Shown here: one piece after another, positions 1 through 64,000 of the stretch
Layout of the letters: each line of letters begins with the position of its first letter
Numbering within the stretch: the first letter of the stretch is position 1
Assembly: GCA_963995525.1 (NCBI GenBank)
Contig: OZ023213.1
Coordinates: 22,408,278-22,472,277, forward strand
Direction: 5' to 3'
Origin: Escarpia spicata
Taxonomy: Eukaryota > Annelida > Polychaeta > Sabellida > Siboglinidae
DNA length: 64,000 bases
Notes under the pieces: model-generated
What the model was told of the DNA's origin: nothing
The model's database searches: none
Seen by the model: the letters and a program-made list of their open reading frames with translations, nothing else
Program-made: the position numbers and the translations under genes

Positions 1-418
1 TGTTCAGACGTTTCTTGAACAAGCGTGAGTTGAGGGCACATGCTTTCACAACATTCACAATTTTTAAGACTGTCAAGGTTTCTAGGAACGCCTAAAGTAG
101 TGCCCTTTTCGTTTGACAAGGGTTACAAATCCTGATTGAGGTCCCAGCATTGCAGGGGCTCCATCAGTACACACACCACAGAGATTATTCCAATCAAGAC
201 CTTCAGCTTCAAATAATTCAGTCAGCAGTCAGTTTGTCCATCATGCCTTCCCCCTTGGATATTAACTCAAGATCATCATAAAACAAAAATTCTTCCTTCA
301 GGTTTTGAGCACTTTTCTCCCCCAGAACAGGTTTGACCATGGTCTTGACACATGGGGCTATCAACTGCCCTCCGATGACTAGTGTGAGCTCAGTTTCTTC
401 ATCTGTCTCTTTTTCCAT
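1..418 (-). pseudogene. hAT-family transposase remnant (ZBED5/SCAND3-like), internally deleted
   Basis: Read on the minus strand, an ORF (418-218) contains GQLIAPCVKTMV, LGEKSAQNL and then EEFLFYDDLE. After a frameshift near 225, another frame gives GLDWNNLCGVCTDGAPAMLG and later VVKACALNSRLFKK. The phrase NLCGVCTDGAPAMLG is the signature of the RNase H-like core of domesticated or recent hAT transposases of the ZBED5/ZMYM6/SCAND3 group. In that family a stretch of several dozen residues normally lies between the LGEKSA and EEFLFY blocks. Here they are joined directly, so the copy has an internal deletion as well as frameshifts and a stop near 65. The fragment runs off the window start. It is a dead transposon copy rather than a host gene. 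Confidence 0.75.
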
Positions 419-432
419 ATGTATCTCTATGT

Positions 433-663
433 TTGTTTGTCTCTATATTTGTTGTCTCTGTGTCTCCCTGTATGTTTCCTTGTCTGTCTGTCCGTCTGTT
501 TGTATGTACGTATGTCTCTCTGTCTGTCTGTCAGTCTGCATGTCTGTACGTCTGTCTATATTTGTCTCTCTGTCTGCCTGTCTGTACGTCTGTCTATATT
601 TGTCTCTCTGTCTGTATGTCTCTCTGTTTGTCTCTGTCTCTCTGTATATCTCTCTGTATATGT
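433..663. repeat. Degenerate TCTG/TCTC/TGTA microsatellite
   Basis: Pyrimidine-rich tetranucleotide runs (ctgt, ctct, atgt) cover the stretch just upstream of the first transporter exon. The Ser/Leu/Cys/Val-rich ORFs here in all frames are artefacts of this repeat. It ends about 25 bases before the splice acceptor at 691. Confidence 0.85.
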
Positions 664-691
664 AAGTCTCTCAGCAATCATCCTTTTGCAG

Positions 692-6294
<5,603 letters not shown>

Positions 6295-6776
6295 TCATCT
6301 GCATAATGATGATAGATTTTAGAAGTTTGATGCATTATCACAACATGTACTGCTGATCTAAAGTCACTGATGGTGAGAGAGAAAGTATGGGCAGAAATAT
6401 TCAACGCATGCTGTGATACTAGTCATTACATTATAAAAATAACAATTAATTATTATTATAAAGAGCCAAGGAATTAAGAAATATGTAACACGCATGTTGT
6501 TATTAAGAAATTGTCAATTCGGACCTACCAAATCTCATGCATTTTGCGTCCATAATAATAATACAGGTTCTTTTACCGCGTGATCTCTAACTAATAGTTA
6601 ATCAATGCGCTCACAATATAGAAACATAAAACAATTAAAATAATATATTAATTAATTAATTAACAATATAAATAAATAAAAAATATTAATAAATTAACAA
6701 CAGTCACTAAAACGTCCTGTAAATAAATCTTGCTAATGTCCACTATAAGTTTGTTTAAATAAATTTGTCTTAAGGT

Positions 6777-6945
6777 GACATTTAAATAAAAACAGACAGA
6801 GAATCTCGTAGAGTCAGTGGCACTTCGCTCAATTTGGCAGGACCATTTATGCCAAATGCTTGCTTGCCGATGGATTTTGATGCTGGTGGAACTGCAAGCT
6901 GAAGATGGTCATGAAGCTGCCGAAGACGAGGGTTGTGAGTTTGTG
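6777..6945 (-). pseudogene. L2/CR1-type reverse transcriptase C-terminal scrap
   Basis: The minus strand reads LQLAVPPASKSIGKQAFGIN and then GPAKLSEVPLTLRDSLSVF before a stop. This resembles the C-terminal block of L2/CR1 ORF2 (F.v.GpklWN.LP..lR...s...FK). Only about 50 residues survive. Weak but consistent with the L2 copies at 38.7 and 43.3 kb. Confidence 0.45.
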
Positions 6946-7261
6946 GATGTAGTAGATATGTAAGGTACTCCGTCCATCTCGAGCTATCATGCGGCTATCT
7001 GTAAATCTCCTGCATACCAGCGATTTAAAAAAAACTTATTTTTATGCAGATATTGGCAATTTTATTGATACACACAGGTAGATAGCTCGGAGCGTCCGTT
7101 GAATCCATGAGGTTGTTCTTGTCATCAACAGTGCGGTGTTGCCACCTAGCATCCTGTTGGGGAACTGAATCTAACATATATTTCCAGCCACAACTTGGCA
7201 GCTCTGTTTTTACAGTTATTAGAATTATTTTCTTCTGATTGTTTACACAGTTTCTTTCTTA

Positions 7262-7363
7262 GGTGTTGAGCATCTTCACTTGACGGCATTACCAGGAGTA
7301 GCTAATGGTGAAGTCGATATTGAATATGATCTTGTTCCACAAGTACAACAAACTTGTCTTTAG
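7262..7363 (+). other. Possible alternative 3' exon
   Basis: After a good acceptor (gtttctttcttag at 7249-7261), one frame is open: VEHLHLTALPGVANGEVDIE, then YDLVPQVQQTCL and TAG. The composition looks protein-like, but its entry phase does not match the phase-0 donors upstream. It could be an alternative end of the transporter gene, part of another gene, or chance. Confidence 0.2.
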
Positions 7364-7369
7364 AAAGCA

Positions 7370-8815
7370 GCACAAAGAAGGTGCGTCACAGTTACAATGG
7401 ACTTTTTTATATTATAACATTGACAAAGTGAAAATAATGCATACATAGTACAAATTGGATATTTTGAAATCCCAGAACCAATTAACCCCTATTTAGTAGA
7501 TGCTAACAGTTTACAAAAAAGGTAGAAAACATTACAAACATGAATGTTTCTTGTGATAAATGCAGAAATGTGATGACAGGACTGCACACGAATATCCATT
7601 TTATCAATCTGAATAGGCATTTGTTTGGAATTTTAGAAATGAAATTACTATACATCTAGCCCATAGATTAACACATTAGCTAAATGATTTTACTACTGTG
7701 GAACAAAAGTTTGTCATTGTAAAAGTTAGCATTAGCAGGAGTAACAACTTCAAAAAAGTGATACAGTGATACAGTGATACAGACACAACAACACTGCGCA
7801 TTTGCCAAATTTATCACGTTCACAAATAAAACATTGTATATGTCTCGTAAACATTCCAATAAAGGAGAAATGTTAAGTTTGTGCATTTATCAAAGGTTCT
7901 ATGTTGTAATCTCTGTAAACTTGTCACACCTGTCAAAAAGGTGCTTAGTTAAAGAAATGAGAGGACATATATTGTCACCCTGGTGGCACATCAAGAGGTT
8001 GTGGGATGAAAGTCGCCAAATCTATAATTATTTACAAAAATTATTTAAAGGATGCTGTTTTTTGCATTATGTGGCCACTTTTCATATAAAATGTGGAATT
8101 GGTTCAAAACAGTGGTGATTATTAAAACAAGAAGAATCAGGAGTATTAAAAACTTGGCAGCAAAGATACGTAAATCCATTAGCAGGAGTTCTAGCTGGCA
8201 CCTCGGCAGTCATTTAGGTAACAAGAAAACCTTATACAAGTGAGTATTCAGTTTATGCTATACATTTGGCATGAGGTCATATGACAGAAACTATTCCAAT
8301 GAACTAGGACTGATTGGTCAATGCAATGGTTGCCACCTATGGAACAGATGTGTACATGTTATTTGTGATTACTGTACTGTGGAATACTTCAGATCTCAAA
8401 GTGTTTGCAGTCACCAAAGGGTGTAACCATGTGTTATTAGACATACAATATTGGTGTATTGTTGCCATTTTTTGAAAATGTGAAAAGGAATACATTATTT
8501 TATAAATTGTAATTTTTGTAATCAATGTTTCTTTTATTATTATGATACTGCTTGTCATGTCAGCTTTGTTGACTCAAAGTTGGGTGACCGGTGGCTGTCT
8601 ATTGTTCTTATGTGGCTGTTGTGTATTTAAAATAAATACAATGTATTGATTAGTTTAACTGTTTTTTATAGACTTCATAATATTTAGTTTTCAGACATAC
8701 ATATTTTACTATTATAGTCTAAATTGTTTGCACATATTCTAATTGTTTGCATGACCTCCTGTTTACACTGTTATTGAAAGTGTGAAAAGATAAGTCGGTT
8801 ATAAATTATTAGCTT
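7370..8815. other. Long AT-rich stretch without a recognised gene
   Basis: Only short ORFs without domain signatures occur here. There is a short gatacagt triplication near 7,760. Nothing else is supported. Confidence 0.5.
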
Positions 8816-8819
8816 TGTA

Positions 8820-10285
8820 AGTACCTGCTTAATGAAACAATAACTGAGCAGCAAGCCAGTTACCCCATTGCGTCCCTTCACATTGATACTGTCTTAGTGC
8901 ACAAGAAGAGGACAAACAACAATATTACCTTTTAAAGTATCTGCTCAGTGAAACAATGACAGGGTAGCAAACCAGTTGTAACCCCATTGTGTCCCTTCAC
9001 ACATTTTGTAACCCCATTGTGTTCCTTCACACAGTTTGTAACCCCATTGTGTCCCTTCACATATTTCTTAACCCCATTGTGTCCCTTCACACATTTTGTA
9101 ACCCCATTGTGTCCCTTCACACATTTTGTAACCCCATTGTGTCCCTTCATACAGTTTGTAACCCCATTGTGTCCCTTCACATATTTCTTAACCCCATTGT
9201 GTCCCTTCACACATTTTGTAACCCCATTGTGTCCCTTCACACATTTTGTAACCCCATTGTGTCCCTTCACACATTTTGTAACCCCATTTTTTGTGTCCCT
9301 TCACATATTTCTTAACCCCATTGTGTCCCTTCACACATTTTGTAACCCCATTGTGTCCCTTCACACATTTTGTAACCCCATTGTGTCCCTTCACATATTT
9401 CTTAACCCCATTGTGTCCCTTCACACATTTTGTAACCCCATTGTGTCCCTTCACACATTTTGTAACCCCACTGTGTTCCTTTACGCATTTTGTAACCCCA
9501 TTGTGTCCCTTCACACATTTTGTAACCCCATTGTGTCCCTTCACACATTTTGTAACCCCATTGTGTCCCTTCACATATTTCTTAACCCCATTGTGTCCCT
9601 TCACACATTTTGTAACCCCATTGTGTCCCTTCACACATTTTGTAACCCCATTGTGTTCCTTCACACATTTTGTAGCCCCATTGTGTCCTTTCACACATTT
9701 TGTAACCCCATTGTGTTCCTTCACGCATTTTGTAACCCCATTGTGTCCCTTCACACATGTTGTAACCGCATTGTGTTCCTTCACACATTTTATAACCCCA
9801 TTGTGTCCCTTCACATATATCTTAACCCCATTGTGTTCCTTCACACATTTTGTAACCCCGTTGTGTTCCTTCACACATGTTGTAACCCCATTGTGTTCCT
9901 TCACACATTTTGTAACCCCATTGTGTCCCTTCACACATTTTGTAACCCCGTTGTGTCCCTTCACACATTTTGTAACCCCGTTGTGTCCCTTCACACATGT
10001 TGTAACCCCGTTGTGTCCCTTCACACATGTTGTAACCCTGTTGTGTTCCTTCACACATTTTGTAACCACATTGTGTTCCTTCACACATTGATACTGTCTT
10101 TGTGCACAAGAAAATGATAAAATAACAACTTAATTCGCCTTAGATGTATCTGCTCAATGAAACAATGACTGAGCAGCAAGCCAGTTATCCCATTGTGTCT
10201 CTTCACACATGAATACTGTCTTTGTGCACAAGAAGATGACAAACAACTTACTTCACTTCAGAAATAAATGCTCAATGAAACAATG
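8820..10285. repeat. Higher-order repeat: about 125-bp units flanking a nested 30-bp minisatellite
   Basis: The block ctgctcaatgaaacaatgac, gagcagcaagccagtta, cccattgtgtcccttcacac, gatactgtctttgtgcacaag recurs at about 8,825, 8,940, 10,148 and (partly) 10,265. The 30-bp array has expanded inside the second unit, exactly where the long unit contains the cccattgtgtcccttcac phrase. Confidence 0.85.
8975..10095. repeat. 30-bp minisatellite, about 37 copies
   Basis: Unit core ttgtaaccccattgtgtccc plus ttcacacatt. Because 30 is divisible by three, all six frames tend to stay open and give 10-residue repeats (HTFCNPIVSL, VKGHNGVTKC, MCEGTQWGYK). Two unit variants (acattttgta and atatttctta) alternate in a higher-order pattern. 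A single 4-base insertion at about 9,288 shifts the register. No start context, splice sites or conserved domain, so I treat it as satellite DNA. Confidence 0.95.
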
Positions 10286-10470
10286 TTGTAGATTCCGTAT
10301 TGACTTTCTTTGCTTATGCTCGAGCAGAAACAAAAGATTAAGTGTAAATAAGCATGATATAAATACCAAACAAGGATAAATTTTACTAAACAAAGTGCAG
10401 TAGGTGTCTTGCGAACAGTCGGACTGCTAACTAATATATATAGTAGTCAAAGTACAACAAAGATGTGCTG

Positions 10471-10543
10471 ATATTGGTAGCTGAATTGGTAGTGTGTCGA
10501 GCTGCTATTTTCAGTGTCCTCGGTTTGAATCCCACAGAGTACA
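10471..10543 (+). other. tRNA-like sequence (SINE head or tRNA pseudogene)
   Basis: A-box-like tagctgaattgg (10,478-10,489) and B-box-like ggtttgaatcc (10,522-10,532) are 44 nt apart, which is normal tRNA spacing. The T stem pairs poorly and no clean acceptor stem is seen. It is therefore a degenerate SINE head or pseudo-tRNA rather than a working tRNA gene. Confidence 0.4.
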
Positions 10544-10707
10544 TGAAACTTTTGTTTGTGTTCATTTAGTTTAAGATTATTTTTTTTTATATTTCGTATA
10601 ATACTATTTCGGGCACTATTTCGTAATTTCGTTTCGTTATCAAAAACATACATAAACATTCTGGGGGATAGACATGCTAACTGGCAGTGAGCAGTCAAAA
10701 CGCGATT

Positions 10708-10956
10708 CTGAGCCAGACTATCTTCCTAGCGAAGTCACGCAGCCAGGCGAGAGTCGGTTAAGCGAGACTAATAATTATTAATACACGGCAAATCCTGACA
10801 ATACATCACATAACTTCATAAATTGATGACGCTTTAATTCATGAGTATACCAGTGTTGCCATCTAGCGGATCACATTCAGAAGGGCCATTCAGAGCCAGA
10901 CTATCGTTCTGGCGAAGTCACGCAGCCAGGCGAGAGTCGGGTAAGCGAGACTAAGC
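10708..10956. repeat. Direct repeat pair (60 bp, 183 bp apart)
   Basis: gagccagactatc.t.ct.gcgaagtcacgcagccagg followed by cgagagtcgg.taagcgagacta occurs at 10,708-10,769 and again at 10,891-10,952. The first copy follows a MITE-like AT-rich stretch. Probably transposon ends or a small duplication. Confidence 0.8.
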
Positions 10957-10984
10957 AGGCGCTTGTATTTGTCAAGGTAACAAC

Positions 10985-11155
10985 GGTACATAATCAATTT
11001 AGTCTTTTAGATAATACAATAATTCCTCTCTCAACAACATAAATGACTGGTTGTTTATAATGCAGCAGTGTTTAAAATATAAGTGAACAAATATAAATTA
11101 CACAAGTAATCGTATTAACAGTTATGAATGTTTAAATCACCGATGCTGTTTCACT
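10985..11155 (+). repeat. Dispersed repeat, copy A (also at 61,555)
   Basis: The stretch ggtacataatcaattta, aataattcctctc, aacataaatgactggttgtt, taatgcagcagtg, acaagtaatc, atgctgttt recurs in the same orientation at 61,555-61,715. No coding capacity. Confidence 0.8.
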
Positions 11156-11159
11156 GACA

Positions 11160-13100
11160 ATTTTGTTAAACTACTATGTCGCCATCTAACGGAATTTGTG
11201 AGTACTACGAAACGTAACCTAGGCTGTTGTTATTCCTTCGAGTTTTGTATTCGAAATCGGAATATGTACACTTATGTGTGTTCTAATGATGTGACAACTA
11301 CATTTAACTAGCAACATGTCTTCAATGCGCTTAACAAACAGCCAGATAATGATCACAAAACGGTTTACGTTAGCGTCTTCCGCTCGCGTCCCCGTTTACG
11401 TCGGTTAACACGAGGTACCACGGGCGCCATGACATTCCGTAGCAATTTACCTTGCGCGTTTTAAAAATGCTATGTCATAAATCCACCAAAATAAACGAAT
11501 ACCGTTGCAGAGTAATCATGTTTGTTACAAAATATCACCAATAAAGTCAGTGTTGTTCACGGTGTTTCCGAGAAACGACAACACGTGGTTTATGAAACGG
11601 CAAATGACAACGCATGATCTGTTAATTACAGACTCGTCGCGGTCGCCACCGGGCGACCGCACATAATGTGTCGGTTATCAAACAGAAAAAACAGTCGCAT
11701 ATGCGACCAATTCAGTCGTAATTTAGAGGGCTGCTCCTAGTAGATCCGCAATGCCATGCATCGTGCAACAGTTGCTAGGAACAACAGCTGGCGTCAAAAC
11801 ATGAACAGATTTATCGTCTTTTCACAATGATGAACAAGCCTTACAAGGCTAGGTTATGTCAACAAAAACATAAGAATATGTTATATCGTTATTTAAATGG
11901 TGCCAGGATGGATAATAATATGTACTTTATTACTATTTTTGATATGTTCAATATTTATGGCGCTATTTAACTGTTAAATCTTAAAATGGTGGCATTTTTT
12001 GTCTATTAGTTTTCAATCCATTTGTTGTGCACATGCTGCATGAGGACTGCAGTTAATTGATGGGAAAATAGTAATAACATTGGAACTTTTTAACTTACGT
12101 ATGTGAAATCAAACATGGTGCAACCCTTAAGGAAATGTAAATTTTTGTGACCTTGACTTGACGTTCACAGTTGACCTACATTCCACTTTTGAGCTAGATT
12201 TGGCCCATAGCATGGGATTAATTCCTATTTAGGGAATGCTAAATGGTAAAAACTATTTTTGTTATTTATTGACCCAGCTTACTGAAATTTGACCACAGTG
12301 TTTATAGCTTACAAAAAGGATTTTACGAAGTTGTTATGATTTTTTTGTCCACCAGGTGGCGATGAAGGTGGCGTCCATCTTGATTTTCAACAGAATCACC
12401 GGAATCAAAATATCAGGATAATGGCTTGGCCAAATTTACTGTAACTTTACACATACATTGTCTATACATAGACACACGACTTCATAGTTTCACTTTTTTG
12501 TGGGGATAAAAAATATATATGATTTTTTTGAAATTTCGAGACAAAAACAGGTTTGGCAAAACAACGGCATACTATATAATATATTTGATTATCCTAAAAC
12601 TATCAAGTCATACATGTTTATATGTACAGACAATGTATCCTGAAAATTTCATAAGATTCTGGCAATAAATAGCCGGTCCAAATAACACAAGATAAGTCGA
12701 GTTGATACAAAAATTCTTATTCAGAAAACCGATGTCAAAGTACCCGCAACACGTTTTACATACAATAAAGACAGTTACAGTTCTGAAATTACACATGTAT
12801 GTCCCCTGGCTATTACTCTTTCTGGTGATATATGATGTACAAATAATGACTGTAAAAATATAAGAGTAACATATACAAAGTGAGATACACTATATATCCG
12901 TCCACCGTTATAGTGACTTAGTTTCAGTAATGATCTTCACATGCATAAAATATAGTCACAATCTTGAAATTACACAAGTAATGCTACTATTCTTTCGTAA
13001 GGTATTATATATAACCATTGATTGAGTAATAACATGTAAACATAAATACAAACACACACAAACTAACAATGAACGTGTAAATCGTCAAAATGACTCGTAA
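11160..13100. other. No gene recognised
   Basis: Moderate-GC (11.2-11.8 kb) then AT-rich sequence. Short ORFs lack domain signatures. A tcgccaccgggcgacc inverted repeat near 11,643 is the only structure noticed. Confidence 0.5.
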
Positions 13101-13114
13101 TATAAACATTATAG

Positions 13115-13850
13115 CTACAGTGTTCTGCATCCAGCAACATTATCTATCTCAGTCTCTAGAAGCTGCCAGCAGCATAGTCCGCAGTTGACTGGGCCTCCGC
13201 AGCCCGAGCAACTCACCGAGCACGTCGTGCTTCCTTTGTCGAAGCATACATTTGTCGCTCGGCTTGTCGAAGCCGCCTTGCTTCCGTTTTCACTGCTGAC
13301 GCCAACAGCTGGTCCCCAGGTGCAACTCGATCCCAGCACCTCGCACAGGTGTCGCATGGTAGCTGCCACTCCGACGTTGAATTCTGCCACGGCGGCACAT
13401 GTGGCAGAAATAACTCTGTGAACACATAAAACCTGTCTTAGGGTACTTGGTCCAAACCTTCGAATGGAGGCTTTCATTCGGGTTTTGCTGGGGCCTCTCA
13501 TCTGTTGATGTTGCGTGGTAGAAGGTGGCCCACGCAGCGTCTCGCATGGCATCCATGTCGTTGGTGTATGCCCGCACTGCCTTGCCATAAGTAGGCTGTC
13601 AGTTTCGCGATAGTTGCCTGTTTGAGTCTGCCATGGCCACGACCTCCCAGGACAACCTCAGCCTTCTTACCAGAGGACGCCGGCTTCCCGAGTGCAGTGC
13701 CAAGGCGTTTGGCGACGTGGTTGCTACACTCCACGTCGCCATACACTTGTCGGTCACACAAGTGCTTGTATGTTTTCGCGTCACTGTCCGATACGATCGT
13801 CGTATATCGGAACCCGTGACGCTCGATAGATCGCTCCCACCATGAAGCTG
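13115..13850 (-). pseudogene. Mutator-like (MULE) transposase remnant
   Basis: On the minus strand, three overlapping frames together give a degenerate transposase: RYTTIVSDSDAKTYKHL, VECSNHVAKRLGTALGK, LGGRGHGRLKQATI, MDAMRDAAWATFYHATSTDE, QNPNESLHSKVWTKYPKT and VAEFNVGVAATMRHLCEVLG. This order (SDGD, ECxNHV+KRlG, GRLT, STDxxPQH, QNxNES.NS..W...PK) is that of the Mutator-like transposase domain found in many invertebrate proteins. In this copy the CP.G..SWC block is missing and frameshifts fall near 13,500 and 13,600. GC content is higher than the flanks. A fossil DNA transposon; its terminal repeats were not found. Confidence 0.7.
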
Positions 13851-14125
13851 TATGCTATCAGCACATGCATGTCACTAAATATACCAAAATATGCATGGAA
13901 ATAAGCCTGTTTGTGTTGATATTTTTTGAAATGGCAAATATGCGTGAGGTTTACTGGTTCAGGGGAAAGGGGTGTTCAAGCGCATATCGCCACAGCCTGT
14001 GGCATTGGGGCCGGCTAGCCCCCTGTGGGTGAAAAGTGAAAATAGTAGCCTGACGGTAAACCGTGGAACACCCAGGTCAACCCCACCTCCTTGCGGTTCC
14101 CCCCGGGAAACCACTATTACCGGGG

Positions 14126-14155
14126 TGATCGTAAAGCGAGGTTCAATTATACAGG
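14126..14155. mobile_element. pogo-like MITE end fragment
   Basis: gtgatcgtaaagcgaggttc resembles the 3' terminal repeat of the MITE at 3,946-4,136. No matching left end was found. Confidence 0.35.
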
Positions 14156-14301
14156 TCAATGTCTGTACCAGATCTGACAGTCGCCGTGAGTCTAACCGTC
14201 TTCTAGCCGCCGGGAGAGTTGCGAGGTTTCCCCGCTATCGGTCTCAGTAAGGACGAGTTAGTCGCTAACATATATGAGTAAAAACAAGTACATGCCATTT
14301 G

Positions 14302-14592
14302 TGGAGCGCAGTAGCCCAGTGGATAGTGGTTCGGACTCTCGACTGAGAGAACCCGGGTTCAAATCCTATATTGCCGTGTCGAACCTTGGGCAAGTTCTTT
14401 CATTTTACATTGCTCCAATTCATTCAGTTGTATGAATGAAAACCTGGCTATAGACAGCGGTGGATATTTGTGTACGAATAGTCTACGTGCAATAATTGTA
14501 GCGTGACTGGATCCTTCCCAGAGAAGTCGAGATGGTGTTCGATCGGAGTCCTGAGCACTGCATACTGCGCTATATAAGGACTTACCTTTATT
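14302..14592 (+). mobile_element. tRNA-derived SINE, copy 2 (best preserved promoter)
   Basis: Head gtagcccagtgg (A box) and gggttcaaatcc (B box), then the family body cttgggcaagttctttcatt, cagcggtggatattt, gagaagtcgagatggtgttcga, ending ctgcgctatataaggactta. This is the clearest RNA polymerase III promoter of the family in the window. Confidence 0.8.
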
Positions 14593-14599
14593 TTTGTTA

Positions 14600-15430
14600 A
14601 GCTCAGTGCTAAAAAGGAACTTGTAACTATGGGTATTTACATTCAGGTACACAGACAACGGCACGGATACTACAGTACGTCATATCGACGAGTTTTGCTT
14701 GCTATAGACGTTATATACCTTTGCTTGTTTGATATAATTATAAACATCACCGTTAGTATTTAGTTGATGTCGCACTGTGTTGATGAAACCTGGGAACGTG
14801 GTTTTGATAAAAGTGTTTAACAGCAGAATAGTAGAGCTATTGTTGTACCTTCTGCATATAGGAGCCAAAAGGTGATAGCGATCCAGTTCTCCCATATATG
14901 GTAGTTATCGTGTCCACCATAAATAGTTTACGGAGTGCCTTCCATGGGTTTCAGTTAGTTCCGTGGTGACGTTTACCAAAGCTTACCGTACCACTATTTC
15001 AGCCAGCCAGAAGATGCTGCCACTGTACGCCGCTATGAGAACTACATGTGTGGAGCGAACGTTACGTTAGCTGTGTTCAAAGTGAGAGCCGCTCTTCCCT
15101 TGCACACAAGTAGTAGTACCGTACGTTTGGAACCTCATCCTACTGTGAAAGTGCGCCTCCATGGACCAAATCTCATAGTGGAAAGAAGAATAAATAGTGG
15201 CGCCACCTGGCGGCTGCAGAGGGGTGAATTAGCGTGTTACGACCTTTGGTGGTGGAGGCGGGGGTTAGAGATGTGTGTGTGTGTGCGTGTGTATAAATGC
15301 GCGTGTATGAAAGACCTAACGAAACACAAGAGTATACGAGTGCACACGAATTTTATTGACGAAAGATACAAGCATACATATGACACGAAACCGTGTTTTA
15401 TTAAGCGAAGACAAGTGGACGACGCATGCC
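14600..15430. other. Left flank of the Polinton, no gene recognised
   Basis: Short ORFs without recognisable domains. The left terminus of the Polinton should lie here or just below 15,630, but I cannot identify an inverted repeat partner at the right side. Confidence 0.4.
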
Positions 15431-15434
15431 TTGT

Positions 15435-15561
15435 GGGTGAGCGAACACCGCGACAGAGGTCGTGAGCTTAGGGGTCAAGACGACCACGCTAGTGGCTCGT
15501 AGGATGGTAGTACGACTTACGGGTGAGCGAACACAGCGGCAGAGGCCGTGAGCTTACGGGT
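15435..15561. repeat. 41-bp direct repeats next to the Polinton protease end
   Basis: gggtgagcgaacac.gcg.cagagg.cgtgagctta.gggt occurs at 15,435-15,475 and 15,521-15,561, with a partly related unit starting at 15,558. It lies between the protease 3' end and the left flank, where subterminal repeats of a Polinton would be expected. Confidence 0.7.
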
Positions 15562-15630
15562 GTGTGACCACCGCGCCATAGGCTCGAAACATGATGATGA
15601 TGATGATACCTGTTCGTTAATGAAACACGG

Positions 15631-16077
15631 TTATAGCAGTTGTTTAAGCCAATCAAATAAACGGCAGTCGTTTGCTACCAGATCAGTGCCGAAACCATTG
15701 ACGAATTCCTTCATGGGAAGTCCACGACAGCGAAACAAGAGATAAGCAACACAGTATTGTCCGCAAACGTTAGACGTCTGCAGTCTGTTAGAATTATGAG
15801 TCCACGTTACACAATGTTTATTCAATAATCGACGGAACTCGACGTGCCGTGGCGCTCAGCCGTAAGAACAGAAGTATTCACCGTGACCGTTGGCGTCTAT
15901 GTAGAGTGCTATTCAATGTTCGCCGGGTTTACCCGCGTCGTGCGTGTTGCACACGAAGGCGACGGGGTAAGCGTCTATCTGGAGAGCGAGGAGTACGTCT
16001 TTGGGTACGATCCCACGGATGATGGGACGGGCGTGCCAATCGAGGGTGAGTAGGCGGACGAGCTGCAGGGTTTCCAA
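15631..16077 (-). pseudogene. PRO: Adenain-like cysteine protease (PRO) of the Polinton, broken
   Basis: The frame from 16,077 to 15,631 (148 codons) reads TLQLVRLLTLDWHARPIIRG, DAYPVAFVCNTHDAGKPGEH, YIDANGHGEYFCSYG, then LQTSNVCGQYCVAYLLFRC and ends FDWLKQLL. In adenovirus-type maturation proteases the catalytic His lies in the GxHW motif, an acidic residue in the following E/DYF.DS.G strand, and Gln and Cys in the Q...CG.YC block. His, Gln and Cys can be seen; the acidic position reads Cys. Two TGA codons interrupt the frame, one directly after GEH and one after YFCSYG, and the expected start codon is not ATG. The enzyme would process capsid and core proteins during assembly. Confidence 0.85.
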
Positions 16078-17387
16078 CAGTAGTCGTAGATGACGTTGCG
16101 ACTCTTGTCGATCTCCAGCACGGTCTCGAACTCGGCGTAGGCGATGACGTTCACAGTGGTCGTCAGCGCGTCGCGGAAATGAATCTCGATGCGCAGGTTG
16201 CCCTTTTGTACCAGATGGAAGCAGCAGTCGTCGCATGCATCGGGGATGCGGTCCAAGCCGAAGAAGGTGTAGTCGTGTCGGAAGTCGGCGCGAGACAAAC
16301 CGTTGCCTTCGTTCTGCCACACCTTACCCGTCGAGGTGAACAGGTTGTGGTAGCACCTGACAAAGAGGTCGTCGTTGAAGTTGGGCTGGAAAGGTTTGGA
16401 GGGTATCTGTCGTCCGTCGACGTACACGGCGAGGAAGTTGATGTGGTTGTTTTTTGCGTGAAAGGGATTTCTGGCGTACCTTCCGTTGTAGGCGTCGTTA
16501 TCGATGCAGCACAGCACGAGACGTTTCGGAAGAGCGCCAAGAACGAGATTATCGTGCGTGTGCGAGCGGGTACCTGTGGGAATTGAGTAGACCTTGCAGG
16601 CGACGGGTCGCATCGGATACTTGGCGGTGGTTTTTTCGAGGGCTTTGATGTGAGCCATCTGCACGCCCGGATTCAGGGTGGCCTTCTTGACGAACAGTGT
16701 AGCGCTGACGATCTTTATCTTGTAGCGGGGTTGGCGCCGCCGGCCATGAGCGCGAACGAATCCTTGCTGCGTACCAGACGTATCTTGACCTCGACGCCGT
16801 TGATGAGGAATTTATCCTGTAGGAACAGGTCCATGTGGAGAGGACCCATCATGTCGACCACGCGACTCTGTGCAATCATGTTGCGTTTGGTGACGAACCA
16901 CGCGTTGGCTGCATCGCCGGCATCTAATTCGACGTCTTCCATACGATTGGCCGTGTCCTTGTGCCACATCTGACTCGTCCGTTGCGTCCCATTGGCATCG
17001 TCGCCGTAACTGAGTAGCGTCTCTATGTAGGCGCGGTACGGGTACTTGTTGGTCGAGGGAGTCACGAGCGTTCCGTTCAGGTAGACATCGACCTGACTGA
17101 ACAGCGAATGGAGCCAGTTATTCACGGGACCGACGGGATCGTTGGCGGCGTGGTCGGCTCCGTCGCGTCACCTTCGCCTGAACGTGTAGCATCGTGCTGG
17201 CGAGATCCAGGTAATCGTCTCCCGATCCGGCTATGACGAATTCGATCGGTCCGCCCGAGTCGAGCGAGGACATCGGTTGGTGTTGTACCGTGTGACTATC
17301 GATGATGCTGGTCTGAGTCGGAGGCACGGCGAAGAGATCGAGCTCGCTCTTGAGGCCCTCACACGGTAGTTTATGAATGAACGCCAT
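16077..17387 (-). pseudogene. MCP: Polinton major capsid protein (double jelly roll), frameshifted
   Basis: The start at 17,387 (MAFIHKLPCEG) is chosen because SELDLFAVPPTQTSI follows at the spacing seen in Polinton capsid proteins (the F54H12.2-like family). Next come GGPIEFVIAGSGDDYLDL, NNWLHSLFSQVDVYLNG, RTSQMWHKDTAN, KFLINGVEVKIRL, FHAKNNHINFLAVYVDGRQI, YTFFGLDRIPDACDD, and near the end FETVLEIDKSRNVIYDY. About 435 residues, normal for the family. One frameshift lies near 17,160 and another near 16,715, the latter in a C run. The usual stop is lost at 16,077-16,079, so the frame runs on to 15,975. It would form the trimeric hexon-like capsomers. Confidence 0.9.
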
Positions 17388-17788
17388 CCTCGAATAAATC
17401 GGACTCACGACGTGTCGTCGGCCTCTGCTTCCTCTTGCGTCTCGCAGCTGTACTGACTCGTTTCGTAGCGGGTGCGCGTCTTATACGCTTACGCGGTTGC
17501 ACGCCAGGGGGTCAAGAGGTCGCTCATCATGTCTCTACCGGCAGCGGTGATGCTAAGTTTGGCGGCCGTTCTGATGTTCTGACCCGACAGGACGTCGTCG
17601 GTTATGCGTGCGCCGGTCGACACCGCTCTCCTTCCCAACGCCACGGCACCTCTCTTGACGAGCGGCATGACGCTACGCAGTAGACCACCGAATAGATTTC
17701 CTAGTCCATGTCCTCGTTGGTATCGGGCACCCGCGAAATAGGGAAGCGCACCGCCCGCTTGACGAGTGTAGTAGTAGTTGTAATTCAT
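17371..17788 (-). pseudogene. PX-like basic virion protein of the Polinton
   Basis: Starts MNYNYYYTRQAGGALPYFAG and continues YQRGHGLGNLFGGLLRSVMP, LVKRGAVALGRRAVSTGA, the usual opening of the PX-like (adenovirus pX/pVI-related) protein of Polintons and adintoviruses. After LLTPW a frameshift in a run of five C near 17,500 breaks the frame. The second frame supplies an Arg/Lys-rich tail (RKRIRRAPATKR, ARRKRKQRP) ending at 17,371, so it overlaps the MCP start by 17 nt. The Gly-rich N-terminus followed by a basic tail suggests a DNA- or membrane-active core protein. Role inferred from relatives. Confidence 0.8.
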
Positions 17789-17792
17789 CCCT

Positions 17793-18595
17793 CTAGAACA
17801 GGGCCGTCCGTCGCCGTTGGAAATGAAGTGTCACCGTCAACTTGCCGACCTCGAAAGGCACGCGTCGTCCGGTGTCGTCTCTTATATCTATCTCAATCGT
17901 GCCAAACTCTTTGTAGAGCACGGGTACGTTGTAAGTCTTGTCAAAGGTCTTCGACACGATGTCGCCATGGCTACCGCTCAGCGGGACGATGCGCAGCAGT
18001 GGTACGAGGCTGTCACCGTCAACTCGCGGTTCCACGACATCCGTGTAGACGTAGAGCGATTCCAGCCCTGGTTCCATGTTGACTACGGTGTCGGCTTCCG
18101 TGGTATATACCTCGGGAGGCGTGGGATCCTTCGGGAGAGCCGACAGTGTATTGACACGAAAGCCGAGAACGGTGGTCAGCATAGCGCCGCGGAAGACGGT
18201 ATTCGGTAGCATGTACACCGTTATCTTATGCGTGATGGTACTGTAGCTCAGTTTCACCCGTCCCTCCCCCGCAACGCGACGTAGAGCGGCGTTAATGGCG
18301 AGGATTAGTGACCACGGATCTTTATAGTGTCCGGTCCCGATTCTGATATTCTTCGTGTGCATGGGCCACATGTTCCCCCCTCCTCTTCCACAGGTAGCGT
18401 TACAGCGAACCCCGCGTCGTCGTCTACGACTTTGTACCAACTGTGCGGGTACTGTATCTCCACCAGTCCACATTCACATCGCCCCGGTAGTAGGATACGT
18501 TGCGGTAGCGTCGTGACGTAGTGGATCAGCGTGTTATCGGGGTGCGTGCGCATAGAAGCATTGCTAGGCAACGTGACATAAAAATCACTCGTCAT
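17793..18595 (-). pseudogene. Polinton penton / minor capsid protein (single jelly roll), frameshifted
   Basis: The first frame (18,595-18,305) reads MTSDFYVTLPSNASMRTHPD, TLIHYVTTLPQRILLPG and VEIQYPHSWYKV. After a frameshift in a six-G run near 18,375 the second frame (to 17,793) gives NIRIGTGHYKDPWSLILAIN, VYTDVVEPRVDGDSLVPLLR, VPLSGSHGDIVSKTF, YKEFGTIEIDIRDDTG and VGKLTVTLHF. The VYTD..EP..VGD...PLLR and GK..VTLHF blocks are characteristic of Polinton minor capsid proteins, which form pentons at the vertices. The ATG overlaps the 3' end of the upstream membrane-protein gene by 11 nt. Only the frameshift is visible as damage. Confidence 0.88.
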
Positions 18596-18887
18596 GTTGT
18601 TTCAACGTCGGGCTGGGTAGCAGGTAACCCAACGAACTGCTCAACAGGGCCGTCCACAGAGTCGGATTCGCGTGGTATCCGAATGACAGATTGTAGATAC
18701 TGACCAAGATGACCGTGTACAAGACGACGACCTGACACAGAAACACGATCTCCTCTTTGGGACACGCGGTACCGAATATGTGCCACGGAGGCCTCTCTTT
18801 CTGTGGCGGCGCGTCGATTTCGTCGTCGTCGTCGTCGTCGTCTTCCTCGGTGCTAACGGTGACCTGTGATGTCGTCTCACCCGTCAT
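18585..18887 (-). CDS. Conserved Polinton acidic membrane protein (100 aa, intact frame)
   Basis: MTGETTSQVTVSTEE followed by a run of seven Asp (DNA cgt/tcg repeats at 18,820-18,842), then CPKEEIVFLCQVVVLYTVILVS and SIYNLSFG, LWTALLSSSLGYLLPSP. The two hydrophobic stretches predict two membrane helices. A protein with IVF.CQV.LIY...V.IYNL...LW..LLSS.LGYLLP.P sits just upstream of the penton gene in many Polintons; its function is not known. The frame is intact and ends inside the penton start. The acidic run is probably an expanded codon repeat. Confidence 0.75.
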   Translation of the reverse strand: MTGETTSQVTVSTEEDDDDDDDEIDAPPQKERPPWHIFGTACPKEEIVFLCQVVVLYTVILVSIYNLSFGYHANPTLWTALLSSSLGYLLPSPTLKQHDE

Positions 18888-18920
18888 GGGTGGGCGAATG
18901 AAATCATGTCGGACGCGTGA

Positions 18921-20010
18921 CTAGTCTTTATAGCCGACGAGGGCTTTGACATCGATCCAGCTGTTGAATTTCAAAGGGTATCCGAACCATTTAACCAACT
19001 CCTCCCGTCGCCTGCCCACCATGGGTCGCTGCAATATCGATTCCACACGGTACAGTTTATCGGTCGGAACCGTCACCTTCTGCAACTCCGGTTCGTAGAA
19101 GGTACCGTCCAGTGTTTCACCGAGATCGTCCGTCAGGCGATAGACGGGCGGATCGGCTGGATGGACCTCGTGTATGGTGAATATTTCCTCGGACCAATTC
19201 GCCGTGTACCCTTTATCGAAGCGTCGCTTGACCCTGCTGATACGCACGCGATCCGCCACGATCCATACTTGGGCACACCCTTACCGTGCTGACTACCGTA
19301 CAGGCGCTGCCACACCTCTTCCTGATTCAACGCGTTCACTTGCGACGGAGCCATACTGATGCTGCGGTAAGGGGTGTCGTTGTACGAGCGTACCAGGTCC
19401 TGAAGGATATCCATGTATTGCCACGTCTCGTGTTTCGACAGGTATCGCCACATGCGCGTCTTAAACGTACGATTAAAACGTTCCACGATGCTCGCCTTGG
19501 TCTCCTCGTTGTAGATGGAGAAGTGTTGGATACCGTACTTGTCCCATACACCCCGAACGCCACGGTTCAGGTATTCCAGACCTCTATCGGTCTGCAACGT
19601 CAGCGGACGATCGTCGTTATCGATGAACAGTCCGTCCAGCGCCCTCGTCATCGACGTCGCCGACTTGGTCTTCAGCGGAACGCATCGGGCGACTTTCGAG
19701 CAGACGTCGATCACGGTGAGTAGGAACGTCGTACTGTCGTTGTCTCGTTTCAGACTGGACACGTCGACGAGATCGGCCTGCTACTGTTGATTCCGACCGC
19801 CGACGACCACGCGCCGCCGCCGGAAACGAACTCTCACCGGTTTGTGTAGGGTATAGGCGTTCTGTTCCGATAGCCATTGTTCGACGACCTTTCTCGGTAC
19901 ACGCTGTATGGGTCGGAAGGCGACGCGGCGCAACGACTTGATTCCCACGTAACTTCCCACCTTGGCGGGTGGTGATCATGTTGTACGGATGATATAATCG
20001 ATGGTAATCC
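18921..20010 (-). pseudogene. INT: Polinton RVE integrase with chromodomain-like C-terminus
   Basis: The N-terminal part (19,950-19,785) reads LRRVAFRPIQRVPRKVVEQW and LSEQNAYTLHKPVR. TAG at 19,781-19,783 interrupts it. The core (to about 19,265) has ADLVDVSSLKRDNDSTTFLL, TVIDVCSKVARCVPL, LTLQTDRGLEYLNRGV and SIVERFNRTFKTRMWRYL, so the catalytic D-D-E residues (ADLVD/VIDV, TDRG, E of VERFNR) are visible. After a frameshift near 19,265 come MADRVRISRVKRRFDKGY, WSEEIFTIHEVHP and a chromodomain-like end, LYRVESILQRP, ELVKWFGYPLKFNSWID. It catalyses strand transfer with 6-bp target duplications. This copy is inactive. Confidence 0.9.
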
Positions 20011-20019
20011 CGCACACGA

Positions 20020-20240
20020 TGTGAAGTCCGGCGTAAGCGACAGCGCTAAACAGATGACGTGTTAGACTGTCCCGTGGATCGCACATTATGCTGTCGATTC
20101 GGGACGATGCGCCTCCTTTATTAAAGACGCTCCCATGTCTTGCTGTCCGACGGAGGGGAGGTAGGGCGGCGGACGGGCTCATTCGTTCCCGCCGCCGTCG
20201 CACGAGGGGTGTCCACTGCGCTCTACCGAGCGATCGTGTG
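20020..20240. other. Spacer between integrase and the split Polinton gene
   Basis: GC-rich stretch between the last recognisable residues of the MALVDPRLL protein (about 20,250) and the integrase start. It may hold the degenerate 3' end of the former. No independent gene recognised. Confidence 0.4.
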
Positions 20241-20653
20241 GCCGCTGCCGCCACGGCACTCTTCCTTTGCCCATCCTGTTGAATGTGGAGTCTCCTGGCC
20301 TCGTTGCCCACCAACTCCAAGGGTCAGATTCATGTCGCCGAGTTGGCGCGCAAACACCTGCCATCCCGTCGGATCATCGAAAGTCTTGCGCTGGCGCAAC
20401 AGATCGTTCACGAGGTCCACTACGTTACTTCCGGGTACCGCTACTCCTTTGTGCACTTCACGCGACATCTCGTTTCAGACGTTCCATCAATCGTCTGGCT
20501 TTGGCCTACAGCGCCTTGGGAACGCTGTCGACGACTTCCGCTTCTATACCTCCCGCCGCCGCCGTGGTCACTGGGGACGTATCTTTGTTCACCGTCATCA
20601 AGCGCACCGGTTCGCGCGGGCGTCGATCGGCCAACGCGTTGTAGCGTTGCAAC
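20240..20653 (-). pseudogene. Conserved Polinton protein, C-terminal part, cut off by the insertion
   Basis: Directly left of the insertion the minus strand reads VLQRYNALADRRPREPVRL, then EAEVVDSVPKAL, a TAG, AKARRLMERLKRDVA. In a second frame come HKGVAVPGSNVVDLVNDLLR, QRKTFDDPTGWQVFARQLGD, and in a third ELVGNEARRLHIQQ. This is the C-terminal part of a conserved Polinton protein whose N-terminus (MALVDPRLL) sits at 29.9-30.07 kb. Relatives show the VPGSN..DLVND.LR.RK...P.GW..F...L and ELVGN blocks in the same order. Function unknown. One nonsense codon and two frameshifts add to the insertion. The exact end is uncertain. Confidence 0.75.
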
Positions 20654-20659
20654 ACTTAA
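20654..20659. other. Left target-site duplication (ACTTAA)
   Basis: ACTTAA here and ACTTGA at 29,920-29,925 match at five of six bases. Reading the gene through with one copy joins the two coding halves in frame. Six bases is the Polinton target length. Confidence 0.65.
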
Positions 20660-20722
20660 AGTAGTAATAGGCGTGGTGTACCGCCCAGGGTTGTCGCGCC
20701 CCGGAGGAAACCCCATGTTAAG
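20660..20722 (+). repeat. Left 63-bp terminal inverted repeat of the foldback
   Basis: Begins AGTAGTAATAGGCGTGG and ends CCCCATGTTAAG. It is identical base for base to the reverse complement of 29,857-29,919. Beyond it the left side continues into sequence absent from the right arm. Confidence 0.9.
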
Positions 20723-20735
20723 AGATAGGGATTTT

Positions 20736-20864
20736 CCCCCAAGACGCTCCAAACCCTTTCGCGCCAATTATGCAAATGAGGTCTTTGGAGCGTCTCGGGG
20801 GAAGTGCAATTGACCAATCACGAGCGAGCTGGGCATTGTGGGCGTGGTTAGTTATGCAAATGAG
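20736..20864. promoter_or_regulatory. Hairpin-flanked octamer / CCAAT cluster (promoter-like)
   Basis: Two copies of ttatgcaaatgag (20,768-20,780 and 20,852-20,864) contain the POU octamer ATGCAAAT. Between them lie gaccaatca (CCAAT box) and gggcgtgg (Sp1/KLF-like). The first octamer sits in the loop of an inverted repeat, agacgctccaaa at 20,742-20,753 and tttggagcgtct at 20,784-20,795, extended by C and G runs. This resembles histone or snRNA upstream control regions. Only present in the left arm. Activity is inferred. Confidence 0.4.
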
Positions 20865-20884
20865 CTTGGAAAAGTAGTTCCGAC

Positions 20885-21125
20885 CCCGGGTTAAAGTATA
20901 GGGAATTTTATCGCAAAGGTATCCGACCACTTTTCGAATTTTAACCCCATGTTAAAGCATAGGGATTTTTATCGCAAAGGTATCCGACCACTTTTCGAAT
21001 TTTAATCCCACGTTAAAGCATAGGACATTTTTATCGCAAAGGTATTTGACCACTTTTCGAATTTTTATCCTGGGTTAAAGCATAGGCCATTTTTATCGCA
21101 AAAGTACGCGACCACTTTTTTGAAT
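20885..21125. repeat. 61-62-bp tandem repeat, four copies
   Basis: The unit gttaaagcatagg, then tttttatcgcaaaggtat and gaccacttttcgaattttaa, repeats four times with increasing divergence. The gttaaagcatagg phrase also resembles the end of the 63-bp TIR (ccccatgttaag) and sequences at 21,725 and 21,962, which may have guided the deletion in the right arm. Confidence 0.88.
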
Positions 21126-21129
21126 AAAA

Positions 21130-21923
21130 TAACATACCGAACAGCATTTGAATATGCTACACACGAGACTGCTTGGCCCGGAGGCCGAGGCTCGCCAAGG
21201 GTCCGACCCGTTATTTGTTTGACTATGACACGTCGAAAATGTGGTGTTATAATAAGGCGTAATGTATAACAAAAGGATTATAAATTCAGCGGAGACCGTT
21301 TTGTCTGAAGTAATGTATACGAAATGTACATTACATATAGGACTATGTTATATCAGAGCCTATAGCCTCGTTTTTCGAACAGAGTGACCATTTTGGAATT
21401 AGCCCTTTGGTGTCTGTTACAAAAACCCGTACTCGAGACGTGTCTGGACACGTTTGTTTGTCGCAAGCACGCGCACCCTGTATGACGTCATGGTACGCGC
21501 TGTAATTTTGTACACGAAGTGAGTTGTTCAAGCAGATAGTGCTTTGGTTAGACCTTGTATTGAACTTGCGCGTATGTAATGTAATCCCTTCATGTGACGT
21601 CAACTAAATAAGTAATTGCGCATGCGCAATAGTGGTTATTCTTATATGTCGTAGGTTGTCGACCCTTTGATTAGGTGTAGGACACTCCTTTTAATATTTA
21701 CAACTTTAATATAGGTCCAAACCCGATAAAGCATAGCCATAGGCATAGGCATAGTCATAGAGGCTAAAGGCTATCTGACCTACAGCGCATAACCACGGAA
21801 AAACAACTTACAAACACTGACAAACAACTTTCAAACACTGATATTCAACTCAAAAACACTGACATACTATAGCGAGTGAAAAATTTCCCTGTTAACCGAT
21901 ATAAACTGATATTAAACAAGCCT
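21130..21923. other. Left-arm-only segment, no gene recognised
   Basis: Not matched in the right arm. Contains a cataggcataggcatag run near 21,735 and three aaaacactgac repeats near 21,800-21,865. Short ORFs show no domain. Confidence 0.5.
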
Positions 21924-22532
21924 CAAGGTTCTGTGTTGAAAAAACATCCGTGTATTTGTCCCGTGTTAAGGCATTGCCATAGGGGATTATACGAACTTAT
22001 CTGCTAAAACATTCAAACTACCAGCTATCTGTGTAATATTTTGGTCAAACTGGTTGTCATGTAACAGTATTCGTGATACGAAATTTGTACTTACCGAACT
22101 TTTTGAAGTTATTATAGCAGTTGATAGCCTGTACACAAACTGGTGTCAAACTGTTTTGAAGAGATATTCCTTGTTCGAGCCTCATCTACATGTATGTCTC
22201 ATCTGTGCCTAGAGACCAACAATACCGTTTCAGCATTTTATCACGCTGGTGTTCTTAACCTATATGTGTGTACGTATGTACGTATGTACGTATGTGTATA
22301 GTTGCGTTCAACATTACTATTAAATAAATAAACACGCTATGTGCGATGGACAATGGCGATTCGATCGTCTTGATATCAAAGATCATACAGCAATAAAAGA
22401 CGGCGCAGTGCTCGCTATCTATACTGTTCGAGGAAAGTGAAGCGTCATGATAGTGAAGCGTTATGTTAGAACAGTACAGACACACAATAACCTCCCAGAT
22501 AAGATGTACCAGTATTTATATAGTTTACCGTA

Positions 22533-22805
22533 TTAAGGGCCAAGTGTACAAATGTCCATTAGAACGTTTTTATCTTTTTTCGGTCTATAGTATTTAAATT
22601 CGTGCTTCTTCGTTAAAACCTGCCAAATTAGCTTCGGTCGTAAAACAAATAACCTGGCACGGGTAACCGAAAATGAACTCATAGATACATACACGTGGTA
22701 CGAAACACACAACACGCACATGAACTCAGACCAACTAGACGGTGAAAGACTGTTTGAGTGTTTTGTTAGACGCAGGTGTGAAGCTATCCGGCCTAGATAT
22801 GTCAC
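22533..22805 (-). CDS. 90-aa ORF of unknown function, left-arm copy
   Basis: MTYLGRIASHLRLTKHSNSL... with a nearly identical copy in the right arm (28,992-29,264, plus strand; Leu to Ile at one position). No recognised domain. Inverted-repeat homology alone would preserve it, so conservation between arms is weak evidence for coding. The only arguable ORF in the single-copy part of the arms. Confidence 0.15.
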   Translation of the reverse strand: MTYLGRIASHLRLTKHSNSLSPSSWSEFMCVLCVSYHVYVSMSSFSVTRARLFVLRPKLIWQVLTKKHEFKYYRPKKDKNVLMDICTLGP

Positions 22806-22831
22806 GAGACTACGGATGGGACATCAGAATA

Positions 22832-23535
22832 GACGTGTTATTGCGTCAAAGCCCTCCTTTTTTCAGGAAAATAGACGTGTTATCGCGTCAGTTCCTTTCC
22901 TTTTCAGGAAAATAGACGGGTTATCGCGTCAATTCCTTTCCTTTTCAGGAAATTAGACGTGTTATCGCGTGAGATTTGCTTCAAAACGAAGCAACGCAAA
23001 GCAAATAGCCGTGTTATCGCGTGAGATTTGCTTCAAAACGAAGCAACGCAAAGCAAATAGCCGTGTTATCGCGTGAGATTTGCTTCAAAACGAAGCAACG
23101 CAAAGCAAATAACCGTGTTATCGCGTGAGATTTGCTTCAAAACGAAGCAACGCAAAGCAAATAGCCGTGTTATCGCGTGAGATTTGCTTCAAAACGAAGC
23201 AACGCAAAGCAAATAGCCGTGTTATCGCATGAGATTTGCTTCAAAACGAAGCAACGCAAAGCAAATAGCCGTGTTATCGCATCAATTCCTTTCCTTTTCA
23301 GGAAAATAGACGTGTTATCGCATCAATTCCCTTCCTTTTCAGGAAAATAGACGTGTTATCGCGTGAGATCCCACCGTTTTCAGGAAAATAGACGTGTTAT
23401 TGCGTCAAATCTCTCCGTTTTCAGGAAAATAGACGTGTTATCGCGTCAAATCCCTCCGTTTTCAGGAAAATAGACGTGTTATCACGTGACATCTCACCGC
23501 TTTCAGGCAATTCGACGAGTTATCGCGTGACATCT
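22832..23535. repeat. Array of a GTGTTATCGCG motif with hairpins (left arm, outer block)
   Basis: The phrase atagacgtgttatcgcgt recurs every 34-60 bases. In six consecutive units it is linked to a perfect hairpin, TTGCTTC-aaaac-GAAGCAA, followed by cgcaaagcaaat. In others it is linked to tttccttttcaggaaa. More copies follow at 24,125-24,385 and 24,680-24,770. Regular spacing and strong core conservation against variable spacers suggest protein-binding sites or replication iterons. Confidence 0.85.
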
Positions 23536-23539
23536 CTAC

Positions 23540-24122
23540 CAAACACGAGACAAGAGACGAGACTATGACCGAGATGTATCACGAGACTTCGGATGACACG
23601 AGACAAGAGACGAGACTATGACCGAGATGTGTCACGAGACTTCGGATGACACGAGACAAGAGACGAGACTATGACCGAGATGTGTCACGAGACTTCGGAT
23701 GACACGAGACAAGAGACGAGACTATGGCCGAGACGTGTCACGAGACTTCGGATGACACATCACACGAGAGTACCGACGAGACAAGAGATGCCGCGAGACT
23801 ACGAATGACACATCACACGAGACTATGACCGAGATGTGTCACGAGACTTCGGATGACACGAGACAAGAGACGAGACTATGACCGAGATGTGTCATGAGAC
23901 TTCGGATGACACGAGACAAGAGACGAGACTATGACCGAGATATGTCACGAGACTTCGGATGACACGAGACAAGAGACGAGACTATGACCGAGATGTGTCA
24001 CGAGACTTCGGATGACACGAGACAAGAGACGAGACTATGACCGAGATGTGTCACGAGATTTCGGATGACACGAGACAAGAGACGAGACTATGACCGAGAT
24101 GTGTCACGAGACTTCGGATGAC
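23540..24122. repeat. 53-bp tandem repeat (left arm)
   Basis: Unit cacgagacttcggatgacac, gagacaagagacgagactat, gaccgagatgtgt. About ten copies, with one rearranged block near 23,745-23,825 that also exists in the right arm, so the array was already rearranged before the arms were copied. Confidence 0.92.
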
Positions 24123-24397
24123 GCAAAGCAAATAGACGTGTTATCGCGTGAGATTTGCTTCAAAACGAAGCAACGCAAAGCAAATAGACGTGTTATAGCG
24201 TGAGATTTGCTTAAAAACGAAGCAACGCAAAGCACATATACGTGTTATCGCGTGAGATTTGCTTCAAAACGAAGCAACGCAAAGCAATAGACGTGTTATC
24301 GCACCCCATCTCCTCCGTTTTCAGGAAAATAGACGTGTTATCGCGTCAAATCCCTTCTTTTTAAAGGAAAATAGACGTTATTGCGTGGGATTTGCTT

Positions 24398-24600
24398 CAA
24401 CACTCACTCACTCACTCACTCACTCACTCACCCTTTGTATATGTTCACTCACTCACTCACTCACCCTTCGTATCTGTTCACTCACTTACTCACTCACCCT
24501 TCGTGTCTGTTCACTCACTCACTCACTCACTCACTCACTCACTCACTCACTCACTCACTCACTCACCCTTCGTGTCTGTTCACTCACTCACGCACTCAGG
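24398..24600. repeat. (CACT)n arrays with cacccttcgt interruptions (left arm)
   Basis: CACT/TCAC runs separated by cacccttcgtgtctgttcac. The right arm has the same structure with longer runs (27,118-27,425). The Thr/His/Ser/Leu-rich ORFs are artefacts. Confidence 0.95.
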
Positions 24601-24774
24601 CCGTCCCTTCGTCGTTTTCTAACATTTTTTCTTTTCAGTATGTTACCGTGGTAACATTTTCGTAACTTTCTGACATTTCGACGGGTTATCGCGTGACATC
24701 TCACCTCTTTCTGACAACTCGACGGGTTATCGCGTTCAGCTCACCTCTTTCTGGCAATTCGACGTGTTATCGAA

Positions 24775-25507
24775 ACACTAAACTTAGCCGAACACGTGAC
24801 ACGAATTGAACACAGACCGACAAGTCGGGTAAACGAAACATTATAGTTTGACCAACACGCCGAACGAATTGAACTATAGACACGAGTTGTACAAACGAAA
24901 CACTAAACTTAGCCGAACACGTGACACGAATTGAACACAGACAGACAAGTCGGACAAACGAAACACTATAGTTTGACCAACACGCCGAACGAATCGAACT
25001 ATAGCCACGAGTTGTACAAACGAAACACTAACCTTAGCCAAACACGTGACACGAATTGAACACAGACCGACAAGTCGGACAAACGAAACACTATAGTTTG
25101 ACCAACATGCCGAACGAATCGAACTATAGACACGAGTTGTAAAACGAAACACTAAACTTAACCGAACACGTGACACGAATTGAACACAGACCGACAAGTC
25201 GGGTAAACGAAACACTATAGTTTGACCAACACGCTGAACGAATCGAACTATAGACACGAGTTGTACAAACGAAACACTAAACAGCCGAACACGTGACACG
25301 AATTGAACACAGACCGACAAGTTGGACAAACGAAACACTATAGTTTGACCAACACGCCGAACGAATTGAACTATAGACACGAGTTGTACAAACGAAACAC
25401 TAAACTTAACCGAACACGTGACACGAATTGAACACAGACCGACAAGTCGGACAAACGAAACACTATAGTTTGACAAACACGCCGAACGAATCGAACTATA
25501 GACACGA
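24775..25507. repeat. 125-bp tandem repeat, six copies (left arm)
   Basis: Each unit has two related halves, gccgaacacgtgacacgaat and gaccaacacgccgaacgaa, separated by cgaaacacta. The right arm has about eight copies (25,960-26,950). The 200-aa ORF across it is the repeat read in one frame. Confidence 0.92.
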
Positions 25508-25552
25508 GGTGACCATCACGAATCCCGACGCCACTCAACGGACACCAGTGTA

Positions 25553-25917
25553 ATTAGTCAGAGTATTGCCATCTACCGACCATGATATTCGTTGACACAC
25601 TTCCGTGAATATCGGAAGCGTAGAGTCCGCCATGACAGTCAAGTAACTTCCGGTGCGACGTCACTTCCGACGTAGCGTTCCTAGTAGAGGTCGCCATGAC
25701 AGTCAAGTAACTTCCGGTACGACGTCACTTCCTGCGCAGCGCCCCCTAATGGATAATCGGAGTACTATGTCACACGATGGCGCCATCTAGCGGGTAAAAA
25801 TATCTAATTAGGTTAGCTAGAGAAAAAAAAGTTGGGGTTAACCTCGCGAAAATTTATACAACCACCAAAGTGGTTATATAAATTATAGTCGCGAGGTTAA
25901 TCCCAACTTTTTTTTTT
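25553..25917. other. Central loop of the foldback
   Basis: The only single-copy DNA between the arms. It contains a 40-bp direct repeat (gccatgacagtcaagtaact..cggacgtcacttcc type) at about 25,630 and 25,692, each with cttccgg (ETS-like) and acgtca (CRE-half) motifs, a ggcgccatctagcggg phrase, and a 95-bp hairpin next to the right arm. No ORF of note. Confidence 0.8.
25823..25917. repeat. 95-bp hairpin in the centre of the foldback
   Basis: aaaaaaaagttgggg, ttaacctcgcga, atttata, accac face gtggt, tataaat, tcgcgaggttaa, cccaactttttttt in reverse order, with a short aaa-type loop. Arms of about 45 bp with few mismatches. It ends exactly where the right arm begins. Could be a small MITE or the structure that seeded the inverted duplication. 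Confidence 0.8.
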
Positions 25918-28900
25918 CTGGTGTCCGTTGAGTGGCGTCGGGAATCATGATGGTCACCTCGTGTCTATAGTTCGATTCGTTCGGCGTGTTGGTCAAACTA
26001 TAGTGATTCCTTTACCCGACTAGTCGGTCTGAGTTCAGTTCGTGTCACGTGTTCGGCTAAGTTTAGTGTTTCGTTTGTACAACTCGTGTCTATAGTTCGA
26101 TTCGTTCGGCGTGTTGGTCAAACTATAGTGTTTCGTTTGTCCGACTAGACGGTCTGTGTTCAATTCGTGTCACGTGTTCGGCTAAGTTTAGTGTTTCGTT
26201 TGTACAACTCGTGTCTATAGTTCGATTCGTTCGGCGTGTTGGTCAAACTATAGTGTTTCGTTTGTCCGACTAGTCGGCCTGTGTTCAATTCGTGTCACGT
26301 GTTCGGCTAAGTTTAGTGTTTCGTTTGTACAACTCGTGTCTATAGTGCGATTCGTTCGGCGTGTTGGTCAAACTGTAGTGTTTCGTTTGTCCGACTAGTC
26401 GGCCTGTGTTCAATTCGTGTCACGTGTTCGGCTAAGTTTAGTGTTTCGTTTGTACAACTCGTGTCTATAGTTCGATTCGTTCGGCGTGTTGGTCAAACTA
26501 TAGTGTTTCGTTTGTCCGACTAGTAGGTCTGTGTTCAATTCGTGTCACGTGTTCGGCTAAGTTTAGTGTTTCGTTTGTACAACTCGTGTCTATAGTTCGA
26601 TTCGTTCGACGTGTTGGTCAAACTATAGTGTTTCGTTTGTCCGACTTGTCGGTCTGTGTTCAATTCGTGTCACGTGTTCGGCTAAGGTTAGTGTTTCGTT
26701 TGAACAACCCGTGGCTATAGTTCGATTCGTTCGGCGTGTTGGTCAAACTATAATGTTTCGTTTGTCCGACTTGTCGGTCTGTGTTCAATTCGTATCACGT
26801 GTTCGGCTAAGTTTAGTGTTTCGTTTGTACAACTCGTGTCTATAGTTCGATTCGTTCGGCGTGTTGGTCAAACTATAGTGTTTCGTTTACCCGACTTGTC
26901 GGTCTGTGTTCAATTCGTGTCACGTGTTCGGCTAAGTTTAGTGTTTCGATAACACGTCGAATTGTCAGAAAGAGGTGAGCTGAACGCGATAACCCGTCGA
27001 ATTGTCAGAAAGAGGTGAGATGTCACGCGATAACCCGTCGAATTGTCAGAAAATTACGAAAATTTTACCACGGTAACATGCTGAAAAGATAAAATGTTAG
27101 AAAACGACGAAGGGACGGCGTGAGTGAGTGAGTGAACAGACACGAAGGGTGAGCGAGTGAGTGAGTGAGTGAGTGAGTGAGTGAGTGAGTGAGTGAGTGA
27201 ACAGACACGAAGGGTGAGTGAGTGAGTGAGTGAGTGAGTGAGTGAGTGAGTGAGTGAGTGAGTGAGTGAGTGAGTGAGTGAGTGAGTGAACAGATACGAA
27301 GGGTGAGTGAGTGAGTGAGTGAGTGAGTGAGTGAGTGAGTGAGTGAGTGAGTGAGTGAGTGAGTGAGTGAGTGAGTGAGTGAGTGAGTGAGTGAGTGAGT
27401 GATTGAGTGAGTGAGTGAGTGAGTGTTGAAGCAAACCCCACGCGATAACACGTCTATTTTCCTGAAAATGGAGGGATTTGACGCGATAACACGTCTATTT
27501 TCCTGAAAACGGAGGAGATGGGGTGCGATAACACGTCTATTTGCTTTGCGTTGCTTCGTTTTGAAGCAAATCTCACGCGATAACACGTCTATTTGCTTTG
27601 CGTTGCTTCGTTTTGAAGCAAATCTCACGCTATAACACGTCTATTTGCTTTGCGTTGCTTCGTTTTGAAGCAAATCTCACGCGATAACACGTCTATTTGC
27701 TTTGCGTTGCTTCGTTTTGAAGCAAATCTCAAGCGATAACACGTCTATTTGCTTTGCGTTGCTTCGTTTTGAAGCAAATCTCAAGCGATAACACGTCGAA
27801 CCGTACTCTCGTGTGATGTGTCATCTGTAGTCTCGTCACATATCTCGGTCATAGTCTCGTCTCTTGTCTCGTGTCATCCGAAGTCTCGTGACACATCTCG
27901 GTCATAGTCTCGTCTCTTGTCTCGTGTCATCCGAAATCTCATGACACATCTCGGTCATAGTCTCGTCTCTTGTCTCGTGTCATCCGAAGTCTCGTGACAC
28001 ATCTCGGTCATAGTCTCGTCTCTTGTCTCGTGTCATCCGAAGTCTCGTGACATATCTCGGTCATAGTCTCGTCTCTTGTCTCGTGTCATCCGAAGTCTCG
28101 TGACACATCTCGGTCATAGTCTCGTCTCTTGTCTCGTGTCATCTGAAGTCTCGTGACACATCTCGGTCATAGTCTCGTGTGATGTGTCATCCGTAGTCTC
28201 GCGGCATCTCTTGTCTCGTCGGTACTCTCGTGTGATGTGTCATCCGAAGTCTCGTGACACGTCTCGGTCATAATATCGTCTCTTGTCTCGTGTCATCCGA
28301 AGTCTCGTGACACATTTCGGTCATAGTCTCGTCTCTTGTCTCGTGTCATCCGAAGTCTCGTGATACATCTCGGTCATAGTCTCGTCTCTTGTCTCGTGTT
28401 TGGTAGAGATGTCACGCGATAACTCGTCGAATTGCCTGAAAGCGGTGAGATGTCACGTGATAACACGTCTATTTTCCTGAAAACGGAGGGATTTGACGCG
28501 ATAACACGTCTATTTTCCTGAAAACGGAGGGATTTGACGCAATAACACGTCTATTTTCCTGAAAAGGAAAGGAATTGATGCGAAAACACGTCTATTTTCC
28601 TGAAAAGGAAAGGAATTGATGCGATAACACGGCTATTTGCTTTGCGTTGCTTCGTTTTGAAGCAAATCTCACGCGATAACACGGCTATTTGCTTTGCGTT
28701 GCTTCGTTTTGAAGCAAATCTCACGCGATAACACGGCTATTTGCTTTGCGTTGCTTCGTTTTGAAGCAAATCTCACGCGATAACACGGCTATTTGCTTTG
28801 CGTTGCTTCGTTTTGAAGCAAATCTCACGCGATAACACGTCTATTTTCCTGAAAAAGAAAGGAATTGACGCGATAACCCGTCTATTTTCCTGAAAAGGAA

Positions 28901-29856
28901 AGGAATTGGCGCGATAACACGTCTATTTTCCTGAAAAAAAGAGGGCTTTGACGCAATAACACGTCTATTCTGATGTCCCATCCGTACTCTCGTGACATAT
29001 CTAGGCCGGATAGCTTCACACCTGCGTATAACAAAACACTCAAACAGTCTTTCACCGTCTAGTTGGTCTGAGTTCATGTGCGTGTTGTGTGTTTCGTACC
29101 ACGTGTATGTATCTATGAGTTCATTTTCGGTTACCCGTGCCAGGTTATTTGTTTTACGACCGAAGCTAATTTGGCAGGTTTTAACGAAGAAGCACGAATT
29201 TAAATACTATAGACCGAAAAAAGATAAAAACGTTCTAATGGACATTTGTACACTTGGCCCTTAAAACGGTAAACTATATAAATACTGGTACATCTTATCT
29301 GGGAGGTTATTGTGTGTCTGTACTGTTCTAACATAACGCTTCACTATCATGACGCTTCACTTTCCTCGAACAATATAGATAGCGATCACTGCGCCGTCTT
29401 TTATTGCTATATGATCTTTGATATCAAGACGATCGAATCGCCATTGTGCACATAGCGTGTTTATTTATTTCATAATAATGTTGAACGCAATTATACGCAT
29501 ACGTACATACGTACACACATATAGGTTAAGAACACCAGCGTGATAAAATGCTGAAACGGTATTTTTGATCTCTAGGCACAGATGAGACATACATGTAGAT
29601 GAGCCTCGAACAAGGAATATCTCTTCAAAACAGTTTGACACCAGTTTGTCTACAGGCTATCAACTGCTATAATAACTTCAAAAAGTTCGGTAAGTACAAA
29701 TTTCGTATCACGAATACTGTTACATGACAACCAGTTTGACCAAAATATTACACAGATAGCTGGTAGTTTGAATGTTTTAGCAGATAAGTTCGTATAATCC
29801 CCTATGGCAATGCCTTAACACGGGACAAATACACGGATGTTTTTTCAACACAGAAC
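25918..29856 (-). repeat. Right foldback arm
   Basis: Inverted counterpart of 21,924-25,552, beginning ctggtgtccgttg. It contains the 125-bp array (25,960-26,950), the GTGA array (27,118-27,425), the hairpin/GTGTTATCGCG blocks (27,440-27,800 and 28,410-28,975), the 53-bp array (27,805-28,405) and the single-copy outer part. It lacks the 1.2-kb left-only segment next to the terminal repeat. Confidence 0.9.
28992..29264 (+). CDS. 90-aa ORF of unknown function, right-arm copy
   Basis: Mirror copy of the ORF at 22,533-22,805. See that entry; no domain recognised and coding status doubtful. Confidence 0.15.
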   Translation: MTYLGRIASHLRITKHSNSLSPSSWSEFMCVLCVSYHVYVSMSSFSVTRARLFVLRPKLIWQVLTKKHEFKYYRPKKDKNVLMDICTLGP

Positions 29857-29919
29857 CTTAACATGGGGTTTCCTCCGGGGCGCGACAACCCTGGGCGGTA
29901 CACCACGCCTATTACTACT
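29857..29919 (-). repeat. Right 63-bp terminal inverted repeat of the foldback
   Basis: Ends cctattactact, the exact inverse of the left terminus. Inward it joins aaggttctgtgttg directly, which in the left arm lies 1.2 kb further in. Confidence 0.9.
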
Positions 29920-29925
29920 ACTTGA
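29920..29925. other. Right target-site duplication (ACTTGA)
   Basis: Partner of ACTTAA at 20,654-20,659. It also encodes part of the coding sequence of the interrupted gene (minus-strand codons for Asn-Gln-Val around tcaagt). Confidence 0.65.
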
Positions 29926-30068
29926 TTATACATGACGACCTTGTCGCCGTCGGTGAGATCGTCGTCGAGGACCTGCACCTTGCGTCCTAGGGTATCCGTC
30001 GGTGGTGGTGCGCGTAGACTGTCCAACAGTCGTGGATCTACCAAGGCCATCTTTCGTGCGTGTTTCAT
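29920..30068 (-). pseudogene. Conserved Polinton protein, N-terminal part (MALVDPRLL), split by the insertion
   Basis: MKHARKMALVDPRLLDSL, then DTLGRKVQVLDDDLTDGDK and VVMYNQ, where the foldback starts. The MALVDPRLL opening and the D..DKV.+YNQ block are shared by many Polinton copies, with the C-terminal half found here at 20.24-20.65 kb. The true start could be the internal ATG at about 30,050, since MALVDPRLL is the usual beginning. It lies 6 nt after the 118-aa gene, so the two were probably co-transcribed. Function unknown. Confidence 0.8.
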
Positions 30069-30074
30069 CGTCGT

Positions 30075-30431
30075 CTACTTGAGTAGCACCTCTTTGAGCA
30101 AGGGTAGAAAGACCGCACCGGCCAACGGTGCTAGCAGAGCCGACAGGAAACCGCCGGTCTGTCTCGCGCCGACCTGGTTACCCTGTAGCAAGGTGCGACA
30201 TCTCCTCGCCGCCGGCACGCCTCTCCGTGCCAAGGAGCGCAGGTTCGCTTGGTACCTACTCAAATGGCGTCTCTGTGCGTCGGTCAAGGGAATGTTCTCC
30301 TTCAATATGTTGTAGGCACACTCGGCTAATGCGCACAATAGATCGGCGTCGGCGTTTCGGATGATGGCTCGTCTCAATTTCGTGATCTTGTACCTGTTCA
30401 GCGCCTGTATGCAGAGGAGGTGTCTCTTCAC
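30075..30431 (-). CDS. Conserved 118-aa Polinton protein with hydrophobic C-terminus
   Basis: Starts MKRHLLCIQALNRY and contains LLCALAECAYNILKENIPLT, QRRHLSRYQANLRSLARRG and ends with a Gly/Leu-rich segment GGFLSALLAPLAGAVFLP followed by LLKEVLLK. The order ALxECAxNvLkgnvpLt..Q+..L++++..LR.La and a terminal GGFL..LL.P segment is recurrent in Polinton genomes directly downstream of the ATPase. The C-terminal hydrophobic part could be a membrane-active or capsid-lining peptide. The role is not established. The frame is intact, one of two Polinton genes here without a visible break. Confidence 0.7.
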   Translation of the reverse strand: MKRHLLCIQALNRYKITKLRRAIIRNADADLLCALAECAYNILKENIPLTDAQRRHLSRYQANLRSLARRGVPAARRCRTLLQGNQVGARQTGGFLSALLAPLAGAVFLPLLKEVLLK

Positions 30432-30467
30432 GCGCTCGGAAATGCTGTATGTCTCTTAACGGGCGTC

Positions 30468-31088
30468 TTATTCCTTGGGTTGGTACACGTACTGGACGCC
30501 GTCGTCCGGAAGGACGCCCGTGCGCAGACGCATGTCGTCGGGCGTGTCCTGTTTCAGATCGATGAGGAGGTAGCCGTACAGCGGCGACGTGGCGTCTTTG
30601 AACGCGGCCTGTACAAACTTCAGGCGTCCCGGATACATCTGTCGCGCCAAGTGACCTATCTGTGACGCGTTGAGAGGATTCTCGAAGACCACCATGTATT
30701 GTGCGTTCAGACTGATCGTCCGACTCTCCTTGTTTTTCGGAAACAGGTTCTGCACGAGATAAAGTACGGACGTGTTCTGGTGACTCTTTTTTGTGAACAA
30801 GTTCGTGACCCGTTCGTCCGTTTACGCCATCAGATTGTCGATGACCACGAGGTTACGCGTAGTCGCGTCGAACGCGCCACTCGGCAAGCCTTCCTCGAAG
30901 CGTACCAGGTCGTTGTCGACGGCGGCGTAGGCGCTCTGCCATTCTCCGTAACACCACGTGATCTACTCGGGAGGCGGAGCGATCATCGTTGCGGCGTAAC
31001 GTAGCATGCGCGTCACGAACGTACTCTTACCGCACCCCATCGGTCCCGCATTCATACAGGTGAAGGGATGTTTCCATCGCGTGTCCAT
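30468..31088 (-). pseudogene. Polinton FtsK/HerA-type genome packaging ATPase, two nonsense codons
   Basis: From ATG at 31,086-31,088 a single frame of 206 codons reads MDTRWKHPFTCMNAGPMGCG with the Walker A GPMGCGKST, then PPPE, a TAG at codon 42 (30,963-30,965), TWCYGEWQSAY, the Walker B strand NLVVIDNLM, a TAA at codon 89 (30,822-30,824), TDERVTNLFTKKSH, SVLYLVQNLFP (sensor-like Gln), ISLNAQYMVVFENPL, IGHLARQMYPG and YLLIDLKQDTP. This matches the A32/FtsK-type packaging ATPase of Polintons, which pumps DNA into the capsid. There is no frameshift, so the two stops are point changes in an otherwise preserved gene. Confidence 0.9.
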
Positions 31089-31265
31089 CTAGTAGCTGGT
31101 GGTTCTGTTCGACAATGTCGCGTTGTCCACTGTGACGTTAGATACGACGACGATACCACCACCACACCACGAGAAAGAACGAAGGAAAGGAACGTAACAC
31201 CACAAGACGTACACTCCGACTGTTCCTACTAGTGCTACTCCTACGACTGCTCGCGTCCGTGACAT
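31089..31265 (-). CDS. Small membrane protein upstream of the ATPase (58 aa)
   Basis: MSRTRAVVGVALVGTVGVYV begins with a short basic stretch then a hydrophobic helix, followed by a second hydrophobic patch (GGGIVVVS) and Asn-rich NVTVDNATLSNRTT with possible N-glycosylation sites. Its TAG is directly followed by the ATPase ATG. The tight junction suggests a real gene in the block. I do not recognise the family. Confidence 0.4.
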   Translation of the reverse strand: MSRTRAVVGVALVGTVGVYVLWCYVPFLRSFSWCGGGIVVVSNVTVDNATLSNRTTSY

Positions 31266-31430
31266 GATGCACTATGACTATCGATTGCGTGACAGCTGTC
31301 TAAATAGTGTAATCTTTTTTGTGTCTACTTTCTGCCTACTAAACGCGTGACAGCTAGAGGCGCCTATAACCCCAACTGACGTAGGGGCGCATTTCCTCGT
31401 TGTGTCAGCAGTGGTTCAGCATATCGTACG

Positions 31431-31630
31431 TTACACGTCCACCGGACGCGTGGTGACTCCGTCCTCGTGGACCACGCGTTTGGCGTAGAAGTAGGTCAGC
31501 GCCGCACGTTCCTGGATGTACGTCAGCACGGACGAGTTATTTACCCGGAATCCTTTCCGCTTCCGCTCCCACGATTGGTCAGCACGTCCAAGAACGCCTG
31601 CTTGTCGATTGTGTTGATTCGTTTGTTCAT
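31431..31630 (-). pseudogene. Unrecognised Polinton-edge remnant
   Basis: MNKRINTIDKQAFLDVLTN in one frame, stopped at a TAA near 31,540, then VNNSSVLTYIQERAALTYFY and AKRVVHEDGVTTRPVDV in the next frame. GC content and style match the Polinton block. It may be the end of a larger gene lost at the right boundary. No family recognised. Confidence 0.35.
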
Positions 31631-32429
31631 CTTTTAATCAAACTACATCAGAGACAAAAGCAAGATGTGCAAGAGTAAAAACGTTGCTTTGCCTATAACT
31701 GTCACCCGTTGGTTGTACATTAATTTTATTTAATGTGTTGACATTAGTTATTGCACAAATCATGTATTATATAAATATGAACTTTATGGATATATATTAT
31801 CAAGTAGTGTAATGTATAAGTATATTGTTAAGTTGCATGTACAGCTGTATCACTAAACCATGATAATAAACCTTGTAGAGAGTGTATCATCTATACATAA
31901 AGGAGATCAATCAACAAAACTAAAGAGGTGTAACAGAGAAAGACATGTCTCACCACGCTCGGTCCATACGAAGGGATCGTTCGCCGTGCCACTGCAATGT
32001 CTAGCGAGTCAAAAATCGGGTGGTGTTCTGAGACACCCCGTAGATATAGTGATGTTATTAGGAATACGCTGAATTTTTAATACAAACGTAGTCAGATAAG
32101 TGGAGAAGATGATCACATAGAAAACAAATGTACTAGAATTATAAATATCAACCTTATGAGAAATCTCGCTTAATTATTACTAACTCCTAAATATGTGAAG
32201 TGATCGCATATCCTATGTTGCATGGGTTCAGTTGGTGTATTATTATTATATAGGCAACTATGCACGTACCGCAGGAAAACGACATTGTTAGCATTTGGAA
32301 CATTACAAATAATTATGTATATCCATGAACTACAACAGACTGTGACCCCCCTTCTCCGTAACAAATGGCTTTGTTTACAGACACAAGCCGTCAAACGAGC
32401 TATTCACGAAGAATCGGTAACACACCGGC

Positions 32430-32528
32430 CTGGGCAATCGATTCATTTCTGCGCGTGTCTGCGTGATGCGTGTCTGTGCGTGCATGTACGTGCCTGTGTA
32501 AGCCTGTCCGTGCGTGTGTACATGTTTT
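32430..32528. repeat. GTGCGTG-type low-complexity tract
   Basis: Imperfect gtgtctgcgtg/gtgcgtgcatg repeats inside copy 1 of the dispersed repeat. No coding meaning. Confidence 0.6.
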
Positions 32529-33034
32529 GCTGTAAAAAGTTTACTTAAAACTGGCACTTAAGATTAAAACGGCAGAGGGAATGTTTCTTTCTTTAAAAAA
32601 ACGTGTTAATGGTGCTTTCAAATGTCTCCGTGACAGAAGTTTGTGAAATGCTGCGTTAACAGGATCGTTGAGGTTGGCCTCGATACTGAGCATTTTGAAA
32701 AGGTTCTTAAATGTAACAAGAATTCCGTTTAGTGATGGATTTCTCCGATGAGTTCTTTACCGTAGTGAAACAGTCCCTGGTGCCATGGACAGTTGTTCTC
32801 TCTGTTGCAGCCTGCGCCGGGGGTTGTGACAATCCAGGAACAACAACACAAGCAGGACGCCCAGACCGAGAGGATCCTGAAGATGATAGGGAGGCAGCTC
32901 ACCATCCCACTGATGGGTGAGATACAGGCCCTTAGCCAGAAATAATTGTTTGCCAGTCGTGAATTAATAAAAATTATGGGGAGGAGATTAGACATTCCAG
33001 CAGTGTTCAGATAACATATACTACGAGAACTGCG

Positions 33035-33735
33035 TGTGATACATCGGGGCATGGTCAGAATGAAGTCGATCGCTAGAAGCTTCGTCTGGTGGCCTGGCCT
33101 TGACGCGGATATCGAGGACTGTGTCCCAAACTGTCGGGAATGCAGCCAGGTAGCGAGCACGCCGAAGGTAGCACCACTGGTGCCATGGCCGGGGGCTACG
33201 GGACCATGAGAACGTATCCATGTGTATTTTGCAGAAAAAGACGGACAGAACTTCCTTATCGGGGTGGATAGTAATTCAAAGTGGCTGGAAGTGCATGGTC
33301 TCAGTGTCTCCCACTACTGCAAGCAAGACGATAGTACAACTGAGAAGTATGTTCGCAGCATTTGGGTTACCACGCGAGACAGCAGACCTCGGTTCGCTTG
33401 CGAGGAATTTGGTCGTTTCTTGAGGTTGAATGGCGTCAAGCACATACGGTGTCCAGCTTACCACCCGGCGACGAACGGCCTCGCGGAGAGGAATGTCCAG
33501 ACATTCAAGAAGATGCTTGCAAAATCGAACAGCCAGGTACCATTGCAGCAACGTCTGTCGGACATACTGCTCCAGTACCGAAACACACCGCATTCACTTA
33601 CGATAAAACGCCGTCAGAGTTGTACCTGAACCAAGCGCCACGCACCAGACTTGCGATGTCGAAACTCAGTCTCGAAGCAGTAGTGCTAGATCGGCAATTA
33701 AAGCAGAAACAACAGCATGTTGGAGCTCATTCACG
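33035..33735 (+). pseudogene. Ty3/gypsy integrase fragment (copy 1)
   Basis: The H2C2 zinc domain is visible (IHRGMVRMKSIARSFVWWPG, DCVPNCRECSQV), then a stop and the RVE core: FLIGVDSNSKWLEVHGLS, RFACEEFGRFLRLNGVKHIR, YHPATNGLAERNVQTFKKML, YRNTPHSLT. The first Asp and the Glu (LAERN) of the DDE triad remain; the usual DNG near the second Asp reads DSR. Related to K02A2.6-type gypsy pol. Frameshifts follow at about 33,610. Only this part of pol is present. Confidence 0.8.
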
Positions 33736-34437
33736 CCTTCGCAAGTTCGACGTCTACTAGAGAGTGAGAGTCAGAAACATGACATGAGGAATGTATTTGG
33801 TCAGACTGCCAGGAAACAGGAGGCGATCCGTTCATGTGTACCACATGGTCGCGAATGATGACCACCCAGCTACACCTGAAGGTTAGAGCGATGTCGCGAC
33901 TGCACCTCCCATTGTCGTGACACATCGAGACAGAGCCTGTGGTGGTCGATCCAGTCGATCCGGTCGATCCAGTAGGTCATGAAGGACAAACAGAAAAAGC
34001 ACCCAATTCTAAGGCACCTAACGTGTTAGGGTCACCAACACCGACTGTCATTCAGTCGCCAGCTGCTATCAGGCGTACATCACGAGCTATCAAACCTGTT
34101 GTTAAGTTGAATTTGTGATTATCCACCCAGTAGACGTTACTAGCTGTAAATGTCCGTCCGTGTTTTGTAACGTTTCTGCAATGCACACCAGAGGCATTCT
34201 GGTACATCGCCAACCCATGTAGTTGATTACTAATCGTAATCTGTATTTTAAACATGCAAACTCCACAATAATTAACACCTAGCGCTGGAAACACGTGTGC
34301 GCGTGCGCACGTGCGCGCTTCCGCGCGTGCGCGTGTGCTACGCAAGATCCAAACGAATGGTTTTAGTCGTGCCAATCTAATCAATGTAAAATTATCAAAA
34401 AATAGACAATTCTGCGGGTGCACACAAAATAAGTAGA

Positions 34438-34735
34438 AAGGTAAGTACTTATATAGCGCAGCATCCATTCCTCAGGACTGCTCAAAACGCTTTACACTTT
34501 ACTCCCTGGTAGACCTGTTCAATCGAACACCCTCTTGACTTCTCTTGGAAGAATTTAGCCACGTTGCAATCAATGTGGGAAGACTATTCGTACACAAATT
34601 TCCACCACGGTCTATAGCCAGGTACTCATTCATACAGTTGAGGGAACTAAAGCAATGTAGAGTAAACGAATTTGCCCAAGGTTCGTTCCAATTCTGTTGT
34701 TGCATCCCGCATCAGTATGCTGTTTCCTTGCATAT
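34438..34735 (-). mobile_element. tRNA-derived SINE body and tail, copy 3
   Basis: Reverse complement of the family: aacgctttacactttactcc, cttctcttgg.agaa, tccacc.cggtctatagccagg. The tRNA-like head is degraded. Also present in copy 2 of the long repeat, so it was inserted before that repeat spread. Confidence 0.7.
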
Positions 34736-35224
34736 GCTAGCTTTAGGCTTAACAAAGTGACGCCACATGCCGACAGCTGTCTACCCGGTTAACTTAGGCG
34801 GGGCTCAGTGGCGCCACATGGGTGATGATGACGGAATCACTGTTCACAACACAATACGAATTTATTGTCCAATAATAATAGGTACATCGGATAACTTTCT
34901 TCTGCTTGCTGAGCATAAAGAGAATACAAGGTATTGTTAGTAAACATAGCTAAACGTAGTGCATACAAGAAATAAGTTTATGATAGTAATACAAACGTGA
35001 GAGTAGCTAATGCATAATTTATATATTTTAACGGTCGGCTTCCATGTGGTGGTTTGTTAACTGAAAGTTTGTTTAGGTGAATTATGGCATGGGGAACGAA
35101 CCTGTTTTTTAACCTGTTTTTGTACATCTTGTTTGGTTGGTTACTTGCTTGTGTGTATGCACGCAAACGCGCGCGCGCGTGTATGTGTGTGTGTGTGTAT
35201 GTGTGTAGGCAAAGCATCGGAACT

Positions 35225-35330
35225 GCCATTGTTAGACCAACATTGGCCCGATCTTACCCCAATGTTGGCTGCCAACATTGGCCCAATATAGTAACATACA
35301 TTGGGCCAATATTGGCCCGAGTTGGAAATG
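35225..35330. repeat. Cluster of CCAACATTGGCCC palindromes
   Basis: accaacattggccc, ccaatgttggc, ccaacattggcccaata, ttgggccaatattggccc follow each other, each nearly self-complementary. Such clusters often mark ends of certain DNA transposons. The family here is not identified. Confidence 0.6.
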
Positions 35331-35960
35331 CTATCTGGGAAATCGCCAAGAATGAAAAACGACACGGCACCGCAACAATTAACTCTCCAAAAACTACACC
35401 ATCGGCACCGCAAAAAATCTCCTACACTACCCCGCCTCCGCCACCGTGATAGTATCCGACACTACCCCCCTCCCCCAACCACGCAACAGGCCTGTCAATT
35501 GGCGGCGCCCCCCCCCCCAGTATTCATCAAGTTCTGACACTCGTAGGCTCCTTCGTGTAGGCTATATGAATCAACTAATTCATTTCAATGGTATGAGAAT
35601 AAAAAATATATCTTTACAGTGTATATGGAAACACCTTTAGTTATAAATTTCGTCAATGCAGTGCGTACTGCAAGGGATGTATTGATATTACAGTTTCTAG
35701 ACGATCACACCTGACCACCAGGCTACTTAGCATTATCTACGTTTCTGTTAGCGAAGTTGCGGTTAAGCAAAGTATGAAAATGATCGATGTCGTTCTTCGT
35801 GTATACACAGTCTACAATAAAGTCCGCCTGGTTTTGTAGTGTCCTTGCATTACAAATTGCATTCGGAGATCGTCCTTCTTTTAAATATAAATTTCCAGTG
35901 AATCAACATCCTGCATCTATGTCACTTTCTTGAACACCATTATAAACATTATGCAAGTTT

Positions 35961-36392
35961 AAAAATTAGCGCATAAGGCGAAAATTATATCCACGGACTA
36001 TAACAAGATTTAACAAGATTGCCATCCAGAAAATTACTCTGGATGGCAGTTGGACAAGGAAGCCTTTTGGCTTATCGAGAGTCCAATACTTTTTATCTAC
36101 ATGTATCCCGCCTTTTTAAGGTGTGTGTCGATTTTATTTTTAAACATATTCACGCTACTAGCACCAACACAATCAGGAGATAATGTTGGTGCTAGTAGCG
36201 TGAATATGTTTAAAAATAAAATCGACACACACCTTAAAAAGGCGGGATACATGTAGATAAAAAGTATTGGATTCTCGATAAGCCAAAAGGCTTCCTTGTC
36301 CAACTGCCATCCAGAGTAATTTTCTGGATGGCAATCTTGTTAAATCTTGTTATAGTCCGTGGATATAATTTTCGCCTTATGCGCTAATTTTT
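35961..36392. repeat. 432-bp near-perfect palindrome of a CR1 3' end plus flank
   Basis: Arms 35,961-36,169 and 36,184-36,392 are inverted copies of 209 bp with about one mismatch, around a 14-bp spacer. Each arm holds the CR1 3' end seen at 60,165-60,345 (gctagtagcgtgaatatg, gtagataaaaag, ggcaatcttgttaaatcttg) and about 40 bp beyond it. The two 68-aa ORFs on opposite strands are the same sequence. Confidence 0.95.
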
Positions 36393-36399
36393 GAGGCGG

Positions 36400-37095
36400 A
36401 TTAAGATGTATTGGGGCCCTGGGGCAAATTTGAATTGTGAGGCCCACACCGAAAGACAAGGAGCTCTGGGTCCTGGTATAAACGTTGTTCTAACCTGATT
36501 TCCCTGGATCTCGGGACCCTGGAATAATTTGATTCTCACTTGACTGGGGCGCCCCATGAGCTCGGAGTCAAGGAATTTGTTCTCACTTCATTGAGCCCCG
36601 GGAGCTATGGTCCTTGGTTTTTTCATCGGTGCTCCTGGAGCTCCTGACCGTGGGGCACGTGACCCAGACAGGGACGGATCCATAGAGAGTACTCTAGTGG
36701 AACTTCCAATTTTACCCCCTTTAGGATCGCCAAAAAACCTCCACTGAACCAAATTCATATTGGATAGGCTGAGCCAGAGCTTCACCATGACTTCGCTGTC
36801 GAGTTATCGCGGTGTAACGAAGTCGCCACTCCGCCGTCGCGCCTTCGGATCTTGACATTGGAAAAGCTAGCTTGGGGGTATTATTGAAGATTTTTTTGCC
36901 AGAGCTTCAACACCACTCTGCCGTCGCGCTGTCGGATCATGACATCGGAATACGATGGCGGGATGCTGTTGAACATTTATTCACAATTTCGGAAGCTCAC
37001 CAAAAACCTCCAATTGCACCCCCTTGAGACTAACCTAAGTGGGGCCACATTCCAAAGTCTGGGGGGCACTTAACGGGGGCACATTCCAAAGATAT
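36400..37095 (+). repeat. Unclassified interspersed repeat, copy 1
   Basis: Contains cgccaaaaacctccactg, agagcttcaacaccactctg, cgtcgcgctgtcggatcatg, acatcggaa, gctcaccaaaaacctccaat. The same order recurs at 48,165-48,440, and related inverted sequence lies at 41,735-42,120. No coding frame. It starts with gcggattaagatgtattgggg. Confidence 0.6.
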
Positions 37096-37099
37096 ATAG

Positions 37100-37690
37100 A
37101 GACATTTGATGGGTAACACGGGACACGTAACATCGATACCGGCAACCCAAGTGATATCTACGAATCAGCATTGGACGATGACGTCATGTTTGACATTCCG
37201 TCAAACTTCCCGCTTCAAAGGTTTCTGCCAGGCACCTATGATTATTCGTAATGTTTTATTCATGTGTGTGTATTATAAATGTACTTTCTGTGTATTTATT
37301 TATTTGTTACGTTTAAATAAATTCTTTTACACTATTTATTTTTTAAATAATGTATATTTTATAGTTTTATTTAATTTATGCTGCTTTTTGTAAAGCGTCA
37401 AGTGCATTCGGGCAATATATCAATTCCGATATTATATATATTTATATTATTAAATGACTGATTGATTGCCTACGGTGTCTTTTCGTCATTTGATGCACCT
37501 TTTCGTTAAAAAAAACTCTGGAAGCCAAAGAAGTGTCGCATTGTTTGTTTCACACAGTTGTGCAGTCAAAGGAGTCAGTTAATAAACAACGAACATACGC
37601 TAATTTTCAATATCTATAGCTTATAGTCATAATCACACTCGCTAGATGCATTGCAGTAGGATATTTGCGTGGGACATGAATTGAATTATG
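37100..37690. other. No gene recognised
   Basis: AT-rich sequence between the unclassified repeat and the next SINE. Short ORFs with no domain. Confidence 0.5.
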
Positions 37691-37699
37691 CTGTTGCGG

Positions 37700-38012
37700 G
37701 ACACGTGGGACGCGGTGTCGGCACTCAGAGCATTGCACTCTCAACCGAATCGTTTTGATGCCGTTTCGAACCTTGTGCAAGTTCGTTCACTCCACGCTGT
37801 CCCAGTTCACTCAGCTCTATGATTGAGTACAACGCTATATATAGACATTGGAAGGTATTTGTGAAAGAATAGTATTCTCGCACCAATTGCAGTGTATCCG
37901 ACAGCGTCCCAGATAAGCCGAGATGGTCTTCAATTGAACATTTTTGTCAGGGAGTGAATTGTAAAGCGCTTTGAGCAGACCTAAGGACTGCATGCCATGT
38001 TATAAAAGAACA
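37700..38012 (+). mobile_element. tRNA-derived SINE, copy 4 (degenerate head)
   Basis: B-box-like ccgtttcgaacc near 37,762, body cttgtgcaagttcgttcact, tail gtaaagcgctttgagcagac and catgttataaaag. Same family as at 4,553 and 14,302. Confidence 0.7.
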
Positions 38013-38664
38013 TATATTTTACAAAGAGTACAGTGAATGTTGTTTTTGGACATAAAATAAAGCGAACGCTGTGGTATGCTGTGTCAAACAGATTGCAATG
38101 TGCGCTTGGCTTGTTTGATCAGACGAGGGTACAGTTCCGTCGGCAAACGCATGCGACAGATCGAACTCCTTGGAGGTCGTCCTGAGTATCGCGGAGTCGC
38201 ATGGCAATTCAATAAGCAAGCTCATTGAATATATAGCTAACGACGAGTCGTCGATATCTTAATGGAAGATATGAACAATTACCTTTCTGTTGCGAGCTCT
38301 GAATAGTAGGCCTATACATATGTGTTCGGATTTTCAGGGTTTATTCTGGGGTACTGATACGTGTCCGTTGTTGGCGTTCGGCAATACCATCGTAATATCG
38401 AAAGAGGAGATGAATTATAAAATCTCATTGATGTTTTCTCTCCTATATCTGCTGATTGTGTGGGTGCTAGTAGTAGTAATAACCATAATAATAATATTTA
38501 TAGAGCGCAATATCCATAATATGCTTAAAGCGCTGTACAATAAAATTAAATCAAGCGATTCAATGTGAATTAATAAAACCTGCAAAAAAAGAAACATAAG
38601 AAAAAATGTAGAACAGAATGTCCCCAAGTGAAATGAAATGTTAAAAATGTCAGCAGTATTGAGC

Positions 38665-40410
38665 TTTGAACATGTGCGTCTTTAGTGTCTTTCTGAACAC
38701 CGACAGAGTTCTGCTGCACTTGATAGCAATGGACAGTGCATTCCATAGTCGACGTCCAATGACACGAAATGACCTGTCTCCTAAACTGACCGGGTTCGTT
38801 CGTGGAACTTTAAGCAAAAGTTAATCAGATGAACGTGTGCGTCCGGAACAGTGCCTGGTTAACAGGTTGGCAAGATACAGCGGCGCCGTCCCGTTCAGAC
38901 ATTTGAACATATAAAGGTGTATTTTAAAGTCGATTCGGCATTTGATTGGCAGCCAGTGTAATTCTTTTAGAACCGGAGTTATGTGGGCACGGCGAGGTGT
39001 GAACGTGATGATTCTGGCTGCCATGTTTTGGATTCGCTCGAGTTTGTGAATGTGTAAATGTTGTTGTGGTTTATTTTTATGGGATGGCTCCTGTGCTGGC
39101 GATATTATGTATCTTAATGGGAGTCTCCCGACCTTATATATTACTTACGTTATTCATTGTATATGTATCGTATTTATACGTCAAATAATTTGATTCTGAG
39201 TTCTGAGGTCACGTGGTAGGCCAGTAGCCAGTAGCCAGTAGCCAGTAGCGCGTTCCCGTGTCCAATCTAGATATGACGAAAGCGTGCACTAGTGGTTTAG
39301 TCATATATGTTGTGAGGTATCGCCTGGTACGACTGATGTTGTGGAGGTGCATATACGCTGTTCGGCAAATGGCACTTATGTGGTTAGTCATGTTGAGGGA
39401 TTGATCAAATACAACGCCCAGATTGCGCGCACTTGAAGACGAAGTCAAAGTCGAGTCAAAAATACGAATCTCCTTTAGCAGTGGCAGCTTTTGCTTCGTA
39501 CCAAGCACCATGACATCCGTCTTCTGATCATTTAATTTCAGTAAATTGGTCCGAGACCATTCGCCAATTTCTTCTAGGCAACAGCACAAACGACCTATTG
39601 AGTTCAGTTGGCCATCTCCACTAGGACAAAACGAAACATAAAGTTGCGTATCGTCGGCATAAGGGTGATAAACCTAGCCGAATGTTTTGATATAACGTCG
39701 CCAAGCGGTGTGATATATGCAATGCACAGCAATGGCCCAAGTACGGGTGTCTTGCTGTATACCAAACGGCACAGCAGTTGGGGAGGGAGAATTTGACACT
39801 TCCAATCGTGTTGTATTTATTCAGGTTTTTTTTAGTTCGAGAAGGGTATAGCAACCCATAAGTCTATTACTTCAGCTATGTTCTTTCAGCAGCAGCAGCA
39901 GCAAACCATAATGTGCATGTATTATGTTGTTGTTATTTGTTGTTGAATAAACGTTCATTCAATACGAACGACTTGATGCCGACCGGACAAGTAAGATCTG
40001 AACCACTCAAGCGCAGCGCCTGTGACACCGAATCTGTGAGTGAGTCTGCTCAATAGAATGCCGTGGTCAATGGTGTCGAAAGCGGCGGTCAAGTCAAGCA
40101 TAATCAACACAACAACACAGCCACGGTCTACTGCATACAGAATGTCGTTGTGTACTTTAAGCAGAGCCGTTTCAAATGAGTGATCTTGTTGATATGCCGA
40201 TTGAAACTGGTCGTGCAAGTTGTTCTCTTGCATTTGGACTTTCAGCTGTTTTGCTACAACGCGCTCGATTAGTTTAGAGAGAAATGTCAGATTCGATACA
40301 GGTTGATATTTCTGTATTGGTTCTGGATATAGTCCAGCCTTCTTGATTAATGGCGAGATGCAACCAGCCTTGTATTTATCTGCCTGCAACAACGGACGCG
40401 AGCGAATCAA
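38665..40410 (-). pseudogene. L2-like reverse transcriptase remnant
   Basis: YQPVSNLTFLSKLIERVVAK, NNLHDQFQSAYQQDHSFETA and VLIMLDLTAAFDTIDHGILL are RT motifs; the active-site YADDTQLY is encoded at about 39,640-39,661. Downstream, LLKLNDQKTDVMVLGTKQK, ARNLGVVFDQSLNM, then LKELHWLPIKCRIDFKI and a final GRRLWNALS-type block near 38,740. Stop codons and frameshifts separate the pieces (near 39,670, 39,600, 39,200). The enzyme copied the element RNA into the genome; this copy cannot. Confidence 0.8.
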
Positions 40411-40458
40411 CTAAGCAGACCAGCATATGATCGTATTGATCAACCAGTTCTTCTACGT

Positions 40459-41195
40459 TCAGCAAGTCAAGATCATCCGAACGGAACAGTGGAATGTCTT
40501 GTCGAAAAGATATTGCATCAATGGTGCGGTTTTTTTTATAAAACCGGTGCGATGTTGAACAATGTCTATGTTGAAACTCATCGCAAAGTAGTCAGAACGG
40601 CCCATATCTGTAACGATAACATTTCGAACAAGGTGTTCGTCCGTGCTGCGGGTCATGAGTACATCCAAAGTGTGTCCTTTCCTGTGGGTTGGCCCGCGAA
40701 CATGCAACACCATTCCTGTGGCATTCAAAGAATTGTCCAGTCGCCGTGCATCAACATTTGCAGCGTTGTCAATATGAAAATTCAAATCTCCCATGATAAT
40801 CAGAGGTCAAGGTTTTATGGCATGCTGGTCGATGAAACGGTCCCATTCTTTAAAAAACACACTTGTTGATAAGTAATTTTTCATTGATGGCGGCGGGCGG
40901 TAAATAACAACGATTCTGGTGGATGACGTATGTGTTTTCAGCCTGCACTCGATGTGTTCAAACGATAGAAACAGGCGGTCGTAAAAATAGCTTTACGACC
41001 GCCACGGTGTCTAAGTCTCGTAGACGAACGCTTGAAGATGCACAGTTGGTAAAGTAGAAGATTCACACAGCAGGTCACCGGAGATCTGGTATACCTGGTT
41101 GCATTGGTGGCAGTTGACAACAACTGTGTCCTAGAACAATGCACCACTGATGCCATTGTTGATACACACGCATGCTGAAGTGCATCTTGCGTCAC
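40459..41195 (-). pseudogene. L2-like endonuclease (EEP) domain remnant
   Basis: Minus-strand pieces read STRLRHRGGRKAIFT, FEHIECRLKTHTSSTRIVVI, YRPPPS, then after frameshifts IIMGDLNFHIDNAANVDARR, GPTHRKGHTLDVLMTRS. The MGDLNFH and GHTLD(lv)L motifs are those of apurinic-type endonucleases in L2/CR1 ORF2, which nick the target DNA. Confidence 0.7.
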
Positions 41196-41512
41196 TGCGT
41201 ATCATCGGGGGTTGCACATAAGTTGTTCGTGGTCTGGTGTTATCTAAGAATATACCACAGCGTCCTGCTTGACAAGTTTGCAACCGGTTCTCAAGGCAAG
41301 TGTAGATGAATGTTGATTACAAACCATAACATTCCGGCAGCAGTAATCATTTTCAAGTAAAATGTAAACGTCCGAAGTAATATCTATACCTCTATACACG
41401 CACATGAGAAATATGAAAAACGTTTCTTGAATTGAAATACGTCAAACTTGTAACAATAAAACAGCTGTGGTGGAATCTACTGCCAAGCACAACACCTGAA
41501 CACCGTGTTATG

Positions 41513-41668
41513 CCATGAATATGTAAAACTAAAATCGACACATACCTCAGAAGGGCGGGATACTTGTAGATAAAAAAAGTTTGAACTCTCGATAAGCCAA
41601 AAGGCTTCCTTGTCCACCTGCCATCTAGAGTTAATTATCTGCGTGGCAATCTTGTTAAATAACCTGAA
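41513..41668 (+). mobile_element. CR1-like 3' end fragment
   Basis: aaatcgacacatacctcaga, gggcgggatac, tgtagataaaa, ctctcgataagccaaaagg, cttccttgtccacctgcc, ggcaatcttgttaaat match the end of the CR1 at 60,200-60,345. A 5'-truncated copy. Confidence 0.85.
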
Positions 41669-41734
41669 GTTATGCGAACGCGGCGGTAAGTAACTGTCAA
41701 TAACAACCCCCATCTTCTGACGTCACAGTTGTGT

Positions 41735-42120
41735 CAGTTAAGCAAGCGGAGAAACTGAAGAAAAGTTGAAGTGAAGATACAGCGACATGACATAGCAGCA
41801 AACACATTTTAACAGACCTCCCCCGCCCGTCTTCCCATTTCATCTGTTGAGACGAGATAGGAGGCAGCGCAAGAGACAGCGAGAAGACGGTGAAATTGCG
41901 GCTGCGCAGTGACGAAACATTTTCAACAGCATCCCCCCCCCATACTCCCCTTCACCCCCCAGTCTTCCGATGTCACCAGTCGAGCAGAGGCAGTGGAGAA
42001 GCTGAAGTTAGGCGGTGCAGCAGCAACACAATTTCTGCGACTACAACATTTGATTCGGCTCAGATCGAGAAACCCTCAACTGCACCTCAAGTTAAGCCAT
42101 AAGACTCACAAAAATGTCTG
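41735..42120. repeat. Unclassified interspersed repeat, related copy (inverted)
   Basis: gaagtga.gata.agcgacat, cttcccat.tcat.tgttgag, gtctt.ccgatgtcaccagtcgag, gtggagaagctgaagtta resemble the reverse complement of blocks at 48,165-48,300 and 36,790-37,000. An internal near-duplication is visible (about 41,735-41,870 and 41,890-42,010). Confidence 0.45.
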
Positions 42121-42319
42121 ATTATATCCCCTTGAAGTTCACAAAGAACTAATTGAGGCTCACAAAACACTTTCAATTATACACCTACCAACTCCACCTC
42201 CTTCACTGCAACATCAAGACGTCTCTGGATGCAGTTTTGTTCTTTGTGCGACAAATAGTGGCGCCACATCACTTGACTTACTTGACTTAAGGCTCTTGCC
42301 GGATATCCAGGCGTAGAGG

Positions 42320-42658
42320 TCACACCACATCCTTTATCATCGCCTTCCAGGTGGGGCGGTCAACGGCCAGCTGCTCGGCCACCTCAAGCGTGAGGCCCAG
42401 GACATCCAAATCGTGCTTAACACAGTCGATCCATCGACGGCCAGGACGCCCACGGCGCCGTTTCCAGCCGGTGTTTTGTGGGTCGAATTGGTATAATAGA
42501 GCGGCAGGGTAGTTTGGTGCCATACATTGCAGGTGGCCGAACCATCGAAGGCGTCGCTGGGTGATGAGTATTGATGCATGCTTCTGACCGGTACGTTCCT
42601 TGATCGTGTTATTGCTGACACACTTTATGTGCGCGAGGCGTCGTAGGCTCTTCATGGT
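42320..42658 (-). pseudogene. RTE-like reverse transcriptase C-terminal fragment
   Basis: MKSLRRLAHIKCVSNNTI, ITQRRLRWFGHLQCMAP, RRRGRPGRRWIDCVKHDLDV. The RRLRWFGH..R(M) and +RGRPxxRW.D.(V/I)K.DL blocks form the C-terminal region of RTE/CFDP2-like ORFs, also seen at 52.0 kb. A 112-codon open frame, isolated from any RT core. Confidence 0.75.
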
Positions 42659-42904
42659 GAAAGCATCGATTTTCTTGGCAGATCACGTCATCACGGGGCT
42701 TGCTTAATCAAGACTAAAATAAAATGCTTGTAGTTAGAACATATGACACCATTGCTACTAGCAGTCCACGGACTGCCGTCTCAGATCTGCTGAACTGGGA
42801 TGAAACGTAAGAAAGTTCATTCCAGCACGACACAGACGCCTACAAACAATCATAGTTGTTGTTATAGATCTAGACTCTCCATGCATAATCTTTGCGCATC
42901 AACT

Positions 42905-42975
42905 TTGTCAAACACCCACACACAAACGCACAAACGAACACCCGCGCTCACACACGCACGCACACACGCACAAGA
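42905..42975. repeat. CACA/ACGC-rich low-complexity tract
   Basis: cacacacaaacgcacaaacg and cacacacgcacgcacacacgc runs. Confidence 0.75.
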
Positions 42976-43019
42976 CCCCTTCTATTCCCTGAACTAATGG
43001 CATACAGCCTCCCCGAAAA

Positions 43020-43560
43020 CATTGACATTGTGACCAGAGGAGGAACAATTATTATACCGAATTGATAAAGCGCTCTTTTTATACATAAAAGCCTGTTCAA
43101 AAGCGCTGTACACAATCAAAAGAATAATCATGGACAGTAAAAACAAAGCATAAAAAAAGATAGCATGATTAAAAATATTTTTTTTCAGAAGGTTGGATAT
43201 AATAAGATGAATATACATATACTGTTTTAAAATGTAATAAAAACTGACTAGAAATAGTTAAGCAAAAAAATGGGCCAGGAACAAATGTGTTTTAGCAGCC
43301 TCTTGAGAATGTTCAATGTTTTTGCTTCACGAATATGAGCAAGTAGCGCATTCCACAACTTGGCTGCTGAACACTGACATTTTCAGTCTCCGCAAGTAAT
43401 TGTTCTAGCCCTTGGAACTTCAAATGTCACTGAATCCATGGATCGCTGCGTTCTTCTTGATTTGTACACATTCAGCACGTCCGATATACATCATGGAACC
43501 TGTCCATGTAGGGATTTATATGTGTGCATCAGGATTTTAAATTGCACAGGATAGTATTGC
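43020..43560 (-). mobile_element. L2-like 3' end, second copy
   Basis: Minus strand reads AKLWNALLAHIREAKTLNIL, then a stop region, and the tail aaagcgctgtacacaatc plus gataaagcgctctttttata, matching the L2 tail at 38,480-38,700 in style. 5' truncated. Confidence 0.65.
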
Positions 43561-43714
43561 ATAGTACGATAGTATTAGGAGAAGGTCAAATATATTAAGT
43601 ACGTCGGGCACTTGAGCCATCTTTGCAACTAAATATATCCAGATCAGGAAGACAATAACATGAAAACGAACTAAGAACACTTGTTTTAAAATCTAGGCCT
43701 ATACATTCATGCAA

Positions 43715-43905
43715 GATCAAGCAACAGCGGTTCATTGTAACGGTGGAGTCTCTGCTGCTGCACGGATGCGAGTCTTGGACACTAACAAAGACACCCAGAA
43801 CACAACTAGATGGGTGTTTTACAAGTATGTTGCAAGCCATATTCAACATTAACGGGGAAAACACGTGTCACTTGTATAAAGATACAAACGGAATTACGCG
43901 ATCCA
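43715..43905 (+). pseudogene. RTE-like RT C-terminal fragment, plus strand
   Basis: One frame reads QRFIVTVESLLLHGCESWTL, TKTPRTQLDGCFTSMLQAIF, NINGENTCH. The L(L/Y)GCE(S/T)WTLTK...LDGCYTRMLR block is typical of RTE/R2-group ORFs downstream of the RT. About 60 residues. Confidence 0.7.
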
Positions 43906-44463
43906 AGAAATAAGGGTGAGATTTGCTGGACACTGTTGTAGACATAAATATTAAATAATGATTGCATCCAAGACCATCCCGTTGCAGCAAACACATGGAA
44001 GAACAACACAGGACAGCGTGGGGACATGAAGAAGACTAGAGTTTGGAAAGAAAGTTCGGCCCGAGTGACCGACATGAGTGAAGTGAGATAGTAGGCCCTT
44101 ATACGTCGATAGCACACTATTATAACAAACCAGACATTGCTCCCTGGTTCTCGTAATTGGTGTTGGCAAATTGAAATTGTGATGTCACGTACGTCTTGAA
44201 GTGAGCCACCTTTGCACTGACTGTTTATTCGTGCCTGCTGGCCCCGCTGTAATATATACACTTGTGTATTGGACCGTGTGTCTGACAATATTGCCGCATT
44301 CCACAAATTAACAGCTGTAATTGAGTTACCGCCAGGAACAAACAGCTAGACGTGAATAACCGCACCGTTTTCACTGGAAATGGCACCGTTGGCCTAAGTG
44401 GTCATTAGTTGGTTAATTCTCAGTTCGCTGACATAAGCCGAACACACACAATGTGGCGTGATT

Positions 44464-44571
44464 GTAACATATCGTGACTCGACTATGTAACGAGAGTGTG
44501 GTAACTCTATACGTTTATTGACGGCTTGCCGCTAATCGCGTGCATGCGCAGTTAGAGCAAGCCTGAACACT
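44464..44571 (-). repeat. Possible 3' LTR of the gypsy element
   Basis: On the minus strand a purine tract AAAGGGAGG is followed by TGTAGTGTTCAGG, an AATAAA signal inside, and an end TTACA. This is the order polypurine tract then LTR (TG...CA). About 108 bp, unusually short, and no second LTR was found, so tentative. Confidence 0.35.
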
Positions 44572-45302
44572 ACACCTCCCTTTCTTTCAAAGACATGTTA
44601 ACTGTACTGCTAACACAAAATGTATGATCTTTCAATTCATAAATAGTTAATAAATGTGAACGTGTACTTATGCAATTGTACAATTTACCAAGTAAGTACG
44701 TATTTATAAAGGTCCACGTCTGCTTCCATTTTCTGTTAATTATTCACACTTCTAATTAAAGCTCAAATTACTGAAATTATTAAACAATTAATGTCTTTGG
44801 TATTATGTGCTTCCTCGAAACTAAGATTTAAAGTTCAACTTCTTCTTGCGAACAACTCTTCGTGCGCGAACTACTACTAAAACACATCTAAAGTTAAATA
44901 GACTGTAGGGTAGACTATCTGCTGTCTTGAACTAAACAACTACGGGTCACTCAGGGATTATTCTATCCTGGTGGGACTGGAACGTCTCAGTCACGACGTT
45001 TGCCCTTCGGTTAACCTGGCCATAGTTCACAAGTCCATGCGTCTTGTTGGCTTGCTCACACAACCACTACGGGTCACAATTCCGGTGGGGGGCGACGGGT
45101 AAGTAACGGGCGCACTGCGAACGCTAGACGCGGCTTGTGATTCTTCAGGGCTGCTGCTGTTTGAGTAACTCCCAGATTAGCATTTGTTGATCAGGCTCGC
45201 TCACGGCATATTTCTGGCCTGACTCTGGGGTATACCCGTTCCGCTCCGAACGTTGACAGTGGCAGGTGTCTTCTGTTGCGTCTGTGCTTTTTCCCGTTCC
45301 AT

Positions 45303-46230
45303 TCAACGACATGCGATCGAGGAGCTTGATGTTGGCTTACAACTTTGGCGTGTAGCTATTTCTTGGAGCTCGGAAATGGAGCCAACCTCATTGGATTTCC
45401 TGGCAGATGTACAGGGAGATCCCTGTCGACTTTCCGTTCGTGATAGTAACGCTGGTTCTCTTTGTCCCGGTTCAGGCTGTGTACGTCTTACTTTTGTCAC
45501 GTCGTAGGCAGTTAGCTTTAGAAGCTCTCTGGCGATCGGCAATTTGTTTCTAGCCTGCGACTCATGCACAGCTTTCTAGCGGCGTAATGCGGTAATCTAG
45601 CTAGGCCAAGTGTTTGACTGTACACTTTCGCCAAAATCGTTTCACAATCTGTACCACTCTTTCTGCCTCACCGTTCGACTGTGAGAAGGCAGGCGATGAC
45701 GTGCAATATTCGATCTGGCAGTCTTTGCAGAATAGCGCATATTCGCGAGACGAGAACTGAATCGCATTGTCACATCTCAATTTTTCTGCAATACCGTGTC
45801 GACTCATTTGTGACTTGATGGCATCAAGCGTTGTTGCGCTGCTCAAATTCTCGAGTTTGTCGACATCCATGTACTTAGAATAGTAATCCACAGTGACCAA
45901 CTAGTTATTTCGTTCCCACTCGAAAATGTCCGCAGCTACCTCAATCCAAGGCAGATCGAGTGTTTTCGTTAGCCTGAGCGTTTCGGTTCGTTGCTTATTC
46001 TAGTTCGTATTACACGCAGCGCAATCACTCACGAGAGTTTCGATTTGTTGCGTCATGCCTGGCCTGTATAGTGCTTCCCGTGCTCGCTGCTTGCATTCCG
46101 TTATGCCCATGCGCGACTCATGTATTTGTGCAAGCATGTTTGGCCTCATGCATGGCGGCACCACGATTATCATACCTTTGTACACTACACCGTCAGATAC
46201 GGAGAGTTCGTCACATATTGTCCAGTACAT
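45303..46230 (-). pseudogene. gypsy integrase, degraded
   Basis: H2C2 domain: HESRMGITECKQRAREALYR and CAACNTN. Core: TVDYYSKYMDVDKL, CDNAIQFSSREYALF, AFSQSNGEAERVVQIVK, so D, D and E of the catalytic triad are visible. C-terminal piece RNKLPIARELLKLTAYD. Stops separate the H2C2 and core (near 45,900) and the core and tail (45,600). Confidence 0.8.
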
Positions 46231-46298
46231 TCTGATTGTGTGCGGTGTTTCCTGCTATGTATCTGGCCAGCCCTTTAGGATCATAGCGTGTAGCTCGT

Positions 46299-46900
46299 TC
46301 AGGTAATTGGTTGTGCATTCCTGGAACTGCTTGTATCGTGTATTACGGCGATGAAGTTGATCATGTTGACCATGACAGGCTCAATATCAGGTACTGCATC
46401 GGGCAGGTGGGTACGACTCAGTGCATCTCCCATATGGATTTCCTTACTTGACTTGTACGTCACGTTCATGCCGTACTGTTGCAGTCTTAGCAACATTGCT
46501 TGTAACCTCATGGGCGCTGGTAGCAGTGGCTTTGCGCATATAGCCTGAAGTGGTTTGTGATTGCTCTCAACCGTTGTAGTTTTTACCAAAGATGTGGTAA
46601 TGGTATTACTTGTAGCTATGCACGATAGCTAACATTTCCTTTTCCAGTTGAGCATACCTCATCTCTGTTGGGTTGGTGTGAGCGCTCTCGCTGTGTAGGC
46701 TACTGGACGACCGTCTTGTAGGAGGACTCCTCCTAGTCCGTTGCTACTCGCATCACACTGTATTGTGACATCTTTTGTCACATCGTAATACGCCAACACC
46801 GGCGCACTGCAACAAAGTTACTTCAGCTCTTCGAAGCTTCTCTGTTGTGGTTTGCCTCAGTAAAAATCGACGTCTCGTTTCATCACATCCCGAAGTGGAG
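46299..46900 (-). pseudogene. gypsy RT C-terminus and RNase H; RT palm missing
   Basis: Reads PNMSTVDAPLRDVMKRDVDF, SFEELK, VTIQCDASSNGLGGVLLQDG, RYAQLEKEMLAIV, then VESNHKPLQAICAKPLLPAP, RLQAMLLRLQQYGMNVTYK and HMGDALSR. These are the thumb/connection and RNase H blocks. The preceding 200-odd residues with the YVDD catalytic motif are absent: the protease frame joins directly near 46,900. Stops at several points. Confidence 0.78.
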
Positions 46901-46999
46901 CGTCCACTGTACTCATGTTTGGGATTAATTTCGACAACAATGCTCTTATAACAATGGTTTCTGGTATATGTGTACGATGTAGTACTGTACCTTAACGCA

Positions 47000-47832
47000 A
47001 TTGTTGTGTACCGAGTTGGGAGTATGACACAACCTTCTACCTTAATTGGGTGACGAGTGTACCATTTGAACTTGCGAGCGGTCTTTATGATTGGGTGATT
47101 GCAGTGCATATCTCTGTACACGTTGTACGGCATCAGAGATTTCGTAGCGCCGGTGACTATCTGCATTTGGATGTGTGTTCCGTTTACACCTGTGCTTTCC
47201 CACCAGTCGCCGTCTGTATCGGTGATGGTATTGATCAGATGTGCGTCGCCGTCATCATCTGATTGCTCAAAGCCACACATGTCCTCAACTGTGTGGGCGC
47301 TCGCCTTGTTGCGGCACATCGACGCAAAATGTCCCGTCTTATGACAGTAGTGGCACTTGCTGTCCTTAGCGGGGCAACGTTCGTGCGATATGTTGTACCC
47401 GCATTTCTTACATTTCCGTTGAGCCTGGTATCGCGCTTTCTGTTTAGCATGGTCTTTGCGGAATCTGGACTGTGATCAGTTCCTCGAACGTCCAGGTATC
47501 CTCGGTTTTCCCCGACCTTCAATGTTCAAGGCATGAATTGTGGGGTCTTCATCGACGTTTATTGCGCGCATAATTTCCTGGGACGTTTCGTAGGTCTGGC
47601 CAATATTCATGGCCATGTTTAGAGTCAGTTTGTATCCTTTCTCTAGACATTTCACGCAGACCGCGGCTTGCGATGATCTCAGAATAATTGCATCTCTGAG
47701 CATGCGGTCGTCTTCAGCATAGCCACAGTCTTTCACAAGAATTCGGAGATCCGTGACAAAGTTGTCAAACTTTTCACCTGGATCTTGTTTACGTCGGTTG
47801 AAAGTGACAGTTGCGCGGATTTGGTTTGTCAT
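47000..47832 (-). pseudogene. gypsy gag with zinc knuckle and aspartic protease, degraded
   Basis: gag: RATVTFNRRKQDPGEKFDNF, VTDLRILVKDCGY, LRDAIILRSS. This matches the F..R.Q..GE.f..f...LR.L...C.Y...e.m.RD.iv block of gypsy gag. A frame then gives a CCHC knuckle, CHYCHKTGHFASMC, followed by HIQMQIVTGATKSLMPYNVY, in which the protease D(T/S)GA active site reads VTGA. Frames change near 47,480 and 47,320. Confidence 0.75.
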
Positions 47833-48164
47833 CGGTGCGACATACTACCAACATTCCTTGTCTACATTAGCCGCTTGCCAATTCATGCAGGAGTTTTCAC
47901 CGGCGTTTGCTGTGTCGACAGCTATCGTTCTCCGGTAACCAAACACTCACTGCATGTCGTTGACGTGCACCGTCGTGGAGTCAGTGGTAATTCTAGTCGC
48001 TGCTTCTTCCGCGCCTATGATAATATACGCCATAATATGGCAGGCCGATAATGTGCATTGTGCAGGATGTTAGCAGGTGATTCAGTTTTAGTGTATCGTA
48101 ATTAATTAATACAGTAATAATATGCCCTGGCGCGGGAACGAAATTAATATTGGAGGTGCGGAGC

Positions 48165-48440
48165 TTCAGCACCACTCCACTGTCGGATCATTACATCGGA
48201 AGACGGGGAGGGAGTGCTGTTGGAATGTTTTCGTCGCCGCACTGCCGTAATTTCAGCTTCTCCGCTGTCTCAGCTCTCGACTGATGACATCAGAAGAAGG
48301 GGGGGTTAGATTGAATGTTGAATATTTTATATGGCGACGTTCAACATTATCGAAGCTCACCACAAACCTCCAATTGCATCCCTTAAATCTCGCCAAAAAC
48401 CCACATTTAGGCTCATATTGACTCGGGGTGGGACATTCCA
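48165..48440 (+). repeat. Unclassified interspersed repeat, copy 2
   Basis: ggagcttcagcaccactcca, ctgtcggatcattacatcgg, aagacggggagg, ctcaccacaaacctccaatt, gcatccctta, ggctcatattga: same blocks and order as 36,900-37,060 and 36,727-36,765. Confidence 0.6.
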
Positions 48441-48495
48441 GGTGTGGCAGCTGCTCCTTCCCCCTGTTTCCGCGCCTACGATAATATATACTTAG

Positions 48496-48592
48496 TACCG
48501 CGTTTATGGCCCTATCGATCTGCCATACACGTACCACATCAACGACGCCACACGCCGTATTATGGCTGGCCAATAGGGTCATAAACGCGGTA
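48496..48592. mobile_element. 97-bp MITE with 20-bp terminal inverted repeats
   Basis: taccgcgtttatggccctat at 48,496-48,515 faces its reverse complement at 48,573-48,592 with one mismatch (ggcc/ggtc). The inside is single copy. No clear target duplication. Confidence 0.65.
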
Positions 48593-49546
48593 ATAAGTTG
48601 TCCGCTATGCTAACAGGGGTTCGCTATGGTTCCTTGGTACAATACGCACACCTCTATTTGTAATGTATTATGGTATTACATTAGTTTACATATATAGGGT
48701 AATTACATATTACTGATTCCAAGACTATTAAGCGGGATGGGTGTGAGGATAAGCTCTCACTACTTATTAAGTGTCTCAACGGTGTGCGTCTCGTAAAGCC
48801 TCTAACAGCCCAATCCAGCTCCTGGCCTTCACATGACGGAATTGTTCTTTACTGACAGAAGAAGGGGCAGAGGCGGATATCTGGCGCCTTAAAAGTTAAA
48901 ATCAGACGCTTCGGGCAGATGGGGCTCGTTAACCTTGACATGTCGCATGTCTAGGAAAAGGTAAACTCTTGTTCCAAACCTTCGCGGCCTTGCGGCTATA
49001 CCTTCACATGCATGGGAAAGGCTAAGTTAGAAAATCCTGACAACAAATCCGGAGTGGGAGACCCGAAGGCAATCCGATGATGTGTTCAACTTCCTTTTGG
49101 TAGCTCCTGCGACGGCACTGGTGCCAAACTGTATCAGCTCTGGCTGTTCCTTTGGATACACCAGTGACGTGGAGAGGGGGACTTGCTGCATGAGCAACAA
49201 CTGGCCCTCCATATCAACTTGCCCAGACTTGTGCCTTGGAGAGGACACTCCAGCTTCACCTCACGGTGTAGATAAAACACGGGAAGCAGCAGTTTACCGG
49301 TTATAAGCCTCCTGCTCGATTGGCGTGGAGTGTGGCGCCAGGGGTTGCTTCCGACGGTGGGAGAGATCTACAGATCTCACTGGATAGCTACCGTCCGCCT
49401 CAAGCTGGGCAGCTCCAAGCCAGCAAGGTGTTGTCTCGCCACAGTTCAACTGCCTCACTGGTTGCGCGGGGCTTAGGGTTTTGTAGCCTGAAGAGTGGAC
49501 TGAAATCCCTGCACCAAGCAACACAAGACAGAGTACAAAACAGACA

Positions 49547-50345
49547 ATGAAAAGGAAAACGGACCGGAACCGGAAAAGGAAATCGTCTATGAAGTTGGGA
49601 TGCTGGAACATTCGTACTATGACGACAGGCATCTCACAGGACCTCCATGACATCAGTGACGCCCGAAAGACTGCAGTCATTAACAACGAGCTCAAAAGGT
49701 TTGATGTCGACATCGCCACACTCCAAGTAACACGCCTGGCCGAATCAGGGTCTTTGAGGAAAAGGGACCACACGTTCTATTGGCAAGGCAAGGGACTCGA
49801 CGATACAAGAGAGCAGGGCGTAGACTTTGCAGTCAAGAACAAACTGCTAGGGATGATAGAGCCTGACGGAAACGGATCTGAAATACTCCTCTCGCTCCGT
49901 CTTCAAACGTCCGACGGCCCTGTCAACATAATCAGTGTGTATGCGCCAACCATGTACTCAACATTAAAAGCCAAAGATGAGTTTTATGGAAACCTGGATT
50001 TCATCATCAGCCAGATACCGCCACAGAAACACCTGCTGCTGTTGGGTGACTTCAACGCAAGGGTGGGAGCCGATCATGTCGCCTGGCCAGTCTGTTGGGA
50101 CATCACGGAATCGGCAAGATAAATTAGTGTGGACAGCAACTTCTTTAGTTGTGCTCCAATTCGACCTCTGCATCACCAACTCCTTCTTTCAGACGAAGCC
50201 CCAACACAATACATCTTGGAGACACCCCCGATCAAAGCACTGGCATCAGCAGTCTTTGAAAAGAAGAAGTCACGGAAGACAAATGATTGGTTCGAGGTTA
50301 ACTGCAGTGTCATGACTTCAGTTATCGAGGCCAAGCGCGCAGACC
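49547..50345 (+). pseudogene. RTE-like endonuclease domain
   Basis: MKLGCWNIRTM opens the apurinic-like endonuclease; DIATLQVTRLAESGSL, SDGPVNIISVYAPTM, LLLLGDFNARVGADHVAW follow. The catalytic Glu usually found in the second block (LQETR) reads Val (LQVTR). After a TAA at 50,120 the next frames contain CITNSFFQTKPQHNTSWRHP, and the region that should carry the last catalytic Asp/His (DYV..., DH+LV) is missing. The enzyme would be inactive. Confidence 0.8.
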
Positions 50346-50689
50346 TTGAATAACACAAGCGCTCACACAGCCAAGCAACCCTCCAGGTACTCCGAACAGC
50401 CAGAAGCAAAGTCCAGCAGACTGCTAGGCGCTATGCAAACGAATACTGGCACCATATATGCAAGGACATCCAAGGGTCAGCTGATACAGGCAACACTGGG
50501 GCCAAGTATGGCGGCATCAAGAAAGCCGTATGCCATACTCAGTGAAAGACAACTCCTCTGAGGTCCTCCACAGGCAAGCAGATCCATGACAGGAAAAATC
50601 TAATGGAGAGGTGGGTAGGGTACTGAGAGAATGCTGTCACCAGCTCAGCCATGGGTGGCATATAATGTCTACCCATTTTAATGGAGCTG

Positions 50690-51620
50690 GACGAGGAACT
50701 AACCATCGTCGAACTCAGCAAGGCTATTGACAACCTCTCCAGTAGAAAAGCACCTAGAGGCGATGGAATTCCACCCGAAATCATCAAGTGCGGCAAGAGC
50801 ACCCTACTCAAACCTCTACACGTACTTCTTTGTTAGTGCTGGAGTGAATGGGCCATGCCGCAAGACATGAGGGACGCCAACATCGTCACACTATACAAAA
50901 CCAAAGGATACATGAGTGATTGTAACAACTACAGAGGCATCTCACTCCTGGGCTTAGTTGGCAAGTTGTTTGATCGTGTTATCCTGAACAGACTACACAT
51001 ACTCGCTGACAGATTCTACCCAGAATTTTCAGTGTGGCTTCAGAGCAAATAGATCAACTAGTGACATGATCTTTTCGCTTCGACAGTTACATGAGAAATG
51101 CATGGAACAGAAGAAGCCGCTGCACATTGCCTTCATCGAACTTACCAAAGCCTTCGACCTTGTGAGCAGGGATGATCTGTTCAAGATCCTACCGAAGATA
51201 GGATGACCCCCAAAACTCTGCAGCATAATCAATTCATTCAACGATGATATGAGAGGTACAATCCTGTATGACGGTTCTACTTCTGAGACTTTTAACGTTA
51301 CCAGTGGCGTCAAACAGGGATGCGTCCTCGTCCCAACCGTCTTTGCGATATTCTTTGCCCTTATGTTGAAGCACGCCTTTGGATCTTCGACTGAGGGAGT
51401 GTACATGCACACGAAATCTGACGGAAAACTGTTCAACTTGGCTCGCCTAAAGGCGAAGACCAAGATGCGCCTGGCCCTCGTCAGAGACTTTCCGTTTTCC
51501 GCGGACAATGCAGTAGTCATCACGCATACTGAGGACGAGCTACAAAACCTCATAAACCGCTTTGCAAACGCATGCATGGATTTTCGGACTGACAGTCAGC
51601 TTGAGAAAGACTAACATCAT
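50690..51620 (+). pseudogene. RTE-like reverse transcriptase
   Basis: ELSKAIDNLSSRKAPRGDGI, PPEIIKC, then MRDANIVTLYKTKGYMSDCN, NYRGISLLGLVGKLFDRVIL, FIELTKAFDLVSRDDLFKIL, YDGSTSETFNVTSGVKQGCV, LVPTVFAIFF. The active-site position that should be F/YADD reads FSADN. Stop codons lie near 50,835, 51,050 and 51,205. It is the RT of the same element as the endonuclease. Confidence 0.82.
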
Positions 51621-51630
51621 GAGGTAGGAT

Positions 51631-52443
51631 GTGATCACTCCCCCAGCCATCACCATAAACAATTATGAGCTAGAGGTCGTCCACCTCTTCACCTACCTCG
51701 GGTCCACCGTTGCTGACAACCTCTCCTTAAAAGCAGAAATCAGCAGAAGGATTGGTCGAGCGGCCTCAACACTTGCCCGGCTCGCAAGGAGAGTGTGGAA
51801 TAACAAAATGCTGACAGAGCACACAAAGGTGACAGTGTACAACGCCTAGCTTCTGAGTACACTTCTGTACGGTAGTGAGTCGTTGTACTCCACTCAGGAG
51901 AATCGACTGAACTCATTTCACATGCGCTGCTTGTGGCGCATCCTCGAGATCTCCTGGAAGGACCGAGTCCCCTATACAGAGGTCCTCTCACGTGCCAAGT
52001 CTATAAGCCTGGTGACCATGCTCAGGCAACGCCGTCCCCGCTGGCTCGGCCTTGTTCATCCGATGGAAGATGGGAGACTTCCAAAAGACATCCTCTACGG
52101 TGAGCTGGCCACTGAAAAGAAAGCTGATCTTCAAGGACGTATGCATGCGAGACTTGAAGGCACTAGACATATATGTTGACAACTGGGAAGATCTTGCTGG
52201 AGATCGATCCACATGGAGGCAGAAACTACACAGGGGTCTCAAAAGAGGAGATGATACTCTCCGCAGGCTAGCAAAAGAAAAACGCAACCGCAGAAAAAAA
52301 ACACCCATGCCGAGAACAGAGCCGAGAGCACCTTCAATTGCAGCATATGCAATAAAGACTGCCACTCAAGAATTGGCCTCTACAGCCACAACAAACGCTG
52401 CCAAGCCAACAACTGATCTTCGACACCAGGGCACAGATCCATA
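51631..52443 (+). pseudogene. RTE-like C-terminal region with zinc-finger end
   Basis: PAITINNYELEVVHLFTYLG, STVADNLSLKAEISRRIGRA, LARLARRVWNNKMLTEHTK, then SFHMRCLWRILEISWKDRVP and RQRRPRWLGLVHPMEDGRLP, followed in a shifted frame by DVCMRDLKALDIYVDNWEDL and, around 52,340-52,420, a Cys/His block (CNICNKDCHSRIGLYSHNKR). One TAG at 51,847. Same order as the isolated fragments at 42.3 and 43.7 kb. Confidence 0.8.
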
Positions 52444-53278
52444 GTCTTACGGGACTGCAGGATGCCTACTACTAGATATTACCTAGTTATAGAATAGTAA
52501 GAATAATACTACAACTCGTAAGCAAAACAAAAATATTAATAATTTACTTTTATATTATATAAATATGAACTTTATGGATACGTCATATATTATCAAGTAG
52601 TGTAATGTATAAGTATATTGTTAAGTTGCATGTACAGCTGTATCACTAAACCATGATAATAAACCTCGTAGGGAGTGTATCACCTATACTGAAAGGAGAT
52701 CAATCAACAAAACGAAAGAGGCGTAACAGAGAAATACATGTCTCACCACGCACGGTCTCTACAAACGTCAACTTCGATTGAGAACAAGATCTAACAAAAA
52801 AAACTACGAGTGGAACTATAGGGGGAAGGACGTGATCGTTCGCCGTGCCACTGCAATGTCTCGTACATTCGTACATTTTTAGCGAGTAAAAAATCGGGTG
52901 GTGTTCTGAGACACCCCGTAGATACAGTGATGTTATTAGGAATACGCTGAATTTTAGTACAAACGTAGTAAAAAAAAGTGGAGAAGATGATCACATAGAA
53001 AACAAATGTACTAGAATTATAAATATCAACTTTATGAGAAATCTCGCTTAATTATTACTAACTCCTAAATATGTGAAGTGATCGCATATCCAATGGGTCA
53101 TGGGTTCAGTTGGTGTATTATTATTATATAGGCAACTATGCACGTACCGCAGGAAAACGACATTGTTAGCATTTGGAACATTACAAATAATTATGTATAT
53201 CCATGAATTACAATAGACTGTGACCCCCTTTCTCCGTAACAAATGGCTTTGTTTACAGACACAAGCCGTCAAACGAGC

Positions 53279-53724
53279 TACTGCAAGCAAGACGATAGTG
53301 CAACTGAGAAGTATATTCGCAGCATTTGGGTTACCACGCGAGACAACAGACCTCGGTTCGCTTGCGAAGAATTTGGTCGTTTCTTGAGGTTGAATGACGT
53401 CAAGCATATACTGTGTCCAGATTACCACCCGGCGACGAACGGCCTCGCGGAGAGGAATGTCGAAACATTCAAGAAGATGCTTACAAAATCGAACAGCCAT
53501 CTACCATTGCAGCAACGTCTGATGGACATACTGCTCCAGTACCGAAACACACCGCATTCACTTACGATAAAACGCCGTCAGAGTTGTACCTGAACCGAGC
53601 GCCACGCACCAGACTTGCGATGTCGAAACTCAGTCTCGAAGCAGTAGTGCAAGATCGGCAATTAAAGCAGAAACAACAGCATGTTGGAGCTCATTCACGC
53701 CTTCGCAAGTTCGACGTCTACTAG
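53279..53724 (+). pseudogene. Ty3/gypsy integrase fragment (copy 2)
   Basis: Same frame as 33,310-33,735 (RFACEEFGRFLRLNDVKHIL, YHPATNGLAERNVETFKKML), but the zinc domain and first catalytic Asp are removed by the 909-bp deletion. Confidence 0.78.
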
Positions 53725-54247
53725 AGAGTGAGAGTCAGAAACATGACATGAGGAATGGAGAAGTGGACACTGGAACGGTGGTCAGAGTTTTAGGGCCACT
53801 AACAATATTTGGTCAGACTGCCAGGAAACAGGAGGTGATCCGTTCATGTGTACCACATGGTCGCGAATGATGACCACCCAGCTACACCTGGAGGTTAGAG
53901 CGATGTCGCGACTGCACCTCCCATTGTCGTGACATCCGAGACAGAGCCTGTGGTGGTCGATCCAGAGGACAAACAGAAAAAGCACCCAATGCTAAGGCAC
54001 CTAACGTGTTAGGGTCACCAACACCGACTGTCATTCAGTCGCCAGCTGCTATCAGGCGTTCATCACGAGCTATCAAACCTGTTGTTAAGTTGAATTTGTG
54101 ATTATCCACCCAGTAGACTTTACTAGCTGTAAATGTCCGTCCGTGTTTTGTAACGTTTCTGCAATGCACACCAGAGGCATTCTGGTACATCGCCAACCCG
54201 TGTAGTTGATTACTAATCGTAATCTGTATCTTAACCATGCAAACTCC

Positions 54248-54475
54248 ACGTGTGTGTGCGTGTGTGCGTGTGTGCGTGTGTGCGTGTGTGCGTGTGTGCG
54301 TGTGTGCGTGTGTGCGTGTGTGCGTGTGTGCGTGTGTGCGTGTGTGCGTGTGTGCGTGTGTGCGTGTGTGCGTGTGTGCGTGTGCGCGTGTGCGCGTGTG
54401 CGCGTGTGCGCGTGAGCGCATGTATGCGTGTGAGCGTGCGTGCGTGGGTGCGCGCTTCCGCGCTTCTGTGTGCGG
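54248..54475. repeat. (TGTGCG)n minisatellite
   Basis: About 25 units of gtgtgc/gtgcgt, passing into gcgcgtgt units. Copy 1 has only a short gcgcgtgcgc tract here. The (CV/CA) ORFs are artefacts. The alternating purine-pyrimidine sequence has Z-DNA potential. Confidence 0.93.
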
Positions 54476-54589
54476 TGCGCGTGTACTACGCAAGATCCAA
54501 ACGAATGGTTTTAGTCGTGCCAATCTAATCAATGTAAAATTATCAAAAAATATACAATTCTGCGGGTGAACAAAAAATAAGTAGAAAGG

Positions 54590-54885
54590 TAAGTTCTTAT
54601 AAAGCGAAGCATCCAGTCCTCAGGACAGCTCAAAGCGCTTTACACTTTACTCCCTGGCAGATCTGTTCAATCGAACACCCTCTCGACTTCTCTTGGAAGA
54701 ATTTAGCCACGTTGCAATTAATGTGGGAAGACTATTCGTACACAAATATCCACCACTGTCTATAGCCAGGTAATCATTCATACAGCTGAGTGAACTGAAG
54801 CAATGTAGAGTAAACGAATTTGCCCAAGCTACGTTCCAATTATGTTGTTGCATCCCGCATCAGCATGCTGTTTCCTTGCATATGC
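54590..54885 (-). mobile_element. tRNA-derived SINE body and tail, copy 5
   Basis: Counterpart of 34,438-34,735 in the second copy of the long repeat (aagcgctttacactttactc, tccaccactgtctatagcca). Confidence 0.7.
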
Positions 54886-55321
54886 TAGCTTTAGGCTTAA
54901 CAAAGTGACGCCACATGCCGACAGCTGTCTATCCGGTCAACTTAGGCGGGGCTCAGTGGCGCCACATGGGTGATGATGACGGAATCACTGTTCACAACAC
55001 AATACGAATTTATTGTCCAATAATAATAGGTACATCAGATAATTTTCTTCTGCTTGCTGAGCATAAAGAGAATACAAGGTATTGTTAGTAAACATAGTTA
55101 AACGTAGTGCATACAAGAAATAAGTTTATAATAGTAATACAAACGTGACAGTAGTTAGTGCATAATTTATATATTTTAACGGTCGGCTTGCATGTGGTGG
55201 TTTGTTAACTCAAACTTGCTAACTTGTTTAGGTGAATTATGGCATGGGGAACGAATCTGTTTTTGAACCTGTTTTTGTACATCTTGTTTGGTTGTTTACT
55301 TGCTTGTGTGTATGCACGCAA

Positions 55322-55790
<469 letters not shown>

Positions 55791-55834
55791 TACATTTAGC
55801 ATAATATTATAATAAAATTAAAATTAAACACACC

Positions 55835-55925
55835 ATAGGCGCGGGAACGGGGGGCAGCTGCCCCCTGGAATTTGTCCCGGGGGGGTTCAGACATAATTAA
55901 TGTTCTGCCCCCCTCCCCATTAAAT
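55835..55925. repeat. GC-rich repeat scrap (ggcgcgggaacggggggcag)
   Basis: ggcgcgggaac, cagctgccccct, gtcccggggggg, tctgcccccctcccc. A ggcgcgggaac phrase also occurs at 48,130, so it is probably part of a dispersed element. Not classified. Confidence 0.45.
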
Positions 55926-55929
55926 GTGA

Positions 55930-56690
55930 GCGTGAATGTTTGTTCGTTACCCCAGAGACGCCAGTGACGCGACTCGGTGCTCCTGACGTTATTGCGCGCG
56001 TCCTGGTTCACTTCGGCAATTTTTAGAAAATCGCCTTTGTTTCGATTCTCGACGTTTTTGCCGTCGAGCAGTTTTGCAGTCGAGCGGTATGCCGCCGTAT
56101 GTGTTCCAGGCTCTTATAATTCCAATTAGAGCGATTTTATTTTGCCGCTTACAATTGCCGTACGTCAAGGTTTGCCGTTGCCATCGGCATGTATATTAGG
56201 CCTTTTGTACTATATTTATATACCTTCGTTAAAAAACTTACACATTTATGATATATATATGCTCACTCGTTTCAACGGTTTCAACCGAACCACCGAAATG
56301 TCGATTGTGTTGTCTTTGGTTTGACTTGAGATATCTTAAATTAGACCTACTATAATGATGGATGACTGGATGATCATTACGTCGAATATTCAAGTGCTTC
56401 ATTCACATGGTCACGCATGCTCGGGCTTAAACTTTTATGTTGGGTGGGATGGGGCAAATTTAAATGCTTTCGTGACCATGTTGGTAGCACACACACATCG
56501 TATGCCCTACTCACATGCCCAGCATCGTATCGGATCAGACATAAATATGTAGTCAATTGGGTGGGGTTGCAGAATGTGACATCGAATTGGGGTAACATTT
56601 CCGTTATATTTATTATAATATTGATCCGATATCCAACCAAAGAAATCAAGTTGTCTTCTTTATAATGTGTAACAAATAAAAGATATGATG
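55930..56690. other. No gene recognised
   Basis: Mixed sequence before the CR1 element. It may include the 5' untranslated region of that element at its right end. Confidence 0.45.
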
Positions 56691-56704
56691 AGACTCGGCA
56701 CATT

Positions 56705-57387
56705 TTGACAGAAGGAAAGGTGACAAGAGAAAAAGCGACAGGAAAGAATGGATCGGAAGAGAATGTGACAGGAGTGAAGACGGCAGGGGGGAAAGACAAC
56801 AACCAGACAGATGCAAACCGAAGAAGGAGCTATTCTAAGGCAGTGATTGAGGGGGCAATGAGGAAAGAGAGGGTGTTTATGGGTGACTCCATTATGAGAA
56901 AGACGGACAAGACACTGAGCGAGGGGAAGGACATCGTTGTTTGTTTACCGGGGACTAGGATTGAACATGTAACTGACAGGGTAGAGAAGGTATTGAGACA
57001 TGGCAAGGGGAGGTCTATACTGGTACACGTAGGAACAAATAATGCAGACTGGGAGGGAACAACTGCGATAGTACAGAAGTATAGACAGTTAGTGTGGAAG
57101 CTAAAGAAGACGAGAGCGAACAGGTTATTTTGTCAGGAATTTTGCCAGTAATGGGAGGAAGGGGGGCAACGTATAGAAACTGCAAGAGGATGGCGATCAA
57201 TGCACTAGCTGAGCAGATGTGTGAAGAAGAGGGGGTGGGATTCACAGATTTATGGGGATACTTTGTTGGGAGGGAAGATATGTACATGAGAGATGGCCTC
57301 CATCTTAGTGGAAAGGGGGCAGCAGTTTTCTCAGAGAATCTGCTGCAATCTGTTGACAGTGGGACAGGTTGCATCTATTTAAACTAG
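56705..57387 (+). pseudogene. CR1 ORF1: SGNH-hydrolase (esterase) domain
   Basis: A Lys/Glu/Thr-rich N-terminus (repeated TGxxxxENVTG-like units) leads to RVFMGDSIMRKTDKTLSEG with the GDS block, VVCLPGTRIEHVTDRVEKVL, ILVHVGTNNADWEG (block with GTN) and, after a frameshift near 57,120, VILSGILPVMGGRGATYRNC and MRDGLHLSGKGAAVFSENLL (the DGLH block with the catalytic Asp and His). The four SGNH blocks are all visible. In CR1 elements this ORF1 esterase is thought to help form or deliver the RNP. Confidence 0.82.
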
Positions 57388-57455
57388 TTTCGCAGGGGGG
57401 ACTCACAGAAAAGCCTGAAAATGGAGGCATAGATAAAGACAGCACAAATAAATAA

Positions 57456-60244
57456 ACAAATAACAGTCTGGAAAACTCTTCTGAAGCTGGATATAAATGT
57501 GTTTGTTTAAATGCAAGGAGTATAGTAAACAAAAGAAATGAACTAAACATTATGGTAGAAGATATTGACCCTCATATAATAGGTATAACCGAATCCTGGA
57601 CCACCACCGATATATCAAATGCTGAATTGGGACTGACAGGATATGTAATGTTTAGAAAAGATAGAATAGGAAGAAAGGGAGGTGGAGTTATTTTATATAT
57701 TAAAGAATCTATTCAGGCTTATGAAATAAAATTAGAAAGAGAAGCAGATTGCGAAGAAGCTGTTTGGTGTAACATAGTTACAGGAAACTCAACGTTAACA
57801 GTTGGGTTAGTTTATCGAAGTCCAAACATAAGCATAGAAGAGAATGAAAAAATACAAAACGCTATAAGGGAAGTAAGCAAACGGGACTGTATTATTATGG
57901 GGGATTTTAACCATGGGCATATAAAATGGAAATCTCTACAGAGTATGGGGAGAGAGGACCACAAGTTTTTAGTTTTAGTTCAAGATACATTCCTTTCTCA
58001 ACATGTGCTAGAACCAACAAGGGGTGAGAATGTGTTAGACATAGTTTTGTCCTCACAGAATGAATTAGTTGACAATGTCAAGATATGTGAGCCACTGATA
58101 CATTTTACCATCAAAGTAAAATCAGAAAGGAATAGCAAAAAGCAGTATAGGAGAAATTTCCACAAAGGAAGGTATAAGGACATGAGGAAATATTTAGCAA
58201 AGATAGACTGGAATAAGACACTGAAAAATAAGACGGCAATAGAATGCTGGAATATATTAAAGAGTGAAATTAAGTGCATAATCGATAAATTTGTACCCTT
58301 CAAAAAACAAGGAAAACGGTCCAAAAAGAAACACTTATCGAAAGAAGCCATTAGAAAAATTAAGTATAAACAAATGATGTGTAAGTCATATAGATGTACT
58401 TGAAATGATGAAGACTACAACAATTATAAAAAAGCACTTAACCAAGCTACAGCTGAAATTAGAAATTCAAAGAGAAGCTATGAACAACAATTAGCTAGTA
58501 ATATAAAACATGACAGCAAGAGTTTTTATGCGTATGTTCGAAGCAAACAGAAAGTTCAAGATAAGGTCGGTCCTCTAGAAGATAGTGCTGGAAATATAAT
58601 ATCAGAGGGATTCATAATGGCAGAAGACCTGAATGAGTACTTTAGTTCAGTGTTTGCCAGGGAAGATATTAGTTCACTGCCAATACCAGAGGCTAAGTTC
58701 AAGGGGGCAGATTCAGACTATTTAGGACAATTAATTGTATCCCCGGAAATGGTAGCTAAGAAAATAAGGGCTATGAAGGATAATAAATCACCTGGAGTGG
58801 ATGGTATTCCACCCAAACTACTATTGGAAATTGTAGAACAAATTAGCATACCACTTGCAACAGTTTTCAACTTGTCATTAGAAGAGGGAGTGGTTCCTTT
58901 TGAATGGAAAGAAGCAAACATTATACCGTTATTCAAAAAAGGTTCGAGAAACAAGTCAGAGAACTATAGACCAGTGAGTTTAACATCAGTGATTTGTAAA
59001 TTATTAGAAAGACTAATTAAAGATCACATGGTGGATTTTCTTGTTAAACAAAACTTGATAAACCCATCTCAACATGGTTTTTTTAAAGCGAGGTCATGCT
59101 TAACAAATATGTTATGTTTTTTGGAAGACATCACTAAGTGGGTAGATGAGGGATCACCAGTAGATATCGTCTACTTAGATTTTCAAAAAGCTTTTGACAA
59201 AGTACCACATCAAAGATTACTGCTTAAACTAAAGGCCCATGGCATAGGAAATGGTATAATAAACTGGATAGAACAATGGCTGATTGACAGAAGACAACGT
59301 GTAGTAGTTGATGGGGAGGCTTCAAACTGGAAATCGGTATTGAGTGGGGTACCACAGGGATCAGTATTAGGTCCTATATTATTCTTAATATACATCAACG
59401 ATTTCGATGATGAAATAACAAGCAAGGTGTTGAAATTTGCGGATGATACAAAAGTGTTTAGAAGGATTAAAAGTGATGGAGATAGACAGCATTTACAAGA
59501 TGATCTTGACAGGTTGATCAAATGGTCTGAAAAGTGGCAAATGATGTTCAATTTTGGGAAATGTAAATGCCTCCACATAGGACATGGGAACGAAGAGGTA
59601 GAATATACAATGGGGGGTACTGTACTAAGTACTACTGTAAAAGAAAAGGACTTAGGGTTAACCGTTTGTGCTGATATGAAGATTTCAGAGCGGTGCGGAA
59701 TTGCAGCTTCAAAGGGAAATCAAATCCTTGGATTAATTAGGCGAAACATAACGTATAAGGAAAAAGAGCTAATAATACCGCTGTACAAAACAATAGTTAG
59801 GCCTCATTTAGAATATTGTATTCAAGCGTGGAGGCCATATCGCAGGAAGGACATAGATATGCTAGAAAGAGTGCAGAGGAGAGCAACTAAAATGATACCA
59901 AATCTGAGGGATCTTAGTTATGAAATACGCCTAAAAAATGCGGTTTAACAACACTAGAGACCAGGAGATTGAGAGGAGATCAGATAGAAGTGTTTAAAAT
60001 ATTGAAGGGTTATGAAAATATTGATAGAAATATGTTTTTCTCAGTTAAGAAAGATAGAAGGACTAGAGGACATGATCTTGCATTAGCAAAGGAGCAGAGT
60101 AGATTGGATATAAGAAAGTTTTCATTTTCACAAAGGACTGTAAATGAATGGAACAGATTACCTGCTGATTGTGTGGATGCTAGTAGCGTGAATATGTTTA
60201 AAAATAAAATCGACACATACCTCAGACGGGCGGGATACACATAG
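57456..60244 (+). pseudogene. CR1 ORF2: endonuclease and reverse transcriptase, two breaks
   Basis: The open frame starts after TAA at about 57,455; CVCLNARSIVNKRNELNIM is the endonuclease start, then GITESWTT (catalytic Glu), RKGGGVILYIK, VGLVYRSPN, IIMGDFNH. TGA at about 58,402 splits off the RT part: KDNKSPGVDGIPPKLLLEIV, NYRPVSLTSVICKLLERLI, VYLDFQKAFDKVPHQRLLLK, LSGVPQGSVLGPILFLIYIN, and the active site KFADDTKVF. Near 59,937 an A run is one base out of register; the last part FKILKGYENID, FSQRTVNEWNRLPADCVDA, MFKNKIDTYLRRAGYT is in another frame. All catalytic residues remain. Confidence 0.88.
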
Positions 60245-60400
60245 ATAAAAAGGTCGGACTCTCGATAAGTCAAGGGCTTCCTTGTCCACCTGCTACCTAG
60301 AGTTAATTCTCTGGGTGGCAATCTTGTTAAATCTTGTTATTTTTAATTATGTCACAATCACACGCGATCACGCTGTTAGGTGTAGCTCTCAGTTGCCCAA

Positions 60401-60443
60401 GTGATCAGTCCCCATCGTCACCGGTGACGATGGGACTGATCAC
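60401..60443. terminator. 43-bp near-perfect hairpin just after the CR1
   Basis: gtgatcagtccccatcgtcacc then ggtgacgatgggactgatcac: arms of 21-22 bp with one unpaired C and no loop. It lies about 55 bp after the CR1 end. Typed as terminator only for want of a better class; it may be a MITE or chance. Confidence 0.35.
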
Positions 60444-60449
60444 TCATGA

Positions 60450-61550
60450 CCCTTTTTTCTGGTCACGCCTTTTGTCAATAATCCGTTAAAAAACATGTTC
60501 ATACCCGATTTATAGGTATACCGCATTGGCTAAAAGATCTTTTCAAACTGTCCGCGTGAGGTCAGTACTCTAGTAGCTCTGCGATGATGTTTTGCCGTTG
60601 ACGCGATAATACTGACACCGTGTGGTGGCGCCACCGTTTGTTGAGTAAATTTCACGTCGAAATTCCTGCGAGGAATTGGCCGCAAATAACACTGGATACC
60701 TGGAATAGTGTTTATTGACATCGGAAATCTTCTATGACTGTCAAGTAAGTAATACAATATACGTCAACCAGTTTAGAAACTACACGTGAAATGTAACTAA
60801 TTAATGTAGTATTCGTGAAACAAAATCACACAACATGCTTATTAGAATAACAAGTTGACAAGCCACGGCCCACGGGGATCCGATGTGGCGGGCCCAGATT
60901 AAGCTGTGTCCAGTTTCTCCGCCTACACTCGGCCCGCGACGGTAGCGGGCCCATAGCAGCCCTCTAAGTTATTTTTTGTTTTCTAGGGGCCAACTGGCTC
61001 CTATCTACATTTTTTAGGAGCCAAATTAAAAAAGTATCAGCCAAGTAATTGTGTGCGTATATATGCAACTGTGTTTTCAGTACCAATTTAATCCAAATTA
61101 ACCACAGATGTTCGTTTGAAATATAAATAAATTTAAAACATGTATGAATATGTGGCCAGATACTAACTTTATGCATTATAACATGGTACACTGGCAAATT
61201 AATAACAGTCATGTGGAATCCCTGAAATTACCAATAATTAACAGTAAATATACGTGATGCATGTATACTTGTAGGTACACTGATTTTCTGTTTCAAAATT
61301 CTGTTTCAGAAAAATACAATGTCAAATAATGCATTTTCCATGTCAAATGATGCTATTCCTGGTTAAGGTGGAAAAGAAGCCGATTTATGTTCAGAAAAGT
61401 TATATTTTATTTCAAAGTTAACTTTGAGAAATAATACATTCTGTCAAATATTTAAAATATCACAATGTTATGATCTATGCATCTGAATAATACTGTTTTA
61501 CTGTGTGGTTAACTTTTCTAACAACATTTATTTGTGCAATATTTGCAACA
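60450..61550. other. No gene recognised
   Basis: Includes a GC-rich stretch (60,865-60,960) and AT-rich sequence. No domain-bearing ORF. Confidence 0.5.
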
Positions 61551-61554
61551 CAGT

Positions 61555-61715
61555 AACAATCGTACATAATCAATTTACATAATAAAATAATTCCTCTCAC
61601 ACAATAACATAAATGACTGGTTGTTTCTAATGCAGCAGTGCTTAATATATAAGTTAACAAATGTAAATTACACAAGCAGTCATATATTATGAATGTATAA
61701 ATCACTGATGCTGTT
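61555..61715 (+). repeat. Dispersed repeat, copy B (also at 10,985)
   Basis: Counterpart of 10,985-11,155: cgtacataatcaatttaca, aataattcctctcaca, aacataaatgactggttgtt, taatgcagcagtg, aatcactgatgctgttt. Confidence 0.8.
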
Positions 61716-61727
61716 TAACTAAAAAAA

Positions 61728-63066
61728 TTTCGGTACTCAAGTACTCGAGTAAATTATTGAAGTACTTGTATTCATAAAACTTATGGGTCATGGACTCGTA
61801 CTCATTGTACTCAGATTTTACGAGTACATCTGAGTACTTAAGGAAAATATATTATTTGTAGTTGTAAAATGAAACTTTCCTGAAATATTTAAATGTTCAA
61901 CTATTTTTTAAATACTGTGTTATTTCTGATAGAATACCACCTTACCATCCCTACACATAGTACACCCTCATTCTCTGACAACCATGACTATGATACCCAA
62001 ACATGGCAACAGACAACATCTTTTTTCAGTCAGAAACACCCTGTTAAGCAAACAAGAATTATAGGCTATCTGTTCAGGCCATCAACCTGTTTGTTTAACT
62101 AAGCCACCAGGATGTCCATAAAGAGCCAGTTAGCAGTTAACCCACCAGCTAGACAGGAAATGCCTTTGATGTAGTCAGGAGGGTAGCCAGAAGTTCTGGT
62201 AAAGGATACTTTGGCCATGGACAGTTGGGCAACAGACATTTTGATAATCAGACATTTTGGTAATTGGACATTTCAGTAATCGTACATTTGGGTAAAACTA
62301 TTAAAAATAATCAGAATTAATGGTCATTTTTAAAGATCTGGTAACCACACATTTTGTAATAGGACATTTCAGTAAGACCAACAAAATTAATAATCTTTAC
62401 AGTGTGTACCTCTTTTTACAAAACTATTTAGGAAACTTAGTGGCTAATAACAGTTGTTTAATATGAATGAATGTGAACTACGGTTGTATTAAGTAACAAT
62501 TTATTCAATCCAAAGTAACAGAAATATTCAGCTCAAAAACTTCTGATTCTGCATATTACACATGCAGCATCAGAAGTCCACCAAGTTTTATTGTCCAGCA
62601 GTGTTTTTACGGCTAATGGCGACCATGCCTCTTGGCTGACAGTGCTAACTGCTAAGATCAAGAACTGCCAGTCTTCCTCTGTAGAGGTAAGGTAGCTCAA
62701 GTCAGACTGCCTCCTACACTAGTATAATCCGGTGCCTGCAACCTGGCTAAAAAGTCCAAAGGGGATTATGGACATGTGCTAACCCTCTCTAAAACCAGTA
62801 ATCTATGATCAGAAAATATTAATTGCAAACTTATAATATCAACAAAAAATCAATCAACTGCCATTGCATATTCACTTGTGCTGAGTTATATAAATTAGAT
62901 TAATTAATAAAATGTAAAATGTGTTAATATATATATTTTTTTAATGTATTTGTACTTTTACTCGTACTCGTGAGAATGTACTTGTACTCGTACTCAGCAA
63001 TGTATTCGTACTCATCCATCATCAAAGTACTCGTACTCATGAAAATGTACTCATCCCCAGGTCTGG
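61728..63066. mobile_element. Non-autonomous element with GTACTCGT-rich ends (hAT-like?)
   Basis: Both ends are dense in gtactcgtactc-type motifs (61,733-61,845 and 62,945-63,055), in partly inverted arrangement, around about 1.1 kb of AT-rich DNA with no transposase. Such subterminal motif clusters are common in hAT-type elements. Terminal repeats and target duplication were not resolved. Confidence 0.4.
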
Positions 63067-63411
63067 TCTCTTGCGTGTTATGCTATCTTACAGTTCATGC
63101 AATCAGCAAACTAAGTCCTAATCATAAAAAACATAAATTATTACTAAATATATCATCAAAGTGTGAGAGAAATTGCAAAATATGAATCCTACAATGCACA
63201 GGGCACATGCAAATCAGCGCATATGATTGGAGGAGAAGACAAGGTGGCGTCGGATTTTCAGACAGAGGTACCAAAAACGGACCTTGTGCACGTTTGTGCA
63301 ACCAGTCAATATGTCAAAACTAGAATAAAGTTATCTCAGACATAGTTCTTTATCCTTCGGCGTATATATATGCCATAGATATGTAGAACAGCCTGGATTT
63401 GAAGCTGTGCA

Positions 63412-63440
63412 CAGTCAAACCTCTCTTTGTGGTCAACTCA
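63412..63440. mobile_element. pogo-like MITE end fragment
   Basis: cagtcaaacctctctttgtg, ggtcaac resembles the terminal repeat of the MITE at 3,946. No right end found within 300 bp. Confidence 0.35.
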
Positions 63441-63444
63441 GTAT

Positions 63445-64000
63445 GTTATAGTGTATGATGTTGAATTAGCTAAGATGTTGCTCACTTCAGTCACTTGACT
63501 TCTCAACTTTCAAGTGTCAATATGTATGACTAGAATCGACCAAAATAACAAAATGTGCAAATGCATTTCATCTTCAACCCATGCATGCCTTAGCTCCTGT
63601 TGTGTAGATGCACACTTTTAAATTCATAAGCATGTTGCCCGACATAACTATGTGTAATTTTCTGACTCTGTGAGACTTCTGCACCCTTTCCCGTGAACAT
63701 GTTCCAAGTGGATGACAAGCATTTCCCACATGAACACATATTTGGGATGGAAACGGTTGTCAAAGAACTAACTGTAACAAACAATAATAGTATGTTTACT
63801 TGTGTGATTTATTAAAACAACTGTAGCTGTATACGGAGTAAAATCATTTTGTTTACTGTGGATGTTTTTTTATTTGTAGTCATTTGCAATGTAGTAAATG
63901 TACCATAATATACCTGGGTTAAACAAGGCTGCTCATAGGCAATAACAAGATAAAATTAAGCATTTGTTCTACAAGTAGTGATGTTAAAAATAAAATGTGT
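63445..64000. other. No gene recognised
   Basis: AT-rich end of the window; short ORFs only. Confidence 0.5.

Follow-up and report, generated by a model that had tools for sequence, protein, structure and literature searches.

Two kinds of mobile element bear on the locus described here. In the available account of vertebrate Mavericks (Polintons), the commonest end motif is (AGT)2//(ACT)2, found with 6-bp target duplications and long terminal inverted repeats (TIRs) (PMC8097293). In foldbacks such as Tetris and Galileo of Drosophila, tandem repeats lie within long inverted arms; as far as the description of Tetris goes, this element has no transposase, has supplied building blocks of satellite DNA, makes duplications of 8-10 bp and is assigned to Mutator, and Galileo is assigned to P elements (PMC4079207). 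Gene-less MITEs of Helicoverpa that are listed under Maverick also have a 6-bp duplication, but they are 50-800 bp long and present in few copies, and the portions of that report available to us mention neither an end motif nor empty-site evidence (PMC9033116). The tubeworm foldbacks reported here share end motif, duplication length and long TIRs with Mavericks, and inverted arms with internal repeats with Tetris and Galileo. They differ from Polintons in lacking recognisable polymerase, integrase, ATPase and capsid genes, their interior being a satellite-filled palindrome; from Tetris in duplicating 6 bp; and from the Helicoverpa MITEs in being multi-kb foldbacks.

The window (the whole stretch of 64,000 nucleotides analysed, from Escarpia spicata) contains a 9,260-bp insert whose features are collected in Table 1. 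A first-pass annotation of the same DNA had described identical 63-bp TIRs beginning with AG, and letter-for-letter comparison bears this out, in a setting where about 2e-29 perfect 63-bp inverted pairs are expected per 64 kb at equal base frequencies. The junctions read ACTTAA-AGTAGTAATAGG ... CCTATTACTACT-ACTTGA, so that the termini start with AGTAGT, a longer signature than AG alone. Since this 6-mer is itself not rare in the window (35 occurrences on both strands against 32 expected), its evidential weight lies in its exact placement at the ends of the insert. In two non-tandem segments, identity between the arms is 98.6% and 98.9%, and the 1.2-kb segment present only on the left has AAG at both of its break points.

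Table 1. Features of the foldback insert and of the Polinton that it interrupts (positions in the window)
Feature	Position	Strand	Evidence and remarks
Host Polinton, left piece	15277..20659	-	78% DNA identity to L001; integrase 19133-19780, chromodomain 18921-19280
Target-site duplication, left copy, 6 bp, ACTTAA	20654..20659	.	Sequence; empty sites in L001/L002 are ACTTGA, 1 substitution apart
Left 63-bp TIR, begins AGTAGTAATAGG	20660..20722	+	Identical to right TIR
Left-arm segment absent from right arm	20723..21924	+	Arm comparison; 62-bp subterminal tandem repeats at 20890-21119
Left long inverted arm; 41-, 52-, 53- and 125-bp satellites and (CACT)n	21925..25508	+	
Foldback centre, with smaller hairpin	25509..25960	.	
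Right long inverted arm; left-arm satellites, reversed	25961..29859	-	Last 3 bases overlap right TIR
Right 63-bp TIR, terminates ACTACT	29857..29919	-	Identical to left TIR
Target-site duplication, right copy, 6 bp, ACTTGA	29920..29925	.	
Host Polinton, right piece, packaging-ATPase region	29920..31629	-	DNA identity 78% to L001, 83% to L002

Homologous, uninterrupted Polintons exist on two other contigs, QGON01000029.1 (L001) and QGON01000010.1 (L002). In both, the empty site reads GTTGCAAC-ACTTGA-TTATACAT, with a single ACTTGA. ACTTAA and ACTTGA are thus the two copies of a 6-bp target duplication, the left one having been substituted once later, which accounts for the 5-of-6 match named as the weak point of the first-pass reading. 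A duplication of 4 bp plus a filler of 2 bases was also considered for this copy and rejected, there being no pooled 4-bp signal in either set of foldback pairs. The insert lies inside a Polinton, both flanking pieces matching L001 and the right one also L002 (Table 1). In the left piece the rve domain scores above the Pfam cut-off and Chromo slightly below it; in the right piece an open reading frame at 30468-30821 matches L001 4850-5200 by tblastn, within the L001 ORF that has an Adeno_IVa2 match. L001 itself encodes DNA_pol_B_2, an Adeno_IVa2-like ATPase and rve with Chromo, has a weak adenovirus-protease match, and terminates in AGTAGTGAATAAGGA. A PDB search with one L001 ORF gave no match, and a DNA_pol_B_2 family search of the genome, in which 91 out of 246 candidates were scored, gave one.

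The insert represents a multi-copy, satellite-packed, non-autonomous foldback family with Polinton-type ends. Searching the genome with the 63-bp TIR gave at least 40 matches, 40 of 99 first-look candidates having been scored. Among 30 ends, 27 start with AGTAGT and three with TGTAGT; ends read later include one GGTAGT and one AGTAGA. A 6-bp duplication matching at five or more positions flanks 15 of 18 end pairs (11 perfect, four at 5/6), comprising 7/10 in the first set and 8/8 in the second, where the chance per pair is 0.46% at equal base frequencies; no other duplication length fits the 18 pairs in common. The second set consists of all eight new pairs listed, every one of them read, and the count excludes loci with only one end in the stretch examined as well as L035 and L036, nested arrangements whose inner ends have inverted flanks. 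In the three pairs that lack a directly abutting duplication, L052 has a perfect 6-mer offset by three extra bases, and L034 and L041 have no duplication. The additional copies thus uphold the 6-bp duplication, and the outcomes named beforehand as contrary to the first-pass reading (duplications of 8 or 9 bp, or ends of hAT, MULE or P type) were not seen in the copies read.

In structure, the family falls into the foldback class, whose elements are built mainly from long inverted arms that contain tandem repeats. Palindromic arms were read in 7 of the 18 pairs (the window, L033, L034, L037, L041, L046 and L052), and an eighth pair, C12 12.5M, has inverted ends of 1.4 kb; long inverted arms are present in 12 of 20 loci examined, several of which contain one end only. 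The 62-bp subterminal repeat unit was matched in 27/30 end loci, in some solely beside the TIR, and long stretches of other copies align to the arms and satellites of the window insert. The two ends of one copy are mostly more alike than ends from different copies, those of C2 and C4 (2 of 10 copies) not being mutual best matches. As first noted, no transposase is recognised inside the insert: 10 ORFs gave no Pfam match over the curated cut-off, and the same was true of 10 ORFs from five other copies. None of these 20 ORFs is recognisable as a gene of an autonomous Polinton (protein-primed PolB, integrase, ATPase, capsid).

Comparison with the Polintons of the same genome, proposed in the first-pass annotation, gave a uniform result. 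Of the 13 Polinton-TIR pairs read, from two TIR families, every one ends in AGTAGT//ACTACT and has a duplication of 6 bp, 12 of these perfect and one at 5/6 (8/8 in one family, from 10 pairs listed, and 5/5 in the other, from nine listed). By coordinates, integrase matches lie inside three of the eight first-family pairs read (C1 27.5M, C14 20.5M and C4 30.3M) and inside one unread pair, C1 69.0M; Polinton sequence was read in one further pair, C3 60.75M. The other 9 of the 13 were classed by TIR alone, and include C10 46.7M and C1 57.6M, whose ends are most like those of the foldback. An ATAGG-like sequence follows AGTAGT in foldbacks and Polintons alike, the resemblance of the foldback TIR to the Polinton ends read being confined to the terminal ~12-15 bp. 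The foldbacks have both the 6-bp duplication and the (AGT)2//(ACT)2 motif of the Polinton/Maverick group.

Since foldbacks and Polintons have the end signature and the 6-base footprint in common, the foldbacks most likely borrow Polinton machinery. We consider it very probable that they are non-autonomous giant foldbacks with Polinton/Maverick-type ends that were inserted by a Polinton integrase, the reading first proposed for the insert, and mobilisation in trans is strongly supported by the ends and duplications. One of the many Polintons of the genome would supply a retroviral-type integrase that recognises AGTAGT-(N)-ATAGG-like ends, makes a 6-bp staggered cut and inserts the foldback. It is also plausible, with less certainty than for the integrase step, that the protein-primed polymerase of Polintons copies the foldbacks, because the end triplet is repeated, which is the published jumping-back signal, and because ends within a copy are mostly more alike; these two features are what was seen to bear on linear protein-primed replication. 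Foldbacks, as a rule assigned to Mutator or P transposons, would in this way be linked to self-synthesising Polintons, which suggests that gene-less parasites can persist as a family through the integrase of a virus-like element. They provide a testable handle on which end features Polinton integrases recognise, on the question of whether Polintons can replicate other DNA in trans and on the spread of satellite DNA by mobile elements.

Where the foldbacks came from is a separate matter. They may have degenerated from a single Polinton family, its full-length copies being extinct or unsampled, as opposed to being unrelated DNA that gained Polinton ends; we find the case for this origin evenly balanced, and it is compatible with mobilisation by the integrase. 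Non-autonomous elements usually descend from autonomous ones, and such descent fits the conserved 63-bp TIR and the complete ends of Polinton type; however, no Polinton homology was found within the insert on comparison with L001, L002, a portion of L050 and three ends 335-419 bp long, and the lengthy alignment of other copies to its arms and satellites also counts against it. The 150 integrase candidates scored, of 2,573, and the 40 candidates scored per TIR search included no Polinton that carries the full foldback TIR. Among listed matches compared by eye, two integrases lie within 25 kb of foldback TIRs, one in the Polinton interrupted by the window insert and the other in the 42.6-kb C2 pair. 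This C2 pair was rejected as an autonomous element, its integrase being that of a Polinton whose own end is present, as was the 19-kb C12 pair, in which the one 7.7-kb piece read holds a non-LTR retrotransposon; of the four long pairs (C2, C12, C4 at 24 kb and C13 at 15.5 kb), the interiors examined were C2 and this C12 piece. L050, at first sight a Polinton with the foldback TIR, was dropped as evidence because a LINE separates its TIR fragment from a diverged Polinton and the distances do not fit.

A more far-reaching view, which we regard as doubtful, treats these elements as satellite replicons that Polintons support. The Polinton polymerase would start at the AGT doublets and copy through a panhandle intermediate, which would keep the arms of a copy alike and generate palindromes, the integrase would insert the products, and Polinton particles may carry them. 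Linear protein-primed viruses, which have snap-back defective genomes, offer a comparison.

Some hAT transposons make 6-bp duplications and Dada 6-7 bp, and a different 6-bp-duplicating transposase, to which the AGTAGT start would be coincidental, would fit with finding no autonomous Polinton with the full TIR among those scored; we judge this improbable. A random end would begin with AGTAGT about once in 4,096, and the sequence is the published Maverick motif (PMC8097293, as available) and stands at both ends of all 13 Polinton-TIR pairs; the shared ATAGG-like sequence speaks against another transposase as well. IS3EU and GingerRoot, which in the account available also make 6-bp duplications, are rejected on their TA..TA termini (in IS3EU, and mostly so in GingerRoot; PMC10045372), the foldback ends being AGTAGT..ACTACT.

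Mobilisation by a MULE or P transposase, as a Mutator-type or P-type foldback, is less probable again. Most known foldbacks are said to be Mutator elements, Galileo reportedly has satellite-bearing inverted arms, and a Mutator-like transposase fragment lies at 13498-13854, 6.8 kb from the insert. Satellite-bearing arms are likewise described for Tetris (PMC4079207), and as the IS256/MuDR group as a whole is credited with duplications of 4-10 bp (PMC10045372, in the part available), a length of 6 bp alone cannot exclude Mutator. This reading was rejected on duplications and ends together: the duplications reported for Tetris are 8-10 bp (PMC4079207), whereas only 6 fits the 18 foldback pairs in common, L052 matching at 6 of 9 for 9 bp because of its extra triplet and the C13 pair at 10 of 10 for 10 bp owing to its tandem-repeat target, and the AGTAGT ends match Polintons. 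That the insert arose through misassembly or by inversion duplication of host DNA, and is no mobile element, is barely credible, even though palindromes and satellites are prone to assembly error: the same TIRs recur at numerous loci spread over different contigs, a separate 6-bp duplication flanks most of the pairs, and homologous sites are empty.

Viral contigs gave no exact match to a 19-base pattern from the TIR and no relatives of the integrase or the ATPase piece; there was likewise no match to Rfam families at gathering scores, nor to the TIR in an Escarpia bin, which is bacterial, 4.3 Mb in size and poor in animal contigs. The foldbacks show no sign of a preference for Polinton targets in a comparison of outer flanks with L001 and the window's own Polinton: excluding the two flanks of the window copy, one of 28, that of L028, matched L001, at 57% over 126 amino acids.

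Comparison of the window sequence letter by letter bears out the claim that the 9,260-bp insert is bounded by identical 63-bp terminal inverted repeats (TIRs). Its interior consists of two long inverted arms around a short centre, the arms being made of 41-, 52-, 53- and 125-bp satellites and (CACT)n. The right arm is without 1.2 kb that the left arm has, including the 62-bp subterminal repeats, and AAG stands at both break points. Since 27 of 30 end loci contain matches to the subterminal unit, some of them only adjoining the TIR, the right arm seems to have undergone a deletion. The earlier statement that no transposase is visible inside also held: none of the 10 insert ORFs, nor 10 ORFs of five other copies, had a Pfam match over the cut-off.

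The foldback is nested in a Polinton, as the first-pass annotation had proposed. Integrase (rve) and chromodomain pieces lie nearby among the flanking Polinton sequence, and both flanks are 78-83% identical at the DNA level to QGON01000029.1 (L001) and QGON01000010.1 (L002), two contigs with homologous, uninterrupted Polintons. At the corresponding place both contigs read GTTGCAAC-ACTTGA-TTATACAT; therefore the right copy of the target duplication is intact and the left, ACTTAA, carries one substitution, which removes the 5/6 match as the weak point of the 6-bp duplication. Both contigs, whose Polintons resemble those of the window's genome, are filed in a bacterial (endosymbiont) bin from the tubeworm Escarpia laminata. 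They are most likely host contamination of that bin, and the window probably comes from a vestimentiferan close to Escarpia, because the best relatives by integrase are found there (77-78% identity) and pieces of the C3 copy, from the window's own 1.06-Gb genome, are 89%, 95% and 98% identical to L001. L001 has ORFs for DNA_pol_B_2 (2.9e-9), an Adeno_IVa2-like ATPase (9.5e-5) and rve plus Chromo; its match to adenovirus protease falls short of the Pfam cut-off.

Features of the window, with positions relative to it
Feature	Position	Strand	Remarks
30-bp minisatellite	8976-10089		~37 copies
Mutator-like transposase fragment	13498-13854	-	PF20700, 2e-8; outside insert
rve and chromodomain pieces of host Polinton	18921-19780	-	
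Left TIR of insert	20660-20722		63 bp
Sequence without counterpart in right arm	20723-21924		1.2 kb
Right TIR of insert	29857-29919		63 bp
Direct repeats	31765-35193 and 52553-55348		90-92% identity in pieces; span integrase fragment
Palindrome, 432 bp	35961-36392		98%; related pieces at 41516-41660, 60157-60340
Non-LTR retrotransposon	57456-59948	+	endonuclease and reverse transcriptase domains

The insert belongs to a multi-copy family. Searches of its own genome with the TIR and with a 169-bp query returned 40 and 41 matches, respectively (40 of 99 first-look candidates and 40 of 724 candidates scored; these candidate totals are not copy numbers). Among 30 foldback ends read, 27 start with AGTAGT and three with TGTAGT. 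Insert-related sequence forms long inverted arms in 12 of 20 further fetched stretches, and several others hold a single end. Leaving the nested arrangements L035 and L036 out of the count, 18 end pairs were available, with palindromic arms read in seven, inverted 1.4-kb ends in an eighth and the others known from their ends only. The search for 6-bp duplications in other copies, where a 5/6 match or better is expected by chance in 0.46% of pairs at equal base frequencies, was positive. In the first set, seven of ten pairs matched at 5/6 or 6/6 (ACTTAA/ACTTGA in the window, CGCGTG, TGCAGC, CACGTA/CATGTA, TACATG, TACGTG/TATGTG and TTGTAC), and among eight pairs taken later as a check, seven duplications were perfect, one of them in a tandem-repeat target, and one was 5/6. 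In L052, also of the first set, CACGGA flanks both ends, and on the left an additional triplet, CGT, separates the duplication from AGTAGT. No duplication was found in the flanks of L034 and L041, from the first set. The two ends of these copies are 99% and 95% identical and their flanks do not match, perhaps because copies recombined or one flank was lost.

Polintons of the same genome have ends of the same type. L001 and the C3 copy are homologous up to AGTAGTGAATAAGGA, beyond which the flanks differ. A search with this end (40 of 139 candidates scored) gave 10 visible pairs, and all eight read are AGTAGT//ACTACT, with duplications of 6/6 in seven and 5/6 in one. A second Polinton TIR family, found via ends ~4.3 kb downstream of integrases (40 of 1,055 candidates scored), gave nine visible pairs; the five read are all AGTAGT//ACTACT with 6/6 duplications, and one left end has a third AGT. 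The proposed comparison of foldback and Polinton ends thus yielded common termini and a common duplication length in 13/13 Polinton-TIR pairs read. Among the 150 integrase candidates scored of 2,573, matches fall inside three of the eight first-family pairs and one unread pair, and inside none of the five second-family pairs. After AGTAGT, most foldback ends shown have an ATAGG-like sequence (AATAGG, AATATAGG; ATAGTATG in C2), as do Polinton ends (ATATAGG, GTATAGG, GAATAGG, GAATAAGG). The most foldback-like pairs, at 46.7 Mb on C10 and 57.6 Mb on C1 (GTATAGGCG), are putative Polintons, classed by their TIRs. No complete foldback TIR was seen on a Polinton among the candidates scored, nor any homology of the insert to the Polinton sequences compared.

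Among vertebrate Mavericks the commonest ends are 5'-(AGT)2//(ACT)2-3', accompanied by 6-bp duplications (PMC8097293), the combination seen in the foldbacks here. IS3EU/GingerRoot elements share the 6-bp duplication but have TA..TA termini; duplications are 4-10 bp in the IS256/MuDR group (PMC10045372) and 8-10 bp in the foldback Tetris (PMC4079207). A few MITEs of 50-800 bp with 6-bp duplications have been placed under Maverick (PMC9033116). The portions available of PMC2836005, PMC6431247, PMC8504770, PMC6004678, PMC6035795 and PMC12910113 contain no Polinton-type foldback. In the open full-text literature searched, we found no description of non-autonomous Polintons or Polinton-type foldbacks. 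Repbase may include short non-autonomous Polinton entries.

Given foldbacks with defined structure, ends, duplications and empty sites alongside Polintons with the same ends, we infer that Polinton integrase would insert the foldbacks in trans. Polinton polymerase might also copy them, which is less certain. In eight of ten copies, the two ends of a copy are 93.5-100% alike where they align within 1.4 kb (in the window copy, along only 135 bp), exceeding the best match to any other copy (86-93.5%), and this likeness was counted in favour of polymerase copying; against the pattern, the two ends of C2 and of C4 are not each other's best match. Recombination that homogenises the arms, as may happen in any foldback, would produce an identical pattern. 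For Mavericks, the repeated end motif has been connected with jumping back during protein-primed replication (PMC8097293). An additional triplet occurs at one foldback end and at one Polinton end, which no more than hints at polymerase copying.

Other nested arrangements were seen. At C3:60743171-60763000 (L050, L053), a Polinton copy whose two ends lie 25.9 kb apart, and which carries a ~3.7-kb tandemly repeated zinc-finger gene unit, is nested in a second, diverged Polinton. At C1:1567800-1568700 (L071), a second-family Polinton end abuts, on the one side seen, a foldback-like end with weak TIR matches (22 bp, 82% and 20 bp, 90%); here a Polinton may have inserted into a foldback. Within the window, the direct repeats may represent one retroelement present twice or else a segmental duplication, and the 432-bp palindrome has ends other than AGTAGT.
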